From contig NC_091208.1 of the NCBI RefSeq assembly GCF_040958095.1, forward strand, positions 10,807,326 through 10,871,325: a stretch of DNA of 64,000 nt, in the 5' to 3' direction. This DNA comes from Procambarus clarkii. Taxonomy: Eukaryota > Arthropoda > Malacostraca > Decapoda > Cambaridae. The notes under the pieces were generated by a model. That model made no database searches, was not told the origin of the DNA, and saw only the letters and a list, made by a program, of their open reading frames with translations. Shown one piece after another: positions 1-64,000 of the stretch. The first letter of the stretch is position 1. Each line of letters begins with the position of its first letter. The position numbers were made by a program, and so were the translations under genes.

Positions 1-28
1 GTAAACTGAAGGAGGAGGACGATTTTAA

Positions 29-1837
29 TTGGGCCAACGTCGAACAACTAGTGATTACTGCCAGCCTGCGGCCCACGGAGCACTCTCACACTACGGATTT
101 AACAAGACCTACCATGGAATCCGTCAAGACTACTACTGGCCAGGTATGGTAAATAGCGTCAAACAGTACGTCAAACAGTGTCATACATGTCAGATGGCAG
201 GTAAACCGAACATCTCTATCCCCAGAGCACCACTGACTCCCATACAGGTGCCTGCGGAACCTTTCCACAGACTTATTATAGACTGTGTTGGTCCTTTACC
301 TCGGACCAGTTCAGGTAACGCCTATATCCTAACCATCCTGTGTCCTACCACCAGATTCCCCATAGCAGTTCCAGTAAAGAACATTACGGCTGCTACGGTT
401 GTGAAACACTTATTGAAGATCTTCACCCAGTATGGATTTCCAAGGGAGGTTCAGAGTGACTGTGGCACCAACTTCACCAGCGATTTCTTCAAGAGGACAC
501 TGGAAGAGTTCAACATCAAACAGGTATTGTCCAGCCCCTATCATCCTGCTTCACAAGGTTCTCTTGAGCGTAGTCATCAGATTATTAAAGCACTCCTGAA
601 GAAGTTTTGTAATGAAACCTCTAGGGATTGGGATAAGCAAATTGATCTAATTATGTGTATCTATAGAAGTCTTCCCAATGAGTCTCTAGGAGTATCTCCT
701 TATGAGATGCTCTACGGACGTAAGTGCCGTACTCCTCTCAAAGCTTTCAAAGACTCTCTACGTGATGCCACCTTCAGTGAGCATCAGAATGTGCCCCAGT
801 TTCTTCAAAACCTACAACACATTCTAGAGAGGGTACACAGTTTTGCCAAAGATAATCTATTGAAAGCACAGGAGAGGATGAAGACTCATTATGACCAGAC
901 CAGCAAAGTAAGGAAATTTAAACCGGGACACTTCGTGCTTGCCTATTTCCCTATCCCAGGTTCTCCTTTGCAAAACAGGTTTTCAGGACCCTACCGCATC
1001 AAGGAGTGCAGAAACAACCACAACTACGTTCTAGAGACTCCAGATAGGCGGCGGAAGACCCAGTTGTGCCACGTCAACCTCCTGAAGCTATATAACGGTA
1101 CTCCTCCCACTGTAATGATAACATATTCTTCCTTTAAAGAGCCATACATCCACAGTGAGACCTTCCCTGCTTCTCCTCCCGAAAGCACTGACACGGAGTC
1201 AGCGCTTTCCAATTCGGAAATCCTAACTGATCTTCACAATTATTTTCAGGACAATCATAGTGCACCTCTCAACAAGATCTTCAAAGAACATCAGGAGTTG
1301 TTCCGAGATGACCCCCAAGAGTGTAATGTTACCCAGCACGACATCCAACTGCTCCCTGACACCCGGTCGATTCGTCAACCCTTCTACCGAATCAGCCCTA
1401 GCAAGAAGGAAGTCATGCGTGCTGAGGTGCAGTACCTCTTGGATCATGGACTGGCTACACCTTGTGAGTCCCCCTGGGCCTCACCCTGTATCTTGGTGCC
1501 AAAACCCCAAGGTAAGGTGAGACTTTGTACAGACTACTGTAAGTTAAATAATGTGACTGTCAAGGATGCATACCCCTTGCCACGGATAGATGACATCCTT
1601 GACGCCATTGGTAATGCCCAGTACTTGTCCCAAGTGGACTTGCTCAAGGGGTATTATCAAGTGTGTCTAACAGAGCGAGCCAAAGAAACGTCTGCCTTTA
1701 TCACTCCCTTTGGACTTTTCAGGTATGAACGCCTTCCTTCGGACTATGTAATGCCCCGGCCACCTTTCAGAGAGCTGCCAACCACGTCATCCAGGACTTG
1801 GATAACACCTACGCCTATTTGGATGATATCGTCATAG
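29..1837 (+). pseudogene. pol fragment: integrase followed by RT fingers/palm
   Basis: A 602-codon open frame. The integrase zinc-binding region has His16/His21 and Cys51/Cys54. The catalytic triad is Asp85 (in IIDCVG), Asp144 (in QSDCGTNF) and Glu180 (in GSLERSH), with 35 residues between the last two, as expected for D,D-35-E integrases. A basic GPY/F-type module (FSGPYRIKE) lies near residues 315-360. The RT begins near residue 440 (IRQPFYRISPSKKE) and keeps motif A (SQVDLLKGYYQ). The frame is lost near 1738, where a 1-nt deletion relative to copy A2 precedes the FGLCNAP motif. The first residues are not the true start; pol entered from upstream. The product would act in reverse transcription and cDNA integration, but this copy cannot make it intact. 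Confidence 0.85.
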
Positions 1838-2094
1838 CATCTAACACCTGGAGCGAACATCTGCTCCAGCTGCAACGACTGTTCGCCAAGCTCCTGACAG
1901 CCGGCCTCACCATCAACCTGGGCAAGTCCACCTTCGCCAAAGGTAAAGTGCGTTATCTGGGTCATGTAATAGGGAGTGGCAGCCTAGCTCCGAAAACACA
2001 CACACTCAAGTCATCCAGCATTATCCACAGCCTACCACCAGGAAGCAGCTCCTGCGCTTCCTTGGTCTTGCCTCCTACTACCGTAGGTTTGTGA
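1798..2094 (+). pseudogene. RT palm/thumb segment with YLDD (frame 2 of broken pol)
   Basis: This frame continues RT after the frameshift near 1738. It carries the catalytic box AYLDDIVIASNTW followed by thumb sequence with LTINLGKSTFAKGKV and YLGHVIG. It runs out of homology near 2000, where a further frame change leads to the RNase H frame. The YLDD aspartates are intact; only the frame is broken. It aligns closely with 30790-31000 in copy A2. Confidence 0.82.
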
Positions 2095-2690
2095 AGAATT
2101 TTAGTACGGTAGCAACACCATTAATTACTTTAACCAGTCCCAAGCAACGGTATAATTGGACCATGCAGCAAACCGTTGCTTTCAAACAACTCAAATTCCT
2201 CCTCTGTTCTAATCCTATTCTCGCCTCGCCAGATATCACCAAGCCTTTCGTCCTTCATGTCGACGCCAGTGGTACCGGCATCGGGGGTGTCCTGATGCAG
2301 CAACGAGGCGAGGAGGTTCTACCTGTCAGCTACTACAGATACAAGTTGAAACCCCACCAGAGGAACTACAGCACTATCGAGAAGGAGCTACTCTCCATCG
2401 TCCTGAATCTCCAGCACTTTGCTCCATACCTACAAGGTGCCAGGTCTACCACCATCTTCTCAGACCACAATCCTCTCCGCTTCTTACATAAAGCCCAATT
2501 CAATAACCAACGTCTTCTACGATGGGCTTTATATCTGAAAGATTTCAACCTGGAGATCCGCTATATCAAGGGTTCTGACTACATCATAGCCGACGCCTTC
2601 TCCAGAGTCTATGAAGTAGAAGCAACTCCAACTATCACTCTACCACATGAAGACGTACTTCTTCCAGAACCGCAGGCTTCGGGGGAGAGT
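2091..2690 (+). pseudogene. RNase H domain of family A pol
   Basis: Begins in the RT-RNase H connection (KNFSTVATPLITLTSP) and contains a Ty3/gypsy RNase H with Asp in HVDASGTGIGG, Glu in STIEKELLSIV and Asp in FSDHNPLRF, ending in the typical IIADAFSRVYEVE. The open frame runs on past the polypurine tract into the LTR to 2942. The domain is last in pol and is followed directly by the LTR, so no integrase lies downstream. This is the key evidence for the inverted domain order. Confidence 0.85.
2681..2690 (+). other. Polypurine tract of copy A1
   Basis: GGGGGAGAGT lies directly before the LTR start TGTGACG. The same tract precedes the LTR of copy A2 at 31988-31997. Confidence 0.75.
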
Positions 2691-3367
2691 TGTGACGATA
2701 ATCTCTTTCAAGAGAGATTGAGCCTGCTCTTCCCTACATATTTACGTCTTTCAAGTACAAGATACTATATTGAAGATACGTCACCAGTATCGCCAAACGT
2801 TTTGCCCAGGAAGCAAAGCGTACCATGCACAACCCGACACACCGGCTACCGCCCGCCGTCAACCAGCAAACTGCTCATTCTCCGCCTGCCTGTTGCTGAT
2901 TGGCTGGTGTCTCGCCGCACCTGCACTCACGCCACTACATGAGTCGATGTCTGGGCCAGCAGCACGCCGTCTCCTCAGAATATCCCTGTGCTCCTTGGAG
3001 TTGACATCTCTCTATAGTAGACTAAAGCTCTGGCTGTCGTGTACTAAGGGAGGTGGCAGCTTGAAGCCAGTATTCTCAGCACCTCACTGATTTATTTTAC
3101 TTGCACTTACTTGTCTTAGAGTAACCTTTTCACTGCCAGTAATTATTCATGTTTTGTTTGTTGACTTGTTTTGAATTTTACGAGATTGTCTTTATTCATA
3201 TCTTGTTTTCTAGAGTAATTAAAATTTCATTGTTTATACTTTGTGTTTTGTGTGTCTTCCCATTACCTTACCACAGACAAAAGGACAAACTTCTCTTTTT
3301 TTTGTTATGTGACGAGGCCCTGCCCCCAGCTTTTGAAACAGCCGAACACCAACGCTTTACCTTCACA
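2691..3367 (+). repeat. 3' LTR of family A copy A1 (677 bp)
   Basis: Starts TGTGACGATAATC and ends ACCTTCACA, so it has TG...CA ends. The same start recurs at 31998 (copy A2 3' LTR), and a related full LTR lies reversed at 58598-59279. Its end is homologous to that solo LTR (AACAGCCGAACACCAACGC). LTRs carry promoter and polyadenylation signals; I did not assign specific elements here. Confidence 0.85.
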
Positions 3368-3429
3368 CCTCAAAAGATAAATAAACAATGTTATATGAAG
3401 CTCATTTATGTAATAATTAGGAGAACAAT

Positions 3430-3800
3430 TTTAGTTACATTGAGTGAACATTGACCTTGTATGAAGAGACAACTATTAAGTAAGGTCTGTAACACTTCAA
3501 ATTACAGTGAATGGATGATGACCTTGTATGTTGACACAATTTTCAAATAAGTTCTATAACCCTGTACATCAGGTGAATGATGGTTGAGAGGTGGGTCCAC
3601 AGAGGTCCCACCAACATTGGTGGGGCCAAAGTTCAACACCTGCCTGCACAACTAGGCGAGTACTTACAGTTTCAGTGAATGAACAGAGATTTTGTATGTA
3701 GAGACAATTCTCAAGTAAATTCTATAATGCTCCTTGTTACAGTGAGTGGATGTTGACATTGTATATTAAGAGAATTGTCAAGTAAGTTCTATATAACTTA
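3430..3800. repeat. Degenerate ~70-bp tandem units interrupted by a LINE end
   Basis: Four diverged units near 3433, 3497, 3673 and 3745 share a GTGAATGGA...TGACCTTGTATG...AAGTTCTATAA pattern. The array is split at about 3567-3668 by sequence resembling the CR1-like LINE ends at 17330-17395 and 19460-19540 (GGTTGAGAGG...AACTAGGYGAGTA). No coding content is apparent. Confidence 0.5.
3567..3668 (+). mobile_element. 3' end fragment of CR1-like LINE
   Basis: The segment with GATGGTTGAGAGGTGGG, a GGGGCCAAAGTTCAAC block and ending ACAACTAGGCGAGTAC matches the terminal part of the LINE ends at 17330-17395 and 19460-19540. It is a heavily 5'-truncated insertion. Confidence 0.5.
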
Positions 3801-4026
3801 TATAGGATTCGTAGTCCTGAGGTTCCAGGTTCGATCCCCCGGTGGAGGCAGAGACAAATGGGAAAAATGTTTCTTCCACCCTGATGTCCCTGTTACCTAG
3901 CAGTAAATAGGTACCTGGGAATTTGACAGCTGCTACAGGCTGCTTCCTTGGGGTGGAGGCCTGGTCGAGGACTGGGTCGCGGGGACACTAAAGCCCCGAA
4001 ATCATCTCAAGATAATCTCAAGATAA
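3800..4026 (+). mobile_element. tRNA-derived SINE fragment (second SINE family)
   Basis: Contains a perfect Pol III B-box-like GGTTCGATCCC at 3828-3838, followed by an unrelated body and a short repeated tail (CTCAAGATAAT). No clear A box is visible upstream, so it is probably 5'-truncated. Part of the body (CAGTAAAT...GGCTGC) resembles 17497-17550. It differs from the SINE found at 12003, 31039, 40466 and 42068. Confidence 0.5.
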
Positions 4027-4719
4027 CCAATTATTACACCACATTCTATCTATAAATAATATAAACTAATGATAAAACCAAAATAAACACAATTACACAT
4101 AATTCACATCCATCAGCAGATGAAATTAATTGACCAATCAAAACAACATAGGCTACTTACCTGATAATAATTACACAATACTTATACTCAAGAGCAGTCA
4201 TTCTTTTGAATAAAAAAAGTCAGATTCAAGCATATACACCTAGTACTAGCAGTAATTAAACCTAGACTAAATTACCTTGAATGAAATACTCCACATGACG
4301 TATAATAAAAATTCTGGAGTCACAACAATATAATTGCAAAATATTGGTTTAAAAAATACAAGATTCAAGTTAATATAATTGCCCTGATTCAGAATAGTAT
4401 AAATATCAGTCAGGTTAATATAGCCAAACTGCTGAAGTTAGACAACAATAATACAATACATACTTTTGACTCTGATATATATAAATACAAAATTAATGCT
4501 AACATAACTACTGGATATAGGAAAGACAAATATAAATGTGTCTGACTTGTGAAAATATAAATGCCATACTTGGACCAATATACTGTATTTAGGCTAGACT
4601 TATAAGATTTTCTAATGCTAGCTTATATAAATGTCAAAGTCTAGCTAAAATAAATTAAAATCTGACTAATGAATTTTGAAGTGATTTATATTAGTCACAA
4701 AGCAAGATAACATACACAA
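4027..4719. other. AT-rich intergenic DNA, no gene seen
   Basis: About 690 bp of AT-rich sequence with many ATATAAAT and AATATAA words and no open frame or recognisable repeat end. It ends where the DIRS inverted repeat begins. Confidence 0.6.
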
Positions 4720-5180
4720 AAAACCAGCGTTGAATGTAATGAAACGCCATTTTCTGGGTGAGTCCCGGAGGCTCCCCGGAGCTATCCCAGGCTGATATGC
4801 TAATGTCAGACTTTGGCATCAGTCATGTGTATGGAGTTCTTAGGCCTACCGGGGACCACAGCCAGAACCGGGCCCCCTCAGAGAGGCAAGGGGAGCAATG
4901 GCCTATAGAAGCCCCCGTGTGGTTGGAAGCATTCTATGTCTGCCATCGACCGGAACAGGCACCCAGAAAGGTAAGCGCCTCAAAACAAACCCCTATTCTG
5001 GTTAAAATTGCTACCCAAAACCGAACTAGTGGATAGAACTCCCCAACAGAAAACAAGCAAACTAGTGTGACGTCTCACACCGCCACGCCGCTGTCTGCGC
5101 AGCTCCCCCCTCCCCGGGAGGGGTAAGGGGGAGCCCCAGACCCCCCACGCCGGCTACCCACACCTCAGTTCTTGAGGCTG
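4720..5180. repeat. Left inverted terminal repeat of DIRS element
   Basis: From the end near AACCAGCGTTGAATG to GTTCTTGAGGCTG. It is the reverse complement of 10573-11004 apart from substitutions and about 25 extra outer bases (AACCAGCG...AAACGCC) absent from the right end, i.e. an ITR extension. An open frame inside it (from 4758) appears in both ITRs and is a by-product of the repeat, not a gene. Confidence 0.88.
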
Positions 5181-5226
5181 GATGTCAAAAACGCGAAAAA
5201 ACGCCGACCGGAGGGAGGGAGGGATT

Positions 5227-5320
5227 CCGGGGAGCCTCCGGGACTCACCCAGAAAATGGCGTTTCATTACATTCAACGCTGGTTTTCTGGGGGGGAGCCC
5301 CGTCGGCTCCCCTGAGCTAA
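5227..5320. repeat. Internal complementary region (ICR) of DIRS element
   Basis: 5227-5283 is the exact reverse complement of the left end (4723-4779). From 5283 onward the sequence follows the reverse complement of the right end (TTTTCTGGGG...CGTCGGCTCCCC). The two halves meet in a shared T-run, as expected for a template bridging the two ends in a circular intermediate. It lies just after the recombinase gene, the usual DIRS1 position. Confidence 0.88.
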
Positions 5321-5376
5321 CTACCCACAGACAGAAAAAAGAGGGACTTACCCGGGAGGCGGTCGTCGCTCACTCC

Positions 5377-6350
5377 TCAACTCGAAGCCGAGACAACTGG
5401 CTGCAACCGCCGACCCAAAGCAACACAGGCCCGACGAGGCCCAGGGACATTCACAAGGTAACAAGCAGCCAGGACCCTGTTCGACCGCCAAAATCCCCGC
5501 GCCCGAATATCAGACCAAGACATATTCCCAAAGACGGCAGCAAGAGCCGCGAACTTACGAACGTCATGGGCACGGGGATAGACCGCAGGCTGGCTGGACT
5601 TAATAACCCTGCAGACGACCTGGGAGACTCGAACCCGCGAACAGGGAAGAAGGGAAACCGGATCAACCCACAGCACGTCCCCGGACACAGAAGCTGTGGC
5701 GCGCAAATAACGGCGAAGCGCCGCAACCGGACACAAAACATGATGCACCCCCGGCCTGACCAACCAAGCATCAACCACCCATGGACCCCTTCGGAACGCA
5801 GCAGTCTCATTCTTCGCCAGAAAAGAAGGAGACGGCTGCAAATGAACAAAACAATCACCACGACCAAATGAGCAGAAACCCCTGTGCTGGAGGAGAGCAT
5901 GAAGCTCCCCTACCCGACCCCCAGAGGCCAAAGCCAACAAGAAAAGTGCCTTGGAAAAACAATCCTGGACCGAAGGGGCCACAACGAAACGAGGAGACAA
6001 AAGGAAAGCGAGCACTCTGTCTATAGACCAGGACGGCTCAGGCGACGCATGAGCAGGCCGGAGGTGAAACAATGCACGATACAGCTTGTGAAACGGCGCA
6101 GACTTAACATCGATACCGAAAGCAAGCTGAAGCGGCTCCGCCAGCGCCGCACGATAAGGAACTAACACGACGAAGACGCAAAAAGAAACGGAAGGACCGC
6201 CAGGAAACTTCATACTGCCGCCGAGAAGAAGCCCTCAGGTGGGACACCAACAAGGAGGCCACCTGATCACCATAGAGATGATGATAGACTCGAGTCAAAA
6301 AAACCATACGCGAAGACTCGAGGAGAAGATCGAACCAGCCACGTGACGTA
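5377..6350 (-). pseudogene. DIRS tyrosine recombinase, split by a frameshift
   Basis: The catalytic part (5377-6213, 278 codons) has the expected residues: Arg100 in SGGRVGEL, His216-x2-Arg219 in AHDVRKFAAL and Tyr252 in LAACYLVNV. The N-terminal core-binding part lies in another frame upstream (about 6120-6350; SHLRASSRRQYEVSWRSF). The two frames overlap around 6104-6213, so one frameshift separates them. In this family the enzyme integrates circular cDNA without a target duplication. All catalytic residues are kept although the frame is broken. Confidence 0.85.
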
Positions 6351-6669
6351 CCGGCCCGATCTGCTGAAAGAGGCGGAGCCGCGGGAAAACCCTTGGGTTC
6401 GGACACCGAGCAACCAGCGCCTGAAACCAAGGCTGGGCCGGCCACCAAGGGGCCAGAAGGACAACTCTCCCCTGGTAAGTCTCTAAGCGAGTCAGGACTT
6501 GGAGCAACAGCCGAACTGGGGGAAAGAGGTACAGGAACCCCCACCTCGACCAGTCTAGCCGAAAGGCATCGACCCCGACGGCCTCGCGATCGGGGAAGGG
6601 CGCCGCATAAACGGGAAGACGCCGTGACCACGCCGACGCGAAGAGGTCCACCTCGGGGCGCCCGAACAT
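6295..6669 (-). pseudogene. DIRS methyltransferase-like segment between RNase H and recombinase
   Basis: A 124-codon frame containing RPEVDLFASAWSRRLP, VDAFRLDWSRWG, YLFPPVRLLLQVL and VVLLAPWWPAQPWF. These blocks are conserved between RNase H and YR in DIRS1-like elements, where the region is described as methyltransferase (DAM)-like. I recognise the conserved blocks, not a demonstrated activity. Its placement supports continuity of the pol ORF from 8067 down to about 6300, broken by frameshifts. Confidence 0.65.
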
Positions 6670-6678
6670 CTGGCAAAG

Positions 6679-8067
6679 TCAACGGAAGGACTCGTCGTCG
6701 ACCGTCCACTCCGTGGAGAGGGGAACGAAGCGAGACAGGGTGTCGACCAAGACGTTGGACACGCCTTGTACGTGAACTGCCAGGAGAGCCAAACCCCGAG
6801 AACTCAGCAGACGAGTCACCCGAAGCAGCCAACCCCAAAGAGACAAGGGCCGCATCGAACCCCCGCGGTACAGGCAATGAACCACCGGAGAGCAGTCCGA
6901 ATGGAGCCGAATCGTCGATCCGCGGGCCACCCGAATCCTCCCCAGAGCAAACCACACTGCCGCGAACTCCCGCACCATGCTGTGAGCTCGACAGAAGGAC
7001 GGATCCCAACGCCCCTAGCCGGCCTGGTTAGCACTGGTCACAAAACCCCAGCCGAGAGATGATGCATCCGTGTACACATCGAGCGAGGGCTCGGGTAGAC
7101 GCCAAGGCACTGAACCCCGAAAAACCCGAAGAGGAAGCCGGTGACGCAGCAACCGCCGCAAGGCCCCTGGGGGTCGAACTCTGCGATTGCGAGAGAGGCG
7201 GAAGGGGGAACCCCGAAGGAACCAGAACAGCCTTCGAAGCCAAACCCGACCCGGCGGGTAGACCACCATCGCGAAGTTCAGGCTCCCGCACAGCCTTTTG
7301 AGCAACTGCCGGGTGACTCGAGGGCCCTCCAGAAACAGACGAAGGCGGGATCGCAGCCGCAGGAGAGACTCCGGAGGGAGAGACAAGGAGGCGGTTCGAG
7401 AGTCCAAAACGAGACCCAGCCAAGTCCGAACCTGAGAGGGAACCAGATGGGACTTCCTCCAGTTCACCAAGAACCCGAACTCGGCGAGCTGGGAAAGAAC
7501 CAAATCCCTGGCTAGCAAGCAAGCTGACTGGCTGGGAGCCCAAACCAGCCAGTCGTCGAGGTAGGCCAACACCCGAACACCTAGGAGACGCAAACGAGCC
7601 ACCACAACCCGTGTAAGGCGCGTGAACACGCGAGGTGCCAGGTTCAACCCGAACGGGAGACAACGAAAGCGGTAACTCAGACGCCCCACAACAAAATCAA
7701 GCCAGTCCCTGAACCGTGGATGAATCGGGACATGCCAATAAGCATCCTGGAGGTCCAGGGACACCATCCAAGCTCCCGGCTCCAAGAGGAGCCAAACCTG
7801 AGACAGCATAGTCATCCGAAAGGAGGGGCAATGAACCCAGGGGTTCAGACGGGACAAGTCCAGAATGAACCGCAGGTCCGCGCAGTCCCGTTTCGGAACC
7901 GGAAACAGACGGGAAACCCATCTGAGGGACGACGTCGTTTCGACGACGCCCAAGTGTACCCACTCCAAGACGACTCGACAGAGCGCAGGGGAAGAAACCT
8001 GCCCTGCCAGCCCTGACCCCCCAAAGGGGGGAGGGGCCACCCAACACCACCGCAGGCCGCGAGACAC
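6679..8067 (-). pseudogene. DIRS reverse transcriptase and RNase H
   Basis: The main frame (7015-8067) carries RT motif A (VSLDLQDAYWHVPIHP), CLPFGLNLAPRVFT and the catalytic LAYLDDWLVWA, then the start of RNase H (VYTDASSLGWGF). The rest of RNase H lies in another frame at 6679-6978 (LHSDCSPVVH...VLVDTLSRF), so a frameshift separates the two halves near 6980-7015. The catalytic aspartates of RT are intact. GC-rich plus-strand frames over the same interval are shadows. Confidence 0.88.
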
Positions 8068-8454
8068 GACCCGAAAGGCCCACGAATCGTGGGACCAGGC
8101 GCGGGCGAACAGTGCAAGCCGCCCCCCATCGCCCCGTCAAGTGGGTAAACCGCAAAAGGGCCAGCGATCCTTACGAGACCCAGAACCCCGCACAGCGCGA
8201 ACACCGCGCCGACCAGACGAGGGAGGGTCTGCAGGAGGAGCCAACCCCGAACCTGACACCAGAGGCCTACCACGACGAGAGAAACCCCGAGCCCTGGCAC
8301 GACCTTTCCGGGAAGACCCACCCCGGGACCCCCGGAAAACCAACAAGTCCGACATCGGACGACAAGCCGCCGACGCAGCCTGAATAAACTGCGCCACGGC
8401 CGACTCCTCAAACAGAAGAGGACAAAAAGGTGAAGAACGCCTAAGAGCCAGAGC

Positions 8455-9943
8455 TCAAGCAGATTCCACGGAGGAGCCCAGCACCGCCTGCCGACACGCG
8501 AGACGGGAAGCATAAAACAGGGAAACTGCATCCCGCAAAATCGGTGTGAACAGCTTCAACAAGGCAGCCGACGAACGCGAAGCCGAGGACAAGGTGCCGA
8601 ACCCCGGGACGGACCCAAGCGTCCTCACATCCTCCACGAGCCAATCCAAAGACAGCTCCAGGAGGGAAAAGAACCGCAAGGCCGAAGCCAAAAGGCCCTG
8701 GGCGCGCAAGTCCTCCGCAACGAGCACCGCCGAAAGGGAGGGAACCTGCACATGGAGCTGAATAACGCCTACATCACGGGGAAGGGCAGGGGCAAACAAG
8801 CACTCATTCAGGTACTCAAGCTCGCCCCCCAGGAAAACCTGAAGCACCGTGGAAGCTTCCCGCCACTCCAGCGTGGGGGAACAACAGAAAGAATGCCAGA
8901 AATCCAGACTAAACAAGGGGCAGTCTGCTAGCCAGGACGACTCCGGAACCTCGTAAAGGAGCCAGAAAGGGAACGAAGTCCCAAACCTGAATGTGGACGG
9001 ATCCATTTCCGAGGCATAATCCGGGTCACGCAGGAGGTAAGCTGCAAAGGCCGCTCGCACCACACCAGGTTGGATGCGATAAGCCGAAAACCTCCGGAAG
9101 GACGGAACCGACGTACCCGGGGGAACACGGAACCGAACCCGGGGAGGGGCCGACACCAAATCCAACTCATACGCAGAGGGGGGAAAAGAAAACCCCACTC
9201 CTTGTAACAATAAGCCCCGCTCAGAGGGAAGAAAAACCCAGGTGGGGTCCAGCGGGGCCCAAGGCCCCCAAGTCAGCCCCTCCCCAGCCTCGAGGTCCTT
9301 CACCACAGGACCCGAGGCCGAGTCCTCTCCCCAAGCCCCGACCCCACAAGACAAGGATGGAGCAGCCGGAAAAGCTGGAGGAAGGGGGGCCCACTGGTCA
9401 GACCCTGAAGCTTCGGCCGGGAGACAAGACTCGAATGCATCTGCCGCCCCCCCGGAAGGGGCACCCCCCGAAGCTGCCCGAGTCTCGAGATCAAGTAACC
9501 CCTGCTCCGACCCCGAAACCCTCAGATGCTTCGGGGCCGAAAGCAGGGGGGGGGGGACCAGAACGAACAGAAGGGGAAAGACGAGGAGGTGCGGACTGAA
9601 CCAGGATCGAAGCGACCCCCACCCTCAAGTCCGGGTCTCGACAAGCATAGCGGGGCAGTTCGGGGCATCCGGGGGAGCAACCAACCGAGCACGTTGCAAC
9701 GGACGAAACCTAGACCAACGCACGCGCCGCCTGTACCCGAATAGAATCATCAGAGGATTGGGTAAATTGAGTCACAAGCAAGCAGCAACACTCACAGGAC
9801 TCAGGGTCGAAAGTATCACCGACCCAACAGGCAGCATGGCAGAGGCAAAAACAATGAGGGTCACCCTGAGACAAGGGGACCGAGCAGCCCTCAAACTCGC
9901 ACACAGCGAGTGGCGACTCTGGGGTCACATCCATCGGACCCAC
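8455..9943 (-). pseudogene. DIRS gag-like ORF1, two frames
   Basis: Upstream piece 9710-9943 is cysteine/histidine-rich (VCEFEGCSVPLSQGDPHC, then CESCECC-type spacing), resembling the metal-binding N-terminus of DIRS ORF1 proteins. The downstream piece 8455-9354 (299 codons) lacks known motifs but sits where gag belongs and shares the composition of the element. A frame change lies between about 9354 and 9710. Identification as gag rests mainly on position. Confidence 0.6.
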
Positions 9944-10572
9944 GCGCCCCCTAGGGGATTCCCAGGGTCCTGAGCGTTTACTTTAAGAGGACTCGCGCTC
10001 AGGTAGTCCCAGGCAGGGTGCTGCAAACCGGCGCCCAAAACTACCAAGCAAACTTCTAAAGCTGAACCCCAGGGACGTGTACACTCACGGGGACCTAGCA
10101 GGGGGCGCCACCGAGGAGAACAGTGGAAGGGCAAAAACAAACTGAATAAAATGACAGAACCCCCCACCAGGCAAAAACAAAACCCCGCAAAAGGACAGCG
10201 AACCCCAAGGAACAGAGCCGGCCGCGATGTCGGGAAATACAAGCTGAGCAGCACCCTGCGCCCCTACCAGTGCAAATTGTCTCTTACCTGCCGGTAACAA
10301 GGGAGAACAGAACACCCAAGAGCCCAACAGGCGGCCGAAAAACCGAAAGGTAAAACGGACCAGCAGAGGTAGACCCCGAGGAGCCTGTGGAAGGTGGCCC
10401 CAAGCCCCAAGGGCAGTACTTACAGGGCACCTAGGGAAGGCAGCCCTAGGCGCATGCAGCCCAAGTACTGAAGATAACTCCTGGCTCTCGCACCCACAAA
10501 ACCAACACCACACACAAAGCACAGTGCAGTACCGACACCAGAGCCAGAGCACACGACCATCGCCTATAACAT

Positions 10573-11004
10573 CAGCCTCAAGAACTGAGGTGTGGGTAGC
10601 CGGCGTGGGGGGTCTGGGGCTCCCCCTTCCCCCTCCCGGGGAGGGGGGAGCTGCGCAGACAGTGGCGCAGCGGTGTGAGACGTCACACTAGTTTGACTGT
10701 TTTCGGTTGGGGAGCTCTATCCACTAGTTCGGTTTTTGGTAGCAATTTTAACCAGAATAGGGGTTTGTTTTGAGGCGCTTACCTTTCTGGGTGTCTGTTC
10801 CGGTCGATGGCAGACATAGAATGCTTCCAACCACACGGGAGCTTCTATAGGCCATTGCTCCCCTTGCCTCTCTGAGGGGGCCCGGTTCTGGCCGTGGTCC
10901 CCGGTAGGCCTAAGAACTCCATACACATGACTGATGCCAAAGTCTGACATTAGCATATAAGCCTGGGATAGCTCCGGGGAGCCGACGGGACTCCCCCCAG
11001 AAAA
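10573..11004. repeat. Right inverted terminal repeat of DIRS element
   Basis: Reverse complement of the left ITR (4720-5180), starting CAGCCTCAAGAACTGAGG and ending in CCCCCCAGAAAA at the element edge. It is the 5' end of the element on its coding strand. About 630 bp between it and the first gag frame (9944-10572) show no convincing coding sequence. Confidence 0.88.
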
Positions 11005-11411
11005 TTACTTTTTGTAAATTTCCAGAGCATTAAAATAAAAAAAATAGACCTATACAAAAATGGAAATCTGTTTGAGCCTAAATTAAAGGATGGAAATTAT
11101 TTTCATATTTTTCTTGTGAATAAAATGGTCTCATTTTTTAGTACATTTCAAACTGTTTTCTACTTGCTTCCCTAATGTTTGCAAAAAAGATCAATACAAA
11201 TAAATAGCCGAAACCCAAAATGCCTTACAATAATAATAATTTTTTATAAGAAGGTACAATAGATTTGTGTGATTGCATAATATTTGTATTTTTACAATCT
11301 TTCAAATCCACTAACATGCACCGCATTTGGGTATTAGTGGCTTTATAAGTATGTGTAACTCTTGCCCCTAAAATTGTACATTCCTCTTAAGTTCTTTGTA
11401 CACACACATTC
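11005..11411. other. AT-rich spacer, no gene seen
   Basis: Low-complexity AT-rich DNA with no open frame or recognised repeat between the DIRS end and a SINE. Confidence 0.6.
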
Positions 11412-11592
11412 TTTTTTTTTTTTTGAGATATATACAAGAGTTGTGACATTCTTGTACAGCCACTAGTACACGTAGCATTTCGGGCAGGTCCCTGGAATAC
11501 AATCCCCTGCCGCGAAGAATCGTTTTTTCATCCAAGTACACATTTTACTGTTGCGTTAAACAGAGGCTACAGGAATTGCGAATTCGGAGACT
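11412..11592 (-). mobile_element. SINE-1 copy lacking its tRNA head
   Basis: Reversed copy with the T-run (A-tail), the LINE-like 3' tail and body of the SINE seen at 12003-12270. It jumps from GGAATTGCG directly to CGGAGAC, so most of the tRNA-like head with A and B boxes is deleted while the extreme 5' end remains. Confidence 0.75.
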
Positions 11593-12002
11593 GAAATTCT
11601 TTTGAATAAAAAATATTATTATTATTATTATAATTATGTCGGAGAAATATAATATTTTAAAATATTTCTTAAGAGGTCCAAAATAGGAATCACATTATTA
11701 TTCACATAAATATGCAAAAAAGACATTCAAAACTTTGTTTATTCATACTTTGGTTAAAATACCAAAATATTTGTTTACATATGAATAATTTAATGTTTTT
11801 CTGATAGCTTCCCTTATGCTTGCTTTGTCTATGAGGAGCATCTAACTACTGCACTGAGTTTCCCCTCATGCTTGCTTGCACTATGAGGAGAATCTGGTTT
11901 CATTACTGGCAGCTTCCATGGTGCATGGTCAATGAAGAGCATCAAAATTCAGTAAAAGAACAAAATATTAAAAACTCAATACCTTATGTTGCAGACTTTT
12001 AC

Positions 12003-12270
12003 TTTTTTTTTTTTTTTTTGAGATATATACAAGAGTTGTTACATTCTTGTACAGCCACTAGTACGCGTAGCGTTTCGGGCAGGTCCCTGGAATACGATCC
12101 CCTGCCGCGAAGAATCGTTTTTTCATCCAAGTACACATTTTACTGTTGCGTTAAACAGAGGCTACAGTTAAGGAATTGCGCCCAGTAAATCCTCCCCGGC
12201 CAGGATACGAACCCATGACATAGCGCTCGCAGAACGCCAGGCGAGTGTCTTACCACTACACCACGGAGAC
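12003..12270 (-). mobile_element. SINE-1, full-length tRNA-derived copy
   Basis: Reverse-strand SINE: poly-T (A-tail) at 12003-12019, tail with ATATATACAAGAGTTG, body, and a tRNA-like head ending CCACGGAGAC. On the sense strand the head has an A box (TGGTGTAGTGG) and a near-perfect B box (GGTTCGTATCC). About 268 bp. Pol III would transcribe it, and it would depend on LINE enzymes for movement. Confidence 0.88.
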
Positions 12271-12571
12271 AGCATATCAGTACAGCATATCAGTATCAGC
12301 ATATCAGACAGCATATCCAATGCAAAGGATATTTGTCAAAGAAAACAAAACAAAATACCTTGGTAGGATGTCATTCTGACAAGGTGATAGTTCAATATTT
12401 TCAAGATCAAATGCACTGTTTCCAAAATGTATTTACCTGAGGTCCCACTAACACTTTAGTGGCCTCGATGAAGACAGGAAGCTGGTGGCTTGTCATAGAT
12501 CACCCCCCTCCCTCATTTGTACAGATGAGTAATTGGACTAAATGTAAAATAATGAAGTGCTATGTGCCTTT

Positions 12572-13297
12572 TTATATTTTGACATTCTCTGACTCATCTT
12601 CTACAGTTAAAATGTTCAGCTTGTTACTTGAATGTACCTTACTGTGCCTCTTCATTTGGTGAAGACGATTGAATCTCTTCCCACACTCAGGGCACTCGTG
12701 AGGCTCTTCATTCGTATGCACTAACATGTGCTGTATTATAGTTCTACGTTGTCTAAATCTTTTGCCACACTCAGCACACTCTAAAGGTCTTTCACCTGAA
12801 TGCACAATCCTGTGCCTCTCCATATGGCCAAGACGACTGAATCTCTTCCCACACTCTGGACACTCGTAAGGTTTATCACCTGAATGCACTATTCTATGCT
12901 TATTCATATTTCCAAGATGACTGAATCTTTTCCCACACTCTGGACACTCGTGAGATTTATCTCCACTATGTACCATCCTGTGCTTCTTCATATCTCCAAG
13001 ATGACTGAATCTCTTCCCACACTCTGGACACTGGTGAGGTTGATCACCAGTATGTCCCATTTTGTGCATCTTCATATCTCTAAGCTGTCTGAATCTCTTC
13101 CCACATTCTGGACACTCATGAGGTTTTTCACCGGAATGCACCATCCTGTGAGTTTTCATATTTCCATAATGATTAAATTTTTTCCCACATTCTGGACACT
13201 CATACGGTTTATCACCCGAATGCACCATCCTATGAGTCTTCATATTGTTAAAACGAGTGAATCCCTTCCCACACTCTGGACAGTGGTGAATTTTCAT
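12572..13297 (-). CDS. C2H2 zinc-finger protein, eight tandem fingers
   Basis: A 241-codon uninterrupted frame encoding eight consecutive C2H2 fingers of the form ECPECGKRF...H..H, joined by Kruppel-type linkers (HSGDKPYECPE, HSGEKPHECPE). All eight keep both Cys and both His. A 20-residue acidic tail (NILTVEDESENVKI) follows the last finger. Seven fingers have Met where Leu is usual in the recognition helix (NNMKTH, GNMKTH, RDMKMH); the seventh has Ile. There is no KRAB, SCAN, ZAD or BTB domain in the frame. It may be a whole small gene or the last exon of a longer one: ATAG precedes the ATG and could be a splice acceptor. It probably binds DNA in the nucleus; the target is unknown. This is the only clear non-transposon gene in the window. 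Confidence 0.82.
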   Translation of the reverse strand: MKIHHCPECGKGFTRFNNMKTHRMVHSGDKPYECPECGKKFNHYGNMKTHRMVHSGEKPHECPECGKRFRQLRDMKMHKMGHTGDQPHQCPECGKRFSHLGDMKKHRMVHSGDKSHECPECGKRFSHLGNMNKHRIVHSGDKPYECPECGKRFSRLGHMERHRIVHSGERPLECAECGKRFRQRRTIIQHMLVHTNEEPHECPECGKRFNRLHQMKRHSKVHSSNKLNILTVEDESENVKI

Positions 13298-13334
13298 CTA
13301 TATGACGGGGTGCAGTTTGTCTATGTTTCCTCAG

Positions 13335-13460
13335 GAGACACACAGCACCGCTCCTGTGTCAGGTAAGTCCACTACGGGCTCACCATAGCCTGTGTTACTT
13401 GTCCCGCTCCTGTGCCAGGTAAGTCCACTACGGGCCTATCATAGCCCGTGCTACTTGGAA
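13335..13460. repeat. Two tandem ~60-bp units upstream of the zinc-finger gene
   Basis: Two copies of a unit containing CGCTCCTGTG(T/C)CAGGTAAG and ACTACGGGC...CATAGCC, at about 13347 and 13409. They lie 5' of the zinc-finger frame on its strand. Function unknown; probably part of a dispersed repeat. Confidence 0.6.
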
Positions 13461-13841
13461 CTTCAGAGTAGCTGAATCTATAACAATAACGTCTATGTTT
13501 CCGCCTCTGGATGACTGCACGAGTGGTGATGTTATGAGACGCGTCAATGTTGACGGTTGGATATGATTTGAGGTTTGTTTCTCAGAATTAGACTCAATGT
13601 GAGAACTTTTCCTTCTGTGATGAAGCGTGGACGCTCAACGTTTGTTGTTGTTGTTGTTGAGTTAGGGACGACGACGATCGTGGGACTCAACGTTTGTTAT
13701 TGTTGATCGATAGTATGGAGGAGGACGTTTAAAGTTCCATGTCTATATTAAATTTTCTTCAATAAACTATTTTTGGGCAAACTGATATATTTGAGTATTT
13801 ATTTATTTATTTATTTATTTATTGGGATTAGATTAGATTTG

Positions 13842-13972
13842 ATTCGATTTTTTATTCAGGTAAAGGTATATACATTGAGTTACATACATAATGTTGTATT
13901 TAAAGATAGAGATAGTACATACAATACCTAAATACCTAAAGTAGGCATAGCGTTTCGGGCAAGGTGAGGGAA
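13842..13972 (-). mobile_element. LINE 3'-tail fragment
   Basis: Reversed copy of the LINE 3' tail (TTATTCAGGTAAAGG, GTACATACAATACC, GCGTTTCGGGC), next to a (TTTA)n run at 13797-13825. The same tail occurs at 23600, 26040, 32477, 38797 and 46255. Confidence 0.7.
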
Positions 13973-13991
13973 AAAAAAACACTTGTGAACA

Positions 13992-14069
13992 CTTTTTTTT
14001 TTTTTTTTTTTTTTTTTAGATATATACAAGAGTTGTTACATTCTTGTACAGCCACTAGTACGCGTAGCT
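13992..14069 (-). mobile_element. SINE-1 3' fragment
   Basis: Poly-T followed by AGATATATACAAGAGTTG and CAGCCACTAGTACGCGTAG, then divergence at a G-run. Only the tail of SINE-1 is present. Confidence 0.75.
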
Positions 14070-14540
14070 CCCCGGGGGGGGACTGGTCAAGTCGTATACT
14101 GCAATTTCGGATACCGGGCTAGAAACAACTTCGTTCACTGAGAAGTTTGTACATATAAACCATTCCGTTCGTATATGCGCTGGTTTGTGTTCGCTGTTGT
14201 TCTCGTCTGAATAAATACATGGCACTTGTTCATATAATTAGCGCTTCCATTATTAGAATTATTTATCCATTATTAGAATAACAAGGTGCAAACCATACCC
14301 CCTTACAGTTGAAATCTATTTATTTATATACAAGAAGGCACATTGGGTTGCGAGAGTACATAACATATATTAAGCGGAACATTGTAGCAAGATTTGAGAT
14401 TAAAGGATTTAAGACTAACACGTATTAGGCTCCCCCGAAGGAGGCTATTATTTGTTATGCACCCCATACTCAACCAGTAAGTAGTGGAGCAAAACATAGA
14501 TTACATGGTCATAAAGTCTTAATCAGACTAATTCAAATCA

Positions 14541-15361
14541 ATTTCTTTCTTTATTATGCACCCCATACCCATCCCGTGGGCGGTGGTGTAAAGGATTACA
14601 GAGGCACATAATCGGTGAACCCTCTAGTTCGTTTAGTTAAGCAAATGACAATTTGTGACGCTAGTTACAAAATTATAAATATTATATATACATGTACACA
14701 CTCTCATACATACATGTACATATATATATATACGCATACATATATACATACACATACGTACTTATCTAATCACCTACACAAATACACACATCAATAATCT
14801 TTGTGTCACAAGTGATCAACAAGAGGCTCACAACAGTCACTATACAAGGCACTTTACATCTATGGTGAGTCACACAGTTACTAGTCTTGCTGCACACCCA
14901 CCCAACTGGGCGGCAGCTTTACAGTCATGTGCATGCATTACCTACAGTAAGCAAATTTTGGATACTTCGCTAAGATTTCGGGCAGCACATCATTATGAAT
15001 GAAGTACTTACACATTTCTTGGACACTATTGATGGTGTTATCTCTAAATTCCGCGATTTTTTTCACATTCCATTATATAATGACGCAAAGTAAGCGAATA
15101 GTTCTGCTGACAGAGTTTACATTTAGTCAAATCTACATCAGCAAATGTTACAAACTCCCAGAGGTACTTGTAGCCGAGCCTAAGCCTAGCAGTGGTAACA
15201 TCTAGAAGTCTGCTAACATTATTGGATGACCCATAGACGTGCGGTTCTTCCTGCATAATAGAATGATGATAGATGGAGTAACTGGTGTGAATTTCACTTT
15301 GCCTCAAGTCTCCGAAATTTAGTTGATGTTCCTGGGATATTGCTGCCCTCAGGCTGCTCAA
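14541..15361 (-). mobile_element. 3' end of a LINE with Cys/His C-terminus
   Basis: On the minus strand, 15361-15044 encodes 105 residues ending in a C-terminal segment (ARLRLGYKYLWEF, then CKLCQQNYSLTLRHYIMEC) of the CxxC...H...C type found at the end of some LINE ORF2 proteins. A 3' UTR of about 500 bp follows and ends in a short A/G-rich tail (ATAAAGAAAGAAAT). A second copy of the 3' part lies in opposite orientation at 20848-22867. Clade not assigned. Confidence 0.6.
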
Positions 15362-15503
15362 AGGCAGTCCAAGTTTGTAATCAATTCCCTCTTTACGAGC
15401 AAAAGTCTTGGGCAGCTCATCAGTTCTCAGTGGCTATTTTTACATTATCATTTACAACTAACTTAAGTTAAATAGCAACCAGTAAACAGACTGCTGTTTT
15501 CTA

Positions 15504-15960
15504 ATTCTAGTTCAGGCACTTCCTGGGATAAAATGCGAACATTCCTTGAGGAACTGTGAGGTGCTTATCTGTTTTTCCTCGTAACGGTCCCAAAGCTTCC
15601 ACAAATGTTCCTGTTTCTCTTTATTGCCCTTGCGGCGACTGGACTTTAGCTTTTGATCAGAAACCAGTTGGTATTGCAAGGTTACCAGGGACGCCTCACG
15701 GTACAGTAAGGGGATTAAAATATATAAAGCCAAGTTGTCCCTCACTGCCCTTTGATTCAGACGCTGGTGCCATCCTTCTACGTCATTGTTGGTCCTCACC
15801 AGTCGTCTAAATGCACACCAGTTCCCCAATTCCCACACACTGTTGCACAGCCACGTATTTTTTATGTAATGAGTTAATTGTGTCGTTAAGGGTGGACTGC
15901 TAGCCGACTTTTCTAATTCAGCAAACGCCTTACAATTAAGTAGTACACACGTACCACATA
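15504..15960 (-). pseudogene. MULE-like transposase C-terminal fragment
   Basis: The minus frame contains WCAFRRLVRTNNDVEGWHQR followed by a helical, charged C-terminus (LYREASLVTLQYQL, then RRKGNKEKQ). The TNN-x-EGWH motif is typical of the C-terminal part of MULE-type transposases and the FLYWCH-associated proteins derived from them in arthropods. The upstream DDE core and the start are missing, replaced by a CA repeat near 15965-16000. It is probably a DNA-transposon remnant; a fragment of a domesticated gene is the alternative. Confidence 0.5.
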
Positions 15961-16029
15961 AGTACGTGTGTGTTACACACGTACACACACACACACACAC
16001 ACCTTGTCAAGCACAAGACGAAGCTTGAA

Positions 16030-17160
16030 AAAGTTTAATGGTATGCCAATAGGCTAGTCCCAGGACTAAGAGGCATGAGTTACGAGGACAGGCTGCTAGA
16101 AATGCACCTCATGACACTGGAAGACAGAAGAGTAAGGGGAGACATGATCACTACCAACAAAATTCTCAGAGCAATTGATAGGGTACATAAAAATAAGCTA
16201 TTTAACACGGGTGGTAGGCGAACAAGGGGACACAGGTGGAAACTTAGTACCCAAATGAGCCACTGGGATGTTAGAAAGAACTTCAAGCTGATATTAATAA
16301 AGTTTTCGACTGGGCATCAGAAAATAACATGATGTTTAACAGTGATAAATTCCAGGTACTCAGGTACGGTAAAAATGAGGACCTTAAACATAATACAGAG
16401 TACAAAACACAATCAAATGTACCCATAGTAGGAAAACAGCATGTAAAGGATTTGGGAATAATAATGTCTGACGACCTAACGTTTAAGGAGCATAACCAAG
16501 CAAATATTGCGACAGCCAGAAAAATGATAGGATGGATTACGAGAACTTTCAAATCCAGTGATCCCATCACAATGGTTGTACTCTTCAAGGCACTTGTGTT
16601 GTCCCGTCTTGAGTACTGCTCAGTACTCACTTCCCCCTTCAAAGCAGGAGAGATTGCTGAAATAGAGGGAATACAGAGAACATATACGGCACGCATAGAC
16701 GCAATAAAGCACCTAAATTATTGGGATCGTCTCAAAGCCCTCCAAATGTACTCACTAGAAAGAAGACGAGAGAGATATCAAATAATATACACCTGGAAGA
16801 TACTGGAGGGCCAAGTACCAAATCTACACAGTAAAATAACAACATACTGGAGTGAACGACATGGAAGAAAATGTAGAATAGAACCAATGAAGAGCAGAGG
16901 TGCCATAGGCACAATCAGAGAACACTGTATAAACATCAGAGGTCCGCGGTTGTTCAACGTCCTCCCAGCAAGCATAAGAAATATTGCCGGAACAACCGTG
17001 GACATTTTCAAGAGGAAACTAGATTTATTCCTCCAAGGAGTGCCGGACCAACCGGGCTGTGGTGGGTATGTGGGCCTGCGGGCCGCTCCAAGCAACAGCC
17101 TGGTGGACCAAACTCTCACAAGTCGAGCCTGGCCTCGGGCCGGGCTTGGGGAGTAGAAGA
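16030..17160 (+). pseudogene. CR1-like LINE ORF2 C-terminal region, broken
   Basis: Two joined parts. 16075-16310 encodes a C-terminal segment (RRVRGDMITTNKILRAIDRV, then RTRGHRWKL). 16329-17156 encodes the thumb and C-terminus after the RT catalytic core (DKFQVLRYG, VKDLGIIMSDDLTF, ARKMIGWITRTF, LVLSRLEYCSV, LKALQMYSLERRRERYQIIY), typical of CR1-like non-LTR retrotransposons. The palm with the catalytic DD is absent, so the copy is 5'-truncated and rearranged: the C-terminal part appears before the thumb part. Confidence 0.65.
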
Positions 17161-17189
17161 ACTCCCAGAACCCCATCAACCAGGTATCA

Positions 17190-17395
17190 ACCAGGTATCA
17201 ACTTTTTCAGTGTCAGAGTAGTTAATAGATGGAATGCATTAGGCAGTGATGTGGTGGTGGCTGACTCCATACACAGTTTCAAATACAGATATGATAGAGC
17301 CCAGTAGGCTCAGGAATCTGTACATAAGTTGATTGCCAGTTGAGAGGTGGGACCAAAGAGCCAGAGCTCAACCCCCGCAACAACAACTAGGTGAG
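17190..17395 (+). mobile_element. CR1-like LINE 3' terminus
   Basis: Encodes the last residues of ORF2 (NFFSVRVVNRWNALG) with a stop after RYDRAQ at 17305-17307, then a short 3' end finishing ACAACTAGGTGAGTA next to a (CA)n tract. A closely similar terminus is at 19263-19540. Confidence 0.65.
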
Positions 17396-17480
17396 TATAC
17401 ACACAAACACACACACGCACACACACACACGTACACACACACACGTACACACACACAGACACAAACATACACACACTAAT
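17396..17480. repeat. (CA)n-rich microsatellite
   Basis: Interrupted ACACAC run with GTACACAC and CGCACACAC variants, directly following the LINE terminus. Confidence 0.85.
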
Positions 17481-18236
17481 GCCTCTATTCACCTTGCAGT
17501 AAATTGGAACCTGAAAGTCAGGAAGCTGCTAAAGGCTGCATCTTGGGGATGTGTGTGTGTGTTAGATAAAAATATATGTTGTTTAGATATGATGGAGGAA
17601 AAGAGGCCGAGAGTCGGTACATTAGACAACCGACGCTTAGAAAGGCGGGGTCCAAGAGCTAACAGCTAAATCTTGGAAATAATAAATTAAAATATTTAAT
17701 ACACACACATACATGTTTCACATGAATTTGGCTGTGGGCACACTGAGGACTGATGGCCCCGTCGACGGGGCAGGAAGTCGGCGGTTGATCAAAGGCCTCC
17801 CATATCCTCCACATACCTGAGGATTTTTCCGGCTTAATTTTAACGGAAGTAATGTCTTGGCATTTACGGCTTCAGAGGGTGGGTGAGTCCGTGGGTTTAT
17901 TACACTATGAGTGAAAACAATCGCCTGTTCTCTATTTTATATTGCCGCTTATAGAGCTAGAAGCTGTTGCCTCTTGTGTGCGTTGCACAAAGGGATTAAT
18001 ATCTGGATTAATATCTTTCAATATTTCCAGTATTTTTTAAGGTATCGCTTAAATACCGAAGATACTGTTATTGGACATCGCTTACTTGACAATGTCTCAA
18101 CAACGCAGGCTGAAGATGTGCGTGGCTCCTGCTATTGCAATGATGCTCATTTGCTTTTCAATGATGCGCCTTAGTTGCCACCTCTCTAACTTACCGTTCT
18201 AAATACCCCTTCTCCATCTTCCGCAAACGTTCCCCC

Positions 18237-19232
18237 CCCCTCATACATCTACCCCCTATCCTCCTATCCCCCTGTCCATCTTTGTCCCCCTGTCCCTCAC
18301 TTTGTCCCCTTGCCCACATTTTCTGTCCTCTGTCCCCGATACCTTTCCCCCTGTCCCCCTCTCTGTCCCCTTGTCCCCCCTTTCCATCTCTCTGTCCCCC
18401 TGTCCCTCTCTATCCCATTGTCCCTCTCTCTGTCCCCCTGTTCCTCCTGTTCCTCTCTCTGTCCCCCTGTCACTCTCTGTCCCCCCTGTTCCTCTATGTC
18501 CCCCTGTCACTCTCTGTCCCCCCTGTTCCTCTATGTCCCTTTGTCCATCTCTGTCCCCCTGTCCTTCTCTCTGTCCCCTGTACCTCTCTGTCCCCCTGCC
18601 CACTCTTTCTGTCCGCTGTCCTTCATCTGTCCCCCTCCCTTTCCTCCAGTCCCCCTATCCAACTCTGTCCCCTTGTCCCTGTCTCTGTTCCCCTGTCCCT
18701 ATCTCTGCCCCCTGTCCCTCTCTCTGTCCCCCTGTCCGCCCTTTCTGTCCCTCAGTCCCTGTCCTTCTCTGTCTGTCCCTCCCTCTGTCCCCCTGCCCAC
18801 TCTTTCTATCCCCTGTCTCTCCTCTGTCCCCTCTCTCTTGGTCTCCTGCCCCCCTCTCCTCCCTCTGTCCCCCGGTCCCCTCTCTGACCCTGTCCCTCTG
18901 TCTCTGTCCCTGTCCCCCTCTCTGTCCCTGTCCCACTGCCCCCCCTCTGTTCCCCCGTCCCTCCTCTGGCCCTGTCCTTCTGTCCCTCTGCTCCTGTCCC
19001 TGTCCCTCTGTCTCTGCCTCTCCTCGTTTCTGCCATTCTCTGTGTCAGCCTATCTCTCTGTCTCTTTCCTCGCTCTATCTCTGTCATTCTCTCACTGACT
19101 TTGCATATCCTTATCTATCCGTCTCTGTGTCTAACATTCTCTCCCTGACTCTGTCTATATCTATTTCTCTGTCTCGATCTTCATCTCTTTCTCTTTCTCT
19201 CCTCTCTCTCTCTCTCTCTCTCTCCTTACATA
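18237..19232. repeat. ~1-kb polypyrimidine minisatellite
   Basis: Almost pure C/T on the plus strand, built from variants of CTGTCCCCCTGTCCCTCTCT, ending in (TC)n at about 19200-19224. It creates open frames on both strands (Ser/Pro/Leu-rich on plus, Gly/Arg/Thr on minus) that are by-products. The strand asymmetry makes triplex (H-DNA) formation possible. Confidence 0.9.
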
Positions 19233-19560
19233 CATAAATACATACATACATACATACATTTATTTAACACATGTGGTATACGCACAAGGGGACACAGGTG
19301 GAAGCTGAGTACCCAAATGAGCCACAGAGAGATTATAGAAAGAACTTTTCAGTGTCAGGGTAGTTAATAAATGGAATGCATTAGGCAGTAATGTGGTGGA
19401 GGCTGACTCCATACACAGGTTCAAATGTAGATATGACAGAGCCCAGTAGGCTCAGGAATCTGTACATCAGTTGATTGACGGTTGAGAGGCGGGACCAAAG
19501 AGCCAAAGTTCAACCCCCGCAACCACAACTAGGTTAGTACATACATACATACATAAGATA
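19233..19560 (+). mobile_element. CR1-like LINE 3' terminus flanked by (CATA)n
   Basis: 19263-19540 repeats the LINE end at 16205-16280 plus 17195-17395, fused without the thumb insert: RTRGH region, then FFSVRVVNKWNALG, stop, and the AACTAGGTTAGTAC end. It is bounded by TACATACA microsatellite on both sides. Confidence 0.65.
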
Positions 19561-20057
19561 TAAAACAGTGGAGGATTCCCAGGTAGAACAATCAACCACA
19601 ATGCCCATTACCCCTTTACCCTGCTGTCCTTAGCTACACAACTATACAAGAGTCATTAACACGTGTAATGGCTGATCCCCCATCACGATAGCATGAAGAC
19701 CAATTGCCTGACCCGCAGTCCGTCTTGCTCCTCAAATAATTTTCGGGTTAACGTGAAAACGTCTCTCGAGTTTATCTCTCTAATGTTGTTTTCCCATCTT
19801 TCATTTTATCAGCTTAGTGCCTTTATTATGCCCCAATTACTCATCCATTGAGCGGTAGTTAAACTGAACCCAAATTTAAAAAAAGTTCCTTTTGCTAAGC
19901 AAGCTACAGTCTTGATAAGTCAGATATATTGTTTGTTAACACATTTCTCAACAATGAACAGTCAGTTTTATCAAGCTAACATATCCTAACACAACGAGTG
20001 AGAGTATTAACTGGTCTAATTATTTTATTAGACCAGTATATATTATTAGATTATACT

Positions 20058-20060
<3 letters not shown>

Positions 20061-20112
<52 letters not shown>
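20061..20112. repeat. (AT)n microsatellite, left flank of MITE
   Basis: Uninterrupted AT dinucleotides immediately before GTCGTACCTAG. Confidence 0.9.
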
Positions 20113-20115
<3 letters not shown>

Positions 20116-20497
20116 GTACCTAGTAGCCAGAACTCACTTTTTGGCCTACTATTCAAGGCCCGATTTGCCTAATAAGCCAAGTTTTCCTGAATTAATATAT
20201 TTTTTCTAATTTTTTTCTTATGAAATGATAAAGCTACCCATTTCATTATGTATGAGGTCACTTTTTTTTATTGGAGTTAAAATTAACGTAGATATATGAC
20301 CGAACCTAACCAACCCTACCTAACCTAACCTAACCTATCTTTATAGGTTAGGTTTGGTTAGGTAGCCGAAAAAGTTAGGTTAGGTTAGGTTAGGTAGGTT
20401 AGGTAGTCGAAAAACAATTAATTCATGAAAACTTGGCTTATTAGGCAAATCGGGCCTTGCATAGTAGGCTGAGAAGTGAGTTCTGGCTACTAGGTAC

Positions 20498-20500
<3 letters not shown>
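20113..20500. mobile_element. MITE with ~80-bp terminal inverted repeats and telomere-like core
   Basis: 388-bp unit beginning GTCGTACCTAGTAGCCAG and ending with its reverse complement. The outer ~80 bp on each side pair with a few mismatches. The centre holds CCTAACCTAACC runs and, inverted, TTAGGTTAGG runs. The element sits inside (AT)n on both sides, so a TA-type duplication cannot be resolved. It has no coding capacity. Confidence 0.8.

Positions 20501-20571
<71 letters not shown>
20501..20571. repeat. (AT)n microsatellite, right flank of MITE
   Basis: About 70 bp of AT dinucleotides after the MITE end. Confidence 0.9.
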
Positions 20572-20574
<3 letters not shown>

Positions 20575-20930
20575 CCTGTTCATTACAACTATTTAACACT
20601 GGGAAGGGATCAGGATAAGGATTTGGGATGGGATGGAGAGGAATGGTGCCAAACCACATGGACGGCGGTCGGGGATTGAACGCCTAGGACTGCTACTGTG
20701 CATTTAAATTACTAACTTACCTGAGAGTCTATATCCCTACATGTCAATGTTTGTGTATACTGGTATTGTGAGGAACATACAGAAGATATGGGTAGCTGAA
20801 CACCACAAAATGCTGATGGACAACTTTATTAAAGTTGCATAATGAAATGTGTAAGTACTTCATTCATAATGATGTGCTGGCCGAAATCTTAGCGAAGTAT
20901 CCAAAATTTGCTTACTGTAGGTAATGCATG

Positions 20931-21182
20931 CACATGACTGTAAAACTGCCGCCCAGTTGGGTGGGTGTGGAGCACATGACTGTAAAGCTGCCGCCCAGTT
21001 GGGTGGGTGTGGAACACATGACTGTAAAGCTGCCGCCCAGTTGGGTGGGTGTGGAGCACATGACTGTAAAGCTGCCGCCCAGTTGGGTGGGTGTGGAGCA
21101 CATGACTGTAAAGCTGCCGCCCAGTTGGGTGGGTGTGCAGCACATGACTGTAAAGCTGCCGCCCAGTTGGGTGGGTGTGCAG
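20931..21182 (+). repeat. Six-copy 42-bp minisatellite
   Basis: Six units of exactly 42 bp start at 20931, 20973, 21015, 21057, 21099 and 21141, each beginning CACATGACTGTAAA. The related LINE end at about 14890-14940 has a single unit. The unit length is a multiple of three, which gives open frames on both strands; these are not genes. Confidence 0.92.
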
Positions 21183-21334
21183 CAAGACTAGTAACTGTGT
21201 GACTCACTATAGATGTAAAATGCTTTTTATAGTGACTGTTGTGAGCCTCTTGTTGATCACCTGTGACACAAAGATTATTGATGTGTGTATTTGTGTAGGT
21301 GATTAAATATGTATGTGTATGTATATATGTATAC

Positions 21335-21337
<3 letters not shown>

Positions 21338-21402
<65 letters not shown>
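21338..21402. repeat. (AT)n microsatellite
   Basis: AT dinucleotides flanking the left arm of the Penelope-like inverted-repeat unit. A similar tract (22600-22679) flanks the right side. Confidence 0.9.
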
Positions 21403-21412
<10 letters not shown>

Positions 21413-21826
21413 TATTAAATATGACCGAAAAAGTAAGATTAATAATTCTAACACGAATTTTCTCAATCTTTCGTACATTACGCTTCACTGTTGGAGGTAA
21501 ATCAAAAATCAATTCTCCAAAATTCATTTTTATTTCTAGTCTGACGCGACACGGGCGCGTTTCGTAAAACTTATTACATTTTCAAAGACTTTAGTTCACA
21601 AATACACAACTGAATAGAACTTACGTATCTCCGATTTTATATCTACATTTGAGTGAGGTGGAAGGGGTGATGTGGCATTAACACAAGACAGAACAAAATG
21701 TGGTATTAATAGGGTATTAATTTCATCAACACAAGACAGAACAAGAGTATTAATAGGGTATTAATTTCATCAACACAAGACAGAACACGAAGCAATGGAT
21801 ATTGAATAGAAGTGTTTGTAGAAAGC

Positions 21827-22159
21827 CTATTGGTCCATATTTCTTGATGCTTCTATATTGGAGCGGAGTCTTGAGGTGGGTAGAATATAGTTGTGCAATA
21901 ATTGGCTGTTGATTGCTGGTGTTGACTTTTTGATGTGTAGTGCCTCGCAAACGTCAAGCCGCCTGCTATCGCTGTATCTATCGATGATTTCTGTGTTGTT
22001 TACTAGGATTTCTCTGGCGATGGTTTGGTTGTGGGAAGAGATTATATGTTCCTTAATGGAGCCCTGTTGCTTATGCATCGTTAAACGCCTAGAAAGAGAC
22101 GTTGTTGTCTTGCCTATATACGCGTATGGAAATGAAACCAATAGGCTTTCTACAAACAC
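21827..22159 (-). pseudogene. GIY-YIG endonuclease domain fragment (Penelope-like)
   Basis: A 110-residue frame with AYIGKTTTSLSRRLTMH, KEHIISSHNQT, a conserved NNTEII block and RRLDVCEALHIKK followed by PAINSQ. These blocks match the GIY-YIG endonucleases of Penelope-like elements: the YIG tyrosine/glycine, the catalytic-type Arg in SRRL, and the Glu in CEALHI. The RT that normally precedes the domain is missing, and the N-terminal GIY segment is not visible. It probably cannot work alone. Confidence 0.7.
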
Positions 22160-22383
22160 TTCTATTCAATATCCATTGCTTCATGTTCTGTCTTGTGTTG
22201 ATGAAATTAATACCCTATTAATACTCTTGTTCTGTCTTGTGTTGATGAAATTAATACCCTATTAATACCACATTTTGTTCTGTCTTGTGTTAATGCCACA
22301 TCACCCCTTCCACCTCACTCAAATGTAGATATAAAATCGGAGATACGTAAGTTCTATTCAGTTGTGTATTTGTGAACTAAATT

Positions 22384-22433
22384 CTTTGAAAATGTAATAA
22401 GTTTTACGAAACGCGCCCGTGTCGCGTCAGACT
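22384..22433 (+). ncRNA. Hammerhead-ribozyme-like motif in right arm
   Basis: TTTGAAAATG, then a GTAA...TTAC stem II, then GAAA, a CGCG...CGCG stem III, then TC followed by AGACT. The order of elements matches a type I hammerhead as found in Penelope-like terminal repeats. The CUGANGA core is altered, so activity is doubtful. The left arm (reverse strand, about 21538-21592) has the same motif, and there AGTCT can also pair with AGACT as stem I. Confidence 0.4.
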
Positions 22434-22594
22434 AGAAATAAAAATGAATTTTGGAGAATTGATTTTTGATTTACCTCCAACAGTGAAGCGTAATGTACGA
22501 AAGATTGAGAAAATTCGTGTTAGAATTATTAATCTTACTTTTTCGGTCATATTTAATAATATATGTCTACAGGAAAGACTGCTACCAAAATATA

Positions 22595-22599
<5 letters not shown>

Positions 22600-22679
<80 letters not shown>
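22600..22679. repeat. (AT)n microsatellite
   Basis: About 80 bp of AT dinucleotides right of the Penelope-like unit. Confidence 0.9.
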
Positions 22680-22684
<5 letters not shown>

Positions 22685-23548
22685 TGTATGTATGAGTGTG
22701 TGTACATGTGTATACAACATTAATAATTTTGTAACTAGCGTCAAACATTGTTATTTGCTTAGCTAAACGAACTAGAGGGTTCAGTTCCTGAACCGACTAT
22801 GTGCCTCTGTAATCCTTTACACCACCGCCCACGGGATGGGTATGGGGTGCATAATAAAGAAAGAAATAGAAGAAATTGAAATTGCATAATACGGTTATTG
22901 ACATTCAATAATAGTAAGATAAAGCAATGAGGACCAAATGGGAGACCAGTGATCAGATGAATATTACAGACTCAAGGGTAGCCTTCTCTTCTTGTATATA
23001 AATGAAAAAATAAATTCGTTTGTTTAATTCTAATGCTTGTAGGCGAGAACAGTTGTGAACGCCAGCTAGCGCACAAGTACATGAGCACCCAAAATACTTT
23101 TACACAAAAGACATGTACAGACAGGCGTGTGGCTTTTGACTTCTTTTTTATTGATTAATATTAAATATTAGGCGCTTACCTATAATAGTTATCATTTTAT
23201 ACATGTATAACTATCACATAATAAATATAAAAGGAGTTTATCCAAAAACTGACAGAAGTGTTGTGTTTTGTGCGTTGTATCATGTTTGTGGGCATTCGGG
23301 TGTGTTGTGTTTACGCTGGCGGGCGGCGTCCTTACCAACTCCGGATTATGTCTATTACATCACTAAACTTCATTTAATAACTATATATGCCTGTTAAATA
23401 TAAGATTTTAATTGTTAATAGCATTATATTGTCGTTTTAATATGGAACACGTACACATATGCGAAACGTCGAAAGCTGGTGTCCGAAGTGGTAAAAATAT
23501 TAGTGTGCGATGTTGTCAATGTACGGAGTGTCTTGTATCCCGGTCTTG

Positions 23549-23910
23549 CAGGTCCCTGGAATACGATCCCCTGCCGCGAAGAATCGTTTTTTGTTTCTGC
23601 CCGAAACGCTTTGCGTAATAGTGGCTTTAGGCATTGTATGTACTAGCTCTATCTATAAAGCCAACAAACTTTATAAAATCTCTTTATGTATGTACCTTTA
23701 CCTAAATAAATATTCTAATTCTAATTCTAAAAATAAAAAATATTCTAATTCTAATTCTTTTTTCATCCAAGTACACATTTTACTGTTGCGTTAAACAGAG
23801 GCTACAGTTAAGGAATTGCGCCCAGTAAATCCTCCCCGGCCAGGATACGAACCCATGACATAGCGCTCGCGGAACGCCAGGCGAGTGTCTTACCACTACA
23901 CCACGGAGAC
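23549..23910 (-). mobile_element. SINE-1 copy split by a LINE tail
   Basis: 23549-23592 and 23757-23910 are parts of one reversed SINE-1: body segment, then body plus tRNA head ending CCACGGAGAC. Between them (about 23600-23755) lies a plus-strand LINE tail (CTGCCCGAAACGC...ATGTATGTACC) ending in repeated ATTCTAATTCTA. The insertion point is the SINE's own T-run, so the LINE tail is the younger insertion. Confidence 0.75.
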
Positions 23911-23929
23911 TTAATTGTTAAAGTTTGTT

Positions 23930-24070
23930 GACTTTTTACTATAAAACTTAATAGTAATTGAGCTTAAAGTATAAATTGTGTTGACAAAAATATAAATAAA
24001 AAAAGGGGGGAACAAGGCAGAGAATAGCAATTATACAAGTTGGTCAACAAACAGCATTGATAACAATAGT
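23930..24070 (-). mobile_element. Antisense LINE 3' UTR fragment
   Basis: Matches the reverse-strand LINE 3' UTR seen at about 32640-32720 and 38930-39070 (CTTAATAGTAATTGAGC, CAACAAACAGC). It abuts the sense LINE that starts near 24075, giving a head-on junction of two LINE fragments. Confidence 0.5.
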
Positions 24071-24075
24071 TATCA

Positions 24076-25542
24076 GTGAACATCAGTGAAATCCCATCCA
24101 TTGTATACAAGAGCGCCTCCCATGCCCTTGCACCACCTATAGCTCTGCTGTTCAACAAATCCCTTGAGTGTCATACCTTCCCTGATATCCTTAAAAACGC
24201 AAGAGTAACGCCAGTTCATAAAGGAGGTAATCCGACAGACATAAACAACTACAGACCAATATCGAACCTACCCATACTATCAAAAATATTTGAAAAAATT
24301 ATCTACAAACAGCTCTACTCCTATCTCGTAAAATTCGACATTCTTAGTCCCTGTCAGTTTGGCTTCCGCTCTCAAAAGAGTACCAACGATGCAATTATTA
24401 GTCTCCTTGATATAATTTACTCAGCCCTTGACAAAAATGAGTTTCCAATTGGACTCTTCATTGACCTGAGAAAGGCCTTTGATACTGTTAATCACGATTA
24501 CCTCTTATGTAAACTCCATCATTATGGAATCCGAGGCCATGCACTGGACTATATCCAATCCTATCTTAGTGATAGACACCAATGTGTAGCCATCAATAAT
24601 ATAATCTCTCCCATTCTACCAATAACCGTTGGAGTGCCACAGGGCAGCATCTTGGCACCTCTACTATTTCTTATATACATTAATGATCTGCCTAATGTCT
24701 CTAACATTCTGAAACCTATTTTGCTTGCTGATGATACTACCCTCATTTACTCCAACCCCAACCCACATACACTAAATGATGTTGTTAATAATGAACTAAA
24801 AAAAGTCCACTTATGGATGTCAACCAACAAACTAACACTTAACATAGAAAAGACCTACTACATCCTATTTGGAAGCAAATCTACAAATGCAATTCAGCTT
24901 CAGATTGACAATGTAAACATTAGCAATAAAAATGATGGAAAGTTTCTTGGCCTATTCCTAGACAAGAGACTCAACTTCAGTACCCACATACAACACATAA
25001 CTAAGAAAGTCTCTAAAACAGTTGGTATACTCTCCAAAATCAGATATTATGTTCCTAACTCTGCTCTCATCTCTCTATATTATGCACTAATCTATCCCTA
25101 TCTCAACTATGGTATCTGTGCATGGGGTTCAACCACTGCAAACCACCTCAAGTCCATCATCACCCAGCAAAAATCTGCTATCAGAATAATATCAAATTCT
25201 GCTTTCAGACAACACACAGCCCCCTTGTTTAACTCCCTAAACATGCTAAACATAATCTCACTCCACAAATTCTCCTGTGTCAACTACATTTACAAAACCC
25301 TGTTCTTAAATGCAAATCCTTGTCTGAAACTCTTCCTGGACAGATGTAATAGGACCCATTATCACCATACCAGAAATAAATATCTCTTCGATGTCCCCAG
25401 AGTTAAACTTAATCTGTGTAAACACTCTATGCAAATAAAGGGACCCAGTTTATGGAACTCACTCCCTACTGAATTGAAAAGCTGTCCAACTTTTACATCA
25501 TTCAAAATCAATACTAAAAAATACCTAAATTCATCTTCATAG
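24076..25542 (+). pseudogene. LINE ORF2 reverse transcriptase, 5'-truncated
   Basis: 488 codons open from the window's truncation point to a natural stop. The RT includes SKIFEKIIYKQL, QFGFRSQKSTNDAI, motif A ([15 protein letters not shown]), [20 protein letters not shown], motif C as [11 protein letters not shown], and the thumb (NDGKFLGLFLDKRLNF). The C-terminus ends NTKKYLNSSS. The endonuclease is lost by 5' truncation, as usual for target-primed insertion. It belongs to the Jockey/CR1-like part of non-LTR elements; the exact clade was not resolved. It is a relative of the LINE at 38762-44330. Confidence 0.85.
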
Positions 25543-25980
25543 TTTTTCACTTTTTGCCTTAAAATTGCACTGTATCTATTGCTACCCAATCTCCCAACCT
25601 TTATGTTCCCAATTTGAACATCTTTACCATTGTGATCATTGCTGTCTTCTTATATGTGCTGCCAATCTGCTGTATGGTGTCTATTAATCTTGTTTAAATT
25701 ACTAATCAAGCTGTCAATGTAATCAATCAGAGCTTTAATATAACAATGTGCTTTAATATACTTACTTATCTCTCTCATCTCATTTTTCTCTTGTAATGTA
25801 TCTTTCATTTATCAATTCTGATTGAAATTACCTACTTAAAATTATCTGCTAGATTAAGGACCTGCCCGAAACGCTGCGCGTACTAGTGGCTTTACAAGAA
25901 TGTAAATACTGTACTATCCAATGTATTCTCTCAAACCCAATGTACCTTCTTGTATATATATAAATAAAATAAAATAATAA
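25543..25980 (+). mobile_element. LINE 3' UTR and tail shared with SINE-1
   Basis: Following the ORF2 stop, the 3' UTR ends with GACCTGCCCGAAACGC, CGCGTACTAGTGGCT, TACAAGAATGTAA and CTTGTATATAT, then an (ATAAA)n-like tail. The same blocks in the same order form the 3' tail of SINE-1 (for example 40650-40700 and 42255-42335). Confidence 0.85.
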
Positions 25981-26039
25981 TAATAAAAAAATAGTAAGAC
26001 ATGGGTTGACATTAATATTAAAATTCAAATTAAAAAATT

Positions 26040-26160
26040 AAAATGTTTATTCAGGTAAAGTACATACATGCAAGGGGTGATACAAATATTGATGAATTTA
26101 TAGATAGAGCTATAGTATATATACAATGCCTAAAGCCACTATTACGCAAAGCTTTGTATT
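26040..26160 (-). mobile_element. LINE 3'-tail fragment
   Basis: Reversed tail (TTTATTCAGGTAAAG, GTACATACATGC, AGCCACTATTACGCAAAGC) following an (AATAA)n run at about 25965-25990. Confidence 0.7.
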
Positions 26161-26997
26161 TGGCTTTGATACAGTTGCTTTTCAATATTTTCATTACTTT
26201 TAATATTTATATGATGATGTGTGTATTGTGCATTCGGAGAGTAGCATATTGTGAGTGTTGGATAACTTTGAAATACGTGGTGACTGAGGGCCTCATTCAT
26301 TCTCTTAATTGGTCATCCCTCCCTCCGTGTTATTACTCGTGTTTTCCACCTTCTGTTCCTAGGATACTTCTCAATCTCAGACAGATCATCATTTTGGTAC
26401 CCTGGTACTTTGATTTGTCTGCGGGTCAAAGCACCCTATTTTCTGCAATCCGACCGAAGGAGGATACAGAGGGCCATAGTTCCTCTAGCACGGACTAAGT
26501 TGCTGAGTTGGGACCTCAACAGCAGTTCTCGTCACCAGTTGACACTCGCACCCCTACACGTCGGTCAGAGATGATGATATTTACTTAGGTAGGGAATTAG
26601 CTTTCTTTTTACAGAGCACAAAGTTCGCTAATTCTGTAAGTATCATATTTCATTTAGTGGGAAAACCCTTGTTTCTGTCCTATAGAGACTCGGCAAGGTA
26701 TGCCTACAGTCTTGAACTACCTTATTCACTTTTGAAACAATTAAATGTTTCATTTGTTTTAGAAACTATCGGTTTCATTTATTTAGTAGGATTTTCTTGC
26801 CCTTATTCTCTTACATTGAGTACCGGATACAAGATTTCCTGCGATTTTGATTGACTAATCATTTATCCTCCTAAAATTAACGTTAATTGTTAACGATTAA
26901 AATTCCACAGGATAGTTACCTGTTGCTACGTTATCCTGTTACTGACACTTCCATATTACAAGTATATTCGTTGTACATTTATTTGCTATTTTTCAAC

Positions 26998-28260
26998 ATG
27001 TTTCGTCTCCAAGCTTTTCGTAACGATCCAGCAGGTGAAATAGGGAACTTAATTCGTGCCAAGAAGACCGAATTACAAACTCTTGCACACGAGTATCAAG
27101 TAGATGCTCCCCATGGAGCCAACAAAAATGACTTGCACAATTTAATATTGTATCACCTCTTAGATGAAGGGAAGATTGACTCTGAAACTCACGAAAATTA
27201 TTCTATTGCAGATAGACATGTTCTGGTAACTATGAAGCTAAAGCTCGAACTTGCAAAGATCGAGCGGGAACAACAAAAAGAAGCTCCACACATGAGGGAA
27301 AGTGAGGCGGCCCTAAGGAAAGAAGAACAAGAACCTGAGGCGGCCATAAAGAAAGAACAACAAGAACGTGAGGTGGCCCTAAAGGAACGTGAGATGGCCC
27401 TAAAGAAAGAAGAGACGGCCCTACTCCATGAGCGTGAGCGGGTACAGCTTGAAGCAAGACAACGTCACCTGGAGATGCAACGCGAGCATGATAAAAAGCA
27501 AGCTGATATGGCTTTAGCATGTCGCCAACAAGAACTCGTGTTGGAAATTACACACCACACTCAGCGCCAACAAGCTACCGCTAGTCTTCCCGTAAGTTTC
27601 AATGTCTCCCATGCAAGTAAGTTAATGCCACCATTCGTTGAGACAGAGATCGATGTATTTTTCACCACTTTTGAGACCCCTAGCTAAAAACTTAGCTGGC
27701 CTGCAGATCAATGGTCCACCCTTCTCAGAGTGCATCTCACAGGTAGAGCTGCAGTTACTCTCAGTACCTTAGCGTCTGAGAATGACTACCAGACCCTGAA
27801 GCAAGCAGTTTTGGACGCCTACCTTCTCTCCACCGAAAGCTACAGACGAAAATTCCGTGATTATCTAAAGGCAAGTACCACCACCTTTCTAGAATTTGCC
27901 AATACAAAGGAAAGATATTTCATGAAACGGCTGGAAGCAGCACATGTCTCTATATTTTCAGAACTTGTCAACCTCATGCTAGTTGAGGAATTCTTGAGAC
28001 GTGTTCCCCCTTCCGTCCGTTTATATTTAGCAGACAAAGAAGAAACCGACTACATCATATGTGCGAAGTCGGCTGACACCTACAGCCTCATCCATCGGCT
28101 AACACCAGAACCACCTTCCAGTAAGAAGTCTTGGTATAGTTATGATAAAGTGAGTACAGATCAAGCAAGCTCTCAATTGTATTGTAAGTATTGCAAACTC
28201 TATGAACATACCATAGATAAATGTGGAAAAGCTCAATACAAAGGCAATGAAACTCCTAAA
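26998..28260 (+). pseudogene. Family A gag
   Basis: The start at 26998 (MFRLQAFRND) is chosen because upstream sequence is not conserved-looking. An N-terminal SAP-like helical segment (GNLIRAKKTELQTLAHEY) is followed by a long charged coiled coil of about 100 residues (27230-27560), a capsid-like region after the in-frame TAA at 27685-27687 (FRDYLKASTTTFLEFANTK), and one CCHC zinc knuckle (CKYCKLYEHTIDKC, about 28183-28224). The reading frame is the same on both sides of the stop, so this is a single nonsense change. Confidence 0.8.
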
Positions 28261-28299
28261 CCCAAACCGACTCCTCCTAAGTCAGGTAAGCCTGTGATG

Positions 28300-29262
28300 A
28301 ATGTTGGTGTTCCTGTAAATGATCTTTCTCTCTTCAGTAAACACCTGTATCCTGGAACTGTCTCTGCCAGCAGTACAGATTCGGAGGGACGTTTCAAATT
28401 GAAGATCTTGAGGGACACAGCGGCTCTTCAGTCAATAATATTGAAATCAGCTGTGCCTAACATCACCTACACCGGGGAAACCGTCCTTATCACTGACCTC
28501 ACTGCTACCACTCCGTATCCACTCGCCAGAGTCCACCTGGATTGTCCTTTTGTGACCGGTGAAGTCCAAGTCGCCATCAGGGAAAAGCCTTTTCCCATGT
28601 CTGGAGTGCAACTTCTCCTGGGCAACGACTTGGCAGAAGATCTGCAACCGTCCAACCTGATCATCATAGACAAACCCCAGGTGTGTAACTCTGTAGTGGA
28701 CAATCCCATCTTTAAGTATGTTCCAGCAGAGGTCGAAGAAAGTAATAAAGTTTCTCCTCCGGTTTTGGTGACCACCCGTACACAAGCTGCACGCCCGCAA
28801 CCAGCTGACTCTACTGCAACTGCTGTCCCTCAAGTCAATCAGAATCTACCACCGAATCTTACTAGGTTGGAGTTCCGTAAGTTACAGAGGGAAGATCCAT
28901 CATTAACACCATTATTCTTCCAGGCTGAGACTCAACCTGACAGTATCCCTGGGTTCTTCCTAGAGAATCAGTTGCTCTACCTCAGGTACAAACCCAGTAA
29001 GCTGAAGGAGGATGACGATTGGGCAAATGTCGAACAACTAGTGGTTCCCACCAGCCTACGGTCCGATATTCTACACCTGGCCCACGGAGCACTTTCTCAC
29101 TATGGTTTTAACAAAACCTATCATGGAATCAGACAAGACTACTACTGGCCAGGTATGGTTAAAGACGTTAAAAGTTACGTGCAACAGTGTCATACATGTC
29201 AGATGGCAGGTAAACCTAACAACTCTATTCCCCAGGCTCCATTGACCACCGCAGGCACCTGA
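28300..29262 (+). pseudogene. Family A protease and integrase zinc finger
   Basis: Continues the gag frame without a break. A retropepsin-like segment (LRDTAALQSIILKS, then VQLLLGNDLAEDL) lies at about 28405-28640. The catalytic position reads D-T-A rather than D-T-G. The integrase zinc-binding region follows (HGALSHYGFNKTYHG, QQCHTCQMAGKP) at about 29080-29215. The frame ends at a stop created by the 29249-29280 inverted insertion. Confidence 0.78.
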
Positions 29263-29270
29263 CCATCCAG

Positions 29271-30110
29271 GTGCCTGCGGAACCTTTCCACAGACTCGTC
29301 ATAGACTGTGTTGGTCCTTTTCCCCGGACCAGTTCTGGCAACGCCTATATACTAACTATCCTGTGTCCTACCACTAGATTTCCCATAGCAGTTCCAGTAA
29401 AGGACATTACGGCTGCTACTGTGGTGAAACAACTATTGAAGATCTTCACTCAGTATGGATTTCCAAGAGAGGTTCAAAGTGACTGTGGCATCAACTTCAC
29501 CAGTGATCTCTTCAAGAAGACACTGGAAGAGTTGAACATCACACAGGTATTGTGCAGCCCCTATCATCCTGCTTCACAGGGTTCTCTTGAACGTAGTCAT
29601 CAGACTATTGAAGCACTCCTAAAGAAATTTTGCAATGAAACCTCTAAGGACTGGGATAAACAACTTGACCTCATTATGTGCATTTTCAGAAGTCTCCCCA
29701 ATGAGTCTCTAGGAGTATCTCCTTATGAGATGCTCTACGGACGTAAGTGCCGTACTCCTCTCAAAGCTTTTAAAGACTCTCTACGTAATGCCACCTTCAG
29801 TGACCCTCAAAATGTGCCCCGGTTTCTTCAAAACTAAAAACACATTCTAGAGAGAGTACGTAAATTTGCTAATGATAATCTATTGAAAGCTCAGGAGAGG
29901 ATGAAGACTCATTTTGACCAAAGCAGCAAAATCAGGAAATTTAAACCAGGAGACTTCGTGTTGGCATATTTTATTATCCCAGGTTCTCCATTGCAAAACA
30001 AGTTTTCAGGACCTTACCGCGTCAAGGAGTGCAGGAACAACCACAACTACGTTCTTGAGACTCCAGATAGGCGGCGGAAGACTCAGTTGTGCCACGTCAA
30101 TCTCCTGAAG
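29271..30110 (+). pseudogene. Family A integrase core and C-terminal module
   Basis: Core with Asp in VIDCVGPFPRT, Asp in QSDCGINF and Glu in GSLERSHQTI. An in-frame TAA at 29835-29837 replaces the LQNLQHI region of copy A1; the same frame then continues from 29838 (MKAQERMKTHFDQ, FSGPYRVKECRNN) to about 30105. A frameshift follows before RT. The catalytic triad is intact. Confidence 0.82.
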
Positions 30111-31038
30111 CAGTATCAAGGTACTCCCCCACTGTATTGGTATCATTATCCACATTTAAAGGTCCATATCTCCACAGTGAGACCTTCCCTGCTTCTCCTC
30201 CCGAAAGCACTAACACTGAGTCGGTGCCTTCCAACTCGGAAATCCTATCTGATCTTCATACCTATTTGCAGGACAGTAATAGTGCTCCTCTCATCAGAAT
30301 CTTCAAGGAACATCAGAAGTTGTTCAGCGATGATTCACAGGAGTGTAATGTGGTTCAGCACGACACCCGGCCTATTCGTCAACCTTTCTACCGAATCAGC
30401 CCGAGCAAAAAGGAAGTTATGCGTGCTGAGGTACAGTACCTCTTGGATCATGGGCTGGCCACCCCTTGTGAGTCCCCTTGGGCCTCACCCTGCATCTTGG
30501 TGCCAAAACCGCACGGTAAAGTGAGGTTGTGTACCGATTACCGGAAATTGAATCTTGTGACTGTCAAGGATGCTTACCCATTACTTAGAATAGATGACAT
30601 CCTTGACGCCATTGGTAATGCTCGGTATTTATCCAAACTAAACTTACTCAAGGGTTACTACCAAGTATGTTTGACAGAGCGAGCTAAGGAAATATCTGCC
30701 TTCACCACTCCTTTTGGCCTTTACAGATATGAACGCCTTCCATTTGGACTATGTAATGCCCCAGCCACCTTCCAGCGAGCTGTCAACCGCGTCATCCAGG
30801 GCTTAGATAACACCTACGCCTACTTGGATGATATCGTTGTGGCAACCAACACCTGGAGCGAACATCTGCTCCAGCTGCAACGATTGTTCGTCAAGCTCCT
30901 GACAGCCGGCCTCACCATCAACTTGGGCAAGTCCACCTTTGCTAGAGGTAAAGTGCGTTATCTTGGTCATGTGATAGGGAGTGGCAGCCTAGCTCCGTTA
31001 AACATACACACTCAAGCCATCCATTATTACCCACAGCC
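30110..31038 (+). pseudogene. Family A RT with motif A Asp replaced by Asn
   Basis: RT from the linker (RPIRQPFYRISPSKKE) through LPFGLCNAPATFQRAVN and AYLDDIVVATNTW to YLGHVIGSGSLAP. Motif A reads SKLNLLKGYYQ where copy A1 has SQVDLLKGYYQ, so the first catalytic aspartate is lost. A SINE-1 copy interrupts the connection to RNase H at 31039. Confidence 0.85.
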
Positions 31039-31317
31039 TTTTTTTTTTTTTGAGATATATACAAGACTTGTTACATTCTTGTACAGCCACTAGTACGCGT
31101 AGCGTTTCGGGCAAGTCATTAATCCTATGGTCCCTGGAATACGATCCCCTGCCGCGAAGAATCGTTTTTTCATCCAAGTACACATTTTACTGTTGCGTTA
31201 AACAGAGGCTACAGTTAAGGAATTGCGCCCAGTAAATCCTCCCCGGCCAGGATACGAACCCATGACATAGCGCTCGCGGAACGCCAGGCAAGTGTCTTAC
31301 CACTACACCACGGAGAC
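31039..31317 (-). mobile_element. SINE-1 inserted in copy A2 pol
   Basis: Full-length reversed SINE-1 with poly-T at 31039, the longer tail variant (TCATTAATCCTATGG before the body), and a tRNA head ending CCACGGAGAC. It splits the RT from RNase H. It is younger than A2. Confidence 0.88.
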
Positions 31318-31957
31318 TGCTTAAACCACCAAGAAGTAGCCTACCACCAAGAAGCAGCTCTTGCGCTTCCTTAGTCTTGCCTCCTACTACCGTAGGTTTG
31401 TGAAGAATTTTAGTACGGTAGCAACACCATTGATCACTTTAACCAGCCCCAAGCAACGGTGTCATTGGACCATTCAGCAAACCATTGCTTTTGAACATCT
31501 TAAATCTCTACTCTGTTCTAATCCCATTCTCGCCTCGCCAGATATCACGAAGCCTTTCATTCTCTATGTCGACGCCAGTGGTACCGGCATCGGGGGCGTC
31601 CTGATGCAACAACGACGCGAGGAGGTTCTACCTGTTAGCTACTACAGCTACAAGTTAAAACCACACCAGAAGAATTACAGCACTATCGAAAAGGAACTCC
31701 TCTCCATCGTCCTGAACTTACAGCACTTTGCATCTTACCTATAAGGTGCACGGTCTACCACCATCTACTCGGACCACAATCCCCTACGCTTCTTGCAGCA
31801 AGCCCAATTCAACAATCAACGGCTTCTACGATGGGGTTTATATCTCCAGAATTTCAACCTGGAGATCTTCTATATCAAGGGTTCTGACAACATCATAGCA
31901 GACGCCCTCTCCAGATTCTATGAGGTAGAAGCAGTTACACCTACCACTGTACCATAA
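31318..31957 (+). pseudogene. Family A RNase H, copy A2
   Basis: Connection (FVKNFSTVATPLITL) and RNase H with YVDASGTGIGG, STIEKELLSIV, and, past a CAA-to-TAA stop at 31742-31744, YSDHNPLRFL and IIADALSRFYEVE. It is followed by the polypurine tract and LTR. Confidence 0.82.
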
Positions 31958-31997
31958 GTCGTAACTTCACCCATTAGAGCAGGCTTCGGGGGAGAGT

Positions 31998-33178
31998 TGT
32001 GACGATAATCTCTTTCAAGAGAGATTGAGCCTGCTCTTCCCTACATAAAGTTACTTATATATATACAACAATAAGATGCTACCTTCAAGATACGTTTACC
32101 AGTAGCACAAAACGTTTTGACCAGGAGGCAAACGTACCCTAAACTCCCCCATACTCCACACTCCCTCCATGCCGGCTCGCCACTGTCATCAACCAGCAAA
32201 CTACCATTCCCAGCCTGCCTGCTTCTGATTGGTGACCCGCCGACTGCACACCTGCACCTCTGAACCTCAGCGCCCTCTACTTAGTCGATGTCTGGGCTTG
32301 AACCAGTCATTGAAGTTAGAATATTTTGTGCTCTCAAGTTGTGAATAACTAACTGATATACGTTTTGTCTATCAGGTGGATGTTTCTCAGCTAGCGCTTT
32401 ATTATCAGCACCTGCTTATTTCATTTTGTCTTTATATTATAGAGTAAAGTCATCCCTGTTCTTAATTTTTATGTTATATGAAATCAAATCAAATCAAATG
32501 TTTATTTAGGTAAGGTACATACATACAAGAGATTTTACAAAGAGTGATGGATTTATAGATAGGGCTAGTACATACAATGCCAAAAGCCACTATTACGCAA
32601 AGCGTTTCGGGCATGAAAAACTTAAATGACTAAAGCTTAATACTAATTGAGCATAAAGAGTAAAATGAAAACATGGAATGAAAACATAGCTGAAAAAGCA
32701 GCACAAATACAATTCTGTCGACAAACAGCGCTCTTTAAAAAAAAAAAACTGACATTGGTTGACAATAGAGGGGTAAGCTAGGTAGGTTACAGGGAATTTG
32801 TTAGGTAATGCTTCGTTTTTATCTTAAACTGGTTGAGAGAGGTACAGTCTTTAACATGGTTGGGAAGGTCATTCCACAATCTGGGTCCCTTCATTTGTAG
32901 AGCATTTCTGGTTTGATTAAGTCGTACTCTAGGAATATCAAAACTGTATTTATTTCTGGTGTGGTGCTCATGGGTTCTGTTACAACCTTCTTTTGGTTAT
33001 TATATTTGGTATATATTTTGACTTGTTTGTTTGCACTGTACATAGCCAAGGAATTGTCTTTGCTTTTAATTCGCTTTCAATTTAATTAAAGTTTCATTGT
33101 TCATACTATGTGTTTTGCGTGTCTTCCCTTACTTTACCACAGACAACAGCCAAGCAGTCGATCTTTTTTTTCTTTAAT
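31998..33178 (+). repeat. 3' LTR of copy A2, truncated and interrupted
   Basis: Starts TGTGACGATAATC after GGGGGAGAGT. It is interrupted at about 32477-32990 by a LINE, and homology to the A1 LTR stops at about 33178, short of the expected ACAGCCGAACACC end, where a hairpin begins. Confidence 0.8.
32477..32990 (-). mobile_element. 5'-truncated LINE inserted in the A2 LTR
   Basis: Minus-strand LINE end: last ORF2 residues (about 32810-32990; matches 39130-39330), 3' UTR and a (TTTGAT)n tail at about 32482-32505. About 510 bp. It resembles the LINE at 38762-44330 and is younger than copy A2. Confidence 0.8.
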
Positions 33179-33230
33179 GTGATAGGCATTGACACCAGCC
33201 ATTAGGAGGGCTGGTGTCAATGCCTATCAC
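33179..33230. repeat. Perfect 22-bp hairpin at the LTR breakpoint
   Basis: 33179-33200 and 33209-33230 are perfect reverse complements separated by an 8-nt loop (ATTAGGAG). A partial further copy (AGGCATTGGCACCAGC) follows at 33232-33248. Confidence 0.9.
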
Positions 33231-33280
33231 ATAGGCATTGGCACCAGCATTGGCATTGGCATATATAGGTATATATATAT

Positions 33281-33284
<4 letters not shown>

Positions 33285-33361
<77 letters not shown>
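33285..33361. repeat. (AT)n microsatellite
   Basis: About 75 bp of AT dinucleotides between the hairpin and an A/G-rich tract (33362-33530). Confidence 0.9.
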
Positions 33362-33364
<3 letters not shown>

Positions 33365-33529
33365 AGAGAGAAGAAGAGACATGCAGATAGGTAATGTAAG
33401 AGAAAGAGAAGACGAAGAGAGAGGGAGAGAGAAGAGAGTGAAAAGAAGAGAGAACAAGAAAAAGAGAGAGAGAACAAGAAGAGTGTGAGACTAGAGAAGA
33501 GAGGAGGGGAACGGAGAGAGGGGAGGCTA

Positions 33530-34450
33530 TACGGCGGACTGTGGCGGACAGTGGTGGCGGTGGCGGCGGGCGGACATTTGCGGCTGTGGCGGACTGTGGC
33601 GGCAGGCGGCGGACAGTACGTGGCGGCGGGCGGACAGTGGCGGACATTGGCGGCAGGCCGTGGACATTGGCGGCGGTCGGCGGTGGCGGACAATGGCGGA
33701 CAGTGGCGGCGGTGGCAGAAAGTGGCGGCGGTGGCCGACAGTGGCGGCGGTGGCGAACAGTGGCGGCGGTGGTGGACAGTGGCGGCGGTGGAGGACAGTG
33801 GCGGCGGTGGCGGACAGTGGCGGCGGTGGCGGACAGTGGCGGCGGTGGCGGACAGTGGCGGCGGTGGCGGACAGTGGCGGCGGTGGAGGACAGTGGCGGC
33901 GGTGGTGGACAGTGGCGGCAGGCGGCGGACAGTACGTGGCGGCGGGCGGACAGTGGCGGACATTGGCGGCAGGCGGTGGACATTGGCGGCGGGCGGCGGT
34001 GGCGGACAATGGCGGACAGTGGCGGCAGTGGCAGAAAGTGGCGGCGGTGGCCGACAGTGGCGGACAGTGGCGGCGGTGGCGAACAGTGGCGGCAGTGGTG
34101 GACAGTGGCGGCGGTGGAGGACAGTGGCGGCGGTGGCGGACAGTGGCGGTGGTGGCGGACAGTGGCGGCGGTGGCAGACAGTGGCGGCGGTGGCGGACAG
34201 TGGCGGCGGTGGAGGACAGTGGCGGCGGTGGAGGACAGTGGCGGCGGTGGTGGACAGTGGCGGCGCTGGGCGGACAGTGGCGGCGGTGGCGGACAGTGGC
34301 GGCGGGCGGACAGTGGCGGCGGTGGCGGACAGTGGCGGAAAGTGGCGGCGGTGGCGGAAAGTGGCGGCTGTGATGGGTGGTGGTGGACGGCGGTGGTGGG
34401 TGGTGGCGGCTGTGGTGGGTGGTGGTGGGCGGAGGTGGTGGGTGGTGGTG
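33530..34450. repeat. GC-rich 19-bp minisatellite
   Basis: Tandem units based on ACAGTGGCGGCGGTGGCGG (19 bp) with variants, G-rich on the plus strand. Because the unit is not a multiple of three, all frames share a 57-bp cycle and stay open for over 900 bp on both strands. The predicted proteins (Gly/Trp/Arg or Pro/His/Arg repeats) are not credible genes. G-run spacing could allow G-quadruplexes. Confidence 0.92.
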
Positions 34451-34720
34451 AGTAGTATAAACCGGGCCAAGTCATGACCGTTTTGCTTTTTCCGATGGTC
34501 ACGACTTGGCCCCATGTTTTTTCGTTACCCCAGTGAGATTTGACGGTCACGATTTGGCCCCATGTTTTTTCGTTACCCCGCTGACCCATGCACGGGCATT
34601 GCTAATGGTCAATGACGTCATCAACTTACCTGGGGATTAAAAGGCCGGCTCCTGGCCCCATCATATTTCGTTACCTCAGCGACCCCGCACAGGCATTGCT
34701 AATGGTCACCCCGTATTCTT
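34451..34720. repeat. Short direct repeats next to the minisatellite
   Basis: GGTCACGA(C/T)TTGGCCCCATG followed by TTTTTTCGTTACCCC occurs at about 34496 and 34547, with a partial copy near 34653. GCATTGCTAATGGTCA also recurs (34596, 34692). No gene seen. Confidence 0.65.
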
Positions 34721-35004
34721 CCCTGAATAAATCCATTTTCTGTTATAGTGTATTTATTCCCATTTTCAATGTTTATAGCAAAGGGGGATTCAAATGCGGC
34801 CTTCTGTCAAGCCTAATGTGTAATGGCGTTAATTATTATAAGCTCGTTTTTTCTCGATAAGGTATTACCATACTGTTTCCCATTGTCTAAGATCATTTTA
34901 TAGCTAAGATTTCATAATAACATAAGAAATGAGTTCACCCCTGTTACCAATCCAGTATTTGCCCAGGTCTTTTTCCTAAATCTAAAACTTATTCCAATTT
35001 ATGC

Positions 35005-35062
35005 CCATTGTTTCATGTTCTGTCTAGTGTTGATAATTTTAATAGCCTATTAATATCCCCCT
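35005..35062. repeat. Remnant of the Penelope-like arm
   Basis: TTTCATGTTCTGTCTAGTG and TATTAATA words match the inner arm sequence at 22180-22260. A short diverged relic. Confidence 0.4.
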
Positions 35063-35740
35063 TTATCATGACCATTCATTCACAGCTCTATCATGTCACC
35101 TCTATCTCTTCGCCTTTCTAGAGAATGTAATTTAAGCTTTGTCAATCTTTCTTCAGAGATTGCTTATTGAGCATAGGGCAAAAAATGAAAACCTACTATC
35201 ATCCATTTGTATGAAAACAGTCCCCTGCCAGGCGTGGTGACTTCAACGCGATTTCAGTACTAATCCAATATTGCTGCATAAACGCATAAATGTATTTGCA
35301 TGTACATAAATATATATGCACATCTCCCATTCGCTCAAAAACATGCCTCCCCACACCTTGCTGTAGCATATAACAAATCAAAATATTCATTCAGTGTTCA
35401 TATATATGGACTACATTCAGTAAACTCCCTTTACTATGACCATTCAGTCACACCTCCATCATGCCACCCCTATTTCTTGTTCTTCTTTCTAGAGAATGTA
35501 ATTTGAGCTTTGACAATCTTCCTTGAAGGATCGTTTATTTCTCATAGGGCAAAATATAAAATGAAAACCGCTATCAGTCATATATATGAAAAAACAGAGC
35601 CCTGGGCATTGGCAATTTCAATGCGAGTTCAGTAGTAATCCAATATTGTCCCTAACCGTATGCACATCTCACATTCGCTCAAAACATACCTCCCACACCT
35701 TACTGTAGCATATAACAAATCAAAAATACTCATTCCGTAA
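35063..35740 (+). repeat. Diverged ~350-bp tandem duplication
   Basis: 35063-35395 and 35433-35735 match block by block: ATGACCATTCA, TAGAGAATGTAATTT, CATAGGGCAAAA, AATCCAATATTG, ACACCTT, GTAGCATATAACAAATCAAAA. Point changes and small indels separate them. No coding sequence is seen. Confidence 0.75.
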
Positions 35741-36940
35741 AAGCAAGCCTCTCATGTTTTGAAATAAGGCCTTCTGCAGTTACCTTCTTTTCTGACGTCA
35801 TTATCCCTAATGCGGTGCGAGGCGCCAACGTGCTAAATGCGGATCCCAGGAGGTTCACACATAAGTGTGAACTCTTAATCTGACTTAATACCTCAACTGT
35901 ACTCTGTGCTTCACCAGAGTCGATATTCAGCTACATTGGCTCGTATTTTTCGCTCATTGCTCATATTTTCTGTTATTCATAAACCCTATCAAACCATCCT
36001 AACCAAACTTATTATATAACAAACAATTACATTCTACAGACCAGTTGTCGTCGTTGTTTACTGACATCATGAAAAGCGACCTCAGGTATAGAGATAAGGT
36101 ATTGTTTGCCATTAGCGTATAAGTGTCAAGGTATCACAGCACCTGACTGGTCAACTATGTATGACGTCACCAGATAACCAATGCGACCTTTAGCGTCCTA
36201 CTGGCATGTGTATTTAATGTTATTATTAAAAAATGACTAGACTATCCATCCCCTACCTAACCTAACCAGAGGATTAAGAATATGCATTTTAGTCATCCGC
36301 AACTGTAGCTATTCATTATGCAGTGTTAAGTTCAAAACTCATATAGATGCCCAAATGTTGTACTGCAATTTAAGCAGAATCGTACATCTGGCAGCATAGC
36401 AGGTGAGCTGAACATATGAATAAAGGTAACTGCAGAGGTCCTATTGGCCCATACGAGGCAGCTCCTATATATTTCCACCCAATCTCATTCATATACCCTA
36501 TGCTTAAAACAAACAAGGGATCCCACTTAAAGTATTAGTTTGCAATGATAGTTTTAATAAATAGCTCTTATTGTAGTTTTATACACAACAGCAATTATGA
36601 AACCCTATAGCTAGATATTCTACTATAATCCACAAGTAGTTACCACACATCTGGCAGCACAGCGGATTAGTAGCTTTGTTCATTGGCTAGTCAACTGTCC
36701 TCACATCCATCAAATAGCTATCCAAATGTTGCACCTCAATTCATCCATCTAGCAACTCAGCTGGATGCTAGCCACTATATTCATAGGCTAATCATTTCTA
36801 CACCTCAAAAAATCCTACTCTTGCTACGCAAATCAGCTAACTTGTTTCTAAACCAACACTCGCAAATACAAGCATATATACCTACACACACTCCACAACC
36901 CATACATTCATAGAGAATAGCCTAGTTTTTTGCCACCATT
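35741..36940. other. AT-rich intergenic DNA, no gene seen
   Basis: 1.2 kb with no convincing frame. A short block near 36423-36475 (GTCCTATTGGCCCATACGAGG) recurs at 45455-45500 and marks a dispersed repeat. Confidence 0.6.
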
Positions 36941-38080
36941 TCTCCATTAATCAGATGCAATTTATGCCATACACAAAATACAGCATCTACACACCAAATA
37001 TGCCATTTATGCACAAAATATATTATTTACACTCAAAATATGCCATCACACAAAAAAATATGACATTTACATACAAAATATGTCAGTTGCACACAAAAAT
37101 ATACCATTTACACAATATTGCATTGACACTCAGAGTATGACATTTACACAAAGTACGGTATTTTGAACAAATATATCAAAATGCTTATGCATTTGGACAA
37201 TCAAAAATGCGCTTTTACTAAAATTCCACAATTTCACAAACATAATTTTCACAAAATACCCACACATTGTCTCATAAACCAAAATACACTTACACCATGA
37301 AGATCTATTTTCAGATTATAGAGCTTACACAAAATACACAATTTGCACACAAAAATACAGCTGCACCAGTTTCCACTTCGACAAATTAAAAACACAGCTC
37401 GCATAAATGCACAATTACCACAAAAATTACTATAAAACGTGGAAAATTATTACACAAATTGTGTAATTATTATACATTTTTGCACAATTAATACAAGCAA
37501 ACTTGCTATATAATTACTCAACTTTCACAATGACAATCAATACACAAAGGTATAAATAAACAATTCGTCCATATGCAATTACACAACATGCGCAATTAGT
37601 ACACAACTTTCACAAATATTACACATCTTTCATAATTATTACACAACTTGCACAAATACATATCTAGCACAAGTACGTACAATACATAACTACCCCAAAT
37701 TTGAAAATACACAACTAGCATAAATACACGATTTACACAAATACAATTGCGACATTTACACAACTTGCTCAAAATAAAATCAATACACTACTTACCAAAA
37801 TATGAACAATACATAACTAGCACATATTCATTTAATACACAACTACGCAATTTCCACAAATACACATACAAAACATATACAATTAATACATACAACTTGC
37901 ACAAAACAATAAACAATTTATGGAAATATAATCAATACATAATTGCAATAATCATACAACTTATGCAAAATACATAATCTGCACAATTAATACACAAGTA
38001 TATTAATTGTGCTATATATGTACAAATACAAACACAACCAACTAGGTCAAACAATACACAATTTGTATGATATTTTTCTG
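36941..38080. repeat. Degenerate AC/AT-rich low-complexity tract
   Basis: About 1.1 kb of imperfect repetition of words such as ACACAAAATATGCCATTTAC and ACACAACTTGCACAAA. The period drifts, suggesting an old microsatellite or minisatellite. Short frames are Tyr/His/Asn-rich by-products. Confidence 0.7.
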
Positions 38081-38187
38081 GGCATATTTAGGACATTAAT
38101 TATAATATGCTGAGTTTAACCAACTCCCCAAAAGTCAGAATTTCACATAAAAAAATGGTACATATGACTTCCAATGAGCTCAATATG

Positions 38188-38760
38188 GCCTGAGAAAGGC
38201 CTTTGATACTGTTAATCACGATTACCTCTTATGTAAACTCCATCATTATGGAATCCGAGGCCATGCACTGGACTATATCCAATCCTATCTTAGTGATACA
38301 CATCAATGTGTAGCCATCAATAATATAACCTCTCCCATTCTACCAATAACCGTTGGAGTGCCACAGGGCTGCATCTTGGGACCTCTTCTATTTCTTATAT
38401 ACATCAATGATCTGCCTAATGTCTCTAAAATTCTGAAACCTATTTTGTTTGCTGATGATACTACCCTCATCTACTCCAACCCCAACCCACATACACTAAA
38501 TGATGTTAATAATGAACTAAAAAAAGTCCACTTATGGATGTCAACCAACAAACTAACACTTAACATAGAAAAGACCTACTACATCCTATTTGGAAGCAAA
38601 TCTACAAATGTAATTCAGCTTTAGATAGACAATGTAAACATTAGCAATAAAAATGATGGAAAGTTTCTTGGCCTATTCCTAGACAAGAGACTCAACTTCA
38701 GTACCCACATACAACACATAACTAAGAAAGTCTCTAAAACAGTTGGTATACTCTCCAAAA
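38188..38760 (+). pseudogene. Internal LINE RT fragment
   Basis: Nearly identical to 24468-25035 of the sense LINE: motif A region ([13 protein letters not shown]), [20 protein letters not shown], intact motif C ([10 protein letters not shown]) and thumb. Truncated at both ends, with a stop at 38622-38624. The right edge abuts the tail of the minus-strand LINE, so that LINE probably inserted here. Confidence 0.85.
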
Positions 38761-40465
38761 TAAATAAATAAATAATAAAATAAATAAATAAATAAATGTT
38801 TATTTAGGTAAGGTACATACATAAAGAGATTTTACAAAGTTTGTTGGATTAATAGATAGAGCTAGTACATACAATGCCTAAAGCCACTATTACGCAAAGC
38901 GTTTCGGGCAGGAAAAACATTAATGACTAAAGCTTAATACTAATGGGTAAAAAGAATAAAATGTGTTGAGAACAAATAAAAATAGAGGTAAAAGAGGGGG
39001 GAACATGGCTGAAAAAGCAGCACAAATACAATTACAAATTATTACAGACAATTAAATTCAAACAGCGTTGTTTTGAAAAAAAAAACAAAAAACATACATG
39101 GGTTGACAACAGAGGGGTAAGGTAGGTTACAGGGAATTTATTAGGTAGTGCTTCGCTTTTATCTTAAACTGGTTGAGAGAGGTACTGTCTTTAACATGGT
39201 TGGGAAGATCATTCCACATTCTGGGTCCCTTTATTTGAAGAGCATTTCTAGTTTGATTAAGTCGTACTCTAGGAATATCAAAACTATTTATTTCTGGTGT
39301 GGTGCTCATGGGTTCTGTTACAACCTTCAATGAATCTTTTGAGATCAGGATTGGCATTACAGTTCAGCGTTTTATATATGTATAATACACATGAGAGAAT
39401 GTGCAGTGACTTAATATCTAACATACTCAGAGATTTGAGTAGGGGTACCGAGTGATGTCTGGGGCTAGAGTTGGATATTGTCCTAATAGCAGCTTTGTGT
39501 TGAGTAATTAGAGGACGTAAATGATTTTGGGTAGTAGAGCCCCAAGCACAAATACCATAGTTGAGATATGGATAGATGAGGGAGTAATAGAGAGTCACCA
39601 GGGCAGGGCGGGGTACATAATATCTGATCTTAGAAAGAAGGCCAACAGTTTTTGAAACTTTTTTTGATATATTTAGAATGTGTCCCTGGAAATTCAGCTT
39701 GTGGTCGATGAGAACGCCAAGGAATTTCCCATCTAATTTGTTACAAATTTGGGTATTGTTTATTTTGAGATTTATTTGATTGGAGGATTTATTGCCAAAC
39801 AGAATATAGAACGTTTTGTCAATGTTAAGGGTGAGTTTGTTGGCAGTTAGCCAAAGATGGACTTTCTCTAGCTCAGCATTTACTGTGGCATTTAGAGCAA
39901 GGGGGTCAGGACTGGAGTAAATGAAGGTTGTGTCGTCAGCAAATAGAATTGGTTTGAGGTGTTGGAAGGCATTTGGAAGGTCATTAATGTAGATGAGAAA
40001 GAGGAGAGGGCCAAGTATGCTGCTCTGAGGAACACCAATGTTGATGGGTAGGGTGGGAGAAATTGTATTATTCACAGAAACATACTGGAGCCTGTCAGTA
40101 AGATAAGATTTGAGGTATTGCAGGGAGTGTCCTCTGACTCCATAATGATGTAATTTAAGAAGAAGGTTTTGGTGGTTGACAGTGTCAAAAGCCTTACGCA
40201 GGTCAACAAATAACCCAACAGGGAACTCCTTATTATCAAGAGCTGCGTGAATCAAGTTAATCATACTAATAAGTGCATCGTTAGTGCTTTTTTTGGGTCT
40301 GAAGCCATATTGACAAGAGCTAAGTATATTGTGTTTGGCTAGAAAAGAGTAAAGCTGCTTGTAGATTAGTTTTTCGAATATTTTTGACAAGTTAGGCAGG
40401 ATTGATATAGGTCTGTAGTTGTTAACATCTGTGAGATCACCACATTTGTGAACAGGGGTTACTCA

Positions 40466-40704
40466 GTCTCCGTGGTGTAGTGGTAAGACACTCGCCTGGC
40501 GTTCCGCGAGCGCTATGTCATGGGTTCGTATCCTGGCCGGGGAGGATTTACTGGGCGCAATTCCTTAACTGTAGCCTCTGTTTAACGCAACAGTAAAATG
40601 TGTACTTGGATGAAAAAACGATTCTTCGCGGCAGGGGATCGTATTCCAGGGACCTGCCCGAAACGCTACGCGTACTAGTGGCTGTACATGAATGTAACTC
40701 TTGC
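40466..40704 (+). mobile_element. SINE-1 inserted in LINE RT linker
   Basis: Starts GTCTCCGTGGTG; A box TGGTGTAGTGG at 40473-40483, B box GGTTCGTATCC at 40523-40533, body, then the LINE-like tail (GACCTGCCCGAAACGC, CGCGTACTAGTGGCTGTA). It lacks a long A-tail and ends ACTCTTGC; the flanking host LINE sequence resumes with TTTTTTTAGAATG. ACTC occurs at both edges and may be part of the target duplication. Confidence 0.88.
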
Positions 40705-42067
40705 TTTTTTTAGAATGTCTGGAAAGGTTTGGAGTTCAAGTGACTTGTTGAAGAGCAATGCAATAGCAGGGGCTAAAGATCTGGAGGCTTTTTTGTAAAT
40801 TAAAGTTGGTATCTCCTCGAGGGCACTAGACTTGGTTTTAAGGGAAAGGATTATCTCATTGACATCAGTGGAATTAATAGGCTTTAGGTACAGAGACTGT
40901 GGATAGTTACCTGTAAGATAGTCCTTAACATCAGTACTGGAAGATGGAATATCATTTGCAAGGGATGACCCAATGGAAGAGAAGAACCTATTGAACTCAA
41001 TAGCAGAATCAGAGGCTGAAAGCTGACCAACGTTATTGGACAGGAGTGTTGGTTTGTTATTTAAAATCTTCTTTGATCCCAATATTTGTGAAATTGTGCT
41101 CCATGTTTTTTTAATGTTGCTCTTTATTTGGGTAAATTTATCTTCATAGTATTTAGTTTTGGCTCGTCTAATTATTTTAGATAGCAATAACGAGTAATTC
41201 TTTGAGAATTCTTTGGAGACGGTTCCTAACCTATACTTCTTCTCAAGGTCGTGTTTTTTGTTAATGGATTTAAGTATTCCCTTTGTAAGCCAAGGATTGT
41301 TAAGCCTTTTGTTTGTGACTTGTTTTGTAAGCATAGGACTGTGGGTGTTATAAAGGCTAAGAGTTGTTTGTAGAAAAGATTGCACTGCTAGGTTGATGTC
41401 CCCTATGTTACCTAACTCGGACTCCCAGTTGACATTATCAGCAGCAGTTATAAAATTGTTTATAGCAGTTTCATTGTGCAGCCTAAAGCTTAACTCCCTT
41501 GACTCAAGAGGTGGTTTGATAATGTTAGTTAAGAGAAATGTGGGGTAATGGTCTGTAGTGCTATCGGCGATTATACCTGAAGTAAGCGGAGAGGTTATGT
41601 TGGTCCAGATGTGATCTAGAGTCGTAGCAGTACTATCAGTGATTCTAGTTGGTCTTGTGATTAAGGGTATGAGGAAGCAGGAATTCATACAGTTGAGGAA
41701 GCTAACAGCAGTAGGGTGTTCAGGCTCGCAGAGGTCAATATTAAAGTCCCCTGCGATAATTAGATGGTTTTTGTTCAGTCTGTTACCTAGTATTAGATTT
41801 CTAAGGTTTGAATTGAATTCAGACACATCAGTGTTAGGAATTCTATAGACTGCACCCACAGACAGGACAGACTCGGCACCCTTGACTCTGAAACTGGCGA
41901 AGATATACTCTCCACAGCAGTCTCTAGTTCTAATTATTTTTAAGCATGTTAGTTCTTGGTGGTAGTAAAGAGCAGTACCACCACCTCTCTGCATTTGACG
42001 ACAGTTGTGAATTGCCGAGTAGTTAGGCATGTTAAAGAGTTGAGTAGTATCCTCTTTCAACTTTGCA

Positions 42068-42359
42068 GTCTCCGTGGTGTAGTGGTAAGACACTCGCCTG
42101 GCGTTCCACGAGCGCTATGTCATGGGTTCGTATCCTGACCGGGGAGGATTTACTGGGCGCAATTCCTTAACTGTAGCCTCTGTTTAACGCAACAGTAAAA
42201 TGTGTACTTGGATGAAAAAACGATTCTTCGCGGCAGGGAATCATATATTCCAGGGACCATAGGATTAAGGACTTGCCCGAAACGCTACGCGTACTAGTGG
42301 CTGTACAAGAATGTAACAACTCTTGTATATATCTAAAAAAAAAAAAAAAAAAAAAAAAA
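42068..42359 (+). mobile_element. SINE-1 inserted in LINE endonuclease, intact A-tail
   Basis: Full-length SINE-1 with tRNA-like head, body, the longer tail variant (CATAGGATTAAGGAC before TTGCCCGAAACGC), CTTGTATATATCT and an A-run of about 25 nt. It interrupts the endonuclease just after the ILTET motif. The long A-tail suggests a recent insertion. Confidence 0.88.
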
Positions 42360-43131
42360 CACGTTTCAGTAAGTATAATAAAAGAGAATTTGTTGTCAAT
42401 AGTTTCAATCAAGGCACTAACATCATCGAAGTGTTTATCTAGGGATCTAACGTTCAAGTTGATTACAGAGATATTGTGATTATCTGTTAATACATTGTTT
42501 ACATCATGTGCTGTAAAATATCTGCAATTTTGATCATTGAAGTGATGATTGTCATAGATAGTGGATAAGAGGTTTAGTTCTGGGTCTATACTTGTCTGCA
42601 TAAAAAGGCTGTTTGCAGGAAAACAAGGCAAGAATGGCAAATTACAAAATAGAAAACAAAGAAAAAAGTAGAATAAAAATTCTAAAGTAATATAAACTTA
42701 ATGGTAATTTTAAGTAAAAAAAAAAAAACTTAATGGGAACTAGGAATGTAAAAAATTAACTAGAATAATTAATAACAACAGATGACCAAAAAAGTAAAAA
42801 AGCAATTATGAAATCTATAAAATGAAAAGCTTGCTTACTATACTATTATAAGTACACTATAGTTGAATACTAAAGTTACACTAAAACAAACTGAGGTAGT
42901 TTAAATAGAGATACACTCAGGAACACTGGATAATGAAGTTAATACTAGAGGACACAGGCAAAGCAAGTGTACTATGGAACATGGGAGTAAAAAGAAAAAA
43001 AGACAATAATAAAGATGACAATATTATTATTTTTTTTTGTTTTTTTTTAACTAAAGTTAAAACCTTTTGAAAGGAAAGGCAGAGCTAGAGTACACAAAGG
43101 TAGTTAAATGAGATTATAATTTGAATTCAGG

Positions 43132-44183
43132 CTATACAGCAGATATCCCACAGTCACTGAGGAAAGAATTAAGGTGAGCTTCAGTGGTTATTGAATAGGT
43201 TTTTCCAGTGTCAGTCCTCCTAGCTATAATTTTACCATCTCCCACAAAACAGTGTTTAGTTGTCGGGGAATTTTTGCAGAAGCCACGCAGTTTAAAAAAG
43301 AGATTTTGCCTGCACCTGGTCAGACATTCATTCACATAAACAGTGGATTTACTAGCGACTGCAGATGAGATAAGATCAGACTTGCGGGAGCAGCTATCTA
43401 GTTTTAAATGAATTCTCCTGTTATTAGTACCAGATGATTTGGTACCCACTCTATAAGCTGCTTCGATGTCATTTTTTTGGATTGAATACCTTAACTTATC
43501 CTGCAATACCTTGATCACGATGGCAGCACAGTCTTCTCCATCAGTTTCTTGGGGAAAATCACGTGAAGAGATAATTACAGACTCAAGTAGTTTATGTTGG
43601 TCTGTTTCGTCTTGGGTAACAGTGTGTTGTTGTTGTAGGTTGTTCAGATGGTTCCCAAACTGTTGCAATATTTCTTCCTGTTTTTTAGTGGTTGCATCTG
43701 GATTAAAGTTAGTAACTGTGTTCTTGAGAAAGTTTAATTCTTGTTCGAGGTTGACGACTTTGGTAGATAGATCTTGATTGTTCTTGAGTAAGTCTCCAAC
43801 TTCATTCTGCAAAGATAATAATGAGCCTTGCAGGTTCATTATTAAGGCCGACTGCTCTTTGATTACTGACATTTGATCTTCATGTACTTGAGTTAATAAC
43901 TTGAACCAAGGGTTATCAGCAAGGTGCTTGAAGTCAGAACAAGGGGCAGCTGCTCGTTTAAGTTGGTCCATATGACTACATAATAGTTGCATGGCCCGTG
44001 TCGGAGACGGCGCTGCGCCCAGCTGAGATTGTTTGTTATTGTTGACGGGGGGAGAGTCGGTACCCCCACGGCGGCCACCGAGGGGGAGATAGCTGAACTA
44101 ATCATGTTGTTAGCCTGGCTAGTAGGGTTATTCTTGTTTGGTGTGCTTTCTTTCTTAAGGGTCTTACCGGTCTTACTTTGCAT
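43132..44183 (-). pseudogene. LINE ORF1 protein with coiled coil
   Basis: The main frame 43132-43992 (286 codons) begins with a helical/coiled-coil part (NLQGSLLSLQNEVGDLLKNN, VVNLEQELNFLKN) and ends in an RNA-binding-type C-terminal half (DIEAAYRVGTK, RRIHLKLDSCSRKSDLI, VYVNECLTRCRQNLFFKL, YSITTEAHLNSFL). The likely true start is at 44183 (MQSKTGKTLKKES) in another frame, with a frameshift around 43993-44040. It would bind LINE RNA. Confidence 0.75.
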
Positions 44184-44330
44184 GGTAGCAGGATAAATGT
44201 AGGCAGGAACAAATAGGGAAGACTCGTTGATAGGCAGCAGTGAACGTCGGGTACAGCTTCTTAGCTCCAGGGAGCAACACTAGTGAGGTCGAAATGAGAG
44301 AATTACGGATTGGTCTTGTTGGTTTTTCAA

Positions 44331-45430
44331 TCACATTTGGGTCACATTTTCAATCACATTTTCCTGATCCAGACCTGTCTGTTCAGTAGTGGCATGGTCC
44401 CGAATTGCCACTTTTGTCCTGCATTGGATTCCTGAAGGGGCCTCACTTGACGAGTTCTCACTTAGCATAACCAAACTCTGCTGGTTGTCCGTGTCTGATG
44501 TGCTAATGTCCATGTCCCCCCTGTCAGTGTGAGGCGAGATGTCTTCCACGCCTCTAGACAATACCTGGTCAGCATCTTGCTCCGATGCCCCTCCTTGGCC
44601 TGCTATGCACTGGGTCGGATTTAGGCCGAATGAGCCGACCCGGCAGCGTTTAAAGACGAATTCTGGTCCTTAAATGAAACACGTGGCCTGTTGCCCGAGG
44701 TGTCCCCGTGCTGGCGGACTGCTTCCTCATCCCTTTCGGACTCCTCACAGTCCCGAGCAAAATGACCCTCTTTCCTACACCTGTAGCACTGAACAGGTCG
44801 CCTAGGGGATGGGCTACGGCGATGCTGTGGTGACATAAGAGCAACTGTAAGGTGCCTCAAACTCTCACACACCTGGTCCAATCTCCCGTTGGTCTCTGAG
44901 ATACCTGCTACCAAGGTGTCCAACTTCGCCTCGACGCCCCTGGAAGATAAAGGATGCGAGCCCGCACTCGATGGTCGGCAAGTGTTGATTCCAAAACCTG
45001 AAGAGCTGGTAGCCGGTGACGTGCCTGGGGAGCTGGGAAGGGCGAGTGTCGAGCGCCGAGAAGCGTCATTACTCCTGGGTGGCCGCTCATACTGGGAGTG
45101 CCTTCCCACTGCATTCACTCGCACTGCTGGACCTTGGGGCACTCGGTGATGGGAGTCGTATCCTTTGGAACCTGAGGAACCGTGGATCGCTATGGCATTG
45201 TGCTGGAAGGTTTGGGCCCGATCAATAGCCTCCTCCATGGAGGAGTTCCTCGCATTGGAAATGTATCCTGCTAGACTCTTATCCTGTAATCCCTGGCCAA
45301 ATCTCATTACTGCGATTTGTTCCACTTCCCATCGTGGCACATGTTTGTAGTCCCGATGAGCCAAGTGATGGGCCCTATCTGCCCAATCAGCGATATCCTC
45401 TTCTGGTTCCTGCTGAGCCTGGTTAAACAG
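44331..45430 (-). pseudogene. Ty3/gypsy-type gag fragment with one zinc knuckle
   Basis: The minus frame from about 45428 to 44621 includes capsid-like sequence (QEPEEDIADWADRAHHL, RFGQGLQDKSLAGYIS), a Ser/Pro-rich region, a predicted helix (VEAKLDTLVAGISETNG) and a CCHC knuckle (CYRCRKEGHFARDC). A second frame, 44331-44561, may be the downstream gag-pol linker. Truncated at both sides: by the LINE at 44330 and by a dispersed repeat at about 45430. It is not family A or B gag. Confidence 0.75.
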
Positions 45431-45439
45431 TAGAGGGGT

Positions 45440-45510
45440 AACAGGAAAAAGAACAAAGGTGACTGCAGAAGGCCTATTGGCCCATACGAGGCAGCTCTTA
45501 TTTACCCAAT
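45440..45510 (+). repeat. Dispersed repeat block
   Basis: AAAGGTGACTGCAGAAGGCC and TTGGCCCATACGAGGCAGCT match the block at 36423-36475. Confidence 0.5.
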
Positions 45511-45709
45511 AAGAAGGGAATAGTGATGGAAAAACAAGGGATCGTAAAGGGAAATAATGGGCAGAAAACGAAAAAGGAAAGAGAAAGAAAGATAAATGAA
45601 AGGGTAAGCTTATGTTAGGTCACGTTTGTTAGAAAGATTAGAGCACTTGAGTATATACTGTGAAAGGGAAGAGTTCACAGCAACAAAGCCAGGACTCAAG
45701 TTCATGTTT

Positions 45710-46165
45710 GGTAATGGTGACCAGTCTGGTAGTGATGGTGACCAGTCTGGTAGTGATGGTGACCAGTCTGGTAGTAATGGTGACCAATCTGGTAGTGATG
45801 GTGACCAGTCTGGTAGCGATGGTGACCAGTCTGGTAGTGATGGTGACCAGTCTGGTAGCGATGGTGACCAGTCTGGTAGTGATGGTGACCAGTCTGGTAG
45901 CGATGGTGACCAGTCTGGTAGCGATGGTGACCAGTCTGGTAGCGATGGTGACCAGTCTGGTAGCGATGGTGACCAGTCTGGTAGCGATGGTGACCAGTCT
46001 GGTAGCGATGGTGACCAGTCTGGTAGCGATGGTGACCAGTCTGGTAGTGATGGTGACTAGTCTGGTAGTGATGGTGACCAGTCTGGTAGTGATGGTGACC
46101 AGTCTGGTAGCGATGGCGACCAGTCTGGTAGCGATGGTGACCAGTCTGGTAGTGATGGTCTGATG
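45710..46165 (+). repeat. 21-bp VNTR, about 21 units
   Basis: Tandem GATGGTGACCAGTCTGGTAG(C/T) units. Each is seven codons, so frames stay open on both strands (DGDQSGS on plus; HYQTGHH on minus). No start context or flanking coding sequence supports a gene. Confidence 0.92.
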
Positions 46166-46254
46166 ATGACCAGTAATGATGATGACGAGTGATGATGACC
46201 AGTGTGGTGGTCTGCCTTGGCCTAGTATTAGGTTTTAGTCTTAGTGTTTTTCCT

Positions 46255-46393
46255 GCTCGAAACACTTTGCGTAATAGTGGCTTCAGGCATTGTATGTACT
46301 AGCTTTATCTATAAATCCATCAACGTTTTGTATCTCACCTTGTATGTATGTACTTTACCTGAATATATATTTGATTTGATCTGATTTGATTTG
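46255..46393 (+). mobile_element. LINE 3'-tail fragment
   Basis: GCTCGAAACACTTTGCGTAA, GTATGTACTTTACCTG and a (TGATT)n-like end. It directly abuts the truncated left edge of element B4. Confidence 0.75.
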
Positions 46394-46499
46394 ATATTGG
46401 GTAATGAGTTAGCAAGAGATAAGGTAGGGGACTCCAGACTGCCTATTATGTTGCCTACCTTAGGTTTCCCTGGATCTATCAGCCGCAGAGGATAATGTT

Positions 46500-47663
46500 G
46501 TGTACCTTGCGTGTGCGATGACCAGGTCTATGGAACTTAAATGTAAGGGCAGCCCTGCGGTTGCCAATTTGGTAAATCCCAAGGACACAAGGAACTTTCC
46601 GAGTGGTGAAAGCCAAGTGGACCTTGCAGACACGTTCATGGCCCGAATCGATGACGAGGCAGAGGACACTGTGGAGAGCCTACCATCACCTACTACTAGG
46701 AGTAGTGAGGAGGTGGAGGGGGAACCCTAGCGAGTCTCGGTCAATGGCATTGGACCCAGGCATGGATGCCTCCTTGAGTAAACTGCAGAAGGCTGATCCC
46801 AGTCTTGCAGAATGTCATGATGTAGCTCTCTCTAAGGAGGAGATTGTAGATGCAGCAACTGGGTACTATTACGAGGATCAGATTTTGATGAGAAAATGGA
46901 GACCACAGAGTTCTCCCTTGTCAAATGAGTGGGAGATTGTCCACCAGGTTATCTTGCCGACCTGCTATAGAGAGAAATTTTTCTCAGCTGCTCATGATGA
47001 CCCTATGGGGGACATCAAGGCATTAATATTATGTATCATAAGATCTTTAAATATTTCTACTGGCCCAAGCTGAAAAGCGATGTGGCAAAATTTTGTAACT
47101 CTTGTATCGCTTGTCAGCTTGGGAAACCAAACCAGACACCACCTAAAGCTCCTCTAAGGCCTATTGTCGTGCCGGAGGAACCATTTTCTCATGTGGTAAT
47201 GGACTGTGTTGGTCCATTACCTAGAACCAAGTCTAGTAACATTTACCTGTTAACAATGATGTGTATCACCACCCATTACCCTGAGGCTTTTGCTGTAAGA
47301 AACCTCCGAGCAAAGACTGTTGTTGCTCGTATGTTGCATTTTTTTTCAACTTTTGGGCTGCCTCGGGTCGTGCAAACTGACAATGGTACTAATTTTAAGT
47401 CTGATATTTTTGAGCAATTCTGTAAGGACCATGGAATAACTGATAAGGTTTCCAGTCCATACCATCCACAGAGTCAAGGAGTAATTAAGCGGTTCCATCA
47501 GACGTTAAAGCAGCTGCTGAAGACATCGTGTGAGAATTCACATAGATTTTGGGATGAGAACTTGCCATATGTTTTGTTTGCTGCTCGAGAGGGGTTACAA
47601 AGTTCACTGGGTTGTTCTCCTTTTGAGTTATTCTTAAGCCATAAGGTCCGTGGACCCTTATAA
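46500..47663 (+). pseudogene. B4 protease linker and integrase
   Basis: The protease-integrase linker (MTRSMELKCKGSP) is followed in shifted frames by the zinc-binding region (FCNSCIACQLGKPNQTPP) and core: Asp in VMDCVGPLPRTK, Asp in QTDNGTNFKSD. The catalytic Glu is replaced by Lys (GVIKRFHQTL; B3 has GVIERFH). A stop in the GPL sequence at 47661-47663 ends the frame. Integrase would be inactive. Confidence 0.82.
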
Positions 47664-49523
47664 ATGTTACAGGAGAATCTGTTAGGTAATGTAACGTTGA
47701 CCGAAGGTTCGGCTTTCTTTGCACAACACCCCCAGAGACTCAGTGACTGTAAGGCGGCTGCATTAAAATTTCTTGGGAAGGCGCAAGACAGTATGAACGA
47801 ACAACACGATACTAAGGCTAATTTGATGGTATTTCAGCCTGGTGACCCTGTCCTGGTATAAAAACCTTTACTGGTGAACAATATATCTCACAAATACGAA
47901 GACCCCTATATTGTGACAGAAAAGGTTGGGGACCTCACGTACAAAGTAAGGCACTCTGACAAGCGTAACCAGGTGATCCTGGTACACTTGAACCATCTGA
48001 AGAAGTTCCAGGGCCCCAAGCCTGTCGCTCTTACCAATGTTTCCTTTTCCAATGAGGGAGGGGATAATTGTTCTGGGGACCCAACTAGTCTCATTCTCAA
48101 TAATTCTAGTTCTGTGAATGCTGTGGAGGAGAGACTGTCCCATTTACAGATGGCCCAACGTGAAGAGGTGGAGTCGCTGCTTGACGAATTCTCCAGTCTG
48201 TTCAGGGAGCTCCCGACCCAGACTGATGCCATTTACCATGTTGACGGACTACACCCCCATTCAGCTTCAACCCTATCAGATGAGTCCAGAAAAGAAGGTG
48301 ATCGTGTGGAAAGAAGTCGACTTCCTGCTCCAGCACGGCCTCATCCGGCCGAGCCAGGGCTCTTGGTGCTCGCCCTGCCTTTTGGTCCCCAAACCAGACG
48401 GCTCCTGGTGATTATGCACCGACTATCGGCAGCTCAACAAGGTGACCATTGTGGATGCCTATCCGCTGCCCCTCCTAGAAGACTGCATCGACGAGATCGG
48501 GAATGCCACTTACGTATCGAAATTCGATCTCTCGAGGGGATACTATCAGATCCCGTTCACCGAACGTACCAAGCAACTAACCGTGTTCATAACAAACGAT
48601 GGTGTTATGAACAAGTATCAAGTGCTTCAATTATCAAGTACTACCATTCGGATTGCGTAATGCCCCTGCAACGTTCCAGAGGCCAATGAACTCTCTGCTC
48701 GCAAATGTACCAAATTGTCGGGCATATTTAGATGACATTGTGCTTTTTTATAGAAATTGGGCTGACTACATAACTAGGTTACGTCAGTTGTTCACAGTTT
48801 TGAAAAGTGCAAATCTAACGTTAAATGCAAAAAAGTATCATTTTGGCCAAGACATAGTGACATACCTCAGTTATGAAGTGGGCCAAAGAAAAGTGCTACC
48901 TTGGCAAGATAAAATCAATGCCATACTGGAGTATCCAGTACTCCGGTCTAAAAAGGAAGTTCAACGGTTTATTGGTATGCGTGTGTACTACCGCAGCTTA
49001 TGTCAGAATTTTTCCAGTGTCGCCACTCCTCTCACCAACATGTTGTAAAAGGCTGTTAAATTTAAGTGATCAACAGACTGTGCAGAGAGGCTTTTAAAAA
49101 CTTGAAACTGATCTTAGCTTCCTCCCCAGTGCTCACTAGTCCAAGGTTCGAAAGACCATTTAAAATTCACATTGACGCATTTGACTCAGGTGCTGGTGCA
49201 GTGTTGTTGCAAACTGGGGATGATCTAGTGGACCATCCAGTGTACTATTACTCTGTGAAATTTGAAAAGGTGCAACGCAATTGTTCAGTGGTAGAAAAAA
49301 AACGTTGGCGCTAGTGTTAGCCTGTAAAAAGTTTGAAGTGTATCTAACAGCAAATATAGTGGAAGTGTACACGGACCATAACCCACTAGTGTTTATAACC
49401 CAGATGAAAGAGAAAAATAAATGCATACTCAGGTGGGCGTTGTACCTACAGGACTTCAACCTTTCCATCATCCACTTACCGTCAGCTAAAAGTGATAACC
49501 AAGGCGCTGTCCCGGTTACCTGA
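47664..49523 (+). pseudogene. B4 integrase C-terminus, RT and RNase H, broken
   Basis: GPY/F-type module (HKYEDPYIVTEKVGDL), then RT pieces in changing frames: VDFLLQHGLIRPSQGSWCSP, DAYPLPLLEDCIDEIG, YVSKFDLSRGYYQIPF, and CRAYLDDIVLFYRNW at about 48715-48760. RNase H pieces: FKIHIDAFDSGAGAVLLQ, then TDHNPLVFITQ. At least four frame changes and several stops. Confidence 0.82.
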
Positions 49524-49786
49524 GTAGCAAGCATCTGAGCCACAGGAAGCCATATGCCAATTGTCATGTTTTAGTTATTTTTTTTAGGTTCTCCTGTGAC
49601 ATTAAATATTCCATGTCAAATTTATTTACTTCCTTTTTTTTGTATGTGCTTTTTCTTTCAGAGAATTCCTTTTTGTGTGCTTTTTCTTTTATTGCTTCGG
49701 TTTCTTTTTTTATCTCTGTATGCTCTTACAAAAAATATTACTATTATTCTAGTAGCCACACTTTTTTTCTCTGAAGGGTAGACAGG

Positions 49787-50759
49787 TGTTATGACCCTGG
49801 ATTCTTAATTGGAAACCAGAGGTCAATTTGAGTTTTAAATAATTGTAGACATTAATTCATAAGATTGGATCATGTGAGAAGGATGTTTAATTAACAATAA
49901 CATTTACATTCATGGCTTCTTAAAACCTGGGTAGGAATTTGATCCCATCTTCCTTGCCAGACGTAAGATGAATCTTGTTACTCACAGATTATTCAGACTC
50001 TTGGCTTGTTGATTATTAAATATAACATTGAACTAGTTATCAGTGATTCTTAGAATGATTAAAGTAACTAGTAATGAATGTCTGAGTAAACTTGGGATGA
50101 TTGCTGCTATACGATCAGTTGAGTATCCATCCGACAGGAATCAGGGAAGGCGTAGCAGAGCTCTCCTTCCTTGTCTGGTCTGGCTGCGGTGGTGTCAACA
50201 CCTTCTCTGTGGGTGCTGTTCTCCTCCTTCTCCCTTCCTTTACCTTATTCTGGGTTATTATATAAGATAAGTACCTGACCGTGTTACTGGTTAGGTGTGT
50301 ATTTAGTTCTTGTGTAACCTAAGATAGTGTTTTGGTATCTCTAAGTGTACTCTAGGGGACCAGTGAACCCACGTGTGCTTAATTCTTTGATACCTATGAT
50401 ACAAGTGCCTTTCAGGAAAGTAGTCTTTACCCTAGTGGCAATTGTAAACCTTGCATCCTGTTTTTGTGGACCAAGGTACTTAACGTAAGGTAGAGTGGTA
50501 AAATGATTTATTGTATTAATGTATATAGGGGGTTGTTAGAGGGTTTAATAAATAAGGCTAAACTAAGAGTATCTTTCATCCTGTTTAGAGTAGAGTAAGT
50601 GACTACTTTAGACAGCAGACGTTTAGTCTAGCCAAACAAATATTCATTGCTGGGAACCTTCTTCCCCGGGGGCCGGGGCCTACCGATTCCCACTATTTTA
50701 AGAACTCCTGTGATTTTCACTATTGAACCTTTCAGTACAACCACATGCCCCCCATAACA
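49787..50759 (+). repeat. 3' LTR of copy B4
   Basis: Starts TGTTATGACCCTGG and ends CCCATAACA, about 973 bp. It aligns along its length with the 992-bp B3 LTRs but is much more diverged. Preceded by a decayed purine tract (GAAGGGTAGACAGG). Confidence 0.8.
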
Positions 50760-50929
50760 TAAGGGCTTTACTCCGTCTCACAAAAATGTAGCTGCTATAG
50801 TAGATGCCCCAGCCCCAACATCAGTTTGGGAAGTACCGTCTTTTGTTGGGATGGTTACATATTTTTGTAAGTTTGTGAAGAACTTTTCTAATAAAAATTA
50901 GCACCCTTTTATGAATTGTTGAAAAAAGG

Positions 50930-52147
50930 GCTAAATTTAAGTGGGCAGCAAGAAAGGAGAATGCCTTCAGGAATATTAAGCAAGAATTGATAAATTCTCC
51001 AGTGCTCACTAATTTTACTGGTAGACTCCCTTTAAAATTGGAGGCAGATGCTTCTCTAGTAGGAGTGAGTTGTGTATTATTACAGGAAGTAGATGGTCAG
51101 GATAAAATAGTATATTTTGCTAGCAAGAACTTATCTCCTGCAGAACAAAATTATTCTCAGTTAGATAAAGAAGCCTTAGCTTTGATATATGCTTAAAAAA
51201 AACTGAGGTATTTTCTGCTGGGAAGGAAATTTCTTGCTAGAACAGATCATAAACCCCTACTAGGATTGTTTGGCAGAGGTAAACAAATTCCAGTTAATGC
51301 CAATGCTAGAATTCAAAGATGGGCATTACTACTCTCGCAGTTTAAGTATGATTTAGAGTTTAAGCCAAGCAAGGATGTAGTAGCTGATGCATTAAGTAGA
51401 TTGCCTGTGACAGAAGAATTGAATTCCAGGATTCCAGTGGAGTATGTTAACCTGGTGGAATATATGTCTTTTGAGGATATTTCATTCCAGACTATTAGGA
51501 AAGCTACTGGTAGAGATCCCAAATTAAATCTGTTGTTGAAATATGTGAGATCCTTGAAAGAAGGGTTAAAGCGGTTTACGGAAGGTACTATTAATACAAG
51601 GCTTTGTAGATTTTTATATAATCAAAGGAAAACTGTTCATTCTACTACTGGTAAATCTCCTTCCGAATTATTGTTTAATAGGCACTTTAAAGTGCACATG
51701 GAAGCAGTAAAGACAGATCCCGATAAAGAGAAATCGGTAACTAGCTTGGCCAGTCAGTTGGCTCAGGGAGAGGAATTGTTGTTTATCGAGGGGGATGCAG
51801 TATATGCAAGGAATTTTGGAGTTAGGAAGCCCTGGGTGGAAGGAAAAATTAGGAATTTTGAAGGAATTTCACTGTGCAAGTGCAGAGTATTGGGAACAGT
51901 AGTTGGAAAATGCATACAAATCAACTCATTGCCAAGGTTCACAGGAAATTTTGAAGACCCTTCGGGTGGGGGTGGGACAACTAGTGATACCAATCCAAAA
52001 AATGAAGGGATAGCAGCACCTACAGGAGACCGGGAGGCAGAGCAAGGGGCAACAGAGGGTAATGGAGATACAGTTAACCCTATGGACTCTACAGGGAGTA
52101 ATTCAGAAGAATGTTTCCCAGAAGTAACAGGTAGGGACACCAGTTGA
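50930..52147 (+). pseudogene. D: RNase H joined to integrase C-terminus
   Basis: RNase H (50987-51410) contains a stop at 51194-51196, then continues (ARIQRWALLLSQFKYDLEFK, VVADALSRLP). From about 51540 the frame passes directly into the part of integrase that follows the core (YNQRKTVHSTTGKSPSELLF) and on to a hydrophilic C-terminal tail. The integrase zinc finger and D,D,E core are missing, yet the 294-codon frame (51266-52147) stays open. Confidence 0.78.
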
Positions 52148-52179
52148 GAAAATCAGGAAGAAAATTAAAAGGGGAGTAA

Positions 52180-52361
52180 TGTTGGGATTAAGTACTACAG
52201 ATGTTGGGCGTAGCATGTTGGAGCAGATGCTCTTTTGTTTATGATCTTGTAAATAGTAAGTTATGTACCTTATAATTGTTCCGTTGTTGTTGTTGTTGTT
52301 GGTTGTTGAGAATAAAACCATGTGGACCAAAATTTTTTCTCTCCCGCCTTCAAACGTAACA
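52180..52361 (+). repeat. Short (182 bp) 3' LTR of element D
   Basis: TGTTGGGATTAAG to CGTAACA, preceded by the purine tract AAAAGGGGAGTAA. Contains AATAAA at about 52310. The plus-strand sequence after it is the interior of antisense element A5. Confidence 0.7.
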
Positions 52362-53790
52362 CTGGGGTTTGTCACAGATGATCAAGTTGGTGGAATCTTG
52401 CTGGTTGGCCAAGTCGTTGCCCAAAAGTTGAATTACTGGCATGGGAAAAGGTTTTCCCTGAATGGCGACTTTGACTTCTTCACTAATGAATGGACATTCC
52501 AGGTAGACTGTGGCAAGTGGGTAAGGTATGGTTGCAGTGAGGTCGGTGATCAGGACGGTTTCTCCAGTATTGGTGACTTGAAGAGCAGCGGCTTTTAGTA
52601 GAATACTCTGTAGGACAGCTCTGTCCCTCAAGATACGTATTGGGCCAGTTCCATCAGTATCTCTACCGTTGGCAGAAACAGTTCCTGGATACATATGTCT
52701 ATCAAATAAAGCAAGATCAGTAACTGGAAAATTTGCATGGAACACAGGCTTAGTAGGCTTAGGAGGTTAAGGTTAAGGCTTAGGCGAGTCAAATTTCGTT
52801 GCTCTGCAACGGGGATTTCGACATTGGTCAATAAGAAGGTGTCTATAAGTTTTGCAGTACCTGCAGTAAAGTGCATAGTTAATATCTTTATGACTTACTT
52901 TAGATGGAGCATTACTGGACCAAGATGGTTTACTGGAATATGAATCAAAAGATTTATGGATTAGGCTGTATCAGCTAAATGTGCACATTTACTGAGATTC
53001 TTCTCTACTTTATCTGCAAGATAGAGGCGCACTGGGTTAGGTATATGTCGCATGAATTCTTCCATTAATATTAGATTAATAAGTTCACTAAAGGTAGTAA
53101 TCTGGGCGGATTCTAGCCAATACATGAAATACCTGGCTTTATTCTGCATATACTTTCAGTGAATAGGAGATATGCATCATGGACTGCTTGCTTTAGTACC
53201 TCGTAGTCAGTTCTGGTGGCAAGAGTACTGATGGGTCAAGGCAGCTCTTCCTATAAGGTGAGCGCTGAGAAGTACTGACCATTGGTTCCAAGGCCAGAGT
53301 AACTGAGTTGCCAAAGCCTCAAAAGACACAAAAAATTAATCTACCTCTGTCTCTACGAAAAGCGGCATCATTTTGATACACTGTTTGGGGGTTAAAACAT
53401 ACTGGTAAGTTGGCTTCTGCTTCCTGGTGCTGAGAGGTGAGGGTAGTTTAAAGTTTCAACTCCTGATGTCGGTAATTGAGCACGGTGTCTCCTTTCTCTC
53501 TTTTTAAGCGTAATGCGATTGCAGCTTCATTTTCTTCTTGTAGTCTCTTGGGTTGAAGCTCTTGAGCTAGGCATTGTACTCGTTCTAATTCTCAATGACG
53601 TTGTAGGTCAGCCTCTTGTTGTTGTCGTTGACATTCTAATTCAGTTTTTTGTTCGTAGAGCCGGAGCTGTTCTTGTTCACGTTCACAGGTTAATATAGCG
53701 TCTTATCTTCTCATTTCCCATTTTTGTTCGTCAGCAGCAGGGTCTAATTGGGCTAACTCGATCTTAAATTTCATGAGTGTGAGTGTACCA
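52362..53790 (-). pseudogene. Antisense family A gag-protease fragment A5
   Basis: On the minus strand from 53790: start of the coiled coil (MKFKIELAQLDPAA), capsid-like part (KARYFMYWLESAQITTFSEL, RHIPNPVRLYLADK at 53149-52961), knuckle region, and protease (LRDRAVLQSILLKAA, PVIQLLGNDLANQ, ending IICDKPQ at about 52365). Multiple frame changes. The protein is closest to copy A2 28300-28690. It is cut by the LTR of element D. Confidence 0.8.
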
Positions 53791-54800
53791 GGTGTCTAAG
53801 GTCACATAACCACAATACCTGTGCAACCCAAATGCACACCTGCAATAGGTGCAATAAGGGTCAACACCAAACAGCACTGTGTGGGGACATAAGACCAAGG
53901 TCTCCCAAACCCCAGGTGGAGGAAGAAATTTCCACCCACAATACAGTTCTGTAAAGTACGTCAGGATGTAAGTGTACTTTCAACAAAGTCTGATAATAAC
54001 ACAGCTTTGCCCACTGCCCGTCTTCTCATCAAAACCAAAAGGTCCAAGGTTACCACTCGTGGGTTATTTGACAAAGGATCACAAAAGACATTTGTCACAC
54101 AGAAAGTGGCAGATGTCTTAAAACTAAAACCTGTTCGACAGGTAAAACTAAACATATAAGGGTTCCTAATAAACACAGTACCCCAAGTCTACAAAGTTGT
54201 CCAACCATTAGTACATTTAGGCAGTTATGCCCATATTGTACAGGCCATCGTAGCAGACAAAATCCCATCTGACCTATATGTTTATGTTCTAGGGACAACA
54301 GCCAAATTCCTACAGGAAAAAGGAATTAAGTTGGCTGACAACAAAATAACATGTGATCACCTCTCCAACATTGGATTTCTTGTAGGTTCAGATTATTACC
54401 ATAAACTCATCACTGGATGTACTAAAAGGCAGAGAATGAATCTGTTATTGTCTGCAGGAGGCAATTTGCTCACTGGCCCAGTATTGAGTCTGAAGCAATC
54501 CACACCTGTGTACAACTAACAAGTCAACTCAGTGATGGTTGCATGACTAGGTGGAGAACAGTCACCACTTAAGTTCAGAGTCATGTCCGAGGATGAACTT
54601 ATTCCCCCTGTACATAAATTATGGGATCTGGCCACACTGGGCATCGTCCCTGAACAACCTATTCCAGGTGATGACTGGACTTGTAAACAATACCTAGACT
54701 CAGTGGTCTAAAAAGACAACCAATACTGGGTCGGGTTACCATGGAAGCTGATTCATCTTCAGCTGCCAGTAAACCATTTCATGGCCTGAAACCAATTAAG
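53791..54800 (+). pseudogene. BEL/Pao-type retrotransposon fragment
   Basis: A CCHC-like region (MHTCNRCNKGQHQTALC) is followed by an aspartic protease-like region (TTRGLFDKGSQKTFVTQKVA, with DKGS where DSGS is usual; then ADNKITCDHLSNIGFLVGSD) and the beginning of RT (VHKLWDLATLGIVPEQPIPG, then WVGLPWKL). These are BEL/Pao hallmarks. Stops occur throughout, and RT proper is missing. Confidence 0.65.
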
Positions 54801-54953
54801 GTAAATTTACGCTTAAATAAATAAATTTTCGCTTAAATAAGCAGTGATGCACATAAATAGACAACCTGAGAACCTGAAATTGCACTATGGTATAATCCAA
54901 CAACAACTTGATAGCAAATTCCTCGAAGTTTTTTTTTTTTTTTTTTTACATGC

Positions 54954-55945
54954 TGTTACGACCCTGGGTTCTCCAGTGGAAACCAGAGGTCAAAATTGAG
55001 CTATTAAACTTCCTAGTAGTACAGTTCAGGGCATCTCGAATGTCAATTGTTTGTATCTTCCCTGCCAGACGTAAGACTATTATTGTTTCTCAAAGAGCAT
55101 TTAAAGACTGAGCTGGGGGTTGATTATTAAATAATAACATAGGCACCAACTTTGCTTACTAATACTTTCTAATCATTCATAAAGTAACAATACGTTGCAT
55201 AGGGGAAGATCTTTAATGTGCTTAGCTGCACGATCAATTAGGCTCCTTCCGGCACCACGACATGAGGGAGGCCAGGTGGTCGCGAGGAGCTCTCTCTTCT
55301 CTCTGGCTGGTGTCGTGCGGATAAGACCTACTCTGTGGCTGCACCCCTACTCTCCTCCCTTCTCCTCTTACTTATTTCCCTTACCTGAAGTTCCTGTATC
55401 CTTAAGCTAAGTACGGGGCATTAGTAAGTGTACCTACTCTGGTAGTAACTATTGGTGAGACCTGGGGTTAGTATTTGCCAGTGTTTTGTTTACCCTAAGT
55501 GTTGTGTTTTGTATTAGGGTACCACATGGTCTCACTACCCTAAGCTGCATCCAGCTTCAGTGCTTATCCAGTAGTACTTTACCCTAGCTTGTTATTAGTG
55601 TAAACCTTGTATCCTGTCTATGTGGACCAAGGCTTTTAACGTAAGATAGTGTGGTAAAGTTATTATTATTATTGTTATTGGTGTGAGTGTATATGGGGGG
55701 TTGTTAAGGGGTTAATAAATAAGTACATGAATTACAGAGTATCTCTTCTTCCAAGGTGGGAGCGCAGTGATCAACCCTTAGACTAAAATATATGGTCTTG
55801 TAGCAAGTTATTACTACTGTGGATAGTTTATTTTGGGGGCCGGGCCTTTTAGCTCTCCCATATTTGATACTCTTGTCTTCTAACTACCTTTACCCCTTAA
55901 TAGTACCAGTACCCCATAGAAGCCCCACTCATATTAGTTGTAACA
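54954..55945 (+). repeat. 5' LTR of B3
   Basis: TGTTACGACCC to TTGTAACA, 992 bp. Differences from the 3' LTR: TAGTAGT versus TAGTAGC near 55020, and CTAAAATAT versus CTAACATAT near 55787. It contains an ATTATTATTATTGTTATTG stretch. A candidate primer-binding site starts two bases after it (TGGTTGGCCAGTCC, 55948-55961); the matching tRNA was not identified. Confidence 0.93.
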
Positions 55946-56222
55946 AGTGGTTGGCCAGTCCGGGAGGAACATTATAAGTGTAAAAAATTAGATTCTTGAG
56001 TGCCAAAATTAAAATTTTTTGTTTTCCGCAGAACGGTTGTGTGCTAGCCTAGGGTCCAGCTCATCTAGCAAAGGACATTCTTGCACTGACTGGACACCCA
56101 GCTGGATCCCTTCACGATTAAGGTTAGTGTGGCCTTGTGTTAGGGGCCGTGCAAATTTTTTTTTTTTTTTCCAATTTTTATTTTTTAATTTTTTCTTTGG
56201 CTGGGAGCTAAAATTATTAGTG

Positions 56223-58597
56223 ATGTCTTCTGAAATGCAGAACCTGGCAAGGGAGCCTTCAGTGGTAGAGATAAAGAAACTTAAAAAGTCTAATTTAGTA
56301 TTGTTAGGCCAGGAATTTGGCCTAGAATTAAATGTCGCAGATAAAAAGTGGACTTTGGTGAATGAAATATTACAACATTGTATTGATGAACAACTATTGG
56401 CAAGTGATACACCTTTATGCCAGCCTAGCCAAGCAGAAAGTGCAACTCATAGGGAAAGTGAATTAGCTTTAGAGTTAGCAAAAATAAAATTAGAGGAGCA
56501 AAGACTCAAAACCGAGGAGGCTAAAATTAGAGCGAATGCCACTGGAACTCCACCTGCCGGGGATTCAAACCCCAGGCATTATGAGAAAAAGCATAATTTG
56601 CCTGAATTTTCCGAGTCTGACCCTGAAAGGTTTTTCAACCATTTTCAGAGAGTGGCCACGTCCATGAACTGGCCAAAGGAAGAGTGGGTGAAAATCCTAC
56701 AGGGAAGACTTAGGGGTAAAGCACAAGATATTTTTATAAACATGCCTGACGACGAGTGTTTCGAATATGATAAAGTCAGGGAATGTATTTTACGGGCATA
56801 TGAAATTACTCCTGAAGCTCACCGCCAAGTTTATCGTAACCTTAGGCCTACTCACAACCAACCGCTCACTGAATTTGTGAATGATCAAATTCGATTGTTT
56901 GATAGATGGATTTGCTCGGCGAAAGCCGAAACATACGAGGCTCTCAGGAACTTAATTTTAATGGAGCATTTCATAGATATTATGCCAGAGAATGTATCAA
57001 ATTACATTAGAAGAAGGGTAGAGGTAAATTCTAAAATAGGGGATTTGGCCAAGTTGGCAGAAAACTACCAATTGGCGGGCAAAAGGCCCAATAAAAATAA
57101 TTATACCCCACAGAGTAGCAAAACTTATACCCGCAGCCAGTCCAGACCAACTCATTCTAACCCTTTACCTAATGCACCTTCTGTTTCAGACATAACTAAC
57201 CCTGTTAAAGTGTCTAGCCCAACGACACCTAAAGGTGAACCGAAGGGTAATTCGGTTAGTAATGTCTCTTCTCCCCGACGTTTTTGTGGTCACTGTAATC
57301 GTCCAAACCACACTATTAGCCGTTGTTGGCAACTGCACCCTGAAAAAAGACCCAATGCTCTAGTTGTGACACAGGGTTTGAGGCTTTCAGAAGGGTTAGG
57401 GAGTAAGACCTCCAACCCACAGTGGTTGGACTTGCTTACCCCATTCTTATCGAAAGGGAGACTACTTTTGTCTGAGGGTTCTTCCTGGAAGGACGTGGTG
57501 ATCTTCCGAGACACCGGTGCCATCCAGACTTTAATTTTAGAGAGTGCGTTGCAAGGTGCCAACACTCTCGACACTGGAGAGGTGGTACTGGTCGAGGGTG
57601 TCACTAGTGATACTCGAGCAGTACCCCTCCATAAGGTTACCCTGGAATCTGATTTCCACAAGGGTGTTTGTACAGTCGGAGTCACTTCATACCTACCTTT
57701 CCCTAATGTTGATGTAATAGTTGGTAATGATTTAGCAGGGGATAAGGTAGGGGACTCCAGACTGCCTATTATGTTGCCTACCCCTAAGGTTTGCCTGGAT
57801 CCACCCGCCGCAGAGGATAATGTTGTGTACCCTGCGTGCGCGGTGACCAGGTCTATGGGACTTAAATGTAAGGGCAGCCCTGTGCTTGCCAAGGTGGTAA
57901 ATCCCGAGGTCACGAGGAGCTTTCCGAGTAGTGAAAACCAAGTGGACCTCGCGGACACATTCATGGCCCGACTCGATGACGTGGCCGAGGACATTGTGGA
58001 GAGCCTGCCACCGCCATCTACCGAGAGTAGTGGGGAGGTGGAGAACACTGTTGAGCCTCGGCCAATGGCATCTGACCAAGGCCTAGATGCCTCCTTGAGT
58101 GAGTTACAGAAAGCTGACCCCACTCTTGCAGATTGTCATGAGACAGCTGTCTCTATGGAGGAAATTGTAGACGCAGCAACTGGGTACTACTACAATGATC
58201 GGATTTTGATGAGAAAATGGAGACCACAGAGTGCTCCCTTGTCAAATGAGTGGGAGGTAGTCCACCAGGTTATGTTGCCGACCTGCTATAGAGAAAGAGT
58301 TTTGGCAGCTGCTCATGATGATCCTATGGGGGGACATCAAGGTATTAATATTACGTATCAAAAAATTTTAAAGTATTTTTTCTGGCCCAAGCTGAAAAGC
58401 GATGTGGCAAAATTTTGTAATGCGTGTGTTGTTTGTCAACTGGTTGGGAAACCAAACCAGACTCCACCTAAAGCTCCTCTAAAGCCTATTGTCGTGCCAG
58501 AGGAACCATTTTCTCATGTGGTAATGGACTGTGTTGGACCATTACCTAGAACTAAGTCTGGTAATATTTACCTAATCACGATGATGTGTATCACTAC
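56223..58597 (+). pseudogene. B3 gag-protease-integrase N-terminal polyprotein, cut by a solo LTR
   Basis: The start at 56223 (MSSEMQNLAREPS) is preferred; the frame is open upstream only through a T-rich stretch. An N-terminal helical/charged part is followed by capsid (about 56580-57050: FFNHFQRVATSMNWPKEEW, LRPTHNQPLTEFVNDQIRL), one CCHC knuckle (CGHCNRPNHTISRC, 57287-57328), retropepsin with FRDTGAIQTLILES (57505-57546) and VDVIVGNDLAGD, a linker, then the integrase zinc region (GHQGINITYQKIL, CNACVVCQ) and the first catalytic Asp (VMDCVGPLPRTK). Gag, PR and IN share one frame without a shift, until the inserted LTR at 58598. Confidence 0.88.
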
Positions 58598-59279
58598 TGT
58601 GACGGTAACGCGTTGGTGTTCGGCTGTTTAAGGCTAGGGGTATGGCCTCGTCACATAGTTATAAAAAAAAAATAGAAAAAACTGGAACTTCGTCTGTGGT
58701 AAGGTAAGGAGAAGACACACAAAACACAAGTAAACTTTAACAATGAAATTTTAATTACGTTAATTAAATCAAAACATGAATAAAATGCACAAACAAATTC
58801 TTATAATAAAATCAATCAAAATAATAAGAATACTTAAATGACACAATGAAAAGTTACGTTAAGACAAAATAACAAGAAGTGCAATATACAAGTAAATGGG
58901 AGGTGCTGGAATATTGGCTTAAGCTACCACTTCCCTCAGTACACGCTAGCGTCTAGCCGGGAGGAGTGGTAACAACGAGAGCACTGAACATTCTGAGGTA
59001 GGAGGTTGGGGCGACCCCAGACATCAAGTAGTATGGGGGGGGCGAGTGCAGGTACAGCCAGACCGGCGACCAATCAGCGGAGCCGGTAGCGATCAACATG
59101 TAGTTTGGTGGTTTGAGTCCGAACAGGTGGCTGGCTGCATACGTTTGCTCACCCAGGCAAGCCTTGCTGGTGTTGTTGTTGTTGTTGGACATGTCTTCCA
59201 TAGTCGTTTTATATAATTTCAACGACGTGTTTGTGGAGGGAAGAGCAGGCTCAATCTCTTGAAGGAGATTATTGTCACA
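58598..59279 (-). mobile_element. Solo LTR of family A inside B3 integrase
   Basis: 682 bp with TG...CA ends. On the minus strand it starts TGTGACAATAATC (compare TGTGACGATAATC at 2691) and ends ACGCGTTACCGTCACA. It is flanked by CTAC (58594-58597 and 59280-59283). It interrupts the integrase core of B3 between ITT and the following RYPEAF. It has the length of the A1 LTR (677 bp) and matches its end (ACAGCCGAACACCAACGC). No internal sequence is left, so it arose by LTR-LTR recombination or is an LTR-only insertion. Confidence 0.88.
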
Positions 59280-60386
59280 CTACTCGTTACCCAGAGGCTT
59301 TTGCTGTAAGGAACATCCGAGCAAAAACTGTTGTTGCTCGTATGTTGCAATTTTTTTTCCACTTTTGGACTGCCTCGGGTCGTGCAAACTGACAATGGTA
59401 CTAATTTTAAGTCTGATGTTTTCGAGCAATTTTGTAAGGAACATGGAATAACTCATAAGGTTTCCAGCCCATACCATCCACAGAGTCAGGGGGTAATTGA
59501 ACGTTTCCATCTAACTCTGAAGCAGATGTTGAAGACATCGTGCGAGAGTTCCCACACCTTCTGGGATGAGAATTTACCGTATGTTTTGTTTGCGGCTAGA
59601 GAGGGATTACAAAGTTCACTGGGCTGTTCTCCTTTTGAGTTAGTCTTTGGCCATAAAGTTCGTGGACCCTTGCAAATGTTACAGGAGAATCTGTTAGGGA
59701 ACGTAACGTTATCCGAAGGTTCGGCTTTCTTTGCGCAACACCACCAGAGACTCAAGGACTGCAAGGCGGCTGCATTAAAGTATCTTGGCAAGGCCCAAGA
59801 AAAGATGAAAGAACGTAACGATGCTAAATCTAAGTTACGGGTATTTCAGCCTGGCGACCCGGTCCTGGTATTAAAGCCTCGACTAGGGAACACTATGTCC
59901 CACAAGTACGAAGGCCCCTACATTGTGACAGAAAAGACTGGGGACCTCACGTACAAAGTGAGGCACTCTGACAAACGTAACCAGGTAATGCTCATACATG
60001 TAAATCGACTGAAGAAGTTCCAGGGCCCCAGGCCCATTGCACTAACCAATGTTTCCATTTCCAGTGAGAGAGGGAATGATTGTTCTGGGGACCCAACTAA
60101 TCTCATTTTCAATAATTCTAGTTCTGTGAATGCTGTGGAGGAGGGACTGTCCCATTTGCAGATGGCCCAACGTGAAGAGGTGCAGTCGTTGGTTGATGAA
60201 TTCTCCAGTCTGTTCGGGGAGGTCCCGACCCAGACTGATGCCATTTGCCATGATGTCGAGTTGACGGACTACACTCCCATTCGCCTTCAACCCTATCGGA
60301 TGAGTCCAGAAAAGAAGGCCATCGTACGGAAGGAGGTCGACTTCTTGCTCCAGCACGGCCTCATCCGGCCGAGCCAGGGCTCTTAG
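59280..60386 (+). pseudogene. B3 integrase core, C-terminal module and RT start
   Basis: After the solo LTR the core resumes with Asp in QTDNGTNFKSDVF and Glu in GVIERFHLTLKQ, then SSLGCSPFELVFGHKV and a GPY/F-type module (SHKYEGPYIVTEKTGDL). RT begins with YTPIRLQPYRMSPEKK and VDFLLQHGLIRPSQGS. A 1-nt insertion in the T-run at 59351-59358 shifts the frame relative to upstream pol; the main frame runs from 59331. It ends at TAG 60384-60386, where B4 has TGG (Trp). Confidence 0.87.
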
Positions 60387-61529
60387 TGCTCGCCCTGCCT
60401 TTTGGTCCCCAAACCAGACGGATCCTGGCGATTATGCACCAACTATCGGCAGCTCAACAAGGTGACCATTGTGGATGCCTATCCGCTGCCCCTCCTCGAG
60501 GACTGCATTGACGAGTTGGGAAATGCCAAGTACGTTTCGAAATTCGACCTCTCGAGGGGGTATTATCAAATTCCACTCACTGAACGTGCTAAACAGCTCA
60601 CCACGTTCGTGACACCCGAGGGTGTTTTTGAGTATCAAGTGTTACCGTTCGGCTTGCGTAATGCCCCTGCCACGTTCCAGAGACTCATGAACTCTCTACT
60701 CGCTAAGGTGCCAAATTGTCGGGCGTATTTAGATGATATCGTGCTGTTTGACAGTAATTGGGCTGACCACATAGCTAGGTTACGCCAGTTGTTTGCCATC
60801 TTGAAAAGGGCAAATCTTACCTTAAATGCTAAAAAGTGTCATTTTGGCCAAGGCACAGTGACGTACCTCAGTTATGAAGTGGGCCAAGGAAAAGTGTTAC
60901 CTTGGCAAGATAAAATCAGTGCCATTCTGGAGTATCCAGTACTAAAGTCTAAAAAGGACGTTCAAAGATTTATCGGTATGTGTGCGTACTATCGACGTTT
61001 TTGTCAGAACTTTTCCAGTGTTGCCACTCCTCTCACAGACTTGTTGCGGAAAGCCGTTAAATTTAAGTGGTCATCAGACTGTGCAGAGGCATTTAAAAAT
61101 TTGAAATTGATCTTAGCTTCCGCCCCAGTGCTTGCTAGTCCAAGGTTCGACCGACCGTTTAAAATTCATGTTGACGCGTCTGACTCGGGTGCTGGTGCAG
61201 TGTTGTTGCAAACTGGGGATGATCAGGTGGAACACCCAGTATATTATTACTCTGTGAAATTCGACAAGGCGCAACGCAATTATTCAGTGGTAGAAAAAGA
61301 GGCGTTGGCGCTAGTGTTAACATGTAAAAAGTTCGAAGTTTACCTCACAGGTAATATAGTGGAAGTGTACACGGACCATAACCCACTAGTTTTCCTGACT
61401 CAGATGAAGGGTAAGAATAAACGCATCCTCAGGGGGGCGTTGTACCTACAGGACTTCAATCTTTCCATTACCCACCTACCGGGCAGACTCAACGTGATGG
61501 CCGATGCTCTGTCCCGGTTGCCTGAATAA
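60387..61529 (+). CDS. B3 RT and RNase H
   Basis: Same frame as the preceding segment after the TAG. RT: VPKPDGSWRLCTNYRQLN, YVSKFDLSRGYYQIPL (motif A Asp intact), LPFGLRNAPATFQRLMN, CRAYLDDIVLFDSNW (catalytic YLDD), KCHFGQGTVTYLSYEV. RNase H: FKIHVDASDSGAGAVLLQ, VVEKEALALV, EVYTDHNPLVFLTQ, ending MADALSRLPE and TAA at 61527-61529. All catalytic residues are present. It is the last gene of the element; only a 300-bp untranslated region and the polypurine tract precede the LTR. Confidence 0.88.
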   Translation, partial: CSPCLLVPKPDGSWRLCTNYRQLNKVTIVDAYPLPLLEDCIDELGNAKYVSKFDLSRGYYQIPLTERAKQLTTFVTPEGVFEYQVLPFGLRNAPATFQRLMNSLLAKVPNCRAYLDDIVLFDSNWADHIARLRQLFAILKRANLTLNAKKCHFGQGTVTYLSYEVGQGKVLPWQDKISAILEYPVLKSKKDVQRFIGMCAYYRRFCQNFSSVATPLTDLLRKAVKFKWSSDCAEAFKNLKLILASAPVLASPRFDRPFKIHVDASDSGAGAVLLQTGDDQVEHPVYYYSVKFDKAQRNYSVVEKEALALVLTCKKFEVYLTGNIVEVYTDHNPLVFLTQMKGKNKRILRGALYLQDFNLSITHLPGRLNVMADALSRLPE

Positions 61530-61818
61530 CATTCATCTGAGCCACAGAAAGCCATTTACCAACTGTCATGCTTTAGTTATTTTTTTTTAGGTTCTCCTGT
61601 GACATTAAATATTCCGTGTCCAATTTCTTTACTTCCCTGTTCTTTTATTTTTTGTGTTTTTTTTTCTTTCAGAGAACTCCTTTGTATTTTTATTTTTTTT
61701 TTGCAGAGAAATTGTTTTTGATTGATTTTTTGTTTTGTCATATGTTTTTCTTTTTATTCTCTGTATACTCTTACAAAAAATATGACTACTATTCTAGTAG
61801 TCACATTTTTTTTTCTCT

Positions 61819-61832
61819 GAAGGGGGGAGGAG
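61819..61832 (+). other. Polypurine tract of B3
   Basis: GAAGGGGGGAGGAG ends directly at the 3' LTR start TGTTACG (61833). It primes plus-strand synthesis in LTR retrotransposons. Confidence 0.85.
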
Positions 61833-62824
61833 TGTTACGACCCTGGGTTCTCCAGTGGAAACCAGAGGTCAAAATTGAGCTATTAAACTTCCTAGTAGCA
61901 CAGTTCAGGGCATCTCGAATGTCAATTGTTTGTATCTTCCCTGCCAGACGTAAGACTATTATTGTTTCTCAAAGAGCATTTAAAGACTGAGCTGGGGGTT
62001 GATTATTAAATAATAACATAGGCACCAACTTTGCTTACTAATACTTTCTAATCATTCATAAAGTAACAATACGTTGCATAGGGGAAGATCTTTAATGTGC
62101 TTAGCTGCACGATCAATTAGGCTCCTTCCGGCACCACGACATGAGGGAGGCCAGGTGGTCGCGAGGAGCTCTCTCTTCTCTCTGGCTGGTGTCGTGCGGA
62201 TAAGACCTACTCTGTGGCTGCACCCCTACTCTCCTCCCTTCTCCTCTTACTTATTTCCCTTACCTGAAGTTCCTGTATCCTTAAGCTAAGTACGGGGCAT
62301 TAGTAAGTGTACCTACTCTGGTAGTAACTATTGGTGAGACCTGGGGTTAGTATTTGCCAGTGTTTTGTTTACCCTAAGTGTTGTGTTTTGTATTAGGGTA
62401 CCACATGGTCTCACTACCCTAAGCTGCATCCAGCTTCAGTGCTTATCCAGTAGTACTTTACCCTAGCTTGTTATTAGTGTAAACCTTGTATCCTGTCTAT
62501 GTGGACCAAGGCTTTTAACGTAAGATAGTGTGGTAAAGTTATTATTATTATTGTTATTGGTGTGAGTGTATATGGGGGGTTGTTAAGGGGTTAATAAATA
62601 AGTACATGAATTACAGAGTATCTCTTCTTCCAAGGTGGGAGCGCAGTGATCAACCCTTAGACTAACATATATGGTCTTGTAGCAAGTTATTACTACTGTG
62701 GATAGTTTATTTTGGGGGCCGGGCCTTTTAGCTCTCCCATATTTGATACTCTTGTCTTCTAACTACCTTTACCCCTTAATAGTACCAGTACCCCATAGAA
62801 GCCCCACTCATATTAGTTGTAACA
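61833..62824 (+). repeat. 3' LTR of B3
   Basis: 992 bp, identical to the 5' LTR apart from two single-base differences. Followed by the target duplication CATGC at 62825-62829. Confidence 0.93.
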
Positions 62825-62829
62825 CATGC

Positions 62830-63517
62830 GTACATGCAAATAAATATAATAAAACAAGAACAAAACAGAACACAAACACAAAGGCACAAAACAAAGAAAG
62901 ACAAATACACTAAATACCGGCCTGAAGGGCCGACAACAAAAACACAACAATGAGCATAAACACAAAGGAACACAGTAAATATAGACAACAAGTCAATACA
63001 GGAGGGTAATGGAAATAAATAAAAAAACTACACATAGCACAAAATCACAGTAGAAAAGGAACAGTGCAAGATGTGTCGTGCAATGTTAAGCGTACAGGCA
63101 AGCATGAGTAAGGCAACAGATTACAGTAATCACAAAGGCACAGTTACAATGGACAAAGGCACAAGGTTACAAAGAACAAAAGCACAAAGTTATAAAGGAA
63201 AAAGGCACAGGTAGAAATTACAAAGGCACATAGTTATAAAGCACCATGTACACAAAACATGGGCCTGAAGGGCCGACAACAAAACAATAAGCACAGCAGT
63301 ATAATGACAAAATACCCAAACCCTCACCCAACAACCCAACCCGTGAAACAACACAAAACAAGCCAAATGGCCCTGAAAAACCACACAGAGAGGTACAACA
63401 CATAACACAAATAAAGTAAATACAATACACTCATGCACACACGCACGCAACCGCACACCACGCACACAAACGAACACAACACCACAACACATAGCACAAA
63501 CACACACACAAAAAAAT
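62830..63517. repeat. AC/AG-rich low-complexity tract
   Basis: Imperfect repetition of AAAGGCACA and ACACAAA words. The block GCCTGAAGGGCCGACAACAA occurs twice (about 62921 and 63264). Minus-strand frames are Cys/Val-rich by-products. Confidence 0.65.
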
Positions 63518-64000
63518 CACTTAACAGGAGGAAACACTACAGTGGTAGGTAAATACTTCTCAGGAAAATCATGACTAGGATATTTCTGCTTATAAGCTTC
63601 CCACACTTAGTACTCCCTGTCGGTAGGACAACGGTCCCCCTGCTTCAGGGGGGCGGGCATAAACTCGGGAACCACCACATCAGGCGGAAACGGCAGCATC
63701 CGAAGCTGGGCGACAGTTGTCGCATAACGAGGTAAGGCAGAGCGAAGGGAAGCAGAAGACACGGAAGAAGCGGACGCAGGCCCCCGAGACGGCCCCGCCG
63801 CCGGACGCACAGGAGAAGATGACGAAGGCCGCCGAAACTGCAACCCCACACCTGACACCGCAGGAGACACAGTAGAGACGGTCGGATATGGGAGAAGTGG
63901 CAAAACCGCTGCCGATGAACCAGGGGACGAAACCCCCAGAGCGAGCAGTCTCCTTGAACACCATCACCAGGTCACTACGCTCACCAGCAGGAGGAACCAC
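63518..64000 (-). CDS. Unidentified GC-rich reading frame at the window edge
   Basis: On the minus strand a frame at 63607-63903 encodes a Pro/Ser/Ala-rich stretch followed by FPPDVVVPEFMPAPLKQGD and TDREY, then a TAA. The same frame continues past it with VWEAYKQKYPSHDFPEKYL to a stop near 63520. An overlapping frame (63680-64000) begins VPPAGERSDLVMVFKETARS. GC content rises sharply here, as in the DIRS element. I do not recognise the protein. It may be the 3' part of another mobile element's gag-like ORF running in from the right. Confidence 0.3.

Follow-up and report, generated by a model that had tools for sequence, protein, structure and literature searches.

The element B3, at positions 54954..62824 of the window (the whole 64,000-nucleotide stretch of Procambarus clarkii DNA analysed here), is very probably a recently inserted copy, defective in coding, from a Gmr1-like family of Ty3/gypsy LTR retrotransposons of the autonomous type. 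Many near-identical, recent insertions of the same family (family B) are present in the genome. Open frames, Pfam domains and motifs place gag, protease (PR), integrase (INT), reverse transcriptase (RT) and RNase H (RH) in that order between the two LTRs of B3, as the first-pass annotation had described. The INT-first order is a published hallmark of the Gmr1 clade, and the architecture of B3 is thus already known.

Structure of B3

The following features were assigned to B3 and its immediate flanks:

54949..54953, no strand: left target-site duplication, CATGC, 5 bp (sequence)
54954..55945, + strand: 5' LTR, 992 bp, TGTTAC...GTAACA (LTR comparison)
55946..55969, + strand: candidate primer-binding site AGTGGTTGGCCAGTCCGGGAGGAA, shared by 8/9 other copies
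56013..58628, + strand: open frame with gag, PR and the first part of INT; first gag ATG near 56223, last residues within the insert
56811..57080, + strand: SCAN-type capsid domain in gag (PF02023, 1.9e-8, 34.4 bits, cut-off 27)
57285..57326, + strand: CCHC zinc knuckle (motif)
57510..57521, + strand: candidate protease, DTGA motif (motif)
58278..58445, + strand: integrase H2C2 zinc-binding domain (PF17921, 5.7e-19)
58598..59279, no strand: inserted foreign LTR, 682 bp, TGTGAC...GTCACA, interrupting INT; taken to be a solo LTR
59310..60383, + strand: remainder of INT, comprising the core with D-35-E and the C-terminal p58_C domain; the opening residues lie ahead of the frame change
60384..60386, + strand: in-frame stop parting INT from RT (open-frame reading)
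60387..61526, + strand: RT (YLDD) and RNase H (Pfam, motif)
61821..61832, + strand: purine-rich tract abutting the 3' LTR, candidate polypurine tract (sequence, other copies)
61833..62824, + strand: 3' LTR, 992 bp, differing from the 5' LTR at 2/992 positions (LTR comparison)
62825..62829, no strand: right target-site duplication, CATGC (sequence)

The TG...CA termini of the LTRs and the short target duplication are those of an LTR retrotransposon. Both the 992-bp LTR pair with its two differences and the CATGC duplication were confirmed as first annotated, and the proposed recent age of B3 agrees with the low LTR divergence (2/992) and with the nearly identical LTR pairs of all nine readable relatives. 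The candidate primer site is a conserved sequence starting with TGG, 2 nt past the LTR, and its L041 variant may resemble a tRNA-Pro site. In self-priming of the Tf1 type, a segment near the transcript start is the complement of the site that follows the LTR. Such a mode was rejected for B3, as the LTR holds no perfect complement of at least 7 bases for stretches starting in the first 12 positions. Assignment to the Troyka lineage was likewise discarded: this lineage is described with 3-bp duplications and CG...CG ends (PMC12440569), compared to 5 bp and TG...CA in B3.

The earlier description of B3 as complete does not hold for its coding capacity, as INT is split, the frame changes and a stop precedes RT. 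The gag capsid also matches the SCAN domain of ZNF174 (3.9e-4). The Pfam scan of B3 returned no protease hit, and PR is assigned by the DTGA motif only. We read the insert in INT as an LTR of a different LTR-element family, now a lone LTR. It is flanked by CTAC on both sides (58594-58597 and 59280-59283), all 40 scored genome matches cover its positions 1-682, and the spacing between same-strand neighbouring matches is 5.1-5.4 kb in 7/9. Near 59.35 kb, the INT frame shifts again in a T-rich run. No env gene was recognized between the end of RH (61526) and the 3' LTR (61833), which are only 306 bp apart; the short frames found there are 63 aa and 85 aa long, with a further one of 124 aa entering the LTR.

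The Pfam set of B3 comprises RVT_1, RT_RNaseH_2, RT_RNaseH, Integrase_H2C2 and Integrase_p58_C, and the best solved relatives of its RT-RH are the Ty3 RT (4ol8, 2.9e-76) and the Ty3 Gag-Pol (7q5b, 8.4e-76). Judged from these matches, RT, RH and INT are of the Ty3/gypsy type, not copia.

Family B across the genome

The RT search covered the same 4.03-Gb genome, and the best-scoring 108 of 32,307 first-look candidates, B3 included, were scored. RT identity was 98-100% in all 108 of these best-scoring matches, and in 69 of them the open frame around RT is 1500 aa or longer, in line with the expectation of intact, and perhaps active, relatives. Further copies with the INT-first order were sought and found at 35 other B loci, all of them best-scoring matches: INT precedes RT at 29/29 loci fetched by RT and at 6/6 fetched by integrase. 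The ends of ten other B copies were also fetched, one of which was left out because its LTRs matched only partly (291-992 and 1-966); the remaining nine all carry a perfect 5-bp duplication and show 0-4 LTR differences. The window itself holds a further member of family B that is older and decayed:

46386..49839, + strand: B2, INT before RT, ~86% DNA identity to B3

The domain order, taken alone, fits a Ty1/copia element (Pseudoviridae), in which INT stands before RT by default and with which B3 has the PR-INT-RT-RH order in common. However, the enzymes of B3 are of the Ty3 type, its Pfam hits include no copia-type RT model and the nearest solved relatives of its RT-RH are Ty3 proteins, so that membership in Ty1/copia was rejected and has next to no probability. 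Alternatively, the order could reflect an assembly artefact or a one-off rearranged copy, to which the foreign insert and the further lesions in B3 might lend some credit. The same order at every one of the other B loci fetched by either probe, and the single long open frame around RT in roughly two thirds of the best-scoring matches, make this exceedingly improbable.

Other INT-first families and the origin of the order

In addition to family B, two copies of a second INT-first family, A, are found in the window:

70..2824, + strand: A1, cut off at the edge of the window; INT precedes RT
27487..32138, + strand: A2, with H2C2, rve, p58_C, RVT_1 and RNase H in order, in separate open pieces

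A1 and A2 share ~86% DNA identity, the same level as B2 and B3. That the B3 proteins are far from those of family A, as had been proposed, was borne out, with 25% identity to A2 from gag to INT (683 aligned positions), 33-62% for other INT pieces and 46-59% for RT-RH pieces. Together with families C (L089, L090) and D (L008), four INT-first families were observed. The earlier claim that this order is established and diversified in the genome is supported by the 35 other B loci and by families A, C and D. The genome also contains Ty3/gypsy elements with the RT-RH-INT order (L001 and L091-L093), which are of the same enzyme type as B3 but have RT pieces only 32-38% identical to it.

A single origin of the INT-first order in this genome is likely. 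Against this, the order might have arisen repeatedly, leaving A and B without a common INT-first ancestor and "Gmr1" not one clade here. Two RT trees leave the INT-first elements ungathered and need two changes, setting the RT-first L001 beside family A and mixing L091-L093 among elements of families B, C and D. In contrast, the INT tree places all 10 INT-first elements used on one side (91/95, below star level), one clade for the INT-first elements was not rejected on RT (p 0.475 and 0.165), and the branches leading to L001 and L090 are long. The RT of B3 is also closer to A2 (47%) and L008 (56%) than to the RT-first elements (32-34% for L091-L093; 38% for L001, over 63 aa), although its identity to L090 of family C is only 34%. 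In addition, a SCAN-like gag is found in both B and C and, below the cut-off (16.7 vs 27 bits), in family A. On balance, repeated origin is unlikely. A somewhat smaller probability still attaches to a separate INT-first lineage that is similar to Gmr1 yet outside its clade. B3 is set beside Gmr1 by published features, not by sequence, and the splits among families A to D are deep, which would suit such a lineage; the agreement with published Gmr1 features in domain order, enzymes of the Gypsy type, SCAN capsid and length of Gag-Pol favours the Gmr1-like assignment of B3.

Proposed life cycle and significance

Following established LTR-retrotransposon biology, transcription of family B elements would be driven by the LTR, and one Gag-Pol polyprotein would be made, of which the SCAN-type capsid would form the particle and the protease would cleave Gag-Pol. 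Primed by a tRNA at the candidate site past the 5' LTR, RT/RNase H would copy the RNA, the plus strand may begin at the candidate purine tract, and the integrase, encoded ahead of RT, would insert the DNA, giving the 5-bp target duplication. After B3 had landed, another LTR element probably entered INT and was reduced to a lone LTR, and small coding lesions would have been added.

With B3, a young Gmr1-like family of high copy number is recorded in its full structure from an arthropod genome, and the near-identical relatives of B3 open insertion polymorphism and transcription to direct testing. Domain searches of the genome agree with an arthropod host: all 150 Chitin_bind_4 matches scored, from 778 first-look candidates, exceeded the cut-off, many of them lying in tandem arrays, whereas searches for MHC_I, C1-set and mollusc haemocyanin domains gave no match, a result that need not mean absence. 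We regard it as evenly balanced whether, in an arthropod genome, INT-first Gypsy elements with SCAN capsids make up a large and diverse group that comprises four or more families and has been expanding recently. If they do, the capsid type from which vertebrate SCAN transcription-factor domains are considered to descend would be ancient and common among protostome elements, and the INT-first order would be a stably transmitted trait and no deuterostome curiosity. The SCAN-type capsid of Gmr1-like elements is relevant to how the vertebrate SCAN domain arose, and it may be new for such elements in arthropods.

Comparison with Gmr1 and related elements

The Gmr1 clade of Ty3/gypsy (Metaviridae) was reportedly described by Goodwin and Poulter in 2002. 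The clade is characterized by INT upstream of RT (PMC8220671, PMC6238403, PMC2774666), and the SCAN domain is derived from a Gmr1-like Gag (PMC3424704, PMC3406341); SCAN is present in >50% of frog Gmr elements, i.e. it is not universal (PMC4131045). B3 matches these descriptions in its INT-first pol, its Gypsy-type RT, RH and INT and its SCAN-type capsid. Pufferfish Gmr1-4 are described with one Gag-Pol of 1506-1634 aa and LTRs of 337-518 bp (PMC11117352). By this yardstick, a single gag-pol frame of ~1500-1640 aa agrees with the open-frame length around RT in many of the B relatives, not with the broken B3, whose LTRs, at 992 bp, exceed those of the pufferfish elements and whose host is an arthropod. 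Decapods are known to carry Gmr1-related elements, including GyRex4 and GyRex5, which are described as partial RT/RH and INT sequences (PMC3587641). Compared by description only, these resemble B3 in their arthropod hosts and their Gmr1 relationship; whereas GyRex4 and GyRex5 are partial as described there, B3 shows the structure of the whole element, with its LTRs, duplications and capsid type.

Structure and coding state of B3

B3, the integrase-first LTR retrotransposon copy at 54954-62824, is bounded by direct repeats of 992 bp each, which start with TG, end with CA and differ at 2 of 992 positions, with CATGC outside both. The first-pass annotation had reported these LTRs, their two differences and a CATGC duplication, all of which were seen as stated. 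The order it gave, gag, protease, integrase (INT), reverse transcriptase (RT) and RNase H, is also right, because the open frames, the motifs and the order of the Pfam models (SCAN, Integrase_H2C2, rve, Integrase_p58_C, RVT_1, then two RNase H models) agree with it; integrase D-35-E, LPFG and YLDD motifs were seen as well.

Features of B3 (window positions)
54954-55945 and 61833-62824: the two LTRs
56013-58628: gag, protease motif and first INT part, in a single open reading frame
57285: CCHC knuckle
57510: DTGA motif
58598-59279: inserted block in INT, 682 bp, starting with TGTGAC, ending with GTCACA and flanked by CTAC
59310-60383: remaining INT, open stretch
60387-61526: RT and RNase H, open stretch

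B3 is thus real and was well described, apart from the word "complete". Comparison with B2, an older decayed copy (46386-49839), revealed the extra block in INT. All 40 scored genome matches of this block (of 2859 first-look candidates) cover its span 1-682. Seven of the nine same-strand neighbour spacings below 9 kb are 5.1-5.4 kb, the other two being 6.3 and 7.2 kb, a pattern that LTRs of another element would produce. The best reading of the block is a solo LTR that remained after another element had inserted into B3. INT 3' of the insert lies in a different frame, which shifts again at a T-rich run near 59.35 kb; three relatives (L002, L004 and L006) have one uninterrupted frame through this place. 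An in-frame stop at 60384-60386 separates INT from RT, and a full Gag-Pol cannot be made from B3.

The B family in the genome

The window's own assembly (4.03 Gb) was searched with the B3 RT-RNase H region and LTR, and integrase-first copies of the kind anticipated by the first-pass annotation were found. Among the best-scoring 108 of 32,307 first-look RT-RNase H candidates (B3 included, not a random sample), all are 98-100% identical to B3, and in 69 the open frame around RT is 1500 aa or longer. INT precedes RT on the same strand in 30/30 loci fetched through RT, B3 included, and INT also precedes RT in 6/6 B loci found through integrase; L012 and L030 carry a rearrangement inside or ahead of INT. 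The LTR search (40 scored of 3166 candidates) gave 41 places, among them 12 pairs on the same strand at spacings of 5.7-6.9 kb, counting B3's own.

Some B loci are unusual. Paired RT matches on one strand, 6180 and 6187 bp apart (G000:C579:55115-62434 and G000:C143:344844-352170), seem to be tandem copies with a common LTR, since the spacing roughly equals the internal part and a single LTR together. Two B LTRs adjoin tail to tail in opposite orientation at G000:C107:2176407-2178365, and at G000:C49:23952579-23953718 a B-family RT lies within an open frame of 4647 aa, roughly triple the usual length.

Both ends were fetched for 10 other copies, one of which was left out as its LTRs matched partially (291-992 and 1-966). 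All nine remaining copies have perfect 5-bp target duplications, each different, and 0, 0, 1, 1, 1, 2, 2, 3 and 4 LTR differences per ~980-990 bp, with one gap in addition in one pair, which supports a recently mobile group. B3 LTRs differ from those of the nine copies at 21-41 of ~980 positions, and B3 therefore belongs to a slightly apart subfamily. With a general neutral rate, rather than one for this host, of a few 1e-9 per site per generation, 2/992 means an age of some hundred thousand generations for B3. One of the nine copies, L041 (G000:C2:6883000-6884800), has the primer-site variant AATGGGGGCCTGTCCGGGAGGAAC, possibly corresponding to a different primer tRNA.

Other integrase-first families and the origin of the order

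The same order in B loci and in families A, C and D supports the earlier view of an established and diversified group. In the family A copy A2 (27487-32138), H2C2, rve, p58_C, RVT_1 and RNase H follow one another over separate open pieces, and its SCAN match is under the cut-off (0.0064, 16.7 bits). L008 (family D) has H2C2 and the integrase core, then RT, and INT precedes RT in both of the family C loci fetched (L089 and L090, further downstream of the SCAN loci L066 and L060). The SCAN domain gave 20,862 first-look candidates genome-wide; all 150 scored pass the cut-off, the best (65.3 bits) much more strongly than B3 (34.4). Within 30 fetched SCAN loci (~1.5 kb each side), 13 have a B3-INT match, the order is readable in none of the other 17, and B3 RT matched in none of the 30. 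RT-first elements (L001, L091-L093) coexist in the genome.

In the INT tree, 10 integrase-first rows lie on one side of a branch versus 4 RT-first rows (support 91/95), whereas neither of the RT trees (12 rows in one, 7 in the other, long branches) gathers the integrase-first rows; by the one-clade test a single clade is not rejected (p 0.475 and 0.165). A single origin of the order in this genome is therefore likely.

Further repeats occur in the window. Directly upstream of B2 is a direct-repeat array (45711-46159), one frame of which codes a GDQSGS-like repeat. A short dispersed repeat (~150-300 bp, 91-100% alike) is found at 31039-31320, 12007-12270, 40464-40698, 42065-42348 and 23758-23911; one copy separates RT from RNase H in A2, and A1, the other family A copy, lacks it. 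A remnant RNase H at 50773-51598, from another element of Gypsy type, shares 41% identity with B3 across 167 aligned positions. A Gag-like remnant on the minus strand (52408-53368) is in part ~74% identical to A2 DNA at 28273-28634, and one open piece of it had no Pfam match.

Comparison with Gmr1 elements

The best solved chains for B3 RT-RNase H are Ty3 RT/RNase H (4ol8, 2.9e-76) and Ty3 Gag-Pol (7q5b, 8.4e-76), and the piece with the first INT part has matches to Ty3 at 4.4e-10 and to foamy-virus integrase at 3.6e-8. With Ty3 chains closest, a copia identity is ruled out. INT before RT combined with Gypsy-type enzymes is described as the mark of the Gmr1 clade (PMC8220671; PMC6238403; PMC2774666), and the integrase-first architecture of B3 is thus of an already known kind. 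The SCAN-type capsid domain in its gag (PF02023, 34.4 bits, cut-off 27; ZNF174 SCAN among PDB matches, 3.9e-4) is a second, independent mark in agreement with this assignment: vertebrate transcription factor SCAN domains are held to descend from a Gmr1-like element's Gag (PMC3424704; PMC3406341), and over half of frog Gmr elements are reported to have SCAN (PMC4131045). Gmr1 is reported from several phyla (PMC8556966), and related elements are known from decapods (PMC3587641). Domain searches of the assembly fit an arthropod host: all 150 scored matches to the arthropod cuticle domain PF00379 exceed the cut-off, many of them arranged in tandem arrays, and searches for MHC_I, C1-set and mollusc haemocyanin yielded no match, a result that does not establish their absence. 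The addition made here is an arthropod family seen in its whole structure, which has a SCAN-type capsid and many young copies. In gag-pol frame length and youth it is much like pufferfish Gmr1-4, described as having a single Gag-Pol of 1506-1634 aa, with pufferfish Gmr1 portrayed as a very young invader (PMC11117352).
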